DNA from: Thermosediminibacter litoriperuensis
GTDB lineage: Bacteria > Bacillota > Thermosediminibacteria > Thermosediminibacterales > Thermosediminibacteraceae
Assembly (NCBI RefSeq): GCF_008124715.1
Contig: NZ_VNHO01000017.1
Coordinates: 1-52,134, forward strand
Direction of reading: 5' to 3'
Length of the DNA stretch: 52,134 bases
The notes beneath the pieces were generated by a model. The model had not been told where the DNA came from. It saw only the letters and a program-made list of their open reading frames with translations, and searched no databases. Positions within the stretch are counted from its first letter, which is position 1; each line of letters begins with the position of its first letter. Shown piece after piece: positions 1 through 52,134 of this stretch. A program made the translations under genes and the position numbers.

Positions 1-1
1 C

Positions 2-310
2 GTGGAAAAAGCGGAAGATATAAGACACACCCAATGGGGTAAAGAACTATACAAAATGCGCGGCCAGACCATCGAGCGGGTATTTGCCGATGCGAAGGAA
101 AAGCATGGCATGCGCTATACAAATCTACGAGGCTTGAGGAAAGTCGGACATTACCTCACGCTTCTTTTCGCATGCATGAATTTAAAAAAGCTGGCTTTAT
201 GGAAGAAAAGACGGGGAACGTTTCCGCCAACAGTCCCCGCTTTACATTCGTTTTTCTTAAAAATTTTCTTCGCCTTCAACAAAAAGCCGCTTTTAGGATG
301 CATAACCTAA
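2..310 (+). CDS. IS1182-like transposase, C-terminal fragment
   Basis: The reading frame is open at the left edge, so only about the last 100 residues of a transposase are present. The segment with 'GQTIERVFADAKEKHGMRY' followed by 'LRGLRKVGHYLTLLFACMNL' matches the C-terminal part of DDE transposases of the IS1182/IS5-like group, where the catalytic Glu lies in the 'xxxERxFadaKekHg' context. The original start is outside the window; the GTG at position 2 is only where the frame becomes visible. The stop codon lies inside the right arm of the hairpin at 283-320. Family assignment comes from motif recognition, not from a search. Confidence 0.8.
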   Translation: MEKAEDIRHTQWGKELYKMRGQTIERVFADAKEKHGMRYTNLRGLRKVGHYLTLLFACMNLKKLALWKKRRGTFPPTVPALHSFFLKIFFAFNKKPLLGCIT

Positions 311-320
311 AAGCGGCTTT
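283..320 (+). terminator. Hairpin at end of transposase gene
   Basis: A perfect 15-bp stem pairs 283-297 with 306-320 around an 8-base loop. The stop codon of the transposase is in the right arm. The left arm is preceded by A-rich and the right arm followed by T-rich sequence, so it could work in both directions. It may mark the outer end of the insertion sequence. Confidence 0.6.
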
Positions 321-332
321 GTCTACAAGCTG

Positions 333-357
333 AACACCCCATATTTTATGGGGTGTT
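333..357 (-). terminator. Hairpin terminator of the GntR/RCK_C gene
   Basis: An 11-bp stem pairs 333-343 with 347-357. On the minus strand it overlaps the last codons of the regulator gene, whose stop codon is at 346-348, so the transcript ends at or just after the stop. Confidence 0.5.
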
Positions 358-966
358 TAAGAATTCATCGGTTTTCTTTAGGACCTCCTCATTTCCCACC
401 AGCACCAGAAAATCTCCCCCTTTTATTTGGAAATGGGGTCCTGGTGAGAGAAACAGCTCTTCTCCTCTTCTCACGGCTATAATTGTGGCGCCGGTATTTT
501 CCCAAAATTTCAATTCTGATATGGTTTTTCCCACCGCCCTGCTTTTTTCATTCACCCGAACCTCCGCCGGGTTAAAGGCGTTGATATTTCTCAGCCTGTT
601 GGCATACTCAATGGTCTTTATTAAAATTAGCTCGAATCTTTCGTCCAGCCGCCTTCGGGCTTCCAGGAGCTCGGTTAACTCATTTCTAAGGGACTCCAGA
701 GTTTGCTTTTCGTTGAAACGGTCTACGTATTTATACGCGGCCTGCCTTGATTTTACTATTATACCTCTACCCTGCTCCGAAGAAACCACTCCCATATCCT
801 CTAGCAGGGAAACAGCCCGCCGGATGGTTTCGGGAGAAACGTTGTAAAGCCCGGCCAGATTCGACCTCCCGTATAGTTTTTCACCCTCGCTGAATTCCCC
901 CTGGACAATCCTCCTGGCTATATCAAGGGCAATATATTCGTATCTGGGTCTTACCACTTCATTCAT
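346..966 (-). CDS. GntR-family regulator with RCK_C (TrkA_C) ligand domain, BusR-like
   Basis: A 206-residue cytoplasmic transcription factor. Residues about 8-75 form a GntR winged helix ('YEYIALDIARRIVQGEFSEG', then 'YNVSPETIRRAVSLLEDMG'). Residues about 85-125 are a probable coiled-coil dimerisation helix. Residues about 128-206 match an RCK_C/TrkA_C domain ('VGKTISELKFWENTGATI', 'GGDFLVLVG'). This architecture is that of BusR, the c-di-AMP-responsive repressor of the busAB osmolyte importer in lactic acid bacteria; c-di-AMP binding is inferred here. No busAB or potassium transporter lies next to it, so the target is unknown. The gene is monocistronic, with a GGAGGT ribosome site just upstream of the ATG and a hairpin at its end. 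Confidence 0.85.
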   Translation of the reverse strand: MNEVVRPRYEYIALDIARRIVQGEFSEGEKLYGRSNLAGLYNVSPETIRRAVSLLEDMGVVSSEQGRGIIVKSRQAAYKYVDRFNEKQTLESLRNELTELLEARRRLDERFELILIKTIEYANRLRNINAFNPAEVRVNEKSRAVGKTISELKFWENTGATIIAVRRGEELFLSPGPHFQIKGGDFLVLVGNEEVLKKTDEFLNTP

Positions 967-1403
967 TTAAAATACCTCCGGCTTTATTTTATGTTGCTTA
1001 TCAGTCAAAAACGATTTTCAATAATGCTTATTTTCTTTATGGATTCTAATTATTCTTAAGCCAACGTATCTGTATTCGTATCTTTATGAACCTCCTTCCT
1101 GGCCGGATCTCACTTTAGGAGTCGTGCCTGTCGAAATATTTCAAGCATTTGAGGGGAAGATAAGTTTTTTATGATAGCATCTACTTTGATTTTATTTTAG
1201 GACGTATATATTATAGGACGTATTAAAAATAAGTTTCAAGAGATCATTAAATAATTACAAAAAATTTTCTGATAAATAAGGGAAAAGTAAAGGGATAAGT
1301 TTCATTTTTAGCATAAACAAATTTTGGCCCGGATGCCGATATTATAGAAGGGAAAATTGATACAATGTAGAAACTGTATAAAAAATCTGGCCATATTCAA
1401 GTT
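967..1403. other. AT-rich intergenic stretch without a gene; one direct repeat
   Basis: No coding frame with recognisable content is seen. The only structure noted is a 9-base direct repeat AGGACGTAT at 1199-1207 and 1215-1223, a 16-bp period within TA-rich sequence, which could be a protein-binding site or chance. Confidence 0.4.
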
Positions 1404-1550
1404 CTTTTCGCTGCGCCACCACCGAGAGCGAAGGAGGCGCACTGCTTGTTGTACAACTGTCCCGGAAATGTGGGTCAGCTGAAAGGCGACATACAGCTCG
1501 GCTGTGCCAATGCTTTTCTTAAGTGCGTTTCAAAGGCAAAAAAGGCTTGA
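1404..1550 (+). pseudogene. Fragment of a PRD/sigma-54 (LevR-type) regulator
   Basis: In the frame ending at the TGA at 1548-1550 the translation includes 'LLYNCPGNVGQLKGDIQLGC' followed by 'ANAFLK'. This closely resembles the segment after the AAA+ domain of LevR/ManR-like sigma-54 activators ('..CPGNIGQLKSDIQ..CAKAFL'). No start, ATPase domain or PRD domains are present nearby, so this is a short relic of a much larger gene. Its frame stops before the next fragment. Confidence 0.6.
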
Positions 1551-1557
1551 GTATATA

Positions 1558-1718
1558 ATGACAGCCGGACTGGACGAGCTTTTTCAATTCAAGAAACCCA
1601 GCTTTACCCTCTCCAAATATGCCATGAAGGAGCCCCCGAGCACAAAATCTGGCTCATGGATGGCAAAAAAGTGTGTCTCGACTGTTTCATCGATTACAGG
1701 AGGGAAATAATTATATAA
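1558..1718 (+). pseudogene. Frameshifted remnant of an FmdE-like zinc-ribbon C-terminus
   Basis: The first part reads 'MTAGLDELFQFKKPSFTLSK' in one frame. The continuation makes sense only in a second frame, 'ICHEGAPEHKIWLMDGKKVC' followed by 'LDCFIDYRREI', ending at the TAA at 1716-1718. Together they resemble the tail of FmdE-family proteins: a 'DELF' strand region, then a Cys/Gly/Glu zinc ribbon with a 'dGkxvCldCf' ending. The frame change and the missing N-terminal domain make it a pseudogene. The assignment rests on motif memory and is moderate. Confidence 0.45.
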
Positions 1719-1910
1719 GCTTTTAACTCAGAAAGATCAGTGTTTTCAGTTCGGATATATGGCTGGCCATCAATTATGTCAGGGCATCCGCCAGGCCTTA
1801 GTGCTTCAATCCAGATGGAAGTATAAACTAAAAATCGTTCTTTCATCATTGCGCATTTCCTCCAGCATCATGCCATCTATTGCAATATCAATTATCCAAA
1901 TGCTATTTAT
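1719..1910. other. Intergenic sequence with nothing recognised
   Basis: No convincing coding frame or structure is seen between the pseudogene debris and the hicAB promoter. Short open frames on both strands have no recognisable motifs. Confidence 0.35.
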
Positions 1911-1934
1911 ATGTGTAGATAACATGTGTATAAT
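1911..1934 (+). promoter_or_regulatory. Putative hicAB promoter/operator
   Basis: A consensus TATAAT box at 1929-1934 lies 17 bases before the toxin start. A direct repeat ATGTGTA (1911-1917 and 1924-1930) overlaps it with a 13-bp period, a plausible binding site for the HicB ribbon-helix-helix domain. No good -35 box is present, so repression or activation by a bound protein is possible. Confidence 0.45.
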
Positions 1935-1951
1935 ATAATTGAAAGGAGTTA

Positions 1952-2161
1952 ATGATAAATGTGAAAACAAAAAATCTCTCTTCCAGAGAAATTTTACAAA
2001 TACTTTTTGAAAACGGATGGTACATAGAAAGAATCGATGGCTCCCATCACATCTTAAAACACCCCGAGAAAAATAATCCGGTGATTGTGCCTCATCCAAG
2101 GAAAGCCCTAAAGCAAGGAACGATAAGATCTATATTTAAACAAGCGGGGCTATTAAATTAA
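1952..2161 (+). CDS. hicA: HicA-family mRNA interferase toxin
   Basis: A 69-residue protein with the HicA double-stranded-RNA-binding-like fold. The visible signature is 'GWYIERIDGSHHILKHPE', in which the catalytic His sits in the 'GSHxxxkhp' motif, followed by 'VIVPHPRKALKQGTIRSIFK'. HicA toxins cleave mRNA and are neutralised by HicB. The toxin precedes the antitoxin, as is usual for this family. The ribosome site AAAGGAG at 1942-1948 is only three bases from the ATG at 1952; the in-frame GTG at 1961 is 12 bases away, so the true start is uncertain by three codons. Length is normal and the active-site His is present, so the toxin looks intact. Confidence 0.9.
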   Translation: MINVKTKNLSSREILQILFENGWYIERIDGSHHILKHPEKNNPVIVPHPRKALKQGTIRSIFKQAGLLN

Positions 2162-2199
2162 CCCATCCCCAAAAAATTTCCGAAAGGAGGTTTAAATCA

Positions 2200-2607
2200 T
2201 TGAAGAATAAATATTCATACCCGGCGGTTTTTGAACCTGCGGAAGAAGGCGGATATACCGTTACTTTCCCTGATCTGCCAGGGTGTATTACAGAAGGTGA
2301 TGACGAAGATGAAGCACTACGCATGGCAGAAGAAGCTTTAGGGCTTTATCTTTATACTTTGGAAAAAGAAGACGCTATAATTCCTGAACCTTCTAACATT
2401 GATGACGTAAAAGTTCCAGACGGCGGTTTCGTTAGAATTATAGATATCTGGATGCCGCTCGTGAGGGAACGGATCGAGAATAAAGCCGTTAACCTGACCG
2501 TCACCCTTCCGCGATGGCTGAAGGATGCAGCTGAAAAGAAAAAAGTCAATTTTTCGCAGGTGCTTCAAGCTGCGCTAAAGGAATACCTTGGTTTACACGT
2601 GCGTTAA
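2200..2607 (+). CDS. hicB: HicB-family antitoxin
   Basis: A 135-residue antitoxin. Residues 1-70 form the HicB partial RNase H-like domain ('YPAVFEPAEEGGYTVTFPDL' then 'PGCITEGDDEDEA'), which caps the toxin. Residues about 93-135 form a ribbon-helix-helix DNA-binding segment ('NLTVTLPRWLKDAAEKK', 'FSQVLQAALKEYL'). The start is TTG at 2200, chosen because AAAGGAGG at 2183-2190 is well spaced. It lies 38 bases after hicA and is probably co-transcribed, with autorepression through the repeat at 1911-1930 inferred from the family. Confidence 0.92.
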   Translation: MKNKYSYPAVFEPAEEGGYTVTFPDLPGCITEGDDEDEALRMAEEALGLYLYTLEKEDAIIPEPSNIDDVKVPDGGFVRIIDIWMPLVRERIENKAVNLTVTLPRWLKDAAEKKKVNFSQVLQAALKEYLGLHVR

Positions 2608-2633
2608 ACTATAGCCGACCGGCAACCGGGAGT

Positions 2634-2664
2634 AAGGAGCAGAAATCTGCTCCTTTAATTTTTT
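2634..2664 (+). terminator. Rho-independent terminator after hicAB
   Basis: A 9-bp stem AAGGAGCAG (2634-2642) / CTGCTCCTT (2647-2655) with a 4-base loop is followed by a T-rich run ending near 2664. Confidence 0.85.
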
Positions 2665-2718
2665 CAGGCTGAAAATTTTCAAGATAGTCTACAAGTGATA
2701 TTATCAAAAAATAGCCAT

Positions 2719-2747
2719 TTGACAACAGCCTGATTATCTGATATACT
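2719..2747 (+). promoter_or_regulatory. Sigma-A promoter of the pyr operon
   Basis: A perfect TTGACA at 2719-2724 and TATACT at 2742-2747 are separated by 17 bases. The predicted start near 2754 gives a leader of about 200 bases before pyrB. Confidence 0.9.
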
Positions 2748-2770
2748 GGACAAAACAATTAAATAGCAAC

Positions 2771-2876
2771 TGAAAAGGACTCACCTTTAAACTGGTCCCG
2801 TGAGGCTGGTAAGGTGAAAAGCTGGAAGGAAAAGTATGTACAGCCTTTCTCCACCTGACGGAGAAAGGCTTTTTTG
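2771..2876 (+). promoter_or_regulatory. PyrR-dependent transcription attenuator
   Basis: The segment 2794-2812 (GGTCCCGTGAGGCTGGTAA) matches the PyrR RNA-binding loop consensus, closed by CACCTT (2782-2787) / AAGGTG (2811-2816). Downstream is a strong terminator: 11-bp stem 2842-2852 / 2860-2870 followed by six Ts. The bases 2812-2826 can alternatively pair with 2841-2855, giving an antiterminator. By analogy with the Bacillus pyr leaders, UMP-bound PyrR would hold the binding loop and release the terminator. No pyrR gene lies in this cluster, so the protein must be encoded elsewhere. Confidence 0.9.
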
Positions 2877-2900
2877 ATGAAGACATTCCCCCCTGCTTTA

Positions 2901-2928
2901 CCCTGCCGTCTCAACGGCGGGGTTTTTT
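2901..2928 (+). terminator. Second terminator-like hairpin directly before pyrB
   Basis: CCCTGCCGT (2901-2909) pairs with ACGGCGGGG (2914-2922) with one G-T pair and a CTCA loop, followed by TTTTTT at 2923-2928. It ends seven bases before the pyrB ribosome site. No second PyrR loop precedes it. Confidence 0.7.
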
Positions 2929-2949
2929 AGTATGAAAGGAGGAAGGGCG

Positions 2950-3873
2950 TTGTTCAAACACAGGCATCTTCTCGGGTTGGGAAAATTGACGGCGGAGGAT
3001 ATCGCCTACATTCTCCGTTTAACGGCTTCTTTCAAGGAAATTATCGACAGGGATGTAAAAAAGTTCCCCACCCTTAAGGGCAAGGCGGTGGTGAACCTTT
3101 TTTACGAGGCCAGCACCAGAACCAGAAACTCCTTTGAACTGGCGGCCAAGTACCTGAGCGCCGACACCATCAGCTTCGCATCCTCGGGGAGCAGTGTGGA
3201 AAAGGGAGAGACTCTGAAGGACACGGCGAAGACCCTGGAAATGATGGGGGTCGATGCGATAGTCATCCGCCACGGGTCTTCCGGCGCTGCCGAGTTCCTG
3301 AGCCGGCATGTGAGAGTCCCGGTCATCAACGCCGGGGACGGCACCCACGAGCACCCCACCCAGGCCTTGCTGGACATGTTCACGGTGATGGAGAAAAAGG
3401 GTACGCTCTCGGGTCTGAAGGTGGCGATCGTGGGCGATATACTCCACAGCCGGGTGGCCCGGTCCAACATCTTCGGTTTTACAAAAATGGGCGCCGAAGT
3501 TTACGTGGCGGGCCCGGCGACCCTCATGCCCCCGGATGTGGAGAAGACGGGCGCCCGGCTGGCCGGGACCGTGGATGAAGCGGTGAAGGACGCCGATGTG
3601 GTGATGGCCCTGCGGATACAGCTGGAACGGCAGAAAAAAGGGATGTTTCCCACCGCGAAAGAGTACTCCGGGTTCTTCGGAATAAACGGCGAAAGATTAA
3701 AACTTGCCAAGCCCGACGCGCTCTTGCTGCACCCGGGTCCGGTGAACAGGGGGCTGGAGCTTTGTTCCGAAGTCGTGGACGGACTGCAGTCGCTAATAAA
3801 CGAACAGGTAAGGAACGGTGTGGCCGTGCGGATGGCGGTGCTGTATATCTTGATCGGAGGTGGCAGAAAGTGA
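2950..3873 (+). CDS. pyrB: Aspartate carbamoyltransferase catalytic subunit
   Basis: Condenses carbamoyl phosphate with aspartate to carbamoyl aspartate, the committed step of pyrimidine synthesis. The 307-residue protein has the carbamoyl-phosphate site '[17 protein letters not shown]', the '[12 protein letters not shown]' motif and '[13 protein letters not shown]' of the aspartate-binding end. Start: TTG at 2950, because AAAGGAGG at 2935-2942 is ideally spaced and homologues begin at this point; an upstream ATG at 2932 would put the ribosome site inside the gene. No regulatory pyrI follows, as in other Firmicutes. The stop overlaps the pyrC start by 4 bases (GTGA). Confidence 0.97.
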
Positions 3874-5207
3874 AAAAACTGCTGAAGGGAGCGAGGGTTT
3901 TGGACCCGGCCCGGGGACTGGACGGTGTAATGGATGTGCTGATCGAAGGCGGGAAGATCTCCGCCGTGGATAAAGAAGTCACGGCCGGCGACGCCGAAGT
4001 GGTGGACCTCACGGGGCTCGTACTGGTGCCGGGACTGGTGGATATGCACGTGCATTTTCGCGACCCGGGTTTTCAATACAAGGAGGACATCGAATCTGGC
4101 TCCAGGAGCGCCGCCGCGGGGGGATTCACCACCGTCGCCTGCATGCCCAATACCAATCCCCCGGTAGACAATGCGGCCCTAGTGAGCTACGTCATTTCGA
4201 AGGCCGAAAGAGTGGGGCTTGTCCGGGTACTTCCCGTGGGATGCGTATCGAAGGGCCGGCAGGGGAGGGAAATGGCGGAAATAGGCGATATGGCTGCGGC
4301 GGGGGCGGTGGCCTTCTCCGACGACGGAAAGCCCGTAGCCGACAGCTCTTTGATGAGAAGGGCACTGCTCTACGCTTCGATGTTCGACAGGGTGGTAATA
4401 GACCACTGCGAGGAACCGGCGCTTTCAGAAGGCGGTGTGATGAACGAGGGGTATATTTCGACTGTGCTGGGCCTTCCCGGCACACCCCGTTCCGCCGAGG
4501 AAACAGCTGTGGCCCGGGACATCATACTGGCCGGGGAAACCGGTGCCCGGGTCCACATAGCTCACGTGAGCACCCGGGGTTCCGTGGAACTGATCAGGAG
4601 GGCGAAGGCCGAAGGGGTCCGGGTTTCCTGCGAGGTGACTCCGCACCACCTGGTTTTAACCGAGGAAGTGGTGATGGGATACGATACCTGCGCTAAAGTC
4701 AACCCGCCCCTGCGCACGGAGGAAGATGTCGAGGCCCTGATTGAGGGGCTGAAGGACGGAACCATCGATGCCATAGCCACGGATCATGCGCCCCACTCGG
4801 AGGACGAAAAGGACCTGGAGTTCGACAGGGCGGCCTTCGGTATATCAGGCCTGGAAACGGCCCTGGGGCTGGTGCTGACCTGCCTTGTGACCCCAGGGAA
4901 ACTGAGCCTTTCCGAAGCCGTAAGGAAGATGACCCGGGAGCCTGCCGGCATTCTGGGCGTTGAGGCGGGCACCCTGAAGCCCGGCAGTTCCGCCGACATC
5001 ACGGTCATAGACCCGGATAGGGAGTGGACGGTAAATAAATACGATTTTCTTTCTAAAGGAAAAAACACCCCCTTTCACGGGTGGAAGTTGAAAGGTAAGG
5101 CCGTAATGACGTTTACGGGCGGTAAAATGGTGTTTAAAGACGCCGCATGGGAAAGGGACCGGAAAGCAAGGATTGTATATAAAACGGGGGGATCACCCCG
5201 CCCGTAA
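3870..5207 (+). CDS. pyrC: Dihydroorotase (type I)
   Basis: Cyclises carbamoyl aspartate to dihydroorotate in the cytoplasm. The 445-residue amidohydrolase shows the metal-binding '[16 protein letters not shown]' near residue 58, 'HIAHVST' mid-protein and '[20 protein letters not shown]' with the catalytic Asp. The start GTG at 3870 is preceded by GGAGG at 3856-3860 and overlaps the pyrB stop; longer upstream frames would run far into pyrB. Length and motifs fit the class I dihydroorotases of Bacillus and relatives. It sits 14 bases before carA, so translation is likely coupled through the operon. Confidence 0.97.
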
Positions 5208-5221
5208 AAAGGAGGTCTTCG

Positions 5222-6316
5222 ATGAAAGCCATTCTTGTCCTGGAGGACGGGAGCGCCTTCGAGGGTAAAGCCCTGGGGGCCTCCGGGACCGCGTGGGGGG
5301 AACTGGTGTTCAACACCGGCATGACGGGATATCAGGAGGTCATAACCGACCCCTCCTATGCGGGACAGATCGTGATTCTGACGTATCCGCTGATAGGCAA
5401 TTACGGGACCCGTGATGCTTTTTCCGAGTCCCAAAAACCGGTCCTGCGGGGGGTTGTGGTCCGGGAGGCCTGCGAAAGGCCCCCGGCCGGTGACGATGGG
5501 AACCTCGACGACTACCTGAAGCGGTGCTGCATAGTGGGCATCGAAAGGGTGGACACCAGGCTTTTAACCAAAAAAATAAGAAGTTGCGGAGTTATGAAGG
5601 CCGTTCTGTCCACCGAGCTGGATGTAAGAGATGCCCGGGAGATGCTTCGCCGGCAGCCCGAATTGGGTAGCCAGGATCTGGTAAAACAGGTCACTTCAAA
5701 AGGCGTGCGGGTTTACGGCGAAGAAAACGGGATTCCGGTGGCCCTGATGGATTTCGGGGTTAAACACAACATCCTCCGGTGCCTGGTGAGGCGGAGGTGC
5801 AGGGTTACGGTTTTCCCGGCGGATGCACCGGCCGGCTCCGTGCTCGAATCCCGGCCCGCCGGAGTGCTGCTCTCCAACGGCCCCGGAGACCCGAAAAAAG
5901 CCGGTTACGCCGTAAATACTGTAAGGGAGCTGCTGGGGAAGGTGCCCGTTTTCGGCATATGTCTGGGGCACCAGATAATGGCCCTGGCGCTGGGGGGAGA
6001 TACTTACAAGCTCAGGTTCGGGCACAGGGGTTCCAACCACCCGGTCAGAGACCTTAAAAATGGTAGGGTATTCATCACATCCCAGAATCACGGTTACGCC
6101 GTGGACGGGGCTTCCCTCGAAAAAGGCGTTGAGGTGACCTTCGTCAACGCTAACGACGGCACGGTGGAGGGGCTTGAAGTACCCAAATTCCGGGCCTTTT
6201 CGGTGCAGTTTCACCCGGAGGCGTCTCCGGGCCCCGGTGACACCGAATATCTCTTCGACGAATTCCTGAAACTCGCAGGCGGGGAGGTGCGAAGATGCCG
6301 AAGGATCCTTCAATAA
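5222..6316 (+). CDS. carA: Carbamoyl-phosphate synthase small (glutaminase) subunit
   Basis: Releases ammonia from glutamine and channels it to CarB. The 364-residue protein has the N-terminal CPSase small domain ('[20 protein letters not shown]', '[18 protein letters not shown]') and a class I glutamine amidotransferase domain with nucleophile Cys in 'GICLGHQ' and the His/Glu pair in '[17 protein letters not shown]'. AAAAGGAGG lies just before the ATG. The gene overlaps carB by 22 bases, implying coupled translation at matched stoichiometry. In this operon it is the pyrimidine-pathway enzyme (pyrAA-type position). Confidence 0.97.
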
Positions 6317-8250
6317 AGAAAGTCATGGTTATAGGTTCGGGTCCCATCGTTATCGGCCAGGCCGCGGAATTCGACTACGCCGGCACCCAGGCCTGCCTTT
6401 CTTTAAAAGAAGAGGGCCTGGAAGTGGTGCTGATAAACAGCAACCCCGCCACAATCATGACCGATTCCAACATTGCCGATAGGGTGTATATAGAACCCCT
6501 CACCGTGGAATTTGCCGCGGAAGTCATACGCCGCGAAAAGCCCGACGGTCTTTTGCCAACCCTGGGCGGCCAGGTGGGGCTCAACCTGGCGGTGGAGCTG
6601 GCGGAAAGCGGAATACTTGCAAAAGAAGGGGTTAAGCTGCTCGGCACCCCTCTTTCGGCCATCAAAAAGGCTGAAGACAGGGAATTGTTTAAAAGGTTGA
6701 TGCAGGAAATAGGAGAACCGGTGCCCGAAAGCCGCATAGTATACAGCCCGGAGGAAGCCGTGGCTTTCGCCCGGGAGGCCGGCTTTCCGCTGATAGTAAG
6801 GCCCGCGTATACCCTGGGCGGCACCGGCGGGGGCGTGGCCTTCAACGAAGAAGAACTCCTGGAGATTACCGGCCATGGACTGAAGCAGAGCCGCATACAC
6901 CAGGTACTTCTGGAAAAGAGCCTGCTGGGGATGAAGGAGATAGAATACGAGGTGATGCGCGACGGCAACGACCAGTGCATTGCCGTATGCAACATGGAGA
7001 ATGTGGACCCGGTGGGCATCCACACCGGCGACAGTATAGTGGTGGCGCCAAGCCAGACACTGTCCGACAGGGAATACCAGAGGCTGAGGGCGGCTTCGCT
7101 GAAAATCATAAGGGCCCTGGGCGTAGAAGGCGGGTGCAACGTGCAGTTTGCCCTGGACTCAGAAAGCGGCAGGTATTACGTCATCGAGGTAAACCCCAGG
7201 GTAAGCCGGTCCAGCGCCCTGGCCTCTAAAGCCACGGGTTACCCAATAGCAAAGATCGCCGCCAAAATAGCCGTGGGCCTTTGCCTCGACGAAATTAAAA
7301 ATCCCGTGACCGGCAAGACCACCGCATGTTTCGAACCGGTACTGGACTATGTGGTGGTTAAAATGCCCCGCTGGCCCTTCGACAAATTTACAGAGGCCGA
7401 CAGGGTCCTCGGTACCCAGATGAAGGCCACGGGAGAGGTCATGGCCATAGACAGGACTCTGGAGGGGGCCCTGATGAAAGGGGTAAGGTCCCTGGAACGG
7501 GGCGTGATAGACCTGTCTTTAAAGGGTATGGATGCCTTATCTCTGCAGGAGATAAAAGATAAAATTTCCAGGGCTACCGACGAGAGACTTTTTGCCTTAG
7601 CCGAAGCCCTGCGCCGGGGTGTGAACCTCGATGAAATTTGCAATTTATCCGGGATCGACAGGTTCTTCCTTGAGAAAATGAAAAACATCGTAAACATGGA
7701 GAACAGGCTTAAAGAGGAGAAATTGACGGGAGGGCTTTTGAAGGAGGCCAAACGGATGGGCTTTCCGGATGCCGTCATAGCAAAGCATGCCGGTTGTGCG
7801 GAAGAAGAAGTAAGAGTACTGAGGGGAAAATTCGCCATCAAACCCACATATAAGATTGTGGATACTTGCGCGGCGGAATTCGAAGCACAGACGCCTTATT
7901 TTTACTCTACCTTCGAAGAAGAAAACGAGGCCGTGCTCGAAGACAAACCCACAGTCGTCGTAATAGGGTCCGGCCCCATAAGGATCGGGCAGGGCATAGA
8001 GTTTGACTACTGCTGCGTGCATTCCGCCTGGGCCGCAAAAAGAAGCGGTTTCAGGACGGTCGTCATTAACAACAACCCGGAGACAGTCAGTACCGACTTC
8101 AACATCGCCGACCGGTTGTATTTCGAGCCCCTGTACATTGAGGACGTTATGGCGGTGATAGAAAATGAAAAACCCCTGGGTGTTCTGGTGCAGTTCGGCG
8201 GGCAGACGGCCGTAAATCTGGCCGGAGAGCTGGAGAGGCGGGGGATATAA
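6295..8250 (+). CDS. carB: Carbamoyl-phosphate synthase large subunit, part up to an in-frame stop
   Basis: This is the first 651 codons of carB, which makes carbamoyl phosphate from bicarbonate, ammonia and two ATP. It contains the carboxyphosphate half ('[20 protein letters not shown]', ATP-grasp residues about 128-330, '[20 protein letters not shown]'), the oligomerisation domain (about 400-545) and the first Rossmann-like subdomain of the second half ('[16 protein letters not shown]'). It stops at TAA (8248-8250) where homologues continue 'G-hydrophobic-K-ILGTS'. The frame resumes unchanged after the stop, so this looks like an AAA-to-TAA nonsense change or an error rather than a natural end. 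On its own this part would lack the carbamate-phosphorylating ATP-grasp domain. Confidence 0.9.
8248..8250 (+). other. carB: In-frame TAA interrupting carB
   Basis: The codon lies between 'ELERRGI' and '[18 protein letters not shown]'. Both sides are in the same frame and together match an uninterrupted CarB of 1,062 codon positions. Lys is the usual residue at or near this point, reachable by a single T-to-A change. The flanking bases are ATA-TAA-ATA; no recoding signal is seen. Confidence 0.85.
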
Positions 8251-8265
8251 ATACTGGGGACCGCC

Positions 8266-9483
8266 GTGGAATCCATAGATATCGCCGAGGATAGGGAAAA
8301 ATTCGACGCCCTCTTGAGTGAACTTGGCATACCGCGGCCCAAAGCTGGAGCCGTAAGAAGCACCGCCGAAGCCCTGGAGAAAGCAAGAGAGATAGGTTTC
8401 CCCATGCTGGTGCGGCCCTCCTACGTATTGGGCGGCAGGGCGATGGAAATAGTATATAGTATTGAAGAATTGAAGGCGTATATGCAGGAAGCGGTAGAGG
8501 TTTCACCGGAAAGGCCCGTGCTCATCGACAGATATATATACGGCACCGAAGTGGAAGTGGACGCGATAAGCGATGGCGCCGAAGTGCTTATACCCGGCAT
8601 CATAGAGCACATCGAACGGGCCGGGATCCATTCCGGCGACAGCATAGCAGTATATCCTCCCAGGACGTTGACCGAAACGGCGGTTAAAAAAATAGTTGAC
8701 TACACCACCGGGATAGCCCGGAAACTCTACGTCAGGGGGCTGGTGAACATTCAGTTTGTAGTCCGGGGGGAGGATGTGTACGTAATTGAAGTAAACCCGC
8801 GCTCAAGCCGTACGGTGCCTTATCTGAGCAAGATTACAGGTATCCCGATGGTTGAGGCGGCCACCAGGATAGCTCTCGGCGCCACCCTTTCGAGCCTTCG
8901 GCTCAAAGGGGGCCTGGCGCCGGAACCCGGTTTTGTGGCGGTCAAAGCCCCGGTGTTTTCCTTCTCAAAACTCCGCCAGGTGGAGACCTCCCTGGGGCCG
9001 GAAATGAAGTCCACCGGCGAGGTGCTGGGCATCGACAAGACCTTTGAAAAGGCGCTGTACAAGGCGTTTACCGCCGCTGGATTAAAAATACCCTCCGGCG
9101 GGGTTATTCTCGCCACGATCGCCGACCGGGATAAGCCCGAGGCCGTAAAACTTCTGAGAGACTTTCAAAACCTGGGCTTCGACATCTATGCCACGGCGGG
9201 CACCGCCCGGGCTCTCGAGGCTGCGGGGGTAAAGGCCCAAGTGGTGAACAAGGTCAGAGAAGGGTCGCCGAATATAATGGACCTGTTTCGGGAGGGCCGG
9301 GTGGATATTGTGATAAATACCCTCACCAGGGGGAAGGCGCCTGAACGGGACGGCTTCAAAATCCGGCGGGCCGCCGCCGACGACGGCATTCCGTGCCTCA
9401 CTTCTCTGGACACCGCCCGGGCCCTTTACAGGGTGATAGAAGCCACCGGCATGAGGGTGACGCCGATTGGAAAGGAAGGGTGA
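8266..9483 (+). CDS. carB: Carbamoyl-phosphate synthase large subunit, part after the in-frame stop
   Basis: The remaining 405 codons hold the second ATP-grasp domain ('[20 protein letters not shown]', 'GGRAMEIVY', '[20 protein letters not shown]') and the C-terminal MGS-like allosteric domain ('[20 protein letters not shown]', '[20 protein letters not shown]'). A GTG at 8266 could allow re-initiation 15 bases after the TAA, but the only purine-rich stretch (8231-8245) is too far upstream for a good ribosome site. Four codons between the TAA and this GTG ('ILGTA') still match the family, showing that the frame is one gene. No other changes suggest longer decay. Confidence 0.88.
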
Positions 9484-10291
9484 TATTCTGGCCGGTTTAC
9501 TGTTCTCAACAAAAGTGATTCAAAATGTATTGATTGCCTATGACATATATCATATGAAGATATGCTGCCCGGAGGTGGCCGAAAAGGCTGCGCCGGGCCA
9601 GTTTCTGCACATTCGATGCTCCGACGGGCCGACTCCACTGCTCCGGCGGCCCATAAGCATCGCCGGAGCAAATGAAAAGGACGGGACGGTGGAAATGGTG
9701 TACCGCGTGCTGGGGGAGGGAACGCGCTTGATATCTCAAAAGAAAGCCGGGGAAATCCTTGACGTAATGGGTCCGCTGGGCAGGGGGTTTCCCGTGCCTT
9801 TAGACGCCGTAGACCCCGTCCTGATCGGCGGAGGCGTGGGCGTGGCCCCGTTGCTGTACCTGGCCCAAAAGATCGCCGGCCCCCTTTCACGGTCCGGAAG
9901 ATCCGGAGCCGCCTTCATAGGGTTTTCCACTGCCGGAGAGGTTTTCGGGGTGGATTTCCTGAAATCCTGCGGATTTACTGTGTTTTTAACTACCGACGAC
10001 GGCACAGCCGGTCAAAAAGGAGTTCCGACGGAGGCGTTTGAAAACTGTATAAAGGGACATGAGGTGCAAAAGCAGTTTGACATCGTATACGCCTGCGGCC
10101 CAAAACCCTTCCTGGCAAAGGTAAAAGACGCGGCGGTCCGGGGAAAAATCCCCGCATACCTTTCGCTGGAGGAGCGCATGGCCTGCGGAGTCGGGGCATG
10201 CCTTGGATGTGCGGTAAAATCCGCAGGCGAGGGATATAAAAAGGTGTGCAGGGACGGACCGGTGTTTGAGGCGGGAGAAATACAGTTGTAG
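9467..10291 (+). CDS. pyrK: Dihydroorotate dehydrogenase electron-transfer subunit
   Basis: Partner of PyrD in the class 1B enzyme, passing electrons from dihydroorotate through FAD and a [2Fe-2S] cluster to NAD+. The protein has a ferredoxin-reductase FAD fold ('[11 protein letters not shown]'), an NAD-binding Rossmann region ('[18 protein letters not shown]') and the cluster ligands Cys-x4-Cys-x2-Cys in '[15 protein letters not shown]' with a fourth Cys in '[10 protein letters not shown]'. The start is uncertain: TTG at 9467 overlaps the carB end, but AGGAAGGG at 9472-9479 would better serve a CTG at 9488 or a start further in, and homologues begin near '[16 protein letters not shown]'. Confidence 0.93.
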
Positions 10292-10354
10292 AATGGAAAA
10301 ATGCGGTCGGGAAAACCTTAAGGGTTTCAAAAGGATTTAGAGAGGAGAAGCGCT

Positions 10355-11386
10355 TTGAACCGGGACAAGCTTTCGGAGCCATGCCCAAAAATGGAATACA
10401 TTCGTAATTGTGCAGTTGACCTTTGCGTTGAAATAGCGGGGATTTCCATGAAAAACCCGGTCATGGTGGCTTCGGGCACTTTCGGGTTCGGAGAAGAGTA
10501 TGCAAAAATTTACGACATAAACCGGCTGGGAGCCGTGGTTACCAAAGGGATCACCCTTTTACCGAGGCACGGCAATCCGCCGCCCAGGCTTTGCGAGACC
10601 CCCGCCGGCCTCCTCAATTCCGTGGGCCTGGAGAACCCCGGCGTTGAGAGGTTTATCAGAGAGGAATGGCCCCGCCTTAAAAAACTCCCGGTGCCGGTTA
10701 TCGTCAATATAGATGGGGATACGGTGGAAGAATACCGTGAAATTGCAAAGCGGCTGTCGGAGTTAAACGGCCTTGCGGCTCTGGAAGTAAACATATCGTG
10801 CCCCAATGTGGAAAAAGGCGGCATTGCCTTCGGTCAGGACCCCGGCAGCGCCTATGAGGTGGTAAGGGCCGTAAAGGAGGCGGCTACGCTCCCGGTAATA
10901 GCAAAACTTTCCCCTAACGTCACAAGTATTCAAAAAATAGCAGCGGCGGTGGAATCGGCCGGAGCGGATGCCGTATCTCTTATCAACACCGTTTTGGGCA
11001 TGGCCGTAGATATCGACAGACAGCGGCCCGTATTTAAAAGGATTTTTGCGGGGCTCTCCGGTCCCGCCGTAAAGCCCATAGCCCTCCGCATGGTATGGGA
11101 AGCCTATGAAGCGGTGAAAATACCTGTAATCGGCATGGGAGGCATCAGCACATGGCGCGATGCGGTGGAATTCATCCTGGCCGGGGCTTCAGCCGTGGCG
11201 GTAGGTACCGCCGGTTTTATCGACCCTGAAGCGCCTTTAAAAATCATCGACGGCCTTGAGAAATACCTGGTCGAATGCTCGATATGCGAAAGTGCTTTAA
11301 AAACCTCCGGCGAAGACAAGACAATAAAACTCCGGGACATTGTCGGCCTGGCCCACAAAAATTTTACGGAAGGAGATTTTTCATGA
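10355..11386 (+). CDS. pyrD: Dihydroorotate dehydrogenase, class 1B catalytic subunit
   Basis: Oxidises dihydroorotate to orotate with FMN. The 343-residue protein shows 'NPVMVASGTFGFGEEYAKIY', the active-site Cys in 'EVNISCPNVEKGG' typical of class 1 enzymes, and the FMN phosphate-binding 'VIGMGGISTWRDAVEF' and 'AVAVGTAGF'. Pairing with pyrK places it in class 1B. The start is TTG at 10355 behind AGGAG at 10343-10347. It is somewhat longer than the usual 300-310 residues because of about 15 extra N-terminal residues and a C-terminal tail (from about residue 308) containing 'CSICESALKTSGED'. It overlaps pyrF by 4 bases (ATGA). Confidence 0.96.
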   Translation: MNRDKLSEPCPKMEYIRNCAVDLCVEIAGISMKNPVMVASGTFGFGEEYAKIYDINRLGAVVTKGITLLPRHGNPPPRLCETPAGLLNSVGLENPGVERFIREEWPRLKKLPVPVIVNIDGDTVEEYREIAKRLSELNGLAALEVNISCPNVEKGGIAFGQDPGSAYEVVRAVKEAATLPVIAKLSPNVTSIQKIAAAVESAGADAVSLINTVLGMAVDIDRQRPVFKRIFAGLSGPAVKPIALRMVWEAYEAVKIPVIGMGGISTWRDAVEFILAGASAVAVGTAGFIDPEAPLKIIDGLEKYLVECSICESALKTSGEDKTIKLRDIVGLAHKNFTEGDFS

Positions 11387-12093
11387 CCCAAGATTTTTCG
11401 AAAGTGATTATAGCCCTCGATACCCCTGATGAGAATAAGGCGCTGGGCCTTGTCAGGCTTTTGAAAAACCGGATACGCGTGTTTAAAGTCGGGCTGGAAC
11501 TTTTCTGCTCCGCAGGCCCGGCCGTAATAAAAAAGATAAATGCGGAAGGGTGCCGGGTCTTTCTTGACCTGAAATTTCACGACATTCCCAACACCGTGGC
11601 CGGTGCCGCCCGGGCGGCGGTGCGTTCCGGCGCCTTTATGTTCAACGTGCATGCGTCGGGCGGAAGGGAAATGATGCAGAAGGCCCGCGAGGCTGCCGAA
11701 AGAGCTTTTATAGAAAAGGAAAATCATCCGGAAAGGCCCAAAATTTTGGCCGTCACCGTGCTGACCAGCCTGGACGACCGGGACTTAAGAGAAATGAATA
11801 TCACCGAATCCTCCGCCGGTCAGGCGGTACGGCTGGCGAAGCTGGCCCTGGCTGCGGGCATGGACGGCGTCGTGACGTCACCCGGGGAAATAGAGGCCAT
11901 CAGGAATGCCGTGGGGAAGGATTTTCTCATAGTGACACCGGGGGTGCGCCCGCCCTGGGCCGGCACCGGTGACCAGAAAAGGGTGGCGACTCCAAAAGAA
12001 GCTTTAAAAGCCGGGGCCGACTATATCGTCATCGGCCGCCCCGTTACCGCCGCTCCGGATCCCCTTGCCGCCCTGGAAAGAATTTTTGTTTAA
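11383..12093 (+). CDS. pyrF: Orotidine 5'-phosphate decarboxylase
   Basis: Converts OMP to UMP. The 236-residue TIM barrel has the catalytic Lys/Asp tetrad in 'VFLDLKFHDIPNTVAGAAR', 'IIALDTPDENKALGLV' at the N-terminus and the phosphate-gripping 'VTPGVRPPWAGTGDQKRVAT' and 'IVIGRPVT' near the end. The ATG at 11383 follows AAGGAG and overlaps the pyrD stop; an upstream in-frame ATG at 11275 lies inside pyrD and has no ribosome site. Family: bacterial group 1 PyrF. Confidence 0.96.
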   Translation: MTQDFSKVIIALDTPDENKALGLVRLLKNRIRVFKVGLELFCSAGPAVIKKINAEGCRVFLDLKFHDIPNTVAGAARAAVRSGAFMFNVHASGGREMMQKAREAAERAFIEKENHPERPKILAVTVLTSLDDRDLREMNITESSAGQAVRLAKLALAAGMDGVVTSPGEIEAIRNAVGKDFLIVTPGVRPPWAGTGDQKRVATPKEALKAGADYIVIGRPVTAAPDPLAALERIFV

Positions 12094-12117
12094 ATTTTGT
12101 GATTGGAGAGAATCGCT

Positions 12118-12687
12118 GTGACACAGGAACAGATCAGGAAACTTTTTACCGAAACCGGTGTCCTGCAGACCGGCCACTTTATCCTGACCTCCGGCCGGCA
12201 CAGCTCGAAATACCTCCAGTGCGCCCGGCTCCTCCAGTATCCCACTGCTGCCGAAAAGGCGTGCCGGGAGCTGGCGCAAAACTTCAAGGATATGGAGGTT
12301 CAAACAGTGATCGGCCCCGCCCTTGGCGGCATAATCGTTTCGTACGAAGTGGCGAGAGCGCTTGATGCACGCGCCCTGTTCGCAGAACGGGAAAACGGGC
12401 GAATGGTCCTCCGGCGGGGGTTTGCCCTCAAGCCCGGCGAAAGGGTGCTGGTCGTGGAAGACGTGGTCACCACCGGCGGTTCCGTAAAAGAAGTCAGCGA
12501 GTTCGTAAAATCCTGCGGCGCCGAAGTGCTTGCGGTGGGGGCCCTCGTAGACCGGAGCGGAGGAAAGGTGGATTTCGGCGTGCCCTCCCGTTACCTTCTG
12601 AATCTCGAGGTGGAGTCATACCTCCCGGAAGAGTGTCCTTTATGCGCTCAAGGCATACCGGCGGAAAAGCCGGGAAGCCGAAGTTAA
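12118..12687 (+). CDS. pyrE: Orotate phosphoribosyltransferase
   Basis: Transfers phosphoribose from PRPP to orotate to give OMP. The 189-residue type I phosphoribosyltransferase has the PRPP-binding loop 'VLVVEDVVTTGGSV', the hood segment 'GVLQTGHFILTSGRHSSKY' and 'IGPALGGIIVSYEVARAL'. The GTG at 12118 was chosen because GGAGAG at 12105-12110 is well spaced; an upstream TTG at 12103 would place that site inside the gene. The C-terminus carries two Cys in 'PEECPLCAQGIP', common in this subgroup. It is the last gene of the pyr operon. Confidence 0.95.
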   Translation: MTQEQIRKLFTETGVLQTGHFILTSGRHSSKYLQCARLLQYPTAAEKACRELAQNFKDMEVQTVIGPALGGIIVSYEVARALDARALFAERENGRMVLRRGFALKPGERVLVVEDVVTTGGSVKEVSEFVKSCGAEVLAVGALVDRSGGKVDFGVPSRYLLNLEVESYLPEECPLCAQGIPAEKPGSRS

Positions 12688-12744
12688 AAAGATGGAAAGC
12701 AATGGCTGAAAAATAGGTTTGGCAAACCAAATACGCAGGTCCCT

Positions 12745-12789
12745 AATCCCTCCTCCCTGCATAATATAGATTAAGAGGGGGGATTTTTT
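12745..12789 (+). terminator. Pyr operon terminator overlapping the next ribosome site
   Basis: AATCCCTCCT (12745-12754) pairs with AGGGGGGATT (12776-12785) with one G-T pair, leaving a 21-base loop, followed by a T-run at 12784-12789. The right arm contains the AGGGGGG ribosome-binding site of the next gene, so the same hairpin could end pyr transcripts and hide the start of the downstream gene. Confidence 0.55.
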
Positions 12790-13137
12790 ATGAACTGGGC
12801 CTGGCTCAGGTTTATCGGAAACATCCTCACCAACGAGGCCGTAATGGAACCCCTCATAGCGGCCGTTCTCGGCTACGGCATAAGCGTGTACAATAAAAAC
12901 CGGCGGTACCGCATGATAATGGACATTACAGCCGACGTGGTGGACTACATCGAAGAACACTACAAGGAATGGGGCCTGAAGGGCAGCGCCAAAATGGAAA
13001 AGTTCCTAGAGATATTTACCAAGGAATTCAAGAAACAGCTCGGGCGAAAGCCGAAAAAAGAGGAACTGGAGACGGCCATGATAAGGGCCGAAGCTCTGGT
13101 GCAGAGGGCCAGGAGGGCCTCCAAAACCGGAAAGTAA
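12790..13137 (+). CDS. Small holin-like protein (phage LLH holin-like), function unknown
   Basis: A 115-residue protein with one predicted membrane helix at about residues 15-35 ('NEAVMEPLIAAVLGYGISVY') followed by a charged, helical cytoplasmic part ('DVVDYIEEHYKEWGLKGSAK', 'FKKQLGRKPKKEELETAMIR'). The pattern of one helix followed by 'VVxYxEqxxk..g..K...' and a final pair of helices recalls the phage LLH holin family, but a family call by eye is uncertain. No other phage gene is adjacent, so it may be a domesticated single gene. The ATG at 12790 has AGGGGGG at 12776-12782, located within the terminator hairpin arm. Confidence 0.55.
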   Translation: MNWAWLRFIGNILTNEAVMEPLIAAVLGYGISVYNKNRRYRMIMDITADVVDYIEEHYKEWGLKGSAKMEKFLEIFTKEFKKQLGRKPKKEELETAMIRAEALVQRARRASKTGK

Positions 13138-13162
13138 CCCGCGCGGCCCGTCTACCTTTATG

Positions 13163-13191
13163 TTGCATAAAATTCCATAAAAATATATAAT
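13163..13191 (+). promoter_or_regulatory. Sigma-A promoter of argS
   Basis: TTGCAT at 13163-13168 and TATAAT at 13186-13191 are separated by 17 bases. The predicted leader is only about 40 bases, with no room for a T-box. Confidence 0.75.
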
Positions 13192-13239
13192 AGTAGTATG
13201 CGGCGGCGTTAACTATTCTGACAATTTAGGAGGTTTCTT

Positions 13240-14946
13240 ATGAAGGACGTCAAGGCAGAGATACAGGATAAGCTGAAGGAACTGACGGTGTCCGCTCTCA
13301 AGAAGGCCGTTGACGAAGGGGTTCTGAACCTTGCTAAAATTCCGGATTTCAACATAGAGGTGCCTCAGGCTGAAGCCCACGGCGATTTTGCCGCCAATGT
13401 GGCGATGGTGGCGGCGAGGGAGGCAAAAATGCCGCCCAGGAAGATCGCGGAGATAATAAAGGAGCGAATGGAAACCACCGGCACCGGCGTAGAGAGGATT
13501 GAAGTGGCCGGACCGGGTTTTATAAATTTTTACCTTTCACCCACCTGGGCCCACGGTGTAATCCCGGTAATCCTAAACGAAGGCGACGCTTACGGTCGCC
13601 AGGATATCGGGAAGGGCAAAAAGGTGCAGGTGGAGTTTGTCAGCGCCAACCCCACGGGCCCCATGCACATGGGCAACGCCAGGGGAGCCGCTCTGGGGGA
13701 CGCCCTGGCGTCGGTGCTGGAAATGGCCGGTTACGACGTCACCAGGGAATTTTATATAAACGATGCCGGAAACCAGATTGAAAACTTCGGGCTCTCACTG
13801 GAGGCAAGATACCTGGAGCTTCTGGGCTATGAAGGCCGGATTCCCGAAGGGGGATACCACGGGGAGGACATAAAAGACCACATGCGGGAACTGATAGAGA
13901 AGGAAGGCGACCGCTTCCTCCACGTGGACCCGGCCGAAAGGAGAGCCTATTTTATAGAGTACGCCCTGAAAAAGAACATAGATCGCATGAAACGGGACCT
14001 TGAAAACTTCGGCGTCTACTTTGACGTATGGTTTTCCGAAAGGAGCCTTCACAATGAAGGTAAGGTACAAGAGGTCATCAGGCTCCTTACGGAACGGGGA
14101 TATACCTACGAAAAGGATGGAGCCCTTTGGTTCAAAGCGACGGAATTCGGAGTGCCCAAGGACGAGGTGCTCGTGAGACAGAACGGTGTACCGACATATT
14201 TTGCTTCGGACATAGCCTACCATAAGGATAAATTCGACCGGGGTTTTGAATGGGTCATAGACATCTGGGGAGCCGACCATCACGGCCACGTGCCCAGGAT
14301 GAAGGGAGCCCTGGCGGCTCTCGGGTACGACCCGGAAAAGCTCACCGTTATAATAATGCAGCTGGTGCGGCTTTACAGGAACGGAGAAATCGCGCGCATG
14401 TCCAAGCGCACCGGACGGGCGGTGACGCTGGCGGACCTGGTGGAAGAGGTGGGGAAGGATGCGGCCCGGTTCTTCTTCAACCTTAGGGGTGCCGATACCC
14501 ACCTGGATTTCGACCTGGACCTGGCGGTCAAGCAGTCGGAGGAAAACCCGGTGTACTACGTCCAGTACGCCCACGCGCGCATAGCCAGCATCTTCAGGCA
14601 GGCCGCCGAGCAGGGCGCCGCCGTGCCCGAGGTCCGGGATGTGCCCGCCGGAGATCTGGATAGGCTCCTTTCGATGCTGACCCAGGACACCGAGGTCCAG
14701 CTTATTAACAAACTTGCGGATTTTCCGGGAGAGATAAGGGTAGCAGCGTCCACTCTTTCACCCTACCGCATAGCCAATTACACGCTGGAACTGGCGGCGG
14801 CTTTTCACTCCTTTTACAACGTATGCCGCGTGCTGACCGGAGACCCGGACCTGACCACCGCAAGGCTCATGCTGGTAAAGGCGGTGCAGCAGGTCCTGAG
14901 GAACGCCTTCAGGATCCTGGGCATTTCTGCTCCCGAGAGGATGTAA
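13240..14946 (+). CDS. argS: Arginyl-tRNA synthetase
   Basis: Charges tRNA-Arg. The 568-residue class I synthetase has the N-terminal Add-1 tRNA D-loop domain (residues about 1-90), the HIGH motif as HMGN in 'SANPTGPMHMGNARGAALGD', the KMSKS-equivalent 'ARMSKRTGRAVTL', and the C-terminal DALR anticodon-binding domain ('NPVYYVQYAHARIASIFRQA' onward) ending in the characteristic Met ('ISAPERM'). AGGAGG precedes the ATG. It has its own promoter and appears monocistronic. tRNA-Arg genes (ACG and CCT) lie 33 kb downstream. Confidence 0.97.
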   Translation: MKDVKAEIQDKLKELTVSALKKAVDEGVLNLAKIPDFNIEVPQAEAHGDFAANVAMVAAREAKMPPRKIAEIIKERMETTGTGVERIEVAGPGFINFYLSPTWAHGVIPVILNEGDAYGRQDIGKGKKVQVEFVSANPTGPMHMGNARGAALGDALASVLEMAGYDVTREFYINDAGNQIENFGLSLEARYLELLGYEGRIPEGGYHGEDIKDHMRELIEKEGDRFLHVDPAERRAYFIEYALKKNIDRMKRDLENFGVYFDVWFSERSLHNEGKVQEVIRLLTERGYTYEKDGALWFKATEFGVPKDEVLVRQNGVPTYFASDIAYHKDKFDRGFEWVIDIWGADHHGHVPRMKGALAALGYDPEKLTVIIMQLVRLYRNGEIARMSKRTGRAVTLADLVEEVGKDAARFFFNLRGADTHLDFDLDLAVKQSEENPVYYVQYAHARIASIFRQAAEQGAAVPEVRDVPAGDLDRLLSMLTQDTEVQLINKLADFPGEIRVAASTLSPYRIANYTLELAAAFHSFYNVCRVLTGDPDLTTARLMLVKAVQQVLRNAFRILGISAPERM

Positions 14947-14976
14947 TGTAATTCAGGATAGCGGATAATACTACCA

Positions 14977-15208
14977 ACTTTCAGCCCCGGCGGAAGGGTA
15001 ACAGCAAGGCCACCTTAGAATTCGACCGTCGCCGCTCCCGGTAAGGGGCGAGCGAAGCCGGGCCGGAGCGCAGGAGGCGCGGAGAGAGGGACGCGGCAAG
15101 GATGCCGCATTCCCGCGGTGCCCGGCAGAGCGCAGCACCGAGCCCTGGAGCGGTCAGGGAGAATTCTCGGGTGCCGGATGTTACCCTCCGCATCGGGGTG
15201 CTGAAGAG
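14977..15208. repeat. 230-bp GC-rich imperfect palindrome with long inverted ends
   Basis: The arm at 14982-15023 matches the reverse complement of 15161-15203 over most positions: both contain CAGC, CCCG, CGG, AGGGTAACA, GGC and AGAATTC in the same order. The homology extends outward into CTTTCAGC / GCTGAAGAG. The interior is very GC-rich and has smaller hairpins: GCGGCA (15093-15098) / TGCCGC (15103-15108) and GGTGC (15117-15121) / GCACC (15135-15139). No coding frame of note is present. It could be a non-autonomous palindromic mobile element or a folded RNA in the leader of the next gene. Only one copy is seen in this window. Confidence 0.6.
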
Positions 15209-15247
15209 ACGTACCGTATTCCATTGAACTTCGAAGGGAGGGGGAAA

Positions 15248-16666
15248 TTGAGCGAGCTTGAAGCCGTGAGGGCTCAACTGGAGCTCCTGCTTTCCCACGT
15301 GGAAGAAGGGGTCCACATAGTGGACCACAGGGGGATCTCCGTATATTACAACAGAGCCGCTTCAAAGATCGAGGGTCTGTCGCCCTCGGAGGTGCTGGGC
15401 CGCCACTTGCTCGACGTTTTTCCCTCCCTCTCCGAAGAAAACAGCACGCTTCTCAAGGTGTTGAAGACCGGAGAGCCGATTTACGACCAGGAACAGACCT
15501 TCACCAACTACAAAGGAAGAAAGATCACCACCATAAACAGCACCCTGCCGGTAAAGGTGAACGGCAGGGTGATAGGAGCTATGGAGATTTCCAGGGATGT
15601 GACCTCGGTAAGGGACATGTCCGAGCGGATTACGGACCTGCAGGCCATCCTGTACGGCCGGCAGGTAAAGCCGGACCTGAAGAAAAACGGCACCTCCGGT
15701 TACACCTTTGACGATATAGTGGGCAGGAGCGAGGCCATCGTCGAACTGAAAAAGCTGGCTTCGAGGGCGGCAAAGAGCTCCATACCCGTGCTTGTCTGGG
15801 GAGAGACCGGCACCGGCAAGGAACTCTTCGTTCAGGCCATACACAACGAAAGCCCCAGGAAAAACAAACCCTTTATACCCCAGAACTGTGCGGCCCTGCC
15901 CGGGACCCTGCTGGAGGGCATCCTGTTCGGGACGATAAGGGGAGGATTCACCGGGGCCGAGGACCGGCCCGGCCTTTTCGAGCTGGCCGACGGGGGCACC
16001 CTATTCCTGGACGAAATAAACACAATGCCCCTGGAGCTTCAGGCAAAGCTATTAAGGGTGCTGCAGGAAGGGACCATACGCCGCATAGGCGACACCAGGG
16101 TGCGTTTCGTCGATACGCGGGTTATAACGGCCTGCAGCGAGGACCCGGTGGAAGCCGTACAAAAGAAAAAGCTCAGGGAGGACCTGTTTTTCCGGATAAA
16201 CGTGGTATCTTTAAGGATCCCTCCGCTGAGGGAGCGCAGGGAGGACATACCCCTGCTGGTGGACCACTTCATAAAAAAGTTCACCGGGGAGGAGAAAGAG
16301 GTCAGGGTTTCCGACGAGGTCATGAAGATTTTCTTCGATTACCCCTGGCCCGGCAACGTCAGGGAGCTGGAGCACGCCATAGAGGGCGCGCTGGTCATAA
16401 TGGAGGGAAACGAAATACAACCGGCTCACCTTCCCATTCAGATAAAGGCCCATTTTTCGCCTCAGAAGGGGCGTATCGCCTGCTACGACAACCTGAACCT
16501 GAACGACGCCCTGGAGAGGGTGGAGGCGGACCTGATCAAAAAAGCTTTGGAAAGGTCAAAGGGCAACATCTCCAGTGCCGCCCGGATGCTGGGCATTCCG
16601 CGGCAGACCCTGCAGTACAAGCTGCGAAAGCTAAAGGGAGAGGACGGTGACCTTTCCAGGAATTAG
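15248..16666 (+). CDS. Sigma-54-dependent activator with PAS domain (RocR-like)
   Basis: A 472-residue enhancer-binding protein. Residues about 8-115 form a PAS sensor ('[20 protein letters not shown]'), about 165-395 the AAA+ domain with Walker A '[15 protein letters not shown]', Walker B '[12 protein letters not shown]' and arginine-finger region '[20 protein letters not shown]', and about 425-470 a Fis-type helix-turn-helix ('[20 protein letters not shown]'). The sigma-54 contact loop reads GGFTGA instead of GAFTGA, as in RocR-type proteins. The start is TTG at 15248 because AAGGGAGGGG at 15234-15243 is right for it. RocR controls arginine catabolism in Bacillus; here no target with a -24/-12 promoter is adjacent, so the signal and regulon are unknown. 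Confidence 0.92.
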
Positions 16667-16856
16667 CTTATCAGGAAATGGTTAAAATAAGAAAAGTCGA
16701 GCAGGAATTTAGCGATTTTCCAAGAATATATAATTAGCATTGCACCATATGTATGTACAGAGGCGAATTGAGTGCGAAAATACCAAAAGAAATATATATC
16801 GGCGTTGATAAATCAAGGTTTGCTTGAAAAGCCTTGAAAGAAAGGGAGGTTTTATT

Positions 16857-17498
16857 GTGAAAATTAGGTGGTTCGGCCATGCGTGCTTCCTTCTCGAATC
16901 CCAGACCGGGACCAAGATAGTAACCGACCCCTTCGACGGGAGTGTGGGCTATAAAATACCCAAGGTCGAGGCCGACGTGGTCACCGTAAGCCACGACCAT
17001 TATGACCACAATTACGTGGAGGCCGTGCAGGGAGACCCGACTATAATCAAGGCCCCGGGAGAATACAGCACCGGAGGTGTGACCATCAAAGGCATCCCCG
17101 CCTTTCACGACGAAGTGAAGGGTGCTAAAAGGGGCCCTGTGGTGATATACGTATACGACGTAGACGGCATAAGGGTCTGCCACGTGGGCGACCTGGGCCA
17201 CCTGCTCACAAAACTCCAGGTGGAGGAAATCGGCAGGGTTGACGTGCTGTTACTGCCGGTTGGAGGTACGTTCACGCTGGACGCCGAGGGTGCCGCTGCC
17301 GTAATGGAGCAGCTTTCCCCGAAGATAACCATCCCGATGCACTTCAAGACCCCGGCCGTCAGCATGCCCATAGACCCGGTGGATAAATTCCTAGAAAAGG
17401 TTGGCGGCGGGGAATACCTGGAGTCCAACACCGTCGAAATCACCGGTGAGGACCTGAAGGCGGAAGGCCGCAGAATCCTGGTCCTCAAGTATGAATAG
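16857..17498 (+). CDS. Metallo-beta-lactamase-fold hydrolase, UPF0173-like
   Basis: A 213-residue cytoplasmic protein of the metal-dependent hydrolase group related to UlaG/YtkL. Visible metal ligands are 'VSHDHYDHNY' (HxHxDH motif), 'FHDEVKG' and 'HVGDLGH', with late His in 'ITIPMHFKT'. The substrate is not predictable. The start GTG at 16857 follows AAGGGAGG; 33 extra bases upstream are open but begin without a ribosome site. It is flanked by a weakly featured gap (16667-16856) and a terminator, so it is probably a single-gene unit. Confidence 0.9.
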   Translation: MKIRWFGHACFLLESQTGTKIVTDPFDGSVGYKIPKVEADVVTVSHDHYDHNYVEAVQGDPTIIKAPGEYSTGGVTIKGIPAFHDEVKGAKRGPVVIYVYDVDGIRVCHVGDLGHLLTKLQVEEIGRVDVLLLPVGGTFTLDAEGAAAVMEQLSPKITIPMHFKTPAVSMPIDPVDKFLEKVGGGEYLESNTVEITGEDLKAEGRRILVLKYE

Positions 17499-17518
17499 AC
17501 ATTTCGCACGGGGGTAAA

Positions 17519-17550
17519 AGCAGTGGCGAGTACCATCACCGCTGCTTTTT
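17519..17550 (+). terminator. Terminator after the UPF0173-like gene
   Basis: AGCAGTGG (17519-17526) pairs with CCGCTGCT (17539-17546), one G-T pair, followed by a T-run to about 17550. Confidence 0.75.
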
Positions 17551-17569
17551 ATTTGGGGCGGCAAGGCTA

Positions 17570-17599
17570 TTGACAATTAACTTTGCAAATGCCTAAAAT
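17570..17599 (+). promoter_or_regulatory. Promoter of pyrG
   Basis: TTGACA at 17570-17575 and TAAAAT at 17594-17599 with an 18-base spacer, ending 50 bases before the ATG. The known pyrG control of Gram-positives (reiterative G addition at a GGGC start and a leader terminator) is not evident here. Confidence 0.65.
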
Positions 17600-17601
17600 A
17601 A

Positions 17602-19270
<1,669 letters not shown>

Positions 19271-19272
<2 letters not shown>

Positions 19273-19305
19273 AAAAGCTGGAAGCGCTATGCTCCAGCTT
19301 TTTTA
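19271..19305. terminator. Bidirectional terminator between pyrG and the convergent toxin locus
   Basis: AAAAAAGCTGGA (19271-19282) pairs with TCCAGCTTTTTT (19293-19304) around a 10-base loop. A-run on one side and T-run on the other make it usable from both strands; the toxin remnant stop codon at 19303-19305 touches it. Confidence 0.85.
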
Positions 19306-19526
19306 TAAACTCCTCCAAAATTCTTCTTCTGTAATCTTAAGTTGTAAATTTAGTATTTTTCTCCATAAATACCCGGGATCTCCTTATGAAGAGCATGGCT
19401 CACTCTCGTCCTCAATACCGAACCGTCCGATAAAACCTTTTCATAATACCAGTGATCGGTATTTTTCACCATTACCCAACCGTTTTTTTCGCAGTACATT
19501 TTCAGGTCTCTAAATTTAGGAGGCAT
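19303..19526 (-). pseudogene. HicA-like/translational-repressor toxin, frameshifted near its end
   Basis: On the minus strand an ATG at 19526 opens 58 codons: 'MPPKFRDLKMYCEKNGWVMV', then 'KNTDHWYYEKVLSDGSVLRT' and 'RVSHALHKEIPGIYGEK', ending at TAA (19350-19352). Shifting frame by one base at a run of five As recovers 'ILNLQLKITEEEFWRSL' ending at 19303, which fits the expected tail of this small HicA-like family. One missing A in the homopolymer therefore truncates the protein by about 17 residues. The start overlaps the preceding antitoxin gene by 11 bases. The catalytic-type His in 'VSHALHKEIP' is still encoded, so the short product might act. Confidence 0.6.
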
Positions 19527-19947
19527 GGCTTAACCTGAACAAAGACTTTATTTCTTCATCGGAATCGCAGAGCATCAACCGGAGTATATACGGAAAATGA
19601 GGCTTGCGGTTGGGTGAGTTGAGAAAAAGCATGGACCTTTCCAGGTACTCTGTAGTGTAATCCTTTAATTCTTTAACCAACTCCTCTACCGCTCTGTCCA
19701 TGTCAGGAGCATTAACTGCAATTTCAAGAGCGTCCATTGACAGTGTAATAGACCCGTCTTCCTCTCGATAAACCTCAACTTTGAATTCTACCGGTGTTAA
19801 ATAAGCCCTTAAAAGGTCCTTTCTGACCATTAGTATTTCCTGGTCTCTATTTCTTTTTATTATCGCCGGTTTCAGCTCGTTGTAAACCGAATTGAAAACC
19901 CTTGAAAAGTCGTTTCTGGCCTCTGTAAACCCGTATTCATTGATCAT
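19516..19947 (-). CDS. Phd/YefM-like antitoxin with long C-terminal domain
   Basis: A 143-residue protein. The N-terminus ('FTEARNDFSRVFNSVYNELK', 'PAIIKRNRDQEILMVRKDLL') has the Phd/YefM-type DNA-binding and dimerisation pattern; the C-terminal half ('LSMDALEIAVNAPDMDRAVE', 'KDYTTEYLERSMLFLNSPNR') is acidic and likely binds the toxin. It is followed with an 11-base overlap by the HicA-like gene, so the two form a toxin-antitoxin operon in the order antitoxin-toxin, opposite to hicAB at 1952-2607. The family name of the pair is uncertain. Confidence 0.7.
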   Translation of the reverse strand: MINEYGFTEARNDFSRVFNSVYNELKPAIIKRNRDQEILMVRKDLLRAYLTPVEFKVEVYREEDGSITLSMDALEIAVNAPDMDRAVEELVKELKDYTTEYLERSMLFLNSPNRKPHFPYILRLMLCDSDEEIKSLFRLSHAS

Positions 19948-20014
19948 GAAATCATCTCCTCACGTTCATAATAGCACAGGTGCACACAAAGGGCAATATG
20001 AGCATAAATATAGA

Positions 20015-20043
20015 TTGAATAACAGCGCCTGAAAGTTTATAAT
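20015..20043 (+). promoter_or_regulatory. Promoter of the Lon-like protease operon
   Basis: TTGAAT at 20015-20020 and TATAAT at 20038-20043 with a 17-base spacer, about 50 bases before the start codon. Confidence 0.75.
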
Positions 20044-20092
20044 ATACTCGACCAGACGTGGAAATAATTCTCAAGAAAGCGAGGGAATGCCT

Positions 20093-22480
20093 ATGCTAAG
20101 AAAACTCACCGCCGGGGAACTGTGTGCGACGTGCGACCCGGCCGTTTTTAATTTCCGGTCCACCAAAGAAATCGAGCCCCTTTCGGATATAATAGGCCAG
20201 GAACGCGCCATAAGGTCCATGGAATTCGGCTTGAGGATAAACCGAAAAGGTTACAATATATTCGTGACCGGGCCCAAAGGCACCGGCAGGACTACATATA
20301 CCAGGGCGGCGGTATCCAGGGTGGCTGCGGAAAAGCCCGTTCCCGACGACATCCTCTACGTTTACAACTTCGCAAAACCGGAAAAACCCCTGGCCATATT
20401 CCTGCCCGCCGGCAGGGGTTCGGAATTCGCAAGAGATATGGAGAAGCTCATTGAAGAAATCCGGCGGGAGATCTCCCGGGTCTTCGACGACGAGAAATTC
20501 GAAAACCAGAGGCAGGAGCTGGTGGAGAAGTACCAGAAAATGTCGGTGGAGCTCTTCGAGAAGCTGGAGCAGTCGGCTAAAGCCGACGGCTTCACCGTGC
20601 AGCGCACCCCCCAGGGCTTTATAACCATTCCGCTCAAGGACGGCAGGCCCATGAACCAGGAAGAATACGACGCTCTGACCGGCGAGGAGAGAAAAGAGCT
20701 GGAAGAGAAGAGCCGGGCCCTCCAGAGCAGGATTGATGAGACCCTCCGGAAGATGAGAGCCCTGGATAGAAAGATCAGGGAAGAACTTTCCGAGCTGGAA
20801 AGGAAGACGGCGCTGACGGCCGTGGACCCGTATTTCGAAGAAATAACTTCTAAATACGCGGGGTTTGAAAATATAATAGCTTATGTGAAGGCCGTGAAGG
20901 AAGACATAATCAAAAACCTGGCTGTGATCAGGGCCGATGCCAGGGAAAAGGGGGAAGCCCAGGAAAATTCGACGGGGACGGGCCAGGCCGTGCCCCGGGA
21001 GGACTTCTTCATCCGCTATAAGGTGAACCTGTTCGTCGACAACAGGGCTACAAAGGGTGCCCCGGTGATCTTCGAGACCAACCCCACCTATTACAACCTC
21101 TTCGGCAAAATCGAGGGAAGGGCCTTTTTCGGCACCGTCGTCACCGACTTTACAATGATAAAAAGCGGGGCTGTCCACCGCGCCAGGGGCGGGTATCTGG
21201 TGCTCCAGGCCGAGGACCTTTTTAAAGACCCCTTTGCCTGGGATACTTTAAAGCGCACCCTCAAAAACGGCGAAGCCCGGGTGGAGAACATCGGGGAACA
21301 GTACCGCGCCGTGCCCACGGTGACCCTGAAACCGGAGCCCATACCTCTGGACGTCAAGGTCATAATAATAGGAAGCCCCTTCATCTACTATATACTCAAC
21401 GACTACGACGAGGACTTCCGGAAGCTCTTTAAGGTAAAAGTCGACTTCGACATAGAGATGGAAAGAAATCCGGTCAATATGAAACATTACGCCTCTTTCA
21501 TCAGCCACATATGCAGGGAAGAAAACCTGCTGCCCTTCGAGTCTTCCGCTGTGGCGAGGGTGATCGACTACAGCTCCCGCCTGGCCGAAGACAGGAAAAA
21601 GCTCTCTACCAGGTTTAACGAAATTGCAGAAATAATCTACGAAGCCGGCGCCTGGGCCGCCATGGAGGGCGCCGAGTCGGTTGAGGCAAAACACGTGGAT
21701 AAGGCCGTCGAAGAAAAAGTGTACCGCTCCAACATGATAGAAGAAAAGCTTTTTTCCATGATCAGACGGGGCGAGATCATAATAAGCACCGAGGGGCAGG
21801 CGGTGGGCCAGGTGAACGGCCTGTCCGTAATAGACATCGGCGACTACGTTTTCGGCCAGCCCTCCCGCATCACCGCCCGGACCTTCCTGGGGGACGCAGG
21901 GGTGATAAACATCGAGCGGGAGGCGAAGCTCTCGGGCAAAATCCACGACAAGGCGGTGATGATCCTCGCCGGCTACCTGGGCGAGAAATACGCCAGAGAA
22001 ATGCCCCTTTCGGTCTCCGCCAGCATAACCTTCGAGCAGAATTACGGCGGCGTCGAGGGCGACAGCGCCACCTGCGCCGAGCTTTTGGCCCTGCTTTCCA
22101 GCATATCCGGCATACCGGTGCGCCAGGATTTCGCCGTAACCGGTTCCCTGGACCAGCACGGCAACGTGCAGCCGGTGGGCGGGGTCACGTATAAAGTGGA
22201 GGGTTTTTACCACACCTGCAAGATAAAGGGGCTTACGGGCACCCAGGGTGTGGTGATACCCGCCAGGAATCTGGATAACCTGATGCTGAAGCGGGAAGTC
22301 ATCGACGCCGTGAAGGAAGGCAGGTTTCACATATACGCCGCCGAAACCATCGACGACGTCATAGAAATCATGACGGGATTAAAGCCCGAACAATTCCACA
22401 TGAAGGTAATGGAATCCTTAAAGGAAATGGCGGAAAGGGCTAAAGAATTTTTCGATGGAGAAAATAAAAAACAGGAGTGA
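20093..22480 (+). CDS. Lon-like ATP-dependent protease (AAA+ with LonB/LonC-type protease domain)
   Basis: A 795-residue AAA+ protease of the group often annotated as 'Lon protease family' in Clostridia, distinct from classical LonA because it lacks the N-terminal substrate domain. Visible: Walker A 'FVTGPKGTGRTTYTRAAV', a long helical insertion rich in Glu/Lys/Arg (residues about 120-260), then AAA+ core ('HRARGGYLVLQAEDLFKDPF') and C-terminal S16 protease domain with catalytic Ser in 'GGVEGDSATCAELLALLSS' and Lys in 'GGVTYKVEGFY'. The ATG at 20093 is favoured over 20087 because GAGGG ends one base before the latter. No membrane segment is seen, so it is cytosolic. sppA follows at 5 bases. 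Confidence 0.93.
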   Translation: MLRKLTAGELCATCDPAVFNFRSTKEIEPLSDIIGQERAIRSMEFGLRINRKGYNIFVTGPKGTGRTTYTRAAVSRVAAEKPVPDDILYVYNFAKPEKPLAIFLPAGRGSEFARDMEKLIEEIRREISRVFDDEKFENQRQELVEKYQKMSVELFEKLEQSAKADGFTVQRTPQGFITIPLKDGRPMNQEEYDALTGEERKELEEKSRALQSRIDETLRKMRALDRKIREELSELERKTALTAVDPYFEEITSKYAGFENIIAYVKAVKEDIIKNLAVIRADAREKGEAQENSTGTGQAVPREDFFIRYKVNLFVDNRATKGAPVIFETNPTYYNLFGKIEGRAFFGTVVTDFTMIKSGAVHRARGGYLVLQAEDLFKDPFAWDTLKRTLKNGEARVENIGEQYRAVPTVTLKPEPIPLDVKVIIIGSPFIYYILNDYDEDFRKLFKVKVDFDIEMERNPVNMKHYASFISHICREENLLPFESSAVARVIDYSSRLAEDRKKLSTRFNEIAEIIYEAGAWAAMEGAESVEAKHVDKAVEEKVYRSNMIEEKLFSMIRRGEIIISTEGQAVGQVNGLSVIDIGDYVFGQPSRITARTFLGDAGVINIEREAKLSGKIHDKAVMILAGYLGEKYAREMPLSVSASITFEQNYGGVEGDSATCAELLALLSSISGIPVRQDFAVTGSLDQHGNVQPVGGVTYKVEGFYHTCKIKGLTGTQGVVIPARNLDNLMLKREVIDAVKEGRFHIYAAETIDDVIEIMTGLKPEQFHMKVMESLKEMAERAKEFFDGENKKQE

Positions 22481-22485
22481 GAACC

Positions 22486-23400
22486 ATGAAACGTCTAATA
22501 ACCATTGCCCTAATAGTCCTTGTCATAGCCTCTGTCATCGCGGCCTTCGCGCTCGGCCCCGGGAGCAGGGAAGGTCTTGCCCCCCGGGAGGGAAATATGG
22601 TGGGAGTCATAAACCTGGAAGGCGTCATAGCGGGAGGAAGCGGCGGCACGTTTTTGTCGTCGGGCACCGACCATATAGTCCGCCAGCTGCACGAGGCGGC
22701 GCAGGACCCTTCCATAAAAGCGCTGGTAATAAGGATAAACAGCCCGGGCGGCTCGGCGGCGGCTTCCCAGGAGATCTACGAAGAGGTGCTGAAGGTGAAG
22801 GAGTCCGGCAAGAAGGTGGTGGTCTCCATGGGAGACGTGGCGGCATCGGGCGGCTACTGGGTGGCCAGCGCCGCCGATAAGATCGTGGCCAACCCCGCCA
22901 CCATCACCGGGAGCATAGGAGTGATAATGGAATTTCAAAACGTGGAAGGGCTTTACGACAAGTTGGGGCTCAAGGTCAACGTCATAAAAAGCGCCGAACA
23001 CAAGGACATTGGCTCCCCCACGCGCCCCATGACTGAAGAGGAACGGGCCATATTCCAGGGGATGGTGGACGACATCTACAATCAGTTTATCGACGTGGTG
23101 GCGAAAGGCCGGAACATGGACCGGGAACAGGTAAAAGAACTTGCCGACGGCAGGATATTCACCGGCAGGCAGGCGAAGGAACTGGGCCTTGTGGACGAAC
23201 TCGGGAATTTTTATGAAGCCCTGAAGATCGCCGCCGAACTTGCCGGCATCGAGGGCGAGCCGGTAATTAAGGAGTACGGCAGAAAAACCCCCCTGGATAT
23301 TTTACTGTCCGGAGCATCGGCTCTTTTTGAAAGCCGGAATATAATACTTCCCTGGGGAATCGATCCCGCCGGCCTTCTCCGGGCTCCGGAAATGAAATAA
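22486..23400 (+). CDS. sppA: Signal peptide peptidase SppA (short type)
   Basis: A membrane-anchored serine protease that digests cleaved signal peptides. The 304-residue protein starts with a membrane anchor ('MKRLITIALIVLVIASVIAA'), then the S49 fold: 'RINSPGGSAAASQEIYEEV', the catalytic Ser in 'MGDVAASGGYWVASAADKIV', and 'ITGSIGVIMEFQNVEGLYDK'; the Lys is expected in 'SAEHKDIGSPTR'. Start ATG at 22486 with CAGGAG at the right distance. It lies directly after the Lon-like gene, giving a small proteolysis operon, and before a Yip1 protein. Confidence 0.94.
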   Translation: MKRLITIALIVLVIASVIAAFALGPGSREGLAPREGNMVGVINLEGVIAGGSGGTFLSSGTDHIVRQLHEAAQDPSIKALVIRINSPGGSAAASQEIYEEVLKVKESGKKVVVSMGDVAASGGYWVASAADKIVANPATITGSIGVIMEFQNVEGLYDKLGLKVNVIKSAEHKDIGSPTRPMTEEERAIFQGMVDDIYNQFIDVVAKGRNMDREQVKELADGRIFTGRQAKELGLVDELGNFYEALKIAAELAGIEGEPVIKEYGRKTPLDILLSGASALFESRNIILPWGIDPAGLLRAPEMK

Positions 23401-23419
23401 ACGGACGGAGGTGTGACGC

Positions 23420-24151
23420 GTGGAAGAAGAAAAAAATACCGCCAAACTCGACAAAAAGGGCTTTTTCAGGGATTTCATAGATAACATCACCGGCGTGCTT
23501 TTTTCTCCGGCCGAGGCCCTCCGGAAGGTGTCCTTCGAGCGGAAAATCGCCCAGGGCCTCATAGTGCTGATCCTTTCGCACCTTCTGCCGTCGCTGGCAG
23601 CCGTTCCGGGCAGCGCGGACATTCTGGGCAGGATGCCCGTTTCAACTTACGGCGGCATGACAATGGAAAATATTTTTCCCGGACTTCAGAATATGGTACC
23701 ATCCCTGGTAACCATGGGCGTAATTTTTGGAGTTCTGATATGCCCCATGATGCACTTCGTATTCACGGCGGTCCTGGAACTTACCTCGCAGTTTCTGGGC
23801 ACGGGAGTGACGGCACTGTCCGAAGGTGAGATTGCCGCGATAGGCCCCCTCAAGACCGGCCCTGCCCTTTTTGCAGCCCTGGCCTTTGCCACACTGCCGC
23901 GGGTGTTCATGACCCCCGTCAATTTGCTGGTGAGGGTGACGGGAGTCAACCTGAGTCCGCTTTTCAGCCTTATCTTCTGGATCTGGGTTATGATCCTCCA
24001 GATCATTGCGGTGAGGGAGACCCATGGTTTCACCACCGGCCGGGCGACCCTGGCCTACTTCGCCCCCGTGCTGGCGGTGGCGGCCCTGGTTATAGCGTTG
24101 GTCGTAATGGCCCTTTCGGTTTTCGTTCCGGCTATGCGGAACTTCTGGTAA
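23420..24151 (+). CDS. Yip1-domain membrane protein
   Basis: A 243-residue polytopic membrane protein. A charged N-terminus with 'FRDFIDNITGVLFSPAEALR' (typical Yip1 entry 'iltsPreaf') is followed by about five hydrophobic segments at residues about 45-65, 95-120, 140-165, 180-205 and 215-240. Its role in bacteria is unknown; members often sit in operons for envelope functions. GTG start at 23420 behind GGAGG; 19 bases after sppA, so likely the last gene of the lon-sppA operon. Confidence 0.85.
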   Translation: MEEEKNTAKLDKKGFFRDFIDNITGVLFSPAEALRKVSFERKIAQGLIVLILSHLLPSLAAVPGSADILGRMPVSTYGGMTMENIFPGLQNMVPSLVTMGVIFGVLICPMMHFVFTAVLELTSQFLGTGVTALSEGEIAAIGPLKTGPALFAALAFATLPRVFMTPVNLLVRVTGVNLSPLFSLIFWIWVMILQIIAVRETHGFTTGRATLAYFAPVLAVAALVIALVVMALSVFVPAMRNFW

Positions 24152-24304
24152 AAATTTTATGTGTACAGGGAGGAATTTACCAAGATATATAGAATATATA
24201 TATCTACCGGTGTGTGTCTATTTTTCACCAAATCCAAGTAAATCAAAGAAAAACCGCGAATATTACCGGATTGTTACAGTTATATTACAATTTTGGCAAT
24301 TATA

Positions 24305-24333
24305 TTGACGCTCCAATAGGCTGATGCTATAAT
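24305..24333 (+). promoter_or_regulatory. Strong promoter of the S-layer-like gene
   Basis: TTGACG at 24305-24310 and a perfect TATAAT at 24328-24333 with 17 bases between. The start near 24340 predicts an unusually long leader of about 265 bases. Confidence 0.85.
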
Positions 24334-24339
24334 AGCAAT

Positions 24340-24606
24340 AGAATTTGAACATTGACAACCGAATAATGAGCCTCGGCTCATACTCAAATCCGATGACCAG
24401 AAGCGAGAAGGCTCATTATTTTTGGATAAAAGTTTTCTAATGTTTTATAAACATGGCAATTGCGCGCAATATCATCCTGTGGATGGTATGGCGTATGATA
24501 ATCTCAAGAATATAACCTTTGCATATATTCGAGAGGGGGGATATAAAGAAGTTATAAAGCTTTGTTAATATAAATATTTATAAAAAACAATAAGGAGGAT
24601 TTGGGT
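24340..24606 (+). promoter_or_regulatory. Long structured 5' leader of the S-layer-like gene
   Basis: Three related segments allow competing folds: ATGAGCC (24366-24372) can pair with GGCTCAT at 24375-24381 or, as an 11-bp stem from 24362, with GGCTCATTATT at 24410-24420, which is followed by a T-rich run and would act like a terminator. A further hairpin pairs 24469-24477 with 24481-24489. The ribosome site AAGGAGG is at 24592-24598. No known riboswitch consensus was recognised. It may stabilise a highly abundant mRNA or attenuate it. Confidence 0.5.
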
Positions 24607-27441
24607 ATGAAGCGATTCAAAAAGCTCTTAGTAACCCTACTTGTTCTCACATTTGTGCTGAGCACAGTGAGCGTAGGGTTCGCAGCAACAACCGAAACGT
24701 CGCCTTCGGTAGTAAGGGCCAAAGCGCTCGGAATACTGAAGGGTGACGAGAAGGGCAATCTGAACCTTGACAAGCCCATCACCCGTGCAGAAGCACTCAC
24801 ATTAATCGTCAGGATTTCCGGACTTGAGAGTTCTGCCAACCTCATGAAAGGCCAGACTCAGTTCAAAGACGTACCTGCTACTCACTGGGCAACTGGCTAC
24901 ATAAACCTGGGAGTTGGCCAGGGTATTATCAAAGGGTATCCCGATGGCACCTTCAGGCCCAATGCTAACGTAACATTTGCAGAAATGGCAAAAATGCTCC
25001 TTTACGCTATGAACTACGGCGTAACAGTTGAAGGTGCTCCCTGGCCCGCTGGCGTAATGGGCAAAGCTGATGACCTCGGAATATTCGACGATGTTAATGC
25101 AGTGCCCAACGTTCCGGCGCTTCGCGGCGATGTCGTCGAGATGATCGACAACTCCCTTACCATAAAGCACCTGAAGCAGGTTGGCTACGGAGACCTCAAG
25201 CAGTATGAAGAGGGCGACGAGACCTTCCTGTCCAAGCTGGATGTCGAAGAAATTGACGGCAGGATTACAGCCGTTGACGTGAAGGACAAAGAAGTAACCG
25301 TTGACCCCGATGACGAAGACCTTAAGACCAAAACCTACACCCTGCTCAACGAAGAAATTGACATCGAAAGCCTGCTGGGTGTAGAAGCTACAGTATGGGT
25401 AAATGACAATGACGAGATCTTCTTCATCGATCCGAACATGGACGATGTGAAGGTCGACATCGTGGATGAAAATATGGCAGATGATGACGACGATGAGATC
25501 GACCTCAAACTTGTCGGCGACTCTTTTGACCTTGCCGATGATGTGAAAGTTTATATCAACGGTGCTAAAGCCGATCTCGAGGATCTGAAAGCAGGAATGT
25601 ATGGTAACTTCGTGTTTGAGGATGACGAGATCGTCTACATCAACGTAAAAGAGTGGAACAAAGTCGATGCCGGAGTAGTAACCAAAGTTGAGGATAAGAT
25701 AATTACCTACTTCGATGAGAATGGCACCGAAGATGAGATCGACATGGAAGATCCGGACGATGGGTACGTAATAACCCTTGACGGCAAGAAGATCGATCTC
25801 GATGACATTGAGAAGAACGACGTAATTTATGTTGCTGACTACGATGATGTCTATCATATACTGGTCGTAAGAAAGACCGTTGAGGGCAAAGTTGAAAGGG
25901 TAAAAGATGAAGAAGTCAAGATAAATGGAACTACTTATGACGTATCCGATAAAGCTACTTATTCCCTCAATGAAGACGAAGATATAGCTGCTTTCACTGC
26001 AGACGCCGTAACAGACATGGCGGGCGAAACTGCTCTCACTATCCTCGACCTTGCCGGTGAGGTAAGGCACATAACTTCCGCTGTTGAGTCGACTTCCGAC
26101 GACATCTTCGGCGTACTCACCAAAGTTGATACCTACAACGAAGTAGTGAAAATATTTGCCAACGGCGAATCCAAGTCCTACGAAATCGACGGCGGAATCT
26201 ATGCTGGAGATCAGGCGAAGGATGCTGCTGAAATTTCTTTAGATGATCTGTATGCTTACACCGCAAATCATGATGGCGATAGTGAAGACGATGAGTATGT
26301 AATAGTTAAATTTGCTTTAAACAAAGACGGCGAAATAGATGACCTGTATGTATTAGGCTTCTACGAAGCTGATAGTGGCTTTAAGACAGTAAGTGATGTA
26401 GTGTATGACGTAGATGCTGAATTTGTCGATTATACTATTAGATTCGAAGACGTTATAGAGGATTTCGACGAAGATCATGACAAGATAGAGGCCAGTGACG
26501 AGTATTTCGTAACGTCGACCACCACTATCATCGATGAAATCGACGATATGGATATAGTAAAATGGGACGATATTAAGGAAAAAGAAGTTGGCGACGATGT
26601 TGATGCTATTGTAGTTTTTGACGATAAGAACGATGCAAAACTAGTAGTCTTCGTGGCTGGTTTCACAACCATAGCTGAAGATGAAGAACTGGGCGTCGTT
26701 CTCGACAAGTTCGTCGAAGACGGCGATTGGAAAGCTACGGTTAAGGTATACGATGGCGAAGAAAAGGACTATGTATTAGCTGACAAGGATGACGTACAAC
26801 TCGGTGAGACAATTGTATTCACCGTCAATAGCGACAATGAGTTAGATCCGGTAGTGACAGTTGTATACGAGAATCCTGAAGACACAATAGCGGTTGACAA
26901 CTCCGATGATGTCTATAAGTATGTAGATGGAACCGTAAAAGCAAAAGACGGTAGCTATATTAAAGTAGACGAAGATGGCGATGGTGACATTGACGGAACT
27001 TACAAAGCTGATGCTAAGACACTGATCTACGACGTAACTGGTGATGACGTACTCGGAGATATTGATGAAGCTTCCCTTTCCGATGTCAAGGTCGGAAAGA
27101 ACGTTGGCCTGGTAGTTGACGGCAAATCTATAGCAGTACTCTACATCATAAGCGAACCGATAGAAGAGGAAGAAGATACTGATGCTGCAATTACAGCTAA
27201 CTTTGATGAAACAACTGATGAGCTAGAGATAACTGTAGCTAATGTTGAAGATGCTTATGCTATAAGAGTATATGATGCTGAAACCAATGAAGTATTGACC
27301 AGTTTTGCAACACTCGATGAAAATGGAACAGCGATATTTACAGTAACTAGTGGAGAAAATCCTGTATTTGTTAAAGTTAGAGTATACGATGATAATATGG
27401 AGACACTACTCGAAAAAGTGGTAGCAGTTAGAGTTAATTAG
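24607..27441 (+). CDS. SLH-domain surface (S-layer) protein with highly acidic body
   Basis: A 944-residue exported protein. A signal peptide ('MKRFKKLLVTLLVLTFVLST', cleavage after 'VGFA') is followed by three SLH repeats at about 30-190 ('ITRAEALTLIVRISGLE', 'FKDVPATHWATGYINLGVGQ', 'IIKGYPDGTFRPNANVTFAE', 'GVMGKADDLGIFDDVNAVP') that bind pyruvylated wall polymer. The rest is beta-rich and very rich in Asp and Glu, with dense runs such as 'DENMADDDDDEIDLK' and a final Ig-like domain. No Cys was noticed. A likely calcium-binding S-layer subunit; calcium binding is inference. Start ATG at 24607 with AAGGAGG at eight bases. Base composition is visibly more AT-rich toward the 3' half than in neighbouring genes. 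Confidence 0.9.
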   Translation: MKRFKKLLVTLLVLTFVLSTVSVGFAATTETSPSVVRAKALGILKGDEKGNLNLDKPITRAEALTLIVRISGLESSANLMKGQTQFKDVPATHWATGYINLGVGQGIIKGYPDGTFRPNANVTFAEMAKMLLYAMNYGVTVEGAPWPAGVMGKADDLGIFDDVNAVPNVPALRGDVVEMIDNSLTIKHLKQVGYGDLKQYEEGDETFLSKLDVEEIDGRITAVDVKDKEVTVDPDDEDLKTKTYTLLNEEIDIESLLGVEATVWVNDNDEIFFIDPNMDDVKVDIVDENMADDDDDEIDLKLVGDSFDLADDVKVYINGAKADLEDLKAGMYGNFVFEDDEIVYINVKEWNKVDAGVVTKVEDKIITYFDENGTEDEIDMEDPDDGYVITLDGKKIDLDDIEKNDVIYVADYDDVYHILVVRKTVEGKVERVKDEEVKINGTTYDVSDKATYSLNEDEDIAAFTADAVTDMAGETALTILDLAGEVRHITSAVESTSDDIFGVLTKVDTYNEVVKIFANGESKSYEIDGGIYAGDQAKDAAEISLDDLYAYTANHDGDSEDDEYVIVKFALNKDGEIDDLYVLGFYEADSGFKTVSDVVYDVDAEFVDYTIRFEDVIEDFDEDHDKIEASDEYFVTSTTTIIDEIDDMDIVKWDDIKEKEVGDDVDAIVVFDDKNDAKLVVFVAGFTTIAEDEELGVVLDKFVEDGDWKATVKVYDGEEKDYVLADKDDVQLGETIVFTVNSDNELDPVVTVVYENPEDTIAVDNSDDVYKYVDGTVKAKDGSYIKVDEDGDGDIDGTYKADAKTLIYDVTGDDVLGDIDEASLSDVKVGKNVGLVVDGKSIAVLYIISEPIEEEEDTDAAITANFDETTDELEITVANVEDAYAIRVYDAETNEVLTSFATLDENGTAIFTVTSGENPVFVKVRVYDDNMETLLEKVVAVRVN

Positions 27442-27454
27442 TCGAAAGCTAGGA

Positions 27455-27485
27455 GAGAGAGGAAAATCCTCTCTCTTCCTTTTTT
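27455..27485 (+). terminator. Terminator after the S-layer-like gene
   Basis: GAGAGAGGA (27455-27463) pairs with TCCTCTCTC (27467-27475) around AAA, followed by TTCCTTTTTTG. Confidence 0.9.
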
Positions 27486-27583
27486 GTTTCCACTGTATGG
27501 GCTAATCTTTTGCAGTGAAAGTCTGCATGGGGCAGGTAGCGGGGACAAATAACTGAATGACAATACTGTCAGCTAACCACTAG

Positions 27584-27937
27584 TTCTGCGACAGCGCAGA
27601 GACCGCCTACAGGTACGGTTTCATCAGGGGTGATCAGAACGGTTTGTTCAACCCCGGGATGGGTGTCTCTCGCCAGGAGATGGCAGCTGTACTGGTCAGA
27701 GCCATGAACCTTGAAAAAGAGGCTGCTCTGATGTCCGACTCAGAGGTGGAGTCACTGCTTGCCTTCAAAGACGAGAGCGAAATCGAGCCCTGGGCCATGA
27801 AGTACGTTGCTGCTGCCGTAAAGTACGGGCTCATTAAAGGTAATCCCGACGGTACCTTCGGGTCCAAGGATTTCACCAGGCGCGACCAGGCGGCTGCGGT
27901 GATCTTTAGACTGCTTAAGCAGAAGCGAAGGGTATAG
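27584..27937 (+). pseudogene. 5'-truncated SLH-domain protein gene
   Basis: The frame opens after a TAG at 27581-27583 and immediately encodes SLH sequence: 'ETAYRYGFIRGDQNGLFNPG', 'VSRQEMAAVLVRAMNL', then 'IEPWAMKYVAAAVKYGLIKG' and 'NPDGTFGSKDFTRRDQAAAV'. That is two SLH domains, the usual C-terminal end of a larger surface protein, without signal peptide or body. A TTG at 27644 could start a 97-residue product but has no ribosome site. It lies 140 bases after an intact SLH gene, consistent with a decayed tandem paralogue. Confidence 0.8.
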
Positions 27938-27950
27938 AGTTAAATATTAA

Positions 27951-27989
27951 GCCCGGCGGTTCTAAAACAGCCGGGCGTTCTATTTTTTA
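27951..27989 (+). terminator. Terminator after the truncated SLH gene
   Basis: GCCCGGC (27951-27957) pairs with GCCGGGC (27970-27976), followed by a T-run at 27981-27989. Its sequence is closely related to the hairpin at 28490-28519. Confidence 0.85.
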
Positions 27990-28127
27990 TGTCTGCTGTA
28001 TTATTACAACCTCTTTTATCTTTTTTAATTATTGATATAATATTAATAACAAATAGAATTTAAATGACAGGTACTGTAAAGGATTAAAAATTCAGTTTGA
28101 AAGAGCTTAATATAATGAGGTGGAATT

Positions 28128-28414
28128 ATGTTATCGGAACCCAATTACACTAATATCCAACTTACGTAGGAATTTATAAGCATATTATCTAAAGTCGGCA
28201 TTGGTAAATCTATTGATGAAAGATAAGGTTATCCCTTGCCATTAGTTTTTATGTAGAAAAAATTGTGACCTTAGAGAAGGCGGCAGAGCTTGCGGGTAAG
28301 CCCCTTGCAAATTTTATAGAAATACTGAAGAGCAAAGGAATACCATGGATGGATTATAGTAAAGAACACGTAAACGAAGATGATTTTGCCATAAGAAAAT
28401 ATAATACCGAATAG
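28128..28414 (+). pseudogene. UPF0175-family antitoxin, broken by a stop and a frameshift
   Basis: ATG at 28128 with a GAGGTGG ribosome site opens 'MLSEPNYTNIQLT', stopped by TAG at 28167-28169; the frame continues 'EFISILSKVGIGKSIDER' to a TAA, and the conserved part is read one frame over: 'LAISFYVEKIVTLEKAAELA', 'GKPLANFIEILKSKGIPWMD', ending at TAG (28412-28414). The pattern 'xxLgkAaelAgxxxxeFxexLxxrgIp' is the UPF0175 signature. These small DNA-binding proteins are antitoxins for DUF3368 PIN-domain toxins. Two lesions make it non-functional. Confidence 0.75.
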
Positions 28415-28424
28415 GAGAAAAAGA

Positions 28425-28484
28425 ATGAGTAAAATTATTAGCAACTCAGAATTCTCAAAAGTGAAGGTGAAAGTTAATAAATGA
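28425..28484 (+). pseudogene. Remnant start of a DUF3368/PIN-domain toxin
   Basis: Ten bases after the broken antitoxin, behind AGGAG, an ATG opens 'MSKIISNSEFSKVKVKVNK' and ends at TGA 28482-28484. PIN toxins paired with UPF0175 usually begin 'MSKiVSNtTPLIaLaki'; only the first eight residues match before the frame collapses, so the body has been deleted. Weak on sequence alone, supported by position. Confidence 0.45.
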
Positions 28485-28489
28485 GGCAA

Positions 28490-28519
28490 AACGCCCGGCG
28501 GTATAAACCGCCGGGCGTT
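28490..28519. terminator. Strong hairpin serving the minus-strand ABC operon
   Basis: A perfect 13-bp stem pairs 28490-28502 with 28507-28519 around ATAA. On the minus strand it lies four bases past the permease stop codon and is followed by GTTTTG. It resembles the hairpin at 27951-27976 in core sequence (GCCCGGCGGT ... GCCGGGCGTT). Confidence 0.75.
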
Positions 28520-28523
28520 GCTA

Positions 28524-29699
28524 TTACTCATACCGCAAAGCCTCTACGGGGTTGAGGCCGGCGGCCCTGCTGGCGGGGTAAAGGCCGAAGAAGACACCCA
28601 CCAGCAGCGAGAAGCTGAAGGCGAGAATTACGAAGGGGGGCGCGAATTTTACGCTTATGCCCAGGGCGCTCTTCAGGGCGTAGGCGGCGGCGAAACCCGA
28701 AAGCACCCCGAATACTCCGCCGGAGCCGCTGAGGATGATGGATTCTATGAGGAACTGGAGCAGTATATCCTGCTTCGTGGCTCCCAGGGCCTTGCGGATG
28801 CCGATTTCCTTCGTTCTCTCCGTTATTGACACCAGCATTATATTCATTATCCCGATGCCGCCGACAAGCAGGGAGATGGCGGCTATACCGCCCAGCATGG
28901 CGGACATGGCGCCGGTGGTCTGCTGGACTGTCTCAAGCACCTGGGTCTGGTCGAATATCCGGAAGCTGTCTTCATCCCCTCTGAATTTTTTTAGGAGCTC
29001 GGAAGTCAAATGGTCGATTGCCGGCTGCACGACTTCCGGGGAGCCGGCCTGCATGTAAATCTGGTTTATGCCACTTCTGCCGGTGAGGGTGCAGGCCACG
29101 GTGATGGGGATCAGTATTATTTCGTCTTCGGAGCCTCCTATCGTGTTGCCCTTGGGTGCGAGGACCCCGATTACCTCGAAGATCCTGTTCTTCACCCGGA
29201 TTTCCTGGCCCAGGGGGTTGGTGCTCCCGAAGAGTTCTTCAGCCGCGGTGGAACCTATAACCGCCACGCTTCGCCTGAGCCTGACGTCGTCGGTGGTAAA
29301 AAACCTTCCCCGGGCTATGATCAGGTTCCTTATGGCCGCGTAGGCTTCGTTGGTGCCGGTGATGTTTACATCCATACTCTCGCCCCTGTAAACGGCCTTG
29401 AGCCTGGCGGTGGAAACCGGAGCCGCGTTATCTATGAAGGGGTTTTTGGACGAAAGCTCCTGGAATTCTTCGTATGTCAGGGAATTCGCAGGCCCGCGGC
29501 CCGTAATGTTCACCGCTATGAGGTTGGCGCCCAGGCTTTTAATGTTCTCTTCTATTTGAGATGCCGTGCCCTGAGTTATTGATACCAGGGTAATTACCGA
29601 AGCGACGCCTATGATTACGCCGAGCATGGTGAGGAAGGAACGCATTTTTTTGCGGGTGATGCTCCTTAGGGCCATCTTTATATAAGCGGAAAAAGGCAT
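28524..29699 (-). CDS. MacB/FtsX-type ABC transporter permease
   Basis: A 391-residue membrane protein: N-terminal helix ('MRSFLTMLGVIIGVASVITL'), a large extracytoplasmic MacB_PCD domain (residues about 45-250) and a C-terminal FtsX region of three helices with 'SITERTKEIGIRKALGATKQ'. Such permeases act mechanically to push substrates (peptides, macrolides, lipopeptides) out through an adaptor rather than moving them across the inner membrane themselves. It is the last gene of the minus-strand operon adaptor-ATPase-permease; 1 base separates it from the ATPase stop region. Confidence 0.93.
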   Translation of the reverse strand: MPFSAYIKMALRSITRKKMRSFLTMLGVIIGVASVITLVSITQGTASQIEENIKSLGANLIAVNITGRGPANSLTYEEFQELSSKNPFIDNAAPVSTARLKAVYRGESMDVNITGTNEAYAAIRNLIIARGRFFTTDDVRLRRSVAVIGSTAAEELFGSTNPLGQEIRVKNRIFEVIGVLAPKGNTIGGSEDEIILIPITVACTLTGRSGINQIYMQAGSPEVVQPAIDHLTSELLKKFRGDEDSFRIFDQTQVLETVQQTTGAMSAMLGGIAAISLLVGGIGIMNIMLVSITERTKEIGIRKALGATKQDILLQFLIESIILSGSGGVFGVLSGFAAAYALKSALGISVKFAPPFVILAFSFSLLVGVFFGLYPASRAAGLNPVEALRYE

Positions 29700-29700
29700 T

Positions 29701-30381
29701 TTAATCCTTCACCCTTTCGTCGCGGACTATTTTTCCGTCCCTTATTTCGATTTTTCTCTTGGCCCTGGCAGCGATCTCCCTGTCGTGGGTTATGAGTATT
29801 ACGGTTTTTCCGGACCCGTTTAGTGATTCCAGGATGTTCATTACTTCGGCGCCGGATCTGGAGTCCAGGTTGCCCGTGGGTTCATCGGCCAGGATGAGGG
29901 GTGGGTCAGCGGCCAGAGCCCGGGCGATGGCCACTCTCTGCTGCTGGCCGCCGGACATTTCCGAAGGCCTGTGACGGGTCCGGTCCGATAGGCCTACGAG
30001 GTCAAGAAGTTCGGCTGCCCTCGTCTGCCTCTCGGCGGGCTTTACGCCGGCGTATATGAGGGGCAGCTCGACGTTTTCCAGGGCGTCCAGGTCCGGTATG
30101 AGGTTGAAGCTCTGGAATACAAAGCCTATTTTCCTGTTCCTTATCTTCGCCAGTTCCCGGTCCTTCAATTCGCTGACGGGTTTGCCCTCAAAGATGTAGC
30201 TGCCCGAGGTCGGGGTGTCGATGAGGCCCAGGATGTTCATCAGCGTTGTCTTTCCGGACCCGGAAGGTCCCAGGACGGCCACGAATTCGCCTTCATCTAC
30301 TTTAAGGTTTATGTCATCGAGGACGGGTACCTGGTTTTTTCCCTTTCCGTAAACCTTGGAAACGCCTATCAGCTCGATCAC
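29701..30381 (-). CDS. MacB/LolD-type ABC transporter ATPase
   Basis: A 226-residue ATPase with Walker A '[13 protein letters not shown]', Q-loop region '[20 protein letters not shown]', signature '[14 protein letters not shown]' and Walker B '[13 protein letters not shown]', plus the H-loop '[10 protein letters not shown]'. The minus-strand GTG at 30381 is nine bases from AAGGAGG; an ATG at 30390 touches the ribosome site and is less likely. It energises the permease encoded next. Confidence 0.95.
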
Positions 30382-30397
30382 TGTCGCCATCCTCCTT

Positions 30398-32014
30398 TTA
30401 CCGCCTGGGTCCGGACGGCCCTATGAACATTCCCGGGGGCCGCATCTGGGTGCGCTGGGTTGTTCCTGTCGTCCTGCCGGTGCCGGATGTCAGCAGTACC
30501 AAATCGCCCTCGTTCAGGCCCTCCAGTATTTCGACGTATTCGCTGTTGGAGATACCCGTCTTTACTTCTTTGAAATTCTGACGGCCATTGCCGTTCTGCG
30601 GGGAGGACTGACCTTTTTCCGCCAGAACGACGAAACTTTTTCCGTTTATCTGCCGCACGGCCGATACGGGTACCATCAGCGTATCCTCTTTTGTCTCCAT
30701 GATTATCTCCACGCTTACGGTCATGCCGGCCCTGAGCTCTTCAATGGGCTCCGTCACGACGGTGACGTCGAAGGTGGAAACGTCGTTCTGCACGGTGCCG
30801 ATTTCGGCTACGTGTTCGACGGTGCCTTCCCAGGTCCTGCCCGGCAGCGCGTCGGAAGTGACCTTTGCCGGCATTCCCGGCTTTACCCTTATGGCGTCCA
30901 GTTCGTCGACAGACACGACCACCTTCATTTTAGAATAGTCCGCCATTATTACAAGCGGGTTGCGGTTTTCCTGGCTGCCCGACTGGATCAATTCCTCGCC
31001 TTCGCTGGCATTCACTTCGACGATGGTGCCGTCGAAGGGGGCCGTATATGTCAGCTGCTCCTTCTGCAGGAGTTTCTGCTGGTAGTCCAGCTGTGCCTGC
31101 TCCAGGGACCGGCGGGCGGTTTCCACATTCCGGTTGACTTCCTCGGAGCTTAAGGAGAGCAACCTCCCGCCTTCATCGACGACCGCATTTTCTTTTACGT
31201 AAATTTCTTCAACCGTCCCGGCAGCCTCGGCCTTTACGTCAACCAGTTCCGGCGGCTCCAGGGCGGCGCTTTGGACGCTCTGCTCGGTCCCGTTTTCCGT
31301 AGAGATGCTGACGTCAACCAGGGTTTGTTGGCCTTCTATGTAGTAATCACCGTCAATTTCTACGGTGGCGTAGTAAAATACAGCACCGCTCGGCTGTACG
31401 ACGCCCTTTTCCTCCACTTCCCTTACGGCTCCTTCGGTGGTGAAAAGAGAATCCAAAAAAAGCACCTGTGCCTTCTGGCCCGGCTTTATGTTCTTTATCT
31501 GGTAGCCGTTAAAGGGGGCCCGGACCAGGGTTTTACCGGGGCTTAACTGGAGCCTTGCCACCACGGCGCCCTTTGATACGGATTCGCCCTTCCTCACGGT
31601 AATCTCTTTCACAAGACCTTTATCGGGCGACCTGACCTCGGTCTTTTCCAGGGCCAAAAGGGCCTCCTCCAGCGTTGTTTTCTGCTGGGCTACGCTTAAT
31701 TCCGCCTTTCGCAGCGAGAGGTCCGTTTCCTCGTTGCTCAATACGAGCAGCGGGTCGCCCTTATTGACCCGGTCGCCGGCCTTTACGTAAATTTTTACCA
31801 CTTTGCCGCTGCCCCTAGGCAGCAGTTCGTGAAGCTCGTAAGGCTGTATCGTCCCGCTGGCCTTGACGCTCACGGTGAGGTCGCCCCTCTGTACGCGGGC
31901 GGTCAGGGCAGGGGTGGTGGAGGCCGCCTTTTGACGGCCGCCTGCGAAGAAAAAGTAGGATGCTGCGGCGACGGCGGCAATTGTTATGGGGACTAATATT
32001 TTTTTATACTTCAT
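30398..32014 (-). CDS. Efflux adaptor (HlyD/MacA family) with tandem modules
   Basis: A 538-residue membrane-anchored adaptor, well above the usual 350-400 residues. N-terminal anchor 'ILVPITIAAVAAASYFFFAG'; a first lipoyl-type half at about 50-100 ('GSGKVVKIYVKAGDRVNKGD') with short hairpin helices; a second, separate lipoyl/barrel-sandwich unit at about 265-370 ('AEAAGTVEEIYVKENAVVDE', 'YTAPFDGTIVEVNASEGEEL'); then beta-barrel and membrane-proximal domains ('DALPGRTWEGTVEHVAEIGT'). A duplicated module is inferred. The start ATG at 32014 has GGAGGTG; 11 more codons upstream are open without a ribosome site. First gene of the minus-strand operon. Confidence 0.9.
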   Translation of the reverse strand: MKYKKILVPITIAAVAAASYFFFAGGRQKAASTTPALTARVQRGDLTVSVKASGTIQPYELHELLPRGSGKVVKIYVKAGDRVNKGDPLLVLSNEETDLSLRKAELSVAQQKTTLEEALLALEKTEVRSPDKGLVKEITVRKGESVSKGAVVARLQLSPGKTLVRAPFNGYQIKNIKPGQKAQVLFLDSLFTTEGAVREVEEKGVVQPSGAVFYYATVEIDGDYYIEGQQTLVDVSISTENGTEQSVQSAALEPPELVDVKAEAAGTVEEIYVKENAVVDEGGRLLSLSSEEVNRNVETARRSLEQAQLDYQQKLLQKEQLTYTAPFDGTIVEVNASEGEELIQSGSQENRNPLVIMADYSKMKVVVSVDELDAIRVKPGMPAKVTSDALPGRTWEGTVEHVAEIGTVQNDVSTFDVTVVTEPIEELRAGMTVSVEIIMETKEDTLMVPVSAVRQINGKSFVVLAEKGQSSPQNGNGRQNFKEVKTGISNSEYVEILEGLNEGDLVLLTSGTGRTTGTTQRTQMRPPGMFIGPSGPRR

Positions 32015-32172
32015 AGAACACCTCCGCGTAAAACTGCTTTTTAACAAATATTATATCGAAATATGTTTATGGAAATATGTAAAATTTGTGATAACAATCT
32101 AAAGAAACAGTTTTTAAGAATTTAATGGTGGCTTTAATTATTATTCCTGCCTGACGTTTATCCTTGGAGCTG

Positions 32173-32201
32173 TTGATATTGGACACAAATTATGGTAATA
32201 T
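32173..32201 (+). promoter_or_regulatory. Promoter of the RND efflux operon
   Basis: TTGATA at 32173-32178 and TAATAT at 32196-32201 with a 17-base spacer; the predicted start is about 10 bases before or at the operator. Confidence 0.65.
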
Positions 32202-32211
32202 TAACCCTATA

Positions 32212-32227
32212 GACCGACCGGTCGGTC
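32212..32227. promoter_or_regulatory. Perfect 16-bp palindromic operator, probable TetR site
   Basis: GACCGACCGGTCGGTC is a perfect palindrome just downstream of the -10 box and 21 bases before the first gene. This sequence type is well known for TetR-family repressors of efflux genes. The TetR gene at 37769 ends the same operon, so autoregulated repression relieved by a ligand is the simplest reading. No second copy is seen in the window. Confidence 0.8.
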
Positions 32228-32248
32228 GAACTGTGGGAGGGTGTTTAA

Positions 32249-33493
32249 ATGATCAGAAAAGGGTTTGCGGCATTGATCCTTTTTCTTATCCTTGTAATGG
32301 TCGTTACGGGCTGCGGCAGGAAGCCGCCGGCGACCGCCGGTGCCCAGAAGCCCGTCCCCGTGAGGGTGGACCGGGTGACTGCGCGGGATCTGGCGGAGTA
32401 CCGTTCCTTTCCCGGTACGGTGGAGGCTGCGGGCCAGGTAACCGTTACCGCCAAGATTTCGGGCAGAGTGGAAGCGGTTCTGGTAAAGGCCGGCGATAAA
32501 GTAAAGGCCGGCCAGGTGCTGGTAAAGCTAGAACAGCAGGACGTGCAGGCACAGGTGAGCCAGGCCAGAGCGGGGTACGAAGCAGCCCTTGCCAACTACA
32601 ATAAAATAAGCAGCCAGCTGGAGCAGGAGGTCCAGCGGCTGGAGTCGGCGTTCAAACAGGCGCAGGCGAGCTTTAACGACGCCGCCCGGAATTACGAGAG
32701 GATGAGTAAACTGTATCAGGACGGAGCTATATCGATGCGCGAATTCGAAAGCATCGAGCTACAGTACAAAGTTGCGAAGGAGCAGTACGAATCTGCCAAG
32801 GTGCAGCTGGAGATGACAAAAGATAAGTCGGCGCCGGAAACCGTGGCGGCGGCGAAAGCCCAGGTGGAGCAGGCCAGGGCCGCGCTTTCCGCCGCGCAGA
32901 GCGCCCTCGATAACACGCTGATAACCGCGCCCGTCGACGGCGTTGTCGGGGCGGTAGACGTGAAGGTGGGCCAGCTCCTTACTCCTGGCATACCCGTAGC
33001 CACTTTGGGTAACACAGGCAATATGGTCGTTAAGATCAACGTAAGCGAAGATGTTATAAATTCCATGAGAACCGGGCAGAAGGTTCAGGTTGCCATCGAA
33101 GCCGCCGGGGTGAACCTGGAAGGCACGGTGACCAGCGTAAGCCCCTACAAGGACCCGAGGACCGGTACCTACCCCGTTGAAGTGAATATAGCCGGAGCCG
33201 GCGAAAACGTAAAGCCCGGCATGTTCGCCAGGGTGAAGCTGGCCGTCGCCTCATACAGCGGAGTGATAGCCGTTCCCGAGGAATGCGTGCTCACAAAAGG
33301 CGGGGATAAAATAGTCTACCTGGTGGAAGGCGGGAAGGCAAAAGTGGTGAAGGTCGTTACCGGCCCTACGGTTAACGGATTTACGGTAATTGAGGAGGGT
33401 CTGGAGGAAGGTCTCGAAGTTGTGGTTGAGGGCCAGGAGTATCTGGACGACGGTACACCGGTGGAAGTGACCGGCAAGGAGGGGACGAAATGA
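32249..33493 (+). CDS. RND efflux adaptor lipoprotein (AcrA/MdtA-like)
   Basis: A 414-residue membrane-fusion protein. Lipoprotein signal: hydrophobic segment then 'MVVTGCGRK' with Cys at residue 23 as the lipidation site. Lipoyl halves 'ISGRVEAVLVKAGDKVKAGQ' and 'NTLITAPVDGVVGAVDVKVG' bracket a long coiled coil (about 100-215); a beta-barrel ('KINVSEDVINSMRTGQKVQV') and membrane-proximal domain follow. It couples the RND pump to an outer partner. ATG at 32249 behind GGGAGGG; it overlaps the pump gene by 4 bases. Confidence 0.93.
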   Translation: MIRKGFAALILFLILVMVVTGCGRKPPATAGAQKPVPVRVDRVTARDLAEYRSFPGTVEAAGQVTVTAKISGRVEAVLVKAGDKVKAGQVLVKLEQQDVQAQVSQARAGYEAALANYNKISSQLEQEVQRLESAFKQAQASFNDAARNYERMSKLYQDGAISMREFESIELQYKVAKEQYESAKVQLEMTKDKSAPETVAAAKAQVEQARAALSAAQSALDNTLITAPVDGVVGAVDVKVGQLLTPGIPVATLGNTGNMVVKINVSEDVINSMRTGQKVQVAIEAAGVNLEGTVTSVSPYKDPRTGTYPVEVNIAGAGENVKPGMFARVKLAVASYSGVIAVPEECVLTKGGDKIVYLVEGGKAKVVKVVTGPTVNGFTVIEEGLEEGLEVVVEGQEYLDDGTPVEVTGKEGTK

Positions 33494-36400
33494 GCCTAGC
33501 GAAGTTTTCGATAAGGCACCCGGTTACCATGATAATGATCGTCCTCATCGTGCTGGTGCTGGGTGCTGTTTCCCTCGACAGGCTTGGCATAGACCTTTTG
33601 CCAAATATAAGCTTTCCCACGCTGATGGTGGTAACCGAATACGAGGGTGCGGGGCCCGAGGAAATAGAAAACCTGATTACAAAGCCCCTGGAACAGGTGA
33701 TAAGTACGGTCAACAACGTCAAAAGCGTCAAGTCTACTTCTCTGGAAGGTGTATCAAGCATAACGGTGGAGTTCAACTGGGGCACTGACATGGATTTCGC
33801 CGTGCTGAACGTCAGGGAGAAGATAGACCTTATCAAGAACGCCCTGCCATCGGAAGCCGGTTCCCCCCAGATTTATAAATACGACGCTTCGCAGATTCCG
33901 GTCATGGAGATAGCCCTCTATGGCAGCCGGGACATGAAAGAGCTTAGGAAGATCGCCGAGGATAAGGTCAAAAACAGGCTGCTGAAGCTGGAGGGCGTGG
34001 GAATGGTTCAGGCCTTCGGGGGGAGCAGGAGGGAGATACAGATAATAGTGGACCCCGACAGGCTGGCCCATTACGGGATTTCAATGAATACCATCGTCAA
34101 TGCTCTTCGTGCGGAAAATCTGAATCTCCCCGGAGGTTCTATATCCTACGGCAGGAGGGAATACCTGATAAGGATCACTTCCGAATTCAGGGAAATATCC
34201 GAGATCGAGGGACTGCCCGTTCCGATAGGCGGCGGTGTTACGGTGCCGCTTTCCAGCATAGCGACGGTGAAGGATACCGAAGAGACAGATATACTGGCAA
34301 GGTATAACCGCAAGCCAGGGATCGGTTTTCTGGTTTTCAAACAGAGCGGCTTCAACACCGTGCAGGTCTCTGAAAGGGTGCTGAAGGAACTTAAAGATAT
34401 ACAGCGGGAGCTGCCTCCGGATACCGGCTACGAAGTGGTTTTCGACCAGGCGGATTTCATCAAAAAAGCCATAGGCCGCGTCGTCGAAAACGCCGCCACC
34501 GGTGCGTTCCTCGCAGTCTTCATACTTTACCTATTTTTAAGAAATGTGCGGACTACAATCATAATCGGTGTATCGATTCCCATTTCAATAATAACAACCT
34601 TTATCCTGGTCTATTTCAATAAACTTACCCTCAACATGATGTCCCTGGGCGGGCTTGCCCTGGGCGTCGGAATGCTGGTGGATAACTCCATTGTGGTACT
34701 GGAGAATATCTTCAGGCACCGACAGGAAGGAGGGGATGCTGTAACGGCGGCGGTCTCGGGGACCGATGGGGTCACCAGGGCGGTTATGGCGTCGACGCTG
34801 ACCACCGTTGCCGTGTTCCTGCCGATCGTGTTCGTGGAGGGTATTACGGCGCAGCTCTTCAAAGAATTCGCCCTCACGGTTACCTTTTCGCTGCTGGCGT
34901 CCCTAGTGGTGGCTCTCACGCTGATCCCCCTGCTCTCGTCAAGACTCATGGTGAGGGAGGTGAAGGGAGCGTCCCGGGGATGGCTTGCTAAGCTGGGGCA
35001 GAGGTTCGATGAGGCCTATGAAAGGGTTCTATCCCTTTATCAGAAATCCCTGAAATGGGCTCTGGCCCACAGGAAGATGGTGGTGGGCGTCGCGGCGGCG
35101 GCTTTCGCGGCCACCATGGCGCTGGTACCGCTGGTGGGAACCGAGTTCCTGCCCGGGTCCGATTCGGGCATGATTATGATGAGCGTCGAGATGCCCGAAG
35201 GCACCAGGATCGAGGAACTGGAACGGGTGGTAGATAACCTTAACGAAAAGATAGAAGCCATACCCGAAGTAAAGGGCGTGCTGAACATTGTAGGTTATGA
35301 AGGGACGTCGGATCAGAGAAAAGACAATGAGGCCACCATGCTGGTAAAGATGCAGCCCCTGGCGGAGAGAAAAAGGAGCAGCGAGGAAGTTGCCGAGGAA
35401 ATCCGAACGTTCGCCGAAAAGACCCCCGGCGTGAAGGTCGGCGTTTCGGCTATGGAGACGATGATGTTCTTAGGAGGGGACCAGGACCCGGTTTCCATTA
35501 AAATCAAGGGCGACGACCTGGAGACATTGAAAGACATATCGGAAAAGGTCGTGGAAGCGGTAAAATCGGTGCCCGGTACCCGGGAAGTTGAAAGCAGCCT
35601 CGCCAGGCAGCGCCCGGAGATCAATATAAAGATCGACAGGGAAAAAGCATCGCTCTACGGGTGGAATTCCGCCTATGTGGCCAGCTACGTGAAGACGGCG
35701 GTACAGGGGAGTACCGCCACCAGGATCAGGATGGGCGGCGATGAAATAGATGTAAAGGTGAAAGCTGAAAGCAGCCTGATCGACGATATAGGCAAGCTGA
35801 AGAGCCTCACCATTCCGAGCCCGGCGGGAGTAATGCTGCCCCTTTCCGGTATAGCCGAGGTGACAAAGGCCGAAGGACCTATTTCCATCGAGCGGGAAGA
35901 CCAGACGAGGACCGTCAGGGTTACCGGCAGCGTCCTCGGCAGATTTTCCGGCGAAGTCAACAGGGATATCCAGGAAAAACTGAAGTCCCTAAGGCTGCCG
36001 GAGGGGTACAGCATAGAAATGGGTGGAGAGCAGGAGCAGATGATGGAGTCCTTTAAAAGCCTCTTTCTGGCGTTCCTGCTGGCGGTTCTGCTGGTATACA
36101 TGGTTATGGCGGCCCAGTTCGAGTCCCTGTCGCAGCCCTTCATAATTATGTTTACCGTGCCGCTGGCCCTGATCGGGGTGGTTTTATCCCTGCTTCTGAC
36201 CGGCAGGAGCCTCAACATAACCTCCTTCATTGGGATAATAATGCTGGCCGGTATAGTCGTAAACAACGGTATAGTGCTGATCGACTTCATAAACCAGCTG
36301 CGGCAGAGGGGACTTTCCCGGGAAGAGGCTATATTGAAAGCGGGCCCGATCCGGCTCAGGCCCATACTGATGACGACGCTCACGACAGTACTGGGGCTTT

Positions 36401-36597
36401 TCCCGCTGTCCCTGGGCCTGGGAGAAGGCGGTGAGCTTCGCGCCTCTCTGGCAACGGCGGTCATAGGCGGGCTTACGGTGTCAACGGTGCTCACCCTGGT
36501 GGTGGTCCCGGTGATATACACGTTGTTCGAGGATTTCGGGAAAATAATAGGCAGGATCAATCTGCGGATGAACGGTATCCGCATATTCGGGAGGTAA
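33490..36597 (+). CDS. RND-family efflux pump (AcrB/MdtB-like)
   Basis: A 1,035-residue proton-driven transporter with the expected twelve membrane helices: helix 1 at 'MIMIVLIVLVLGAVSLDRLG', a large extracytoplasmic loop (about 35-330), helices 2-6, a second loop (about 560-860), and helices 8-12. The helix-4 proton-relay region reads 'LALGVGMLVDNSIVVLENIF' with a single Asp, as in HAE1-type Gram-positive RND pumps. 'AGIVVNNGIVLIDFINQLRQ' is the matching segment of the second half. It is flanked by adaptor and TolC-like genes. Confidence 0.96.
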   Translation: MSLAKFSIRHPVTMIMIVLIVLVLGAVSLDRLGIDLLPNISFPTLMVVTEYEGAGPEEIENLITKPLEQVISTVNNVKSVKSTSLEGVSSITVEFNWGTDMDFAVLNVREKIDLIKNALPSEAGSPQIYKYDASQIPVMEIALYGSRDMKELRKIAEDKVKNRLLKLEGVGMVQAFGGSRREIQIIVDPDRLAHYGISMNTIVNALRAENLNLPGGSISYGRREYLIRITSEFREISEIEGLPVPIGGGVTVPLSSIATVKDTEETDILARYNRKPGIGFLVFKQSGFNTVQVSERVLKELKDIQRELPPDTGYEVVFDQADFIKKAIGRVVENAATGAFLAVFILYLFLRNVRTTIIIGVSIPISIITTFILVYFNKLTLNMMSLGGLALGVGMLVDNSIVVLENIFRHRQEGGDAVTAAVSGTDGVTRAVMASTLTTVAVFLPIVFVEGITAQLFKEFALTVTFSLLASLVVALTLIPLLSSRLMVREVKGASRGWLAKLGQRFDEAYERVLSLYQKSLKWALAHRKMVVGVAAAAFAATMALVPLVGTEFLPGSDSGMIMMSVEMPEGTRIEELERVVDNLNEKIEAIPEVKGVLNIVGYEGTSDQRKDNEATMLVKMQPLAERKRSSEEVAEEIRTFAEKTPGVKVGVSAMETMMFLGGDQDPVSIKIKGDDLETLKDISEKVVEAVKSVPGTREVESSLARQRPEINIKIDREKASLYGWNSAYVASYVKTAVQGSTATRIRMGGDEIDVKVKAESSLIDDIGKLKSLTIPSPAGVMLPLSGIAEVTKAEGPISIEREDQTRTVRVTGSVLGRFSGEVNRDIQEKLKSLRLPEGYSIEMGGEQEQMMESFKSLFLAFLLAVLLVYMVMAAQFESLSQPFIIMFTVPLALIGVVLSLLLTGRSLNITSFIGIIMLAGIVVNNGIVLIDFINQLRQRGLSREEAILKAGPIRLRPILMTTLTTVLGLFPLSLGLGEGGELRASLATAVIGGLTVSTVLTLVVVPVIYTLFEDFGKIIGRINLRMNGIRIFGR

Positions 36598-36604
36598 TAA
36601 AATA

Positions 36605-37741
36605 ATGAGGAAATTAAGGAAAACGGCGGGTTTTCTCTCGGTGATCCTGGTATTGGCTCTGTTCACCGTTTCATCCGGTGCGGCCGGCGCCGATACCGGT
36701 GATGTTTTAACCCTGTCCCTTGAGGAAGCGGTGGAGCTTGCACTGAAGAACAACCCGGCGGTGGGGCTTGCGCAGCTGGGAGTGGAAAAGGCCGAGCTGA
36801 AGAAGAAGGAGCTGCGGTATCAGGAAAAGAAGGTTGAGGAGAAGGAAGAAGCGTACGGGACCAACCTTAAGGATTTCGATTACGAGTATGGGATGGAGCT
36901 TGGCAAAAAGGCTGCGGATATGGAGCTGAAGCTGGCAGAGCTCGGGGTGGAGGCGACCGGAAGGAGCATCCGGTTCGGTGTCGAGGCGGCGTATTACGCG
37001 GCGCTGGCCGCCCGCGACAGGCTCCAGATCGCCGGGGACAGCCTGAAGAGAGCCATGGAAATGGAAAGGATTGCAAAGGCTCTGTACGAAAGCGGATCGG
37101 CGGCCAAAAAGGACCTCCTGGACGCCAGGGTAAAGGTAGCTACGGCCGAAGCCGAGCTTAAAAAGGCGGAGGCCGAGAAGGAAAAAGCGTATATAGATCT
37201 GAAAAAGCTTTTAAAAGTGGACATGGAAAGAGGAATAGAACTTTCGGAGGCCCTTGAGTTCAAAGCGGCGGATAAGGAAATCAGCCTGGAAGAGCTGCTT
37301 TTGCAGGCCAGGGAAAGGAGGATCGACCTCGTTCAGGCCCGGGAGCAGCTGGAACTGGTCCGGCTGGATTTCGACATGACAAAAAGGGTTTATCCCTCCA
37401 ATACTTTCAAATACAAGGAGAAGGAGTACGCCTTGAAGGAGGCGGAGCTGAACTATGAAGAGGCCCTTAGCCGCGTGGAGCAGGAAGTGAGGAAGGCCTA
37501 CCTGGATTACACAGCGGCGGCGGCCAGCATCCCGGTGCTCGACAGGTCTTTAGAAATGGCAGAGGAGAGTTACCGCCTTGCGAAGCTCAGCTACGAGGCG
37601 GGGCTCATAAGAGGTGTGGACCTGATGCAGGCGGAGGAAGCCTTAAAACAGGCGAAGCTTCAGAGGGCCCAGGTCATCTACGCCTATAACCTGGCCGCGT
37701 TAAACCTGGATAATGTGGTATACATGAGCGTCAACCGGTAG
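36605..37741 (+). CDS. TolC-family-like exported coiled-coil protein
   Basis: A 378-residue exported protein with signal peptide ('FLSVILVLALFTVSSGAAGA'). The opening 'LSLEEAVELALKNNPAV' is the standard start of TolC/OEP proteins, and two long alpha-helical hairpins follow (about 55-200 and 235-370; 'YRLAKLSYEAGLIRGVDLMQ' is typical). The places where TolC has beta-strands crossing an outer membrane are short and highly charged here ('EAYGTNLKDFDYEYG', 'MTKRVYPSNTFKYKEKEYA'). It may therefore form a helical channel or scaffold in the cell wall rather than an outer-membrane barrel. Seven bases after the pump gene; same operon. Confidence 0.85.
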   Translation: MRKLRKTAGFLSVILVLALFTVSSGAAGADTGDVLTLSLEEAVELALKNNPAVGLAQLGVEKAELKKKELRYQEKKVEEKEEAYGTNLKDFDYEYGMELGKKAADMELKLAELGVEATGRSIRFGVEAAYYAALAARDRLQIAGDSLKRAMEMERIAKALYESGSAAKKDLLDARVKVATAEAELKKAEAEKEKAYIDLKKLLKVDMERGIELSEALEFKAADKEISLEELLLQARERRIDLVQAREQLELVRLDFDMTKRVYPSNTFKYKEKEYALKEAELNYEEALSRVEQEVRKAYLDYTAAAASIPVLDRSLEMAEESYRLAKLSYEAGLIRGVDLMQAEEALKQAKLQRAQVIYAYNLAALNLDNVVYMSVNR

Positions 37742-37768
37742 GTCTGAAAGAGGGGTGAAAGAAGGGAG

Positions 37769-38383
37769 ATGGGTAAGGAAGACATCGGTACTGACCGGAA
37801 GAGGGAGCGCTACGAGTCCATAATCAAGGCCGCCGGGGAGCTTTTTACCCGGAAGGGTTTTCACGATACGAAGATGGAGGAAATCGCCGAACTGGCGGGT
37901 ATCGGGAAGGGAACGGTGTATGAATATTTCCGCAGCAAAAAGGATCTTTTTTTCGATGTGATAAAGTACTGCACTTCAAACTTTCTTGACGACTTTAAAT
38001 CCGCAGCGGCAAAAGGTAAAGACTACCGCGAAAGGCTGGACAACGCCCTGAGCGTACTCATAAGGTATTTCCAGGAGTCATCGAATTTTTTCAAGCTGCT
38101 GATAAAAGATCACAGAGAGATAGATGAAAAGCTTTATGAATGGCTGGTAAATGTAAAGATAATCACCGCGAAGATTGTCCAGGATATCCTGGAAGAAGGC
38201 ATGAAAGCGGGGGAATTAAAGCCCGTAATGCCGGTAATCCCAGCTTTGATGCTGCTGGAATCATGCCGCCTGGTGCTTTTCAGGGAGCTTTTTAAGGAGG
38301 ACGAGTATGACCCGGAAAGTATAAAGGTGATGGTCATCGATATTGTCCTGAACGGTATCAGGGTAAATGGCAGTCGAACATAG
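37769..38383 (+). CDS. TetR/AcrR-family repressor
   Basis: A 204-residue regulator. The N-terminal helix-turn-helix at about 14-60 reads 'IIKAAGELFTRKGFHDTKME' and 'IAELAGIGKGTVYEYFRSKK', close to the AcrR consensus. The ligand-binding C-terminal domain is divergent. It is the fourth gene of the RND operon and very likely binds the palindrome at 32212-32227. The AGGGAG next to the ATG is too close, so initiation may use the GAGGGG 13-18 bases upstream. A terminator-like hairpin follows. Confidence 0.93.
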   Translation: MGKEDIGTDRKRERYESIIKAAGELFTRKGFHDTKMEEIAELAGIGKGTVYEYFRSKKDLFFDVIKYCTSNFLDDFKSAAAKGKDYRERLDNALSVLIRYFQESSNFFKLLIKDHREIDEKLYEWLVNVKIITAKIVQDILEEGMKAGELKPVMPVIPALMLLESCRLVLFRELFKEDEYDPESIKVMVIDIVLNGIRVNGSRT

Positions 38384-38438
38384 GCCGGCGGCAGGTGTTT
38401 TACAATAATAATGATTTTACAGTAGAATCAAAATTGTA

Positions 38439-38488
38439 TTGATTTTGCCCCGGGCATCTGATAGGATGTTGTCGGGGCTATTTTTTTT
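38439..38488 (+). terminator. Terminator of the RND operon, overlapping a possible promoter
   Basis: GCCCCG (38447-38452) pairs with CGGGGC (38473-38478), extended by CATC/GATG, followed by eight Ts at 38481-38488. TTGATT (38439-38444) and TAGGAT (38462-38467) with a 17-base spacer overlap it and could be the promoter of the next ABC operon. Confidence 0.6.
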
Positions 38489-38535
38489 ATCCAAATAATG
38501 GAGTGGAAGTAAACGGCTAATAAGGGGGTGATTTT

Positions 38536-39222
38536 TTGCCGCTGATAGAACTCAGAGGCATAACCAGGTGGTACAGAAACGGCAGGGTGGTTATAAACGC
38601 CCTTAGCGATATAGACCTGGCGGTGGGAAAGGGCGAATTCGTCACGATAATGGGCCCTTCGGGCTCGGGGAAGTCCACGCTGCTGAACATAATAGGCTGT
38701 CTTGACAGGCCTTCCGGGGGCGAGTACATACTCGACGGCATGAGGGTTGAAAGATTAAGCGACGATAAACTCTCCGAAATAAGGAACCGTTATATAGGTT
38801 TCGTGTTTCAGAGCTTTCACCTGCTGCCGGGCCTGGACGCCATGGGAAACGCGGAGCTTCCCCTCATATACAGGGGCGTTGGTGCGGCGGAAAGGAGAAG
38901 GCGCGTAAGGCAAGCCCTTGAGGCCGTAGGGCTTTCAGACCGGATTCACCACAAGCCCTCCGAGCTTTCCGGCGGGGAACAGCAGAGGGTGGCGATTGCG
39001 AGAGCCCTGGCCCAGGAACCGCTGCTCATCCTGGCCGACGAGCCCACCGGTGCCCTGGATTCAAAAACGGGCCGGACGATCATGGAGCTGTTCCGGAAGC
39101 TTAACGCGGAAAGGGGCATCACGATTATAATGGTTACCCATGACCGGGACATGGCCCGCTACGGGCACCGCATTGTGAAGCTCCTGGACGGGAGGATCAA
39201 AGAAGAAGAACTGGTGGGTTGA
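38536..39222 (+). CDS. MacB/LolD-type ABC transporter ATPase (second operon)
   Basis: A 228-residue ATPase with Walker A 'GPSGSGKSTLLNIIGCLDRP', signature '[15 protein letters not shown]' and Walker B '[14 protein letters not shown]', similar to the ATPase at 29701-30381 but clearly a diverged paralogue. Start TTG at 38536 with AAGGGGGTG upstream. Followed by its adaptor and permease, so the gene order (ATPase-adaptor-permease) differs from the minus-strand operon (adaptor-ATPase-permease). Confidence 0.95.
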   Translation: MPLIELRGITRWYRNGRVVINALSDIDLAVGKGEFVTIMGPSGSGKSTLLNIIGCLDRPSGGEYILDGMRVERLSDDKLSEIRNRYIGFVFQSFHLLPGLDAMGNAELPLIYRGVGAAERRRRVRQALEAVGLSDRIHHKPSELSGGEQQRVAIARALAQEPLLILADEPTGALDSKTGRTIMELFRKLNAERGITIIMVTHDRDMARYGHRIVKLLDGRIKEEELVG

Positions 39223-39314
39223 TATAAATCGGCGGATGCCCGGTGGCTGGTCGCCGTAACCGGGGTTCTATTATAGTGGAATCGATGATTTACTGGCAAG
39301 GAGGGGTCTTTACC

Positions 39315-41045
39315 GTGTACAGAAAAATTTTAGCCGTCATTGCCGTGGTGGCTGCGGTGGTAGCCGGTGGGTTTTACGCCTTTAAAAGCCTTATGCCTCC
39401 GCCCGAAGAAACGAGCACGGGACCCGTATACTCCACGGCAAAGGTGATCAGGGGAGACATAAGCGTCGGTGTGGAAACTTCCGGCCCGCTCCACCCCAAC
39501 CGGGGCGGTGGAATAGTGGTGCCGTACAATATGGAAGGGCAGGGGGGGCCTGCGAGTTACATAATAGAGGAAGTGCTGGTGAAGGAAGGGGATGAGGTAA
39601 AGGCGGGGCAGCTTCTGGTCAGACTCAGGGCTCCAAGCCTCCAGGGGGAGATCGAGTCCCTGGAGCAGCAGCTGGAGACTGCGAAAAAGTCGCTGGCCGG
39701 CAAATTAAACGTGGAGCCCCATGAGATATACGGCGTGGACCCATCCACCGGCATAACTTTAAGGGCGCCGGAGGACGGCAGGATAATAGGCCTTACGGTA
39801 AAAGAAGGTGCGGAGATCAAGCAGGGGGATATAGTGGCCCGGGTCGTCGACGATTCCAAATTCAAGGTTACGGCGAAGCTGAACCCCGGGGAATTCGAGA
39901 TGGCGAAGGACTGCCGCAAGGCGTTTTTGAGGTTCAATCAGTTTGAGGGAGTGATCGAAGGGAGGATCACGGATATAAATACCGAGCCGGTAGTTGAGCC
40001 TTCGCCCGGCAGCGGCGGAGGGGGCGAGGGCGGCGATGCGCTGTACCAGTACGTCTATTATATGACGATAGAGGGCGATAACCCCGGACTGGTGATGCCG
40101 GGCATGACGGCGCAGGTAGGAGTAGCAAAAGGCGAAACTACCCGGCCCGACGATCCGGCGGTTCTCTGGCTGCGATTTCCGGCGCAGGTGGAAGGGTACT
40201 CCGTGGAGGAGACCATCACGAGCACCGTTGAAGCCCGGGTGACGAAGGTTCACGTCAAGGACAGGAACCGGGTAAAGAAAGGAGATGCGGTAATTTCCCT
40301 TACCGGCTCCGATGTGCGCGATATGCTGGAAGAGGAGCTGGAAAAGATCCGCGAGCTTGAGGATAAGCTCAGACGGCTTTACGGCCAGTACGAGCTTCTT
40401 GAAATCAAATCCCCCATGGACGGTGTTGTGGCCAGCATAAACGCCCAGCCCGGCAGGACCATACAGATGGGCGAGTGGTTGGGCCACATCTACAACTCCG
40501 AAGATATGCAGATGTGGGCCCAGGTGGACGACGTGGACGTGCTCATGGTGAAGCAGGGGTCTCCCGTGAAAGTGACGGTGGACGCCCTGCCGGGTAAGAC
40601 GTTTGAAGGTAAAGTGATGCACGTCGCCACCATGGGCAAGGATATGAGCGGCATCACCCGGTTTGAGGTTTCCATAAGCGTGAAGGGCACGCCGGAACTG
40701 CGGCCGGGGATGCAGGCCAGGGCGTACATAGAGGCCGGCAGCGCCAGCAACGTGCTGCTCGTGCCGGTGGAAGCCGTTTTCGAGGAGGACGGCCAGCCCA
40801 TGGTAGAGGTGCTGCAGCCCGATGGCACCACAAAGATTGTGCGCGTCGAACTGGGGCTGATGAACGATCGCCATGCGGAGATTAAAAGCGGCCTCGAAGA
40901 GGGCTGGCTGGTGGTGACCGGCAGCAGTGCCGACATACTGCCGGGGCAGCGGATTAAATCTAACGAGATCCTGCCCGGGACCGGCCAGCAGGGGAACGGT
41001 GAAGGCCAGGGTGACGGCGGCAGCCCCCAGGACAAGGGGAACTGA
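39315..41045 (+). CDS. Efflux adaptor (HlyD/MacA family), second operon, tandem modules
   Basis: A 576-residue adaptor with N-terminal anchor 'ILAVIAVVAAVVAGGFYAF'. Two lipoyl/barrel-sandwich regions are seen: one at about 75-190 ('YIIEEVLVKEGDEVKAGQLL', 'TLRAPEDGRIIGLTVKEGAE') and one at about 300-400 ('EARVTKVHVKDRNRVKKGDA', 'EIKSPMDGVVASINAQPGRT'), each with a short helical hairpin, followed by a single barrel and C-terminal domain. A Gly/Ser-rich linker ('PSPGSGGGGEGGDA') lies between modules. GTG at 39315 with AGGAGGGG; a longer frame from 39243 lacks a ribosome site. Confidence 0.88.
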   Translation: MYRKILAVIAVVAAVVAGGFYAFKSLMPPPEETSTGPVYSTAKVIRGDISVGVETSGPLHPNRGGGIVVPYNMEGQGGPASYIIEEVLVKEGDEVKAGQLLVRLRAPSLQGEIESLEQQLETAKKSLAGKLNVEPHEIYGVDPSTGITLRAPEDGRIIGLTVKEGAEIKQGDIVARVVDDSKFKVTAKLNPGEFEMAKDCRKAFLRFNQFEGVIEGRITDINTEPVVEPSPGSGGGGEGGDALYQYVYYMTIEGDNPGLVMPGMTAQVGVAKGETTRPDDPAVLWLRFPAQVEGYSVEETITSTVEARVTKVHVKDRNRVKKGDAVISLTGSDVRDMLEEELEKIRELEDKLRRLYGQYELLEIKSPMDGVVASINAQPGRTIQMGEWLGHIYNSEDMQMWAQVDDVDVLMVKQGSPVKVTVDALPGKTFEGKVMHVATMGKDMSGITRFEVSISVKGTPELRPGMQARAYIEAGSASNVLLVPVEAVFEEDGQPMVEVLQPDGTTKIVRVELGLMNDRHAEIKSGLEEGWLVVTGSSADILPGQRIKSNEILPGTGQQGNGEGQGDGGSPQDKGN

Positions 41046-41057
41046 GGGGGGATGGCG

Positions 41058-42401
41058 GTGAGGTTTTTTGATTCGTGGCGGTCTTTCTGGGTGCGGTTCA
41101 TTTTCGGCGCTCAGATGGCGTGGCACGGGGTTGCGGTCAATCCCCTCCGCTCCGGCCTCACTATGCTGGGAGTGGCCATTGGCGTTGCGTCGGTTATAAG
41201 CCTCATGGGTATAGGTGAGGGGGCGCGCCTGGCCGTGGTGCGGCAGTTTGAGAGCCTGGGTTCCAACGTAATCGTGATAAAGGCCCACGACGCGAAGGCC
41301 GAGTTTCAGCCCGAAGAGGCCCGGGAGCTGGTGGAGAGGGTTTCCGGGCTCAGATATGCGTCCCCGGTGACCCGGACTAATGCCGTCATGAAGTGGCGAA
41401 GGGCCAGGGGACAGGTGGATATACTGGGTGTGAGCAGCGATTTCCCCCAGCTTCGCGACCATAAACTCGTATCCGGCAGGTTTTTTACTCCTTGGCATGT
41501 GGAACAGCGGTCACCGGTAGCCGTGCTGGGCTACAACATAGGTGCGGGCCTGTTGGGTGGCAGAAGTCCCGTGGGGCAGACGGTCACGCTGAACGGGCAG
41601 ACCTTCAGGATCGTGGGTGTGCTGGAGAAAAAAGGCGAAGGTCAGGGGGAAGGCATAGACGATAAAATAATAATACCGTACACTACGGCCATGAAGATAG
41701 CTGGGAAAAGGACGGTCGACGAAATATGGGTTAAAGCCGAATCGGCAAAGGCGGCGGACCTTGCAATAGCCCAGCTGGGGCGAATTTACAGGAGAAAGCT
41801 GGGGCTTGACAACAAAGCCCCGGTTCCCACCGGCGGGGAGCAGAAGCAGGGAGAAACGCCCGGCGAAGGGCCCGGAACGGGAAAACCGGTGGAACCCAAG
41901 CCCGCTCCGGCCCCCGAAACCCCCGGGAAAGACAGCACGCCGGGCCTGGAACTTGGCAAGGACATAATTACAATTACCAATCTCAATACGCTGGTAGAAG
42001 AGGCCGATAAGGCCAACAGGGTCATGACACTGCTTTTAGGGGGAATAGCTGCGGTATCCCTGCTGGTAGGAGGCCTCGGCATAATGAACATAATGCTGGT
42101 GGCGGTAACCGAGAGGACCGGCGAGATAGGCGTGAGGAGAGCGCTGGGGGCCAAGCGCTCCGACCTTCTGATGCAGTTCCTGCTGGAGGCCCTTTACCTG
42201 AGCGGCATGGGAGCGGCGGCTGGCACCGCCGCGGGATTATGGGGCGTGGGCATATTCAACCGGTACGGACTCACCGCCGTCGTCAGCCTGGAGGCGGTGA
42301 AAGTCGCGGTGCTGGTGGCCCTGGGGTGCGGCCTGCTTTTCGGCGTGTATCCGGCGTGGACCGCCGCCTCGGTGCCGCCCGTGGAAGCCCTGCGACGATA
42401 A
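41058..42401 (+). CDS. MacB/FtsX-type ABC permease with Pro/Gly-rich insert
   Basis: A 447-residue permease: N-terminal helix ('RSGLTMLGVAIGVASVISLM'), MacB_PCD domain (about 50-250), then a low-complexity Pro/Gly/Glu insert at about 255-300 ('GETPGEGPGTGKPVEPKPAP') just before the FtsX helices ('AVSLLVGGLGIMNIMLVAV', 'RTGEIGVRRALGAKRSDLLM'). The insert is absent from the paralogue at 28524-29699. GTG at 41058 is six bases from AGGGGGG; an ATG at 41052 abuts the site. Last gene of the operon. Confidence 0.92.
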   Translation: MRFFDSWRSFWVRFIFGAQMAWHGVAVNPLRSGLTMLGVAIGVASVISLMGIGEGARLAVVRQFESLGSNVIVIKAHDAKAEFQPEEARELVERVSGLRYASPVTRTNAVMKWRRARGQVDILGVSSDFPQLRDHKLVSGRFFTPWHVEQRSPVAVLGYNIGAGLLGGRSPVGQTVTLNGQTFRIVGVLEKKGEGQGEGIDDKIIIPYTTAMKIAGKRTVDEIWVKAESAKAADLAIAQLGRIYRRKLGLDNKAPVPTGGEQKQGETPGEGPGTGKPVEPKPAPAPETPGKDSTPGLELGKDIITITNLNTLVEEADKANRVMTLLLGGIAAVSLLVGGLGIMNIMLVAVTERTGEIGVRRALGAKRSDLLMQFLLEALYLSGMGAAAGTAAGLWGVGIFNRYGLTAVVSLEAVKVAVLVALGCGLLFGVYPAWTAASVPPVEALRR

Positions 42402-42423
42402 AAAGAGCTCCTTTACGGAGCTT
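42401..42423 (-). terminator. Hairpin between ABC permease and nucleotidyltransferase fragment
   Basis: AGCTCC (42406-42411) pairs with GGAGCT (42417-42422). On the minus strand it is followed by CTTTTTA, so it mainly suits the truncated minus-strand gene; on the plus strand it sits four bases after the permease stop without a T-run. Confidence 0.5.
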
Positions 42424-42593
42424 ACCGCACCGGGTACCAGTATTATACCCAAATCTATGTCGCTGTCAGTCCTCATCTTATCAAGTGCAGAGCCAAAAAG
42501 ATATACCCCCGCAATTTCGGTGAATTGGCCGAGCTTTTCTGCTATAAAGACTTCCAACTTACCCCTGTCAATTTGAATCAGGTCCGATGGCAT
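42423..42593 (-). pseudogene. Truncated MNT-type nucleotidyltransferase (toxin/antitoxin fragment)
   Basis: A minus-strand ATG at 42593 with AAGGAAG upstream opens about 57 codons that match the start of minimal nucleotidyltransferases: 'FTEIAGVYLFGSALDKMRTD' with the GSxxxxxxxxDSDID active-site motif ('SDIDLGIILVP'). After residue 57 the frame runs into the terminator hairpin and the antisense of the ABC permease, so the C-terminal half has been lost. MNT proteins usually pair with HEPN toxins; no partner is left. Confidence 0.7.
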
Positions 42594-42684
42594 TTTGTCA
42601 CTTCCTTTTGGTTGCTATTGAAAACTCCTTAATAAAATTCTATTACAAGAAATAAGTAAGAATTTATAAGTGTATCCCCGCACA

Positions 42685-42714
42685 TTGACTTAAGAAAGAC
42701 CCGTTTGTTAGAAT
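42685..42714 (+). promoter_or_regulatory. Promoter of the PlsY-NodB gene
   Basis: TTGACT at 42685-42690 and TAGAAT at 42709-42714 with an 18-base spacer, about 88 bases before the ATG. Confidence 0.6.
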
Positions 42715-42801
42715 ATTGTGGGCGCTGCATAATTTTAACTCAGCAAAGAGCGGAGCATGCGCTGAGGGAAAAACATATAAATACAAAAAGGGGAAGATTT
42801 T

Positions 42802-44058
42802 ATGGCGCAGCTCTGGCTTTCGGGTATAATCTCATACTTCATCGGTAGTTTTTTCGTGATAAAGGACCGCCCAGTGGGCCATATTCTGGATTTTTCAAAA
42901 GGATATCTCACCATGTGGCTGGCTGGTATGTACCTCCCCTCCGGGGTTTCCTATCTTCTCGCCTCGGGTGGGGTGCTGATAGGCCACACCCGGCCGCTTT
43001 TTTATAAATTCAACGGGGATACTACGGAGGCCCTGGCGCTTGGAGTGATCACCTTCATGTCGCCGCCTTTCGGGCTTATCATACTGTTTTTCTTCCTGCT
43101 CCTAAAATTTCTCTTTAACGATTATGACAGTGCGGTTTTCGCCACTTCCTTTTTAATCCCTGTTTTAGCCTTAAAATTTTTCAGGAGCGATTCTTATATA
43201 ATAATATCGCTTCTAATATTCGGCAGCCTGGCCGTGCAGTTCTGGCCGCCTGCCTTTGAAAAACGGCTGAAACCTGCCATTTTTACCCGAGCGGCCTTCG
43301 CTTCCCTGCTGCTCTTTTTACTGTTGCTGTTTTATTTTAACAAATACGTATACAAGGGTTTCGGCGTGCAGAGGGATATAATCCGGCATGGACCGTGGCA
43401 GTTTAAATATGTGGCCATCACCTTCGACGACGGCCCGGACCCCGTATACACTCTCCAGATATTAGACATATTAAAAGAAAAGGGCGTCCCTGCCACCTTT
43501 TTTCTGATCGGAAAGAATGCGGAACAGTACCCCGAGATCGCCAGAAGAATAGTGAAGGAGGGGCATTCCATAGGCAACCACACCTATTCCCACCGGAGCC
43601 TCATACCGCTTTCTGCTAGGGCAACCCGGGAGGAGATAAAAAAAGCCGAAGAAGCCATAAAAAAGGCGACCGGCGTAAGGGCTACACTTTTCAGGCCGCC
43701 CAGGGGCGTCTATTCGGCCTACGCCAGGAAGTTTTTGAAGGAAGAGCGGTACACGATGGTGCTGTGGGACGTGTCCGCTATGGATTGGGCTGAGCTGCCG
43801 CCCAACAATATAGTTTCCTATGTGGTCAACCGGGTGAAGCCGGGGTCGATAATTCTGTTTCACGACAGCGGGGACCTGGTGACCTTTAAAGGCGGTGACA
43901 GGACGAGCACCGTCATGGCCCTTCCGGTTGTAATCGATGAGCTGAGGGCCCGGGGTTACGAATTCGTGACTGTGGACCAGATGATCTTTCTGGCGGAATT
44001 GATGAGGACGGAGGAGCAGGTTGATGAAAATAATAGCGGCGGAGATCAAACACATTGA
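42802..44058 (+). CDS. Fusion of PlsY-like membrane domain and NodB polysaccharide deacetylase
   Basis: A 418-residue membrane protein. Residues 1-190 have about six hydrophobic segments and follow the outline of PlsY glycerol-phosphate acyltransferase: 'ISYFIGSFFV', 'GHILDFSKGYLTMWLAG', 'GVLIGHTRPLFYKFNGDTTE' and a late 'LIFGSLAVQFWP'. The PlsY catalytic GSGNxGxTN and GGKG motifs are missing, so this half is probably not an acyltransferase. Residues about 205-400 are a complete NodB domain: 'VAITFDDGPDP', 'HSIGNHTYSHRSL', 'LFRPPRGVYS', 'IILFHDSGD'. It likely removes N-acetyl groups from wall glycan outside the membrane. AAAAGGGG precedes the ATG. It overlaps the GNAT gene by 35 bases. Confidence 0.85.
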   Translation: MAQLWLSGIISYFIGSFFVIKDRPVGHILDFSKGYLTMWLAGMYLPSGVSYLLASGGVLIGHTRPLFYKFNGDTTEALALGVITFMSPPFGLIILFFFLLLKFLFNDYDSAVFATSFLIPVLALKFFRSDSYIIISLLIFGSLAVQFWPPAFEKRLKPAIFTRAAFASLLLFLLLLFYFNKYVYKGFGVQRDIIRHGPWQFKYVAITFDDGPDPVYTLQILDILKEKGVPATFFLIGKNAEQYPEIARRIVKEGHSIGNHTYSHRSLIPLSARATREEIKKAEEAIKKATGVRATLFRPPRGVYSAYARKFLKEERYTMVLWDVSAMDWAELPPNNIVSYVVNRVKPGSIILFHDSGDLVTFKGGDRTSTVMALPVVIDELRARGYEFVTVDQMIFLAELMRTEEQVDENNSGGDQTH

Positions 44059-44635
44059 GGCCGTGGTGGACATATTCTGCGCGGCGTTCAGCAGGAGCAT
44101 AATGTTTTTCACGCCTTTGAACTCTGCCGTTAAAAGGGCGTTTCGCGACTTTTTTATGCTTCTGCGGGATACCTTCAACGGTGGGTTCATGGTGGCCGTC
44201 GACGGCAACGAGGTCTGCGGCTATATAGTTATGGCCGACGACATAAAAAGGCTCTGGCTGAGGGCAATCTTTTCCGGATTTCTCTTCAAGATATTCTTAA
44301 AGGCCATCGGCGGGATATACGGTGTGGGTTTATCGACGATATACAGAGTGGTGAAGAATAAGCTGTGTTACATGAAGTTCGAGGTCACTACCAGGCCCTC
44401 CGCCCAGCTGCTCTCCATAGCCGTCGCCCCCGAGCACCACGGCCGGGGGATTGGGAAAAAGCTGCTGGAGGCGGGTTTAAAATACATGGCTTCTCTTGGT
44501 GTCAGGAGGGTCAAGCTGGAGGTAAGGCCCGACAACGCTCCGGCCGTGAGGATCTACGAAAAGTACGGCTTCAAACCGGCCGGAAAAACCAGGGACCTTC
44601 AGGGAGATTGGCTGATAATGGTAAAGGAGCTATAA
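44024..44635 (+). CDS. GNAT-family N-acetyltransferase
   Basis: A 203-residue protein with a C-terminal GNAT core: 'LLSIAVAPEHHGRGIGKKLL' carries the acetyl-CoA pyrophosphate-binding R/Q-x-x-G-x-G/A loop (HGRGIG), and 'VRPDNAPAVRIYEKYGFKPA' is motif B. Residues about 75-105 are hydrophobic ('LWLRAIFSGFLFKIFLKAIG'), as in a subset of GNATs. ATG at 44024 with AGGAG at 44012-44016; a TTG precedes it directly. It is translationally coupled to the deacetylase by a 35-base overlap; an acetylated wall or lipid substrate is a guess. Confidence 0.88.
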   Translation: MKIIAAEIKHIEAVVDIFCAAFSRSIMFFTPLNSAVKRAFRDFFMLLRDTFNGGFMVAVDGNEVCGYIVMADDIKRLWLRAIFSGFLFKIFLKAIGGIYGVGLSTIYRVVKNKLCYMKFEVTTRPSAQLLSIAVAPEHHGRGIGKKLLEAGLKYMASLGVRRVKLEVRPDNAPAVRIYEKYGFKPAGKTRDLQGDWLIMVKEL

Positions 44636-44645
44636 AAGGGTTAAT

Positions 44646-45230
44646 CTATAATTTTTCTATTAATTTCTTGCTTTTATCGATAACGGAAGTTAATATATCT
44701 GCAACCTGGTTTTTATGAGCTTCTTCTTTTAAATAATCAAAATCAATCTTTTTAAAGTGCAATGCCATAATTTTTATCGCCCACTCTTCATCATCGGTGC
44801 TATGCCAAAATTTTGCCGCCAATAACCTGTCAATTATCAAATCTTCGATACCGATTATATAAGCTTCCATATTATCTACTTCGACTGTGATAACTTTTTC
44901 TGTTGATCCTGCAAGGTATTCATCGGGAACTTCAATAGCCAGATCGATCTCTTCATTGTACCAATGCCTTTCTCCTGTCCTTCTGGTAAATCCCAGCTTT
45001 TCAAATACTTCTTTTGCGTGCTCTCTCCCTCTTATTACTAGATCGATATCTTTTGTCGCATAACCTCCAAGAGTATAAAATTCTAGTGCCCTGCCACCAA
45101 CAAGGATAGGCTTGATATTTTTGGTTTTCAGGGCCTCAGTTATAATTGCCGTAATTTTTAATGCTTTTTTCAAACTGTTGTGTTCATCTGCAATAGACTT
45201 TAAGTGCTGCTTCAAAAGTTTTTCATCCAA
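44646..45230 (-). CDS. Nucleotidyltransferase-fold protein (AbiEii/DUF6036-like), probable toxin
   Basis: A 194-residue protein with a nucleotidyltransferase core: 'KPILVGGRALEFYTLGGYAT' gives the GG/GS helix and 'KDIDLVIRG' the paired catalytic Asp, with a third Asp/Glu in 'EEIDLAIEVP'. 'YIIGIEDLIIDRLLAAKFWH' is the helical part typical of AbiEii-like and DUF6036 proteins. Its start overlaps the preceding small gene by 19 bases, the layout of a toxin-antitoxin operon. Base composition is more AT-rich than in surrounding genes, suggesting transfer. Confidence 0.75.
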   Translation of the reverse strand: MDEKLLKQHLKSIADEHNSLKKALKITAIITEALKTKNIKPILVGGRALEFYTLGGYATKDIDLVIRGREHAKEVFEKLGFTRRTGERHWYNEEIDLAIEVPDEYLAGSTEKVITVEVDNMEAYIIGIEDLIIDRLLAAKFWHSTDDEEWAIKIMALHFKKIDFDYLKEEAHKNQVADILTSVIDKSKKLIEKL

Positions 45231-45457
45231 TCTAATCTGTACCTCCTCGGGGCGATTTCGCTAATGGCACCGGTCTCTAACGCCCTCTGCCATCTTTTAT
45301 AATCGAGTAGAAAAAGGACGAAGGTTTCCTCGGGATCGCGGGGTTTTCGCTTAACTTTTTTCCCGCGGGTCCGTTCGGATTCCATCAGGCTGTATATTTT
45401 AAAAGAATCTTTTTGTAATTGTTTTATATAGTCTTCGAAGATTATTTTTTCACTCAT
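45212..45457 (-). CDS. Small basic protein, putative antitoxin partner
   Basis: An 81-residue protein of no recognised family. It is highly charged, with 'SERTRGKKVKRKPRDPEETF' in the middle and an aromatic C-terminus ('YKRWQRALETGAISEIAPRR'). It precedes and overlaps the nucleotidyltransferase gene, so partnership is inferred from position. A TATAAT-like -10 (minus strand, 45483-45488) lies 25 bases upstream of the ATG, indicating its own promoter. Confidence 0.6.
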   Translation of the reverse strand: MSEKIIFEDYIKQLQKDSFKIYSLMESERTRGKKVKRKPRDPEETFVLFLLDYKRWQRALETGAISEIAPRRYRLDWMKNF

Positions 45458-45537
45458 AAACCATCCCTCTTCTCATAATCCTATTATAACAAAAATTTTC
45501 TTGAAACGAAGTTTAACCGGTGGTATTTTATTATTGA

Positions 45538-45996
45538 ATGTTTCATGAAAGGTTTGTGAGGCAAGTGTCGAATAAAGTTCTGCCTAAAAGCGGCCGTGAA
45601 GCGGGCCTCGCCCTTATTACGGTTGTATTTGCAGTCGCAGTGCTGCTCCTGCTGGGCGTTGCCATTCTGGACATGATGACCGCCGAACTCAAAAAAACCG
45701 CGTATTTCAGGGATAGCGCGATAGCATATTACCTGGCGGAAGCGGGAATCCAGAAAACCCTCGCCGCCTTGAAAAAAGACCCGGATCACAGGCCCAAAGG
45801 AGCCGGAGACCTGGGAGACGGGTCTTTTGAGGTATCGGTGGAAGAGGTAAACCCCGGCAGGCTGGAGATAACGTCACAGGGTGCGGCGGGCCGGGCAAGG
45901 GAAAAGCTTTCGGTGACCGTGGAAGTCTTAACCGGCGAAGAGGGGACGTATATAAAGGTAATTTCCTGGGGTCAGGAAGGCAAAGAGGACCTTTAA
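45538..45996 (+). CDS. PilX-like pseudopilin, alone
   Basis: A 152-residue protein with a type IV prepilin-like leader: 'SGREAGLALITVVFAVAVLL' has a Gly before a hydrophobic helix, as for prepilin peptidase cleavage after 'REAG', though the usual Glu at +5 is not present. 'FRDSAIAYYLAEAGIQKTLA' is the standard PilX/minor-pilin continuation of the helix. A beta-rich C-terminus follows. No other pilus genes are near. The start is unclear: ATG 45538 has no ribosome site, GTG 45556 or 45565 are alternatives. The end overlaps the convergent MFS gene by 4 bases. Confidence 0.75.
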   Translation: MFHERFVRQVSNKVLPKSGREAGLALITVVFAVAVLLLLGVAILDMMTAELKKTAYFRDSAIAYYLAEAGIQKTLAALKKDPDHRPKGAGDLGDGSFEVSVEEVNPGRLEITSQGAAGRAREKLSVTVEVLTGEEGTYIKVISWGQEGKEDL

Positions 45997-47192
45997 ACGG
46001 CGCCCGAATCCTCGCGGACAGGTTCCTTGACGAAGAATGAAAGCAGGTATGCGGCAAGAAAGAGGCACGCGCTTCCGAAAAACGAATAGGCCAGTCCAAA
46101 ACGATCGCCCATTATGCCGCCAAGGGTTGACCCGAATACGAGGCCGATGGACATTATTCCGTTGTAGACTCCGAAGGAACTCCCCTGCCTGCCCCTGCCG
46201 CCGACCTTCGCTATGAGCACGTTTCCCGAGATGGTCATGGCTGCGTTGAAAAACCCGAATATAAACCTCAAGATCAATAAAGACGCCACCGAACCGGCCA
46301 GCCCCTGCAGGGCGGTTAAAAGAGAGCTGCCTGCGAGAGACCAGCGGTAAAGGGATGTGAGAGGGATGCCCGTCATTTTTCCGATAAAGGGCGAAGCGAT
46401 GGCCGTCGAAATCCCTATAATAGAGAACACCATGCCGGTATAAAGCTCCGCATTCTCCGGGGCCATCTTTCTCATGACCAGGCTCAGCGTCGGAAGTATG
46501 GCCATAAGGGCGGCCTGAGTCAAAAGCCCGGTCATGAACACCAGGGTGAGCTGCCGGTTTTTGAAAGTCTTGATGATGCTGTCTTTGATCGAGTCCTCCG
46601 CTTTTTTTGAGCGGGGCGCTTCTTTTATCCTGGTGACGTAGGGCAGCACCCCGGCGATGGTAAGCAGAAACCCGGTGAAGGCAAGGCTGCCCCTCACTCC
46701 GAAGAGCTTTGCGGTCAGACCTCCGATCATCGGTCCCGTAATGGCCCCTACGGCGGATGCGGCGTTGACCATTCCCAGGTTATGGCTGAGCCTGTCCGGG
46801 CTGCTGGTGGAAGCCACCAGGGTTATCGCCGCCGGTATGTATCCCGACAGAGCGCCGTTCAAAGCTCTGAGCATCAGGAGCTGGATGTGGTTCTTGGATG
46901 CGGCCATTAGAAAATACACTACCCCCATACCGAGGCCAGCCCGGGCCATCATCGGCTTCTTGCCGTAACGGTCCGAGATAGCGCCCCATACGGGGGCCAT
47001 GATTCCGAAAGTCACCGCATGTATGGAAAATATGAGGCTCGACCAGAAGGATATGTTAGATTCCAGGCCCAATTCAATAAGGAGCGACGGGAGAAAGGGG
47101 GTAATAGATGAAAAGGCTATCTGGGCGATGAACACACCGATCGAAATTAGAAAAAGGTTGCGGTCATCGAGCGAAAATTGAAATAAATGCAT
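45993..47192 (-). CDS. MFS transporter, multidrug-resistance type
   Basis: A 399-residue twelve-helix major facilitator. Motif A between helices 2 and 3 reads 'GAISDRYGKKPMMARAG'; helix 5 has 'AVGAITGPMIGG', the motif C of drug:H+ antiporters. The central loop is charged ('APRSKKAEDSIKDSIIK'), and 'GVYNGIMSIGLVFGSTLGGI' repeats the pattern in the second half. Substrate unknown. It is convergent with the pseudopilin gene and divergent from the tRNA cluster. Confidence 0.92.
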   Translation of the reverse strand: MHLFQFSLDDRNLFLISIGVFIAQIAFSSITPFLPSLLIELGLESNISFWSSLIFSIHAVTFGIMAPVWGAISDRYGKKPMMARAGLGMGVVYFLMAASKNHIQLLMLRALNGALSGYIPAAITLVASTSSPDRLSHNLGMVNAASAVGAITGPMIGGLTAKLFGVRGSLAFTGFLLTIAGVLPYVTRIKEAPRSKKAEDSIKDSIIKTFKNRQLTLVFMTGLLTQAALMAILPTLSLVMRKMAPENAELYTGMVFSIIGISTAIASPFIGKMTGIPLTSLYRWSLAGSSLLTALQGLAGSVASLLILRFIFGFFNAAMTISGNVLIAKVGGRGRQGSSFGVYNGIMSIGLVFGSTLGGIMGDRFGLAYSFFGSACLFLAAYLLSFFVKEPVREDSGAV

Positions 47193-47354
47193 TTGAAATT
47201 CCTCCTGCCATATATTATACTATATTAGCCTGTGAGTTCAATAAAAATAATCAATTTCAGCGTAGATGTTTTGTACGACCGAATACACCGCAAAAGGCTT
47301 TCTCTACCATAAATAAGTCTTGCAACGGAATAGGTACATTGTGTCTCTTCCGGT

Positions 47355-47383
47355 TGACAATAGACCTTCAATATGCTATACTT
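47355..47383 (+). promoter_or_regulatory. Promoter of the tRNA cluster
   Basis: TTGACA at 47355-47360 and TATACT at 47378-47383 with a 17-base spacer, about 18 bases before the first tRNA. Confidence 0.9.
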
Positions 47384-47400
47384 TGAATTGCCATCGGACG

Positions 47401-47487
47401 GAGGGGTGTCCGAGTGGTTTAAGGAGCTGGTCTTGAAAACCAGTGCCCCAAAAGGGCCGGGGGTTCGAATCCCTCCCCCTCTGCCAG
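47401..47487 (+). tRNA. tRNA-Ser (anticodon TGA)
   Basis: Acceptor GGAGGGG pairs with CCCCTCT; anticodon stem-loop CTGGT-CTTGAAA-ACCAG gives TGA; long class II variable arm; TTCGAAT T-loop; CCA encoded at 47485-47487. Confidence 0.95.
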
Positions 47488-47497
47488 AATTCCCGGG

Positions 47498-47592
47498 GAG
47501 AGATGGCCGAGAAGGTCGAAGGCGGTCGCCTGCTAAGCGACTATACGGACCTAAAATCCGTATCGCGGGTTCGAATCCCGCTCTCTCCGCCA
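47498..47592 (+). tRNA. tRNA-Ser (anticodon GCT)
   Basis: Acceptor GGAGAGA / TCTCTCC; anticodon stem-loop GTCGC-CTGCTAA-GCGAC gives GCT, reading AGC/AGU; long variable arm; CCA encoded. Confidence 0.95.
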
Positions 47593-47597
47593 TACGT

Positions 47598-47674
<77 letters not shown>

Positions 47675-47688
47675 GAGACTTATCATAT

Positions 47689-47765
47689 GCGCCCGTAGCT
47701 CAGGAGGAAAGAGCAGCGGTTTCCTAAACCGCGTGCCGGGGGTTCGAGTCCTCCCGGGCGCACCA
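47689..47765 (+). tRNA. tRNA-Arg (anticodon CCT)
   Basis: Acceptor GCGCCCG / CGGGCGC; anticodon stem-loop GCGGT-TTCCTAA-ACCGC gives CCT, reading AGG; CCA encoded. Confidence 0.95.
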
Positions 47766-47789
47766 TTCTTTTTAAAAGGGATTAAAATA

Positions 47790-48248
47790 ATGCAGGAAAA
47801 AGACCACGAATACTTCATGCGCGAAGCCCTGAAGGAAGCACGGAAGGCCTTTGAGGAAGACGAAGTGCCCATCGGGGCGGTAATCGCGTACGATGGCCGC
47901 ATAATTGCCCGGGCCCATAACCTCAGAGAGGGAAGCCGGGACGCCACCGCTCACGCGGAGGTACTGGCGATAAGGGCCGCGTGCGATGCCATGGGCACCT
48001 GGAGGCTCACGGGATGCAGCCTTTACGTTACGCTGGAGCCGTGCCCCATGTGCGCCGGGGCCATTATCCTGGCCAGGCTCGATAGGGTGGTGTTCGGCGC
48101 GCAGGACCCGAAAGCCGGGGCTGCGGGCAGTGTGGTGGACCTTTTCAGCGTCGAAAGATTCAACCACCACCCGGAAGTAGTTTCCGGTGTGCTGGCCGAA
48201 GAATGCGGCATTTTGCTGAAGGAGTTTTTCAGGCAAAAAAGATCATAA
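47790..48248 (+). CDS. tadA: tRNA-specific adenosine deaminase
   Basis: Deaminates A34 of tRNA-Arg(ACG) to inosine so that one tRNA reads CGU, CGC and CGA. The 152-residue zinc enzyme has the catalytic 'TAHAEVLAIRAACDAMGTWR' (HAE) and the metal site 'TLEPCPMCAGAIILARLDRV' (PCxxC). Start ATG at 47790 behind AAAAGGG; the frame is open far upstream through the tRNA genes, but that part is not coding. It lies between tRNA genes and may be read from the tRNA promoter. Confidence 0.96.
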   Translation: MQEKDHEYFMREALKEARKAFEEDEVPIGAVIAYDGRIIARAHNLREGSRDATAHAEVLAIRAACDAMGTWRLTGCSLYVTLEPCPMCAGAIILARLDRVVFGAQDPKAGAAGSVVDLFSVERFNHHPEVVSGVLAEECGILLKEFFRQKRS

Positions 48249-48254
48249 CTTGGT

Positions 48255-48345
48255 GGAGAGATGGCCGAGAGGTCGAAGGCGCTCGCCTCGAAAGCGAGTA
48301 GGCGGTAATCCCGCCTCGTGAGTTCGAATCTCACTCTCTCCGCCA
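48255..48345 (+). tRNA. tRNA-Ser (anticodon CGA)
   Basis: Acceptor GGAGAGA / TCTCTCC; anticodon stem-loop CTCGC-CTCGAAA-GCGAG gives CGA; long variable arm; CCA encoded. Confidence 0.95.
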
Positions 48346-48357
48346 GAAAAAAAGCGT

Positions 48358-48452
48358 GGAGAGATGGCTGAGTGGTCGAAGGCGCTCGACTGGAAATCGA
48401 GTAGACGGGGAAAATCCTCGTCTCGCGGGTTCGAATCCCGCTCTCTCCGCCA
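48358..48452 (+). tRNA. tRNA-Ser (anticodon GGA)
   Basis: Acceptor GGAGAGA / TCTCTCC; anticodon stem-loop CTCGA-CTGGAAA-TCGAG gives GGA; long variable arm; CCA encoded. With TGA, GCT and CGA this completes the four serine isoacceptors. Confidence 0.95.
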
Positions 48453-48475
48453 TTTTTATATCTGCAGAAAAATTT

Positions 48476-48745
48476 GGCCGTGCTAGACGGGGAGGTAGCG
48501 GTGCCCTGTACCCACAAACCGCTGTAGTGGGGTCGAATTCCCTCCCGAGGTTTTCTCCCTGTGGGGTCCGGCCATGACAAGTGGCGAGGAGGGCCGGGTC
48601 CCGCGCAATGGAAACTTCTGAACCCCGCCAGGTCCGGGAGGAAGCAACGGTAAGGAAGCCCTTCCATGTGCCGCGGGGCAGCCTGGTCGGAGCTAACTAT
48701 CATGGTAACGCCCGGAGGGAAAAATCGACGGAGGGTGCACGGCCA
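48476..48745 (+). ncRNA. ffs: Signal recognition particle RNA, large (Bacillus/Clostridium) type
   Basis: About 270 bases closed by GGCCGTGC (48476-48483) / GCACGGCC (48738-48745). The 5' part (GTGCTAGACGGGGAGGTAGC) is the conserved start of Gram-positive scRNA with the Alu domain. The helix 8 core AGGTCCGGGAGGAAGCA near 48630-48646 is the Ffh-binding signature. Position between tRNA-Ser and dnaX matches Bacillus relatives. Confidence 0.95.
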
Positions 48746-48755
48746 AAATTTTCAG

Positions 48756-48782
48756 CCGCCGGAACTTTCCGGCGGCCTTTAA
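48756..48782 (+). terminator. Terminator of the SRP RNA
   Basis: GCCGCCGGA (48756-48764) pairs with TCCGGCGGC (48769-48777), followed by a short CTTT run. Confidence 0.75.
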
Positions 48783-48812
48783 AATATATAAGGAAATCGT
48801 GGGGGAGATCCC

Positions 48813-50528
48813 ATGGCGTACGTGGCCCTATACAGGAGGTACAGGCCCAGGGATTTCGATGAGATCGTGGGTCAGGAAGCCATTGTAAGGACTTTAAAAA
48901 ACCAGATCAGAACCGGAAGGATTGGTCACGCTTATCTTTTTTGCGGCATGAGGGGCACCGGCAAGACCAGCACCGCGAGGGTTTTCGCAAAAGCCCTGAA
49001 CTGCGAACAGGGCCCCACCGACACCCCCTGCAACCGGTGCAGCAACTGCCAGGCCATCAACGAAGGCGGCATGATAGACGTTATCGAGATGGATGCGGCT
49101 TCAAACCGGGGCATAGACGACATACGCACTCTCAGGGAAAGGGTGAATTTCCCTCCCTCCGAAGGGCGGTACAGGGTATACATAATCGACGAGGTGCACA
49201 TGCTCACCACCGAAGCCTTCAACGCCCTTCTGAAAACCCTGGAGGAGCCGCCGGAGCACGTGGTTTTTATTCTCGCCACCACCGAACCCAACAAGCTCCC
49301 CTCCACCATCCTTTCCCGCTGCATGAGGTTTGATTTCAGGAGGGTCCAGACCCGAGAACTGGTGGCCCACCTGAAGAGAATTTCGGCGGAAAACGGCGTC
49401 GAGGCTGAAGAAAAAGCTCTCGCCCTGATAGCCAGGAGTTCCCAGGGGTCCATGCGGGACGCTTTGAGCCTGCTGGACAAAGCCCTGGCTTTCGGCGGCG
49501 ATAAGCTTACCTACCGGGATGCCCTTTCGCTCTTCGGAGCGGTGGGCGACGACCTGCTCTTCGAGGTTTCGCGGGCGGTCAGGCAGAGGGCTCCCGGCAG
49601 GATTCTCGACATCATCGAGGAAGTTATGGGTCTGGGGAAGGACCTTTTGCGCTTCACCGACGACCTGATGGGGTTTTACAGAAATTTGCTCATGGTGTCC
49701 ATTGGTGCCGGCAGGAACTTGGTGGATGTGACCGACGAGGAGTACAGGGAGCTTGAGGCCCTCGCAAAAAGCTATTCCCGCGAAGAAATTCTTCACATAC
49801 TGGACCTTTTAAAAGCGGCCTCCAACGACGTCCGGTGGGCGTCCCAGCCCCGCACCGCGCTGGAAGCCGCAATGGTAAAGCTGGCTATGCCGGAGCTCTG
49901 GACCGGCGAAACGGGGACATCAGGCAGGATAAAGGCCCTGGAGGAAAGGGTTGAAGAGCTGGAAAAAAGGCTGGAGGGGCTTTCCCGCAGACCCGCCGCC
50001 TGTGAAGCTCAAGACCCTGACGCCGGTGGTGCGTCCGGCGGCTCCGAGACCGGAAGTCCTGCACCCGGAGGTGCGCCAATCAGGTCCGAAAAATCTCTCG
50101 GAGTGATGTCCGAAACGGTTGCCGCCCCGCCCCCGGAAGGCGGGGAGGTCCGGCGCGAAGGCCCCGGGAAAGAACTGCTGGAATTGAAGGAGAAATGGCC
50201 CCGGGTCCTGGAGGAACTGGCAAGGAAGGGGAAGATGGCCCTGGTTAACGTCATGGAGGCCTGCCGGATCGAGCCCGTGGAACTTCAAAAGGGCAACTTG
50301 TTCCTTTCCTTCGAGGGATTCGACGGCCAGAAAGCTTTAGTAGAAAAGCAAAAGAATATAATAGAAGAAGCGATAAAAAATATAACGGGCATGCAGATTG
50401 CCGTAAAGGGGTTTAAAAAGGTGGAGGCGGCTGCGAGCCGGGATTCCCAAGACGTCTCCGATGAGGAGTTCATCAGGAGCGCTGTCGAGTTATTCGGTGA
50501 GGACATCGTTGAACTGGAAGATAATTAA
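48813..50528 (+). CDS. dnaX: DNA polymerase III gamma/tau subunit
   Basis: Clamp-loader ATPase and organiser of the replisome. The 571-residue protein has Walker A 'GMRGTGKTSTARVFAKALNC', the four-Cys zinc module in 'CNRCSNCQAI' with a preceding Cys, Walker B 'YIIDEVHMLT', sensor 1 'FILATTEPNKLPSTILSRC', and a C-terminal tau-like part from about 380 with a low-complexity linker ('PDAGGASGGSETGSPAPGG') and a final domain that contacts polymerase. No slippery A-run for programmed gamma production was noticed. ATG at 48813 behind GGGGAG. Confidence 0.97.
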   Translation: MAYVALYRRYRPRDFDEIVGQEAIVRTLKNQIRTGRIGHAYLFCGMRGTGKTSTARVFAKALNCEQGPTDTPCNRCSNCQAINEGGMIDVIEMDAASNRGIDDIRTLRERVNFPPSEGRYRVYIIDEVHMLTTEAFNALLKTLEEPPEHVVFILATTEPNKLPSTILSRCMRFDFRRVQTRELVAHLKRISAENGVEAEEKALALIARSSQGSMRDALSLLDKALAFGGDKLTYRDALSLFGAVGDDLLFEVSRAVRQRAPGRILDIIEEVMGLGKDLLRFTDDLMGFYRNLLMVSIGAGRNLVDVTDEEYRELEALAKSYSREEILHILDLLKAASNDVRWASQPRTALEAAMVKLAMPELWTGETGTSGRIKALEERVEELEKRLEGLSRRPAACEAQDPDAGGASGGSETGSPAPGGAPIRSEKSLGVMSETVAAPPPEGGEVRREGPGKELLELKEKWPRVLEELARKGKMALVNVMEACRIEPVELQKGNLFLSFEGFDGQKALVEKQKNIIEEAIKNITGMQIAVKGFKKVEAAASRDSQDVSDEEFIRSAVELFGEDIVELEDN

Positions 50529-50549
50529 TTGGATTGGAGGTCGGTTTTC

Positions 50550-50879
50550 ATGAAAAACTTCGGCGGCATGGGCAATATGAACAAGCTCATGAAGCAGGTG
50601 CAGAAAATGCAGGAAGACATGGTGAAGCTTCAGGAGGAACTGAAGCAGAAGACCGTGGAAGCCACCGCGGGCGGCGGTGTGGTAAAAGCGGTAGCCAACG
50701 GCAAGAAGGAGCTTATGGAAATTAAGATCCAGCCGGAGGCCGTTGACCCCGACGACGTGGAAATGCTGGAAGACCTCATTCTTGCTGCCGTCAACGAAGC
50801 ACTGCAAAAGGCCGAGGAGATGGTGACCGAGGAAATGAGCAAGATCACCGGCGGATTGAACATACCGGGGCTGTTTTAA
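50550..50879 (+). CDS. YbaB/EbfC nucleoid-associated protein
   Basis: A 109-residue DNA-binding dimer: '[20 protein letters not shown]' is the N-terminal coiled coil and '[20 protein letters not shown]' the conserved core, ending '[11 protein letters not shown]'. Such proteins lie between dnaX and recR in most bacteria. ATG at 50550 with TTGGAGG at 50534-50540; a TTG at 50529 would include the ribosome site. Confidence 0.96.
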
Positions 50880-50891
50880 GGAAGGATTGAG

Positions 50892-51488
50892 ATGGGGTAT
50901 TACGCGGAACCGATCGCACGGCTCATCGAAGAATTGTCCCGCCTCCCCGGCATAGGCCCCAAGACAGCCCAGCGACTGGCCTTTCACATCCTGAAAATGC
51001 CTGCGGACAGGGCGGTAAGACTTGTTCAGGCTATAGCCGGCGCCCGGGAATCCATCGTATACTGTTCCGTATGCGGCAACTTCACCGACGTGGACCCGTG
51101 CAGCATATGCAGCGCGTCCCACCGGGACAGGAGCACCATTATGGTGGTGGAGGAACCCAAGGATGTGGTCGCCATAGAGAAGACCAGGGATTATAAGGGG
51201 CTCTATCACGTGCTGCACGGGGTGATTTCGCCGCTGGAGGGCATAGGCCCCGATGATATCAGGATAAAGGAACTGCTGTCGCGGGTGTCTTCCGGCGTGA
51301 AGGAAGTCGTCATCGCCACAAACCCCGACGTGGAGGGCGAAGCCACGGCCCTTTACATCGCCAGGCTCCTCAAACCCCTGGGATTGAAGGTGACGCGCAT
51401 AGCCTACGGTATCCCGATGGGGGGAGACCTGGACTACGCCGACGAGATAACCCTGGCCAAAGCGCTGGAAGGCCGCAGGGAACTGTAG
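50892..51488 (+). CDS. recR: Recombination mediator RecR
   Basis: With RecO/RecF loads RecA at gaps. The 198-residue protein has the helix-hairpin-helix '[20 protein letters not shown]', the zinc finger '[16 protein letters not shown]' and a Toprim domain ('[20 protein letters not shown]', '[20 protein letters not shown]'). Intact and of normal length. Thirteen bases after ybaB; last gene of the dnaX operon. Confidence 0.97.
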
Positions 51489-51512
51489 GCAAATTTTGCA
51501 AGTTGTTTCAGG

Positions 51513-51562
51513 AAACATGGTTTATTAGGGCAAAGGAATGTCCTGTAGGCCATGTTTTTTAT
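51513..51562 (+). terminator. Terminator of the dnaX-ybaB-recR operon
   Basis: AAACATGG (51513-51520) pairs with CCATGTTT (51550-51557), with AGGG...TCCT inside the loop as a possible extra stem, followed by TTTATTTT. Confidence 0.75.
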
Positions 51563-51782
51563 TTTCCAAAAGGACTTTTTTTCTTTTTCAACTGCCAGTT
51601 ATGGAATTTTAAGGGAAAAAGGATGAAGGGAATAAGGGTAAGGGTATAAATGGAAATAATAGAATAGAATACACTAACGATTTTTAAAGGGTTTGAGGGG
51701 TATTTGTGAAAGGAGTTTATTTGAAAGATGAGGGGAGTTTATTTTGATTACACATAGTTAGGATTAAGGAAAAAGGGGAAAG
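51563..51782. other. AT-rich gap before the insertion sequence
   Basis: No gene or clear structure was found in this purine-rich stretch; it ends where the IS21-like terminal sequence begins. Confidence 0.4.
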
Positions 51783-52134
51783 TGTCACCGCCGGTGTATA
51801 ATTGACCCAGGAGCAACGAAAAGGAATTGACCCACCCCCTGGCGAAATATCCCTCTGATACCAGCCAAAAGATCGGAGGGAAATAAGTGCTGGGGAGTGG
51901 ATCTATTATCATGTTACACGAATTAAGAGCAATGGGCAAGAGCATCCGTGCAATTGCACGAGAAACAGGCCGTTCAAGGAATACGGTAAGAAAATACTTA
52001 AGGGCAGAGGGCATTCCCGAAAGGAAGCCGCATCCCAAAAGAGGATCAAAGCTCGATCCATACAAAGACACCATTCAAGAGCTCATAAATCTTGGTATAT
52101 TCAATTGCGAAGTCATCTACGAAAGAATCAAAGA
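51783..52134 (+). mobile_element. Left end of an IS21-family element
   Basis: The probable terminus TGTCACC begins at 51783. A 10-base repeat AATTGACCCA occurs at 51800-51809 and 51825-51834, 25 bp apart, as in the multiple transposase-binding repeats at IS21 ends. The istA gene begins about 100 bases in. The right end is beyond the window. Confidence 0.7.
51887..52134 (+). CDS. IS21-family transposase IstA, N-terminal part
   Basis: Open to the right edge, about 82 codons. GTG at 51887 is six bases from CGGAGGG; an in-frame ATG follows at 51911. The helix-turn-helix 'MGKSIRAIARETGRSRNTVR' followed by 'KYLRAEGIPERKPHPKRGSK' and 'LDPYKDTIQELI' is the standard N-terminus of IstA. Catalytic DDE residues lie outside the window. 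Confidence 0.88.
   Translation, partial: MLGSGSIIMLHELRAMGKSIRAIARETGRSRNTVRKYLRAEGIPERKPHPKRGSKLDPYKDTIQELINLGIFNCEVIYERIK

Follow-up and report, generated by a model that had tools for sequence, protein, structure and literature searches.

The pyrimidine operon of Thermosediminibacter litoriperuensis contains a carB gene interrupted by one in-frame TAA, which we regard, with a probability of about 0.74, as a genuine nonsense mutation of recent origin. It affects the sole carB found in the genome and would begin a loss that the sister species T. oceani has already completed. The DNA analyzed, referred to below as the window, comprises 52,134 nucleotides of contig NZ_VNHO01000017.1. A first-pass annotation of this DNA had listed a recent nonsense mutation, a sequencing error, readthrough, and two cooperating halves as options, and the first of these is the best supported, by the single lesion, the lack of a second carB, and the loss in relatives. 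As a finding on CarB itself, this is ordinary; what it may offer is a snapshot-like view of how pathway loss begins, with one nonsense codon here and the whole segment gone in the sister species.

The carB frame occupies positions 6295 to 9483 on the forward strand, on which all operon features described here lie, and the TAA at 8248 to 8250 (codon 652) is the sole lesion in its 1,062 codons. The whole frame matches TIGR01369 with 1547 bits (cut-off, 1027) over profile positions 2 to 1051 of 1052, with exactly one TAA inside, excluding chance as the source of the two-part frame. Thus, CarB is full length by this model and interrupted at codon 652, and both the open reading frames and the one match across the two parts bear out the earlier description of a gene split without a change of frame. 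The 5' part (6295 to 8250; 651 codons ending at the premature TAA) aligns with Escherichia coli CarB residues 1 to 659 and holds the first synthetase half, the oligomerisation domain, and the beginning of the second half, with the Pfam domains CPSase_L_D1 (two stretches), D2, and D3. The 3' part (8251 to 9483) continues in frame and open to the stop at 9481 to 9483, aligns with E. coli CarB residues 661 to 1046, and contains the ATP-grasp core of the second half and the MGS-like domain, Pfam D2 beginning at residue 14 of this C-terminal part. The stop therefore corresponds to E. coli residue 660. Domain order, operon, and conserved residues are the same as for the canonical CPS large subunit (TIGR01369; E. 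coli CarB, PDB 1bxr), from which the T. litoriperuensis gene differs by this one stop.

Could the two parts be made separately and work together? Aquifex aeolicus has a split CPS with separate CPS.A, CPS.B, and GLN genes, in which the synthetase likewise lies in two open frames, and its separate halves assemble (PMC6022934). By analogy, termination at the TAA followed by a restart at GTG 8266 would create a new CarB fission within the second synthetase unit. This GTG is the earliest listed start codon of the 3' part (405 amino acids), lies 15 nt 3' of the stop and is preceded at 6 nt by a GGGG run, and the break falls directly ahead of the ATP-grasp core. However, GGGG and GTG are simply the codons of ILGT-V and nothing new, and none of the examined loci has such a split. 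A literature search found no paper on a split carB1/carB2. In addition, Aquifex divides between whole synthetase units, whereas alignment at residue 660 places the T. litoriperuensis cut inside the second one, in a single frame and with no dedicated start signal, a distinction from Aquifex already drawn in the first-pass annotation. We consider such a fission very improbable.

Comparison with homologs sets this stop apart. Among 62 above-cut-off CarB matches from 61 genomes, only T. litoriperuensis carB has an internal stop, and the other family members with such a match (G002 and G004 to G007) have stop-free carB, meaning that near relatives with a carB keep it intact. All 110 comparison loci covering the site (106 distinct sequences) have a sense codon there, and none has a stop inside the gene, two stop flags being C-terminal ends. 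The expectation of lysine at this position holds insofar as it is the commonest residue, with Lys 54, Arg 33, Pro 13, and other 10 in the 110 loci (some genomes enter twice, via two collections) and Lys 53, Arg 30, Pro 13, and other 10 in the distinct sequences; AAA is the codon in G002 and in outgroup L034, but family members G004 to G007 have arginine (AGG). Programmed or suppressor-mediated readthrough of the TAA, yielding full-length CarB, would fit the much-alike constraint before and after the stop. Nevertheless, no stop-reading anticodon was found in 42 tRNAs (an incomplete set, with no Trp or Ile tRNA listed), a stop at this site occurs in 0 of the 110 loci, and no other stop-interrupted gene appears in the 178-ORF sample described below. 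A structured readthrough signal was rejected, given that neither the RNA around the stop nor that following it folds better than shuffled sequences (z of -0.88 and 0.07). Readthrough, for which the earlier suggestion thus finds no support, is exceedingly unlikely.

The rest of the operon looks undamaged. The PyrR-binding leader element (2780 to 2878; Rfam RF00515, 55.6 bits versus a gathering threshold of 54) is followed by pyrB, encoding aspartate carbamoyltransferase (2932 to 3873; 1 of 55 columns departs), pyrC, encoding dihydroorotase (3762 to 5207; 1 of 67), and carA, encoding the small subunit (5222 to 6316; TIGR01368, 464.8 bits; 1 of 78 near-invariant columns departs). The true pyrC start is probably near 3870, the first 37 residues of the open reading frame lying outside the best family match. 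Beyond carB come pyrK, encoding the dihydroorotate dehydrogenase electron transfer subunit (9467 to 10291; 0 of 42 columns depart), pyrD, encoding dihydroorotate dehydrogenase (10355 to 11386; 0 of 67), pyrF, encoding orotidine-5'-phosphate decarboxylase (11275 to 12093, with the true start probably near 11400; 0 of 42), and pyrE, encoding orotate phosphoribosyltransferase (12103 to 12687; 0 of 41). No lesion was seen in any of these seven genes, a state that, together with the preserved PyrR element, is also expected if the operon is still working.

Within CarB, 332 of 333 near-invariant columns are kept (97% threshold, 101 distinct homologs), although conserved columns nearly unchanged after the stop are also compatible with a gene that still works or with an error in the sequence. 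At a 95% threshold in 80 homologs, 383 of 386 columns are kept and all three departures lie 3' of the stop, which may be a weak hint towards relaxed constraint. The C/N branch-length ratio shows no acceleration, being 1.36 for the T. litoriperuensis lineage versus 1.48 for the stem of the sister clade. For each 1% of neutral divergence, about 1.04 extra nonsense changes would be expected (indels uncounted), and none is observed; dS to T. oceani is 0.21 to 0.35 in three genes. The intact columns and the absence of further nonsense changes suggest that the stop arose recently.

An assembly or sequencing error, with an ordinary intact carB in the cell, would fit a gene that is perfect apart from one substitution, with conserved residues nearly all kept past the stop, and an undamaged rest of the operon. 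Against it stand the 509x coverage published for the T. litoriperuensis genome and the loss of pyr genes in two relatives (T. oceani and a second family genome, G003), which makes loss plausible in T. litoriperuensis as well. Furthermore, none of 178 ORFs of T. oceani that were compared (147 with contig C1, 31 with the window; about 53,700 aligned residues) shows an internal stop in T. litoriperuensis. A stop was counted if the best match exceeded 60% identity and the alignment covered at least 25 columns ahead of the stop and at least 10 beyond it; a generally error-rich assembly was rejected on this basis. Six of the 178 rows were flagged for other reasons: two 491-amino-acid ORFs match at a contig end, a 92-amino-acid ORF matches over 70 residues, one row has an N-terminal extension into the SRP RNA region, one is a truncated nucleotidyltransferase-like frame, and a 149-amino-acid ORF with 60 residues matched near a contig start has no explanation. 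A laxer rule gives stops in 5 of 32 window rows; in four of them the stop precedes the likely start, and the remaining one, an 89-amino-acid frame behind argS, resembles non-coding DNA. The reverse comparison produced flags in T. oceani for 14 of 177 rows, 5 with stops, these rows being uncurated and some probably not genes. Overall, we judge an error quite unlikely.

Bacteria able to take up pyrimidines can lose their de novo pyrimidine genes, and two members of this family appear to have done so. The complete genome of T. oceani (G001; 2,280,035 bp) matches window positions 957 to 1004 and picks up again at 12724, so that the segment from 1005 to 12723 is missing and 134 other bases connect its flanks. 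A genome-wide T. oceani search with pyrB, carA, carB, and pyrF found nothing matching pyrB or pyrF, and carA and carB matched only weakly, to paralogs. G003 also has no true copy of these four genes, and its junction, which differs from that of T. oceani, retains a piece matching window positions 1719 to 1775. In both genomes the flanks are joined where T. litoriperuensis has its operon; T. litoriperuensis itself has one changed codon and seven other genes that look undamaged. Horizontal gain in T. litoriperuensis, as opposed to loss in T. oceani, is disfavored by synteny and phylogeny: in outgroups L034 and L036 the operon adjoins the same argS as in T. litoriperuensis, and a tree of concatenated Pyr proteins (18 hand-picked loci, one dropped for missing data) groups the T. 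litoriperuensis operon with family members L035, L037, L038, and L173 (98% UFBoot). On the other side, the CarB-only tree gives the same grouping with just 67% support, and in the DNA fetched for the five other operon-bearing family genomes (G002 and G004 to G007) the operon is not next to argS, so the same-locus argument rests on T. litoriperuensis and the two outgroups. The G002 operon is divergent and groups apart in the concatenated tree.

Translation of carB would end after 651 residues and cut the second, carbamate-phosphorylating unit in two, leaving its first subdomain on the N-terminal piece and the ATP-grasp core and allosteric domain lost or, at best, on a separate piece. Since this unit is divided, the cell has probably lost glutamine-dependent carbamoyl phosphate synthesis and hence the de novo route to pyrimidines, which would leave the pyrB-C-carA-pyrK-D-F-E genes stranded around a broken carB. 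The first-pass annotation had allowed for another carB, and none was found in the 98.9%-complete draft with TIGR01369, the remaining three matches scoring 22 to 28 bits; a second genomic copy was rejected on these scores, as was a plasmid copy, for which the sole match was 73 bases in one record. The annotation had also proposed an arginine requirement, which is not supported: argG and argH are present, but no ornithine carbamoyltransferase was found in T. litoriperuensis, the sole aspartate/ornithine-carbamoyltransferase-family gene being pyrB, indicating that the CPS does not feed arginine and that the carB stop does not necessarily imply arginine auxotrophy. The genome encodes upp and two NCS2-family permeases for uracil salvage, and T. 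oceani needs yeast extract. Together with the lack of a detectable ornithine carbamoyltransferase, these features suggest that the cell can probably afford the loss of carB, with salvage as the likely pyrimidine supply, and that the stop may mark the onset of pathway loss in thermophiles that salvage uracil.

A further question is whether pyrimidines could still be made without a complete CarB, which we consider unlikely on present analysis. In one version, the 651-residue piece, which retains the entire first synthetase half, would act as a minimal dimeric CPS, as reported for the 41-kDa CPS of Methanobrevibacter smithii (PMC6022934). In the other, carbamoyl phosphate would reach PyrB from an unexpected cluster on contig C38, allH-allF-allG-cyclase-arcC-nitrilase-pucR, through oxalurate phosphorolysis and/or carbamate kinase running backwards. 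ArcC (440 bits), the FdrA/AllF model, and the AllG and AllH Pfam models all match above cut-off, pyrB to pyrE are undamaged, and arcC, pyrB, and pyrF are all without a match in T. oceani. E. coli allFGH is identified as the OXTCase (PMC11326118), and Pyrococcus furiosus carbamate kinase is described as letting CPS-less E. coli grow with 20 to 50 mM ammonium bicarbonate (PMC13260591). But G002 has all seven cluster genes and an intact carB, suggesting that the ordinary role of the cluster is catabolic, catabolic transcarbamylases are said to depend on coupling to carbamate kinase for making carbamoyl phosphate (PMC6022934), and arcC disruption in Thermococcus kodakarensis reportedly had little effect in pyrimidine-free medium. 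The cluster route by itself is a rather improbable one. If either version held, a bacterial switch of carbamoyl phosphate source would have been caught midway, and there would be a reason why the downstream pyr genes have been retained. T. litoriperuensis also offers a simple test case for whether bacterial pyrimidine synthesis can run on carbamoyl phosphate derived from purine breakdown. Compared with the E. coli allFGH OXTCase (PMC11326118) and the catabolic carbamate kinase ybcF (PMC9843812), homologs of AllF, AllG, AllH, and ArcC are found together on C38, where they are joined by cyclase-family and nitrilase-family genes and a PucR-type regulator, the use for pyrimidines being hypothetical.

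The pyrimidine operon of the window is ordered pyrB-pyrC-carA-carB-pyrK-pyrD-pyrF-pyrE by family matches, with a PyrR-binding element 5' of it at 2780-2878 that barely exceeds its gathering score. The first-pass annotation correctly described carB as split by one in-frame TAA: the gene starts at 6295, the premature TAA occupies 8248-8250, and the frame then remains open up to 9483, scoring 1547 bits against TIGR01369 (cut-off, 1027) with that single TAA within. The parts before and after the stop align with residues 1-659 and 661-1046 of E. coli CarB, so the stop takes the place of residue 660 of that protein and precedes the start of the ATP-binding domain (Pfam D2) by 14 residues. The Lys expected at this site is indeed the commonest residue, found in 54 of 110 spanning loci (Arg 33, Pro 13, other 10; a few genomes appear twice) and in 53 of 106 distinct sequences (Arg 30, Pro 13, other 10). 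With a probability of about 0.74, our best reading is a real, recent, and probably inactivating nonsense mutation in a single carB, in a family where relatives have lost these genes.

CarB exceeds the cut-off in 51 of 61 genomes (the host's own and 60 relatives), and among the 62 above-cut-off matches counted from the listing, an internal stop occurs only in the window's. A second carB, which the first-pass annotation had left as a proviso, was not found in the host genome, where the three other matches reach just 22 to 28 bits. In a further relative, G056, one carB (contig C24, 33833-36981) consists of two overlapping frames, the break falling at profile positions 89/90, and another, full-length copy lies on contig C5.

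The host genome comprises 2,343,706 bases in 68 contigs, of which the window is C17; the type-strain genome was published as 2,344,789 bp in 72 contigs at 509x coverage (PMC9679718). As a check on errors, contig C1 (153 kb) and the window were compared with collinear regions of the sister species, T. oceani, scoring stops in best matches (>60% identity) with at least 25 aligned columns before and at least 10 after. By this rule no internal stop appeared in 147 ORFs of C1 and 31 of the window (43,000 and 10,666 residues), indicating that the carB stop is isolated within the part examined and making a sequence or assembly error improbable. On the host side the alignment was marked partial or split in 6 of 178 rows; in the reverse direction 14 of 177 rows, uncurated, were flagged in T. 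oceani, and 5 of these contain stops. The window also holds a nucleotidyltransferase-like gene remnant (42399-42608), about 70 residues of which match a 167-aa T. oceani ORF and which adjoins a length difference of ~660 bases between the species, and a 946-aa ORF (24601-27441) that lacks an NCBIfam match at 1e-5 and matches the collinear T. oceani region over its first 134 residues alone.

If real and inactivating, the carB stop arose long after the two species parted. Among 101 distinct homologs, 333 CarB columns reach 97% conservation or more, and the window keeps all but one of these, the exception being a Met-to-Ile change past the stop; at a 95% threshold with 80 homologs, 3 of 386 columns depart, all past the stop. 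The after/before-stop branch-length ratio is 1.36 in this lineage versus 1.48 on the sister-clade stem (14 author-selected rows), giving no sign of acceleration. With indels set aside, each 1% of neutral divergence would be expected to add 1.04 further nonsense changes to carB, and it has none; dS against T. oceani is 0.21, 0.35, and 0.32 for three genes. The seven other pyr genes show 0 or 1 departure each from conserved columns.

Translation would be expected to yield 651 residues (71 kDa), comprising the first synthetase half, the oligomerization domain, and the opening subdomain of the second half; whatever follows in the second unit would be lost, as would the MGS-like domain. Restart at a GTG at 8266 could yield a 405-residue, 44-kDa piece, and the two might cooperate; the GGGG and GTG at that point simply belong to the normal codons for ILGT-V and are not new signals, and this arrangement is very unlikely. 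Readthrough of the TAA, which would restore a full-length protein, is more improbable still: none of 42 tRNAs (6 in the window, 36 elsewhere; an incomplete set, since no Trp or Ile tRNA is listed) has a stop-reading anticodon, and shuffled sequences fold as well as the mRNA around and beyond the stop. The six tRNA genes of the window (four Ser, two Arg) are followed by a large bacterial SRP RNA, together spanning 47400-48742.

The single-contig T. oceani genome (2,280,035 bases; PMC3035372) was searched genome-wide for four of the genes: pyrB and pyrF gave no match, although the pyrF model exceeds its cut-off in just 8 of 14 control genomes, while carA and carB gave weak matches to paralogs alone. 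Its DNA matches window 957-1004 and resumes at 12724, with 134 other bases in between. A HicA/HicB-type toxin-antitoxin pair (1961-2161 and 2200-2607; Pfam HicA_toxin and HicB_lk_antitox) lies in the window segment missing from T. oceani, between a GntR-type regulator and the pyr operon. G003, of another genus in the same family and 93% complete, is missing pyrB, pyrF, carA, and carB, and both flanks of the locus lie on one contig; its junction, unlike that of T. oceani, retains a stretch matching window 1719-1775, and nothing in G003 was seen to match the small gene ahead of argS. The operon adjoins the same argS in two outgroups (L034, labeled Tepidanaerobacteraceae, and L036, Tepidanaerobacter), and in a concatenated tree the window operon groups with four family loci (L035, L037, L038, and L173) at 98%. 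The operon is not at argS in the DNA fetched from five other family genomes (G002 and G004 to G007), which counts against a simple story; loss in T. oceani and G003, rather than gain in the window genome, is still the economical reading. All that G008 shows is part of pyrB, where a contig ends, and the absence of carB from that genome therefore carries no evidential weight.

All 9 family genomes have an above-cut-off match to uracil phosphoribosyltransferase, and putative NCS2-family permeases number two in the host genome and one in T. oceani; together they could explain why the cell would tolerate carB loss. T. oceani is described as requiring yeast extract (PMC3035372). The first-pass suggestion that the stop creates an arginine requirement does not hold: despite argG and argH (contig C27, 9587-12117), the only aspartate- or ornithine-type carbamoyltransferase found in the host genome is pyrB, so arginine is not at stake through carB. 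No ornithine carbamoyltransferase was found in T. oceani either, and at argG neither species yielded a remnant of one; any arginine synthesis would thus have to start from imported citrulline.

Alternatively, pyrimidine synthesis might continue through a bypass. Contig C38 carries, at 384-8742, allH-allF-allG, a cyclase-family gene, arcC, a nitrilase-family gene, and a PucR-type regulator. E. coli AllFGH is reported as an oxamic transcarbamylase that releases carbamoyl phosphate (PMC11326118), and E. coli without carbamoyl phosphate synthetase is said to grow at high ammonium bicarbonate via P. furiosus carbamate kinase (PMC13260591, introduction). However, arcC loss reportedly had little effect in Thermococcus (PMC13260591), and G002 combines all seven cluster genes with an intact carB, so its presence does not establish a bypass, which we regard as unlikely. 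Events such as the nonsense mutation favored here are already well known; noteworthy is a one-codon lesion paired with a whole-segment deletion in the sister, plus the AllFGH/ArcC cluster. The cluster has the same gene order in G002 (4642-12971 of its locus), with proteins 54 to 98% identical and four of seven genes above 86%; between these genomes ArgS is 71 to 72% and CarB ~66% identical. On sequence grounds, the cluster may have moved horizontally between the two lineages.

Follow-up and report, generated by a model that had tools for sequence, protein, structure and literature searches.

The gene at positions 42802–44058 of the window (the whole stretch of Thermosediminibacter litoriperuensis DNA that was analyzed, 52,134 nucleotides) encodes a protein that, on the basis of sequence comparisons and structure models, is probably a membrane-anchored extracytoplasmic CE4 de-N-acetylase, with a degenerate and catalytically dead copy of the acyltransferase PlsY as its anchor. 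At least 15 families of Bacillota, mostly spore-forming, have this fusion. It is apparently undescribed: a search of the open-access literature, with subscription journals outside its scope, found neither 'PlsY' together with 'polysaccharide deacetylase', nor the two Pfam names together, nor 'PlsY' with 'pseudoenzyme', in agreement with the original prediction, which had not known the architecture as a described one. The family would clearly exemplify a PlsY acyltransferase that became a pseudoenzyme and is kept under purifying selection in at least 15 Bacillota families, and with the fusion, a hairpin-form clade and a GNAT gene it offers a compact and testable system for the contribution of a dead lipid enzyme to wall modification. 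The features are as follows.

42750–42763 (+): upstream element GCGGAGCATGCGCT (alignment of six related loci)
42802–44058 (+): fusion gene, PlsY-like membrane domain, TM8, linker and CE4 deacetylase, 418 aa (ORF; homologous fusions in 25 genomes and one contig-edge fragment)
42802–43257 (+): PlsY-like domain, a predicted pseudo-acyltransferase, residues 1–152 (PF02660, hhalign, Foldseek); seven predicted helices at residues 2–17, 23–44, 48–67, 75–86, 88–105, 108–126 and 130–146
43189–43191 (+): Asp130, at the outer end of TM7, invariant in 22 of 22 aligned N-domains
43273–43356 (+): additional helix TM8, residues 158–185 (AlphaFold2 models; loop charge counts)
43336–43395 (+): juxtamembrane signature FNKYVYKGFGVQRDIIRHGP, residues 179–198 (conservation in fusions and short forms)
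43402–43986 (+): CE4/NodB deacetylase domain, residues 201–395, motif 3 RPPRG (PF01522, motif check in 21 fusions, Foldseek CE4 matches)
44010–44016 (+): Shine-Dalgarno-like GGAGGAG of the GNAT gene, within the 3' end of the fusion (sequence)
44024–44635 (+): GNAT-family acetyltransferase whose two GNAT halves are separated by an insert (PF00583, alignment, co-occurrence)

Distribution of the fusion

The fusion is present in 14 of the 22 genomes of the order, in one of which (G020) the contig ends within the CE4 domain; in G016, a piece of the fusion N-domain lies at a contig edge, and named relatives in the order are Fervidicola ferrireducens, Thermovorax subterraneus and Tepidanaerobacter. 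A sample of 398 genomes of the phylum contained 25 full fusions, with scores of 159–263 bits, and one fragment at a contig edge, distributed over 15 families; the best canonical PlsY scored 91 bits. A local oddity of one genus is ruled out by these 15 families, an assembly or frameshift artifact by the 25 full-length copies in separate genomes, and a fixed operon with the efflux/ABC genes of the window by other lineages in which the neighbors differ.

The PlsY-like domain

In Pfam, PF02660 matched residues 28–143 with 36–38 bits (gathering score 24.1), and the PlsY equivalog model TIGR00023 gave 37–39.7 bits, far below its cut-off of 137.2, which at the sequence level is as expected of a degenerate homologue. 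When the N-domain sequence was searched against the PDB, the only chain type found was that of the crystallized PlsY (E 0.003), and a profile alignment of 22 fusion N-domains with 16 canonical PlsYs by hhalign (99.7%, E 3.7e-26) extended from helix 1 through the end of TM7; PF02660 was matched by 17 of the 22 family N-domains. AlphaFold2 predicted seven helices and an eighth at residues 158–187, in models that were built with 10 related sequences and have a mean pLDDT of 70–72, with low confidence for the linker and TM8. Foldseek placed five PlsY chains (5xj5–5xj8) on top for the N-domain model, with prob 1.00 and TM 0.60–0.66, and as the sixth match had a prob of 0.11, the PlsY crystal structures were the only confident matches. 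The original prediction of a PlsY-type N-terminal domain, which was to be given up if no PlsY profile matched and the predicted fold was unlike PlsY, thus held on both counts. It had extended the PlsY-like stretch over the N-terminal 190 residues; the PlsY-like character stands, and its extent is reduced to residues 1–152, since residues 158–185 form an extra eighth helix without a PlsY counterpart.

With PlsY (PF02660, TIGR00023; 5XJ5–5XJ9), the N-domain shares the seven-helix fold, the helix order and a surviving framework that comprises the SYxIGS start, DxxKG (DFxKG in the fusion protein), GHxxP and an SP after TM4. It differs by the loss of the catalytic motifs, the gain of the eighth helix and of Asp130, and the fused deacetylase. 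The glycerol-3-phosphate (G3P) pocket of the Aquifex PlsY consists of Ser35, Arg45, Lys104, Ser142, His177 and Asn180 (PMC5700162), and in the alignment with canonical PlsYs none of these six residues is kept: motif 1 (GSGNxGxTN) is deleted outright, GGKG reads NGDT, which changes Lys104 to Thr, the HRxN motif is lost with His177 changed to Trp and Asn180 to Ala, and Ser142 is replaced by Val or Phe, depending on the alignment used. The earlier reading of a PlsY fold that lacks GSGNxGxTN and GGKG is thereby confirmed, an active second PlsY is ruled out by the lost pocket residues, and, as judged from its sequence, the N-domain is a PlsY that has turned into a catalytically dead pseudoenzyme. 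G3P acylation is covered in this genome, because a separate intact PlsY is encoded elsewhere (G000:C2:104239, 175.7 bits). Less degenerate members exist at a distance: in L057, positions 2–155 of PF02660 are matched and GGTG stands in place of GGKG, and L055 reaches 64.8 bits with PF02660 and 81.7 bits with TIGR00023. Against a same-genus relative, the PlsY-like part has a dN/dS of 0.17 and the CE4 part one of 0.065; the former is under purifying selection, and thus maintained, but less constrained than the CE4 enzyme. Automatic annotation may mislabel the fusion proteins as glycerol-3-phosphate acyltransferases.

PlsY has an N-out, C-in topology, and an eighth helix behind a seven-helix PlsY would therefore bring the CE4 domain outside. 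In the models, it is TM8 that would turn the C-terminus outward, giving a predicted extracytoplasmic CE4 domain, and lysine and arginine residues in the loops of 22 N-domains are distributed accordingly, with 250 predicted inside and 47 predicted outside. The seven helices of PlsY have been described together with functional loops that are cytoplasmic (PMC5700162). Asp130, whose position is occupied by different residues in the aligned canonical PlsYs, adjoins at the outer face the linker between TM8 and the CE4 domain, which reads YVYKGFGxQ in the fusion and YVY[KR]GFxxQ across the family. The cytosolic catalytic motifs are thus lost, and conservation, with the invariant Asp130 and linker, sits on the outer face, which may serve as a docking site.

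The deacetylase domain

PF01522 matched residues 201–320 with 136.6 bits, and all CE4 motifs are present, so that the intact wall deacetylase domain of the original prediction is upheld as a prediction from sequence. The five motifs (TFDD, H(S/T)xxH, RxP.G, DW and LxHD) are intact in all of the 21 fusions examined, with motif 2 reading NHTYNH in L064, and with the full-length model Foldseek found many CE4 structures at prob 1.00, which identifies the NodB fold. Motif 3 is RPPRG, with an arginine in place of the aromatic residue, in all 34 members, fusions and short forms alike; the other CE4 proteins encoded in these genomes mostly have RxP[YF]G, and one exception, in L096, has RPPRG. In characterized enzymes, an aromatic residue in motif 3 goes with activity on COS and an arginine with MurNAc deacetylases, for which two more traits are listed: motif 1 lacks a metal Asp, and motif 4 has an Ala (PMC5855634). 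Both of these further traits are absent from the family, in which TFDD is intact and motif 4 has Ser or Thr.

The CE4 domain scored best with PdaB- and PgdA-type models, always below the cut-off. With PgdA, BC1960 and PdaC, it shares the five catalytic motifs, and structural alignments of the model show 36–41% identity; the differences are the PlsY-derived polytopic anchor, the YVYKGFGxQ linker, and RPPRG instead of RxPY. The MurNAc deacetylase PdaA (TIGR02884) has the arginine in motif 3 in common with the fusion, which is distinguished by its intact TFDD, by Ser or Thr rather than Ala in motif 4 and by the polytopic anchor, and which scored 137.8–139.3 bits with the PdaA model, for which the cut-off is 298. 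The best NCBIfam score was obtained with PdaB (TIGR02764), at 189 bits and a cut-off of 237.4; a PdaB orthologue is ruled out by this sub-threshold score together with a separate PdaB-like gene in the same genome (at C7, 231 bits). With the muramic-δ-lactam cyclase SwsB/YlxY (TIGR02873), the fusion shares the CE4 fold and a sporulation context, but the base Asp that is kept in the fusion is Asn in SwsB, and a separate SwsB-like gene lies at C12. In G037, a 480-aa protein (L092:571–2010, − strand) contains tandem CE4 domains, one PdaB-like (RPPFG) and one SwsB-like (NVAWG, APPYG).

Short forms and the GNAT partner

In families f12, f30, f50, f53 and f59, we found CE4 proteins of 264–339 aa with one or two helices only, which have the same linker as the fusion (FYVYxGFxxQPDIYRxG) and usually an adjoining GNAT gene. 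The short forms are one clade in the CE4 tree (100/100), and fusions and short forms together stand apart from other CE4 proteins with a support of only 88/94; monophyly of the fusions was not rejected (p-AU 0.47), and PlsY may have been either gained by the fusions or lost in the hairpin clade. As a two-helix hairpin replaces the PlsY bundle while linker, CE4 domain and GNAT are constant, the PlsY part most likely acts as a membrane anchor or scaffold. The original prediction had offered a membrane sensor or a lipid-binding anchor for wall modification, and of these the anchor role as such, apart from any lipid binding, is the best reading, given a sister clade that keeps linker, deacetylase and GNAT with a hairpin.

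The GNAT gene, which matched PF00583 with 70.2 bits (gathering score 20.7), likely starts at ATG 44024, behind the GGAGGAG at 44010, and overlaps the fusion by 35 bases, counted to the end of the fusion stop codon, as had been proposed. Its inserted segment (around RLWLRAIFSGFLFKIFLKAIGGIYG...NKL) is rich in hydrophobic and basic residues and is common to the GNATs that adjoin distant fusions. GNATs of this kind, counted with 179 bits as the minimum score, were found in 18 of 26 fusion carriers versus 13 of 372 other genomes (Fisher p 4e-17, kinship ignored), and lie beside the fusion in 17 of the 18 positive carriers, the copy of G163 being on another contig. G003 and G004 have no GNAT, and in three genomes with an intact fusion the gene contains an in-frame TAG or TAA (G006:C33:108576–109091, G010:C17:352–960 and G011:C1:2445881–2446489). 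Since it can be absent or interrupted, the GNAT is not strictly required.

Proposed function and alternatives

In the mechanism that we propose, the PlsY-derived bundle would serve as a scaffold and keep the deacetylase on the outer side of the membrane via the YVYKGFGxQ linker, possibly with docking at Asp130, and the CE4 domain would remove acetyl groups from membrane-proximal peptidoglycan, with MurNAc as the more likely sugar because of the motif-3 arginine. The invariant Asp130 exceeds the need of a bare anchor.

A more specific reading, which we hold to be rather unlikely, is that the fusion replaces PdaA as the MurNAc deacetylase of spore-cortex muramic-δ-lactam synthesis, acting after the amidase CwlD and before an SwsB-type cyclase. 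SwsB is a lactam cyclase without deacetylation activity (PMC12444981), and a deacetylase is therefore needed if the muramic-lactam pathway operates. The genome of the fusion encodes a CwlD-like protein (184.8 bits, under the cut-off of 221.55) and an SwsB/YlxY-like CE4 protein with the base Asp changed to Asn (TCNVAWG), but no PdaA over the cut-off, and ten further CE4 proteins from seven carriers are all below the PdaA cut-off, although curated cut-offs may miss a divergent PdaA or CwlD and the CE4 sets of several carriers are partly classified. The motif-3 arginine is present in all members, but motifs 1 and 4 are unlike those of PdaA. SpoIVA was found in 26 of 26 fusion carriers, yet also in 334 of the 398 sampled genomes, which makes this a weak co-occurrence (p 0.013, kinship ignored), and the two gene orders that place the fusion next to spoIVA, der-plsY-gpsA-spoIVA-fusion-GNAT in G253 and gpsA-spoIVA-fusion in G322, come from two lineages only; here der, gpsA and spoIVA, though not plsY, are what we take these genes to be from the starts of their ORFs. 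The fusion is thus a possible MurNAc deacetylase of muramic-lactam synthesis, and a candidate for this step where no PdaA passes the curated cut-off. The gene order in G253 and G322 suggests a route for the capture of a plsY copy, and a doubtful extension of the PdaA replacement would be that PlsY was duplicated, possibly in the plsY-gpsA-spoIVA neighborhood, lost its catalysis and became the membrane platform of a deacetylase family that has a dedicated GNAT partner and replaces PdaA in many Bacillota.

Many members still have the hydrophobic bundle and parts of the conserved framework (DxxKG, GHxxP), and on the outer face neither Asp130 nor the linker varies, as could be expected of a lipid sensor or lipid-regulated deacetylase whose CE4 domain is controlled by a PlsY-like pocket that has kept the ability to bind an acyl or phospholipid ligand. 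We consider such regulation quite improbable, as motif 2 (GGKG) is lost in the aligned members, with only a partial GGTG in L057, several lineages have lost the GH of motif 2, and the sister clade has no PlsY domain at all. Highly unlikely in our view is a substrate other than a polymer, namely a lipid-linked amino sugar of the undecaprenyl or glycolipid type on which the GNAT acts from the cytosolic side: the anchoring at the bilayer surface and the conserved GNAT partner with its hydrophobic and basic insert would fit, but neighborhoods vary by lineage and include no glycosyltransferase or lipid-carrier gene as a conserved neighbor of the fusion, and the GNAT is missing (G003, G004) or interrupted by a stop (G006, G010, G011). 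Our preferred reading is the scaffold-held deacetylase acting on peptidoglycan.

Genomic surroundings

The element GCGGAGCATGCGCT lies ~40 bases ahead of the fusion start codon and is conserved in six related loci despite differing upstream genes. A scan for sigma-70-type promoters gave 4 matches with 2.7 expected, and no convincing sporulation-sigma match was found by eye. Between the macB-like gene and the fusion, 42237–42593 (−) encodes what looks like a truncated remnant, the N-terminal part of a Pol-beta-type nucleotidyltransferase (PF18765 at residues 16–52 only, 28.3 bits), whose reading frame runs antisense into the ABC permease gene. Downstream, a DUF6036-type nucleotidyltransferase (44646–45457, −; 28.4 bits) overlaps a small ORF (81 aa, no family) upstream of it, and the two could be a toxin-antitoxin or abortive-infection-like pair. 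The gene at 45538–45996 (+) encodes a PilX_N-like pilin-type protein (23.9 bits, just under the cut-off), and in G004, which lacks the GNAT, a similar ORF lies directly 3' of the fusion. At 47400–48452 (+), six tRNA genes (four Ser, two Arg) flank a deaminase-like ORF, and the six-frame ORFs across these tRNAs are probably spurious.
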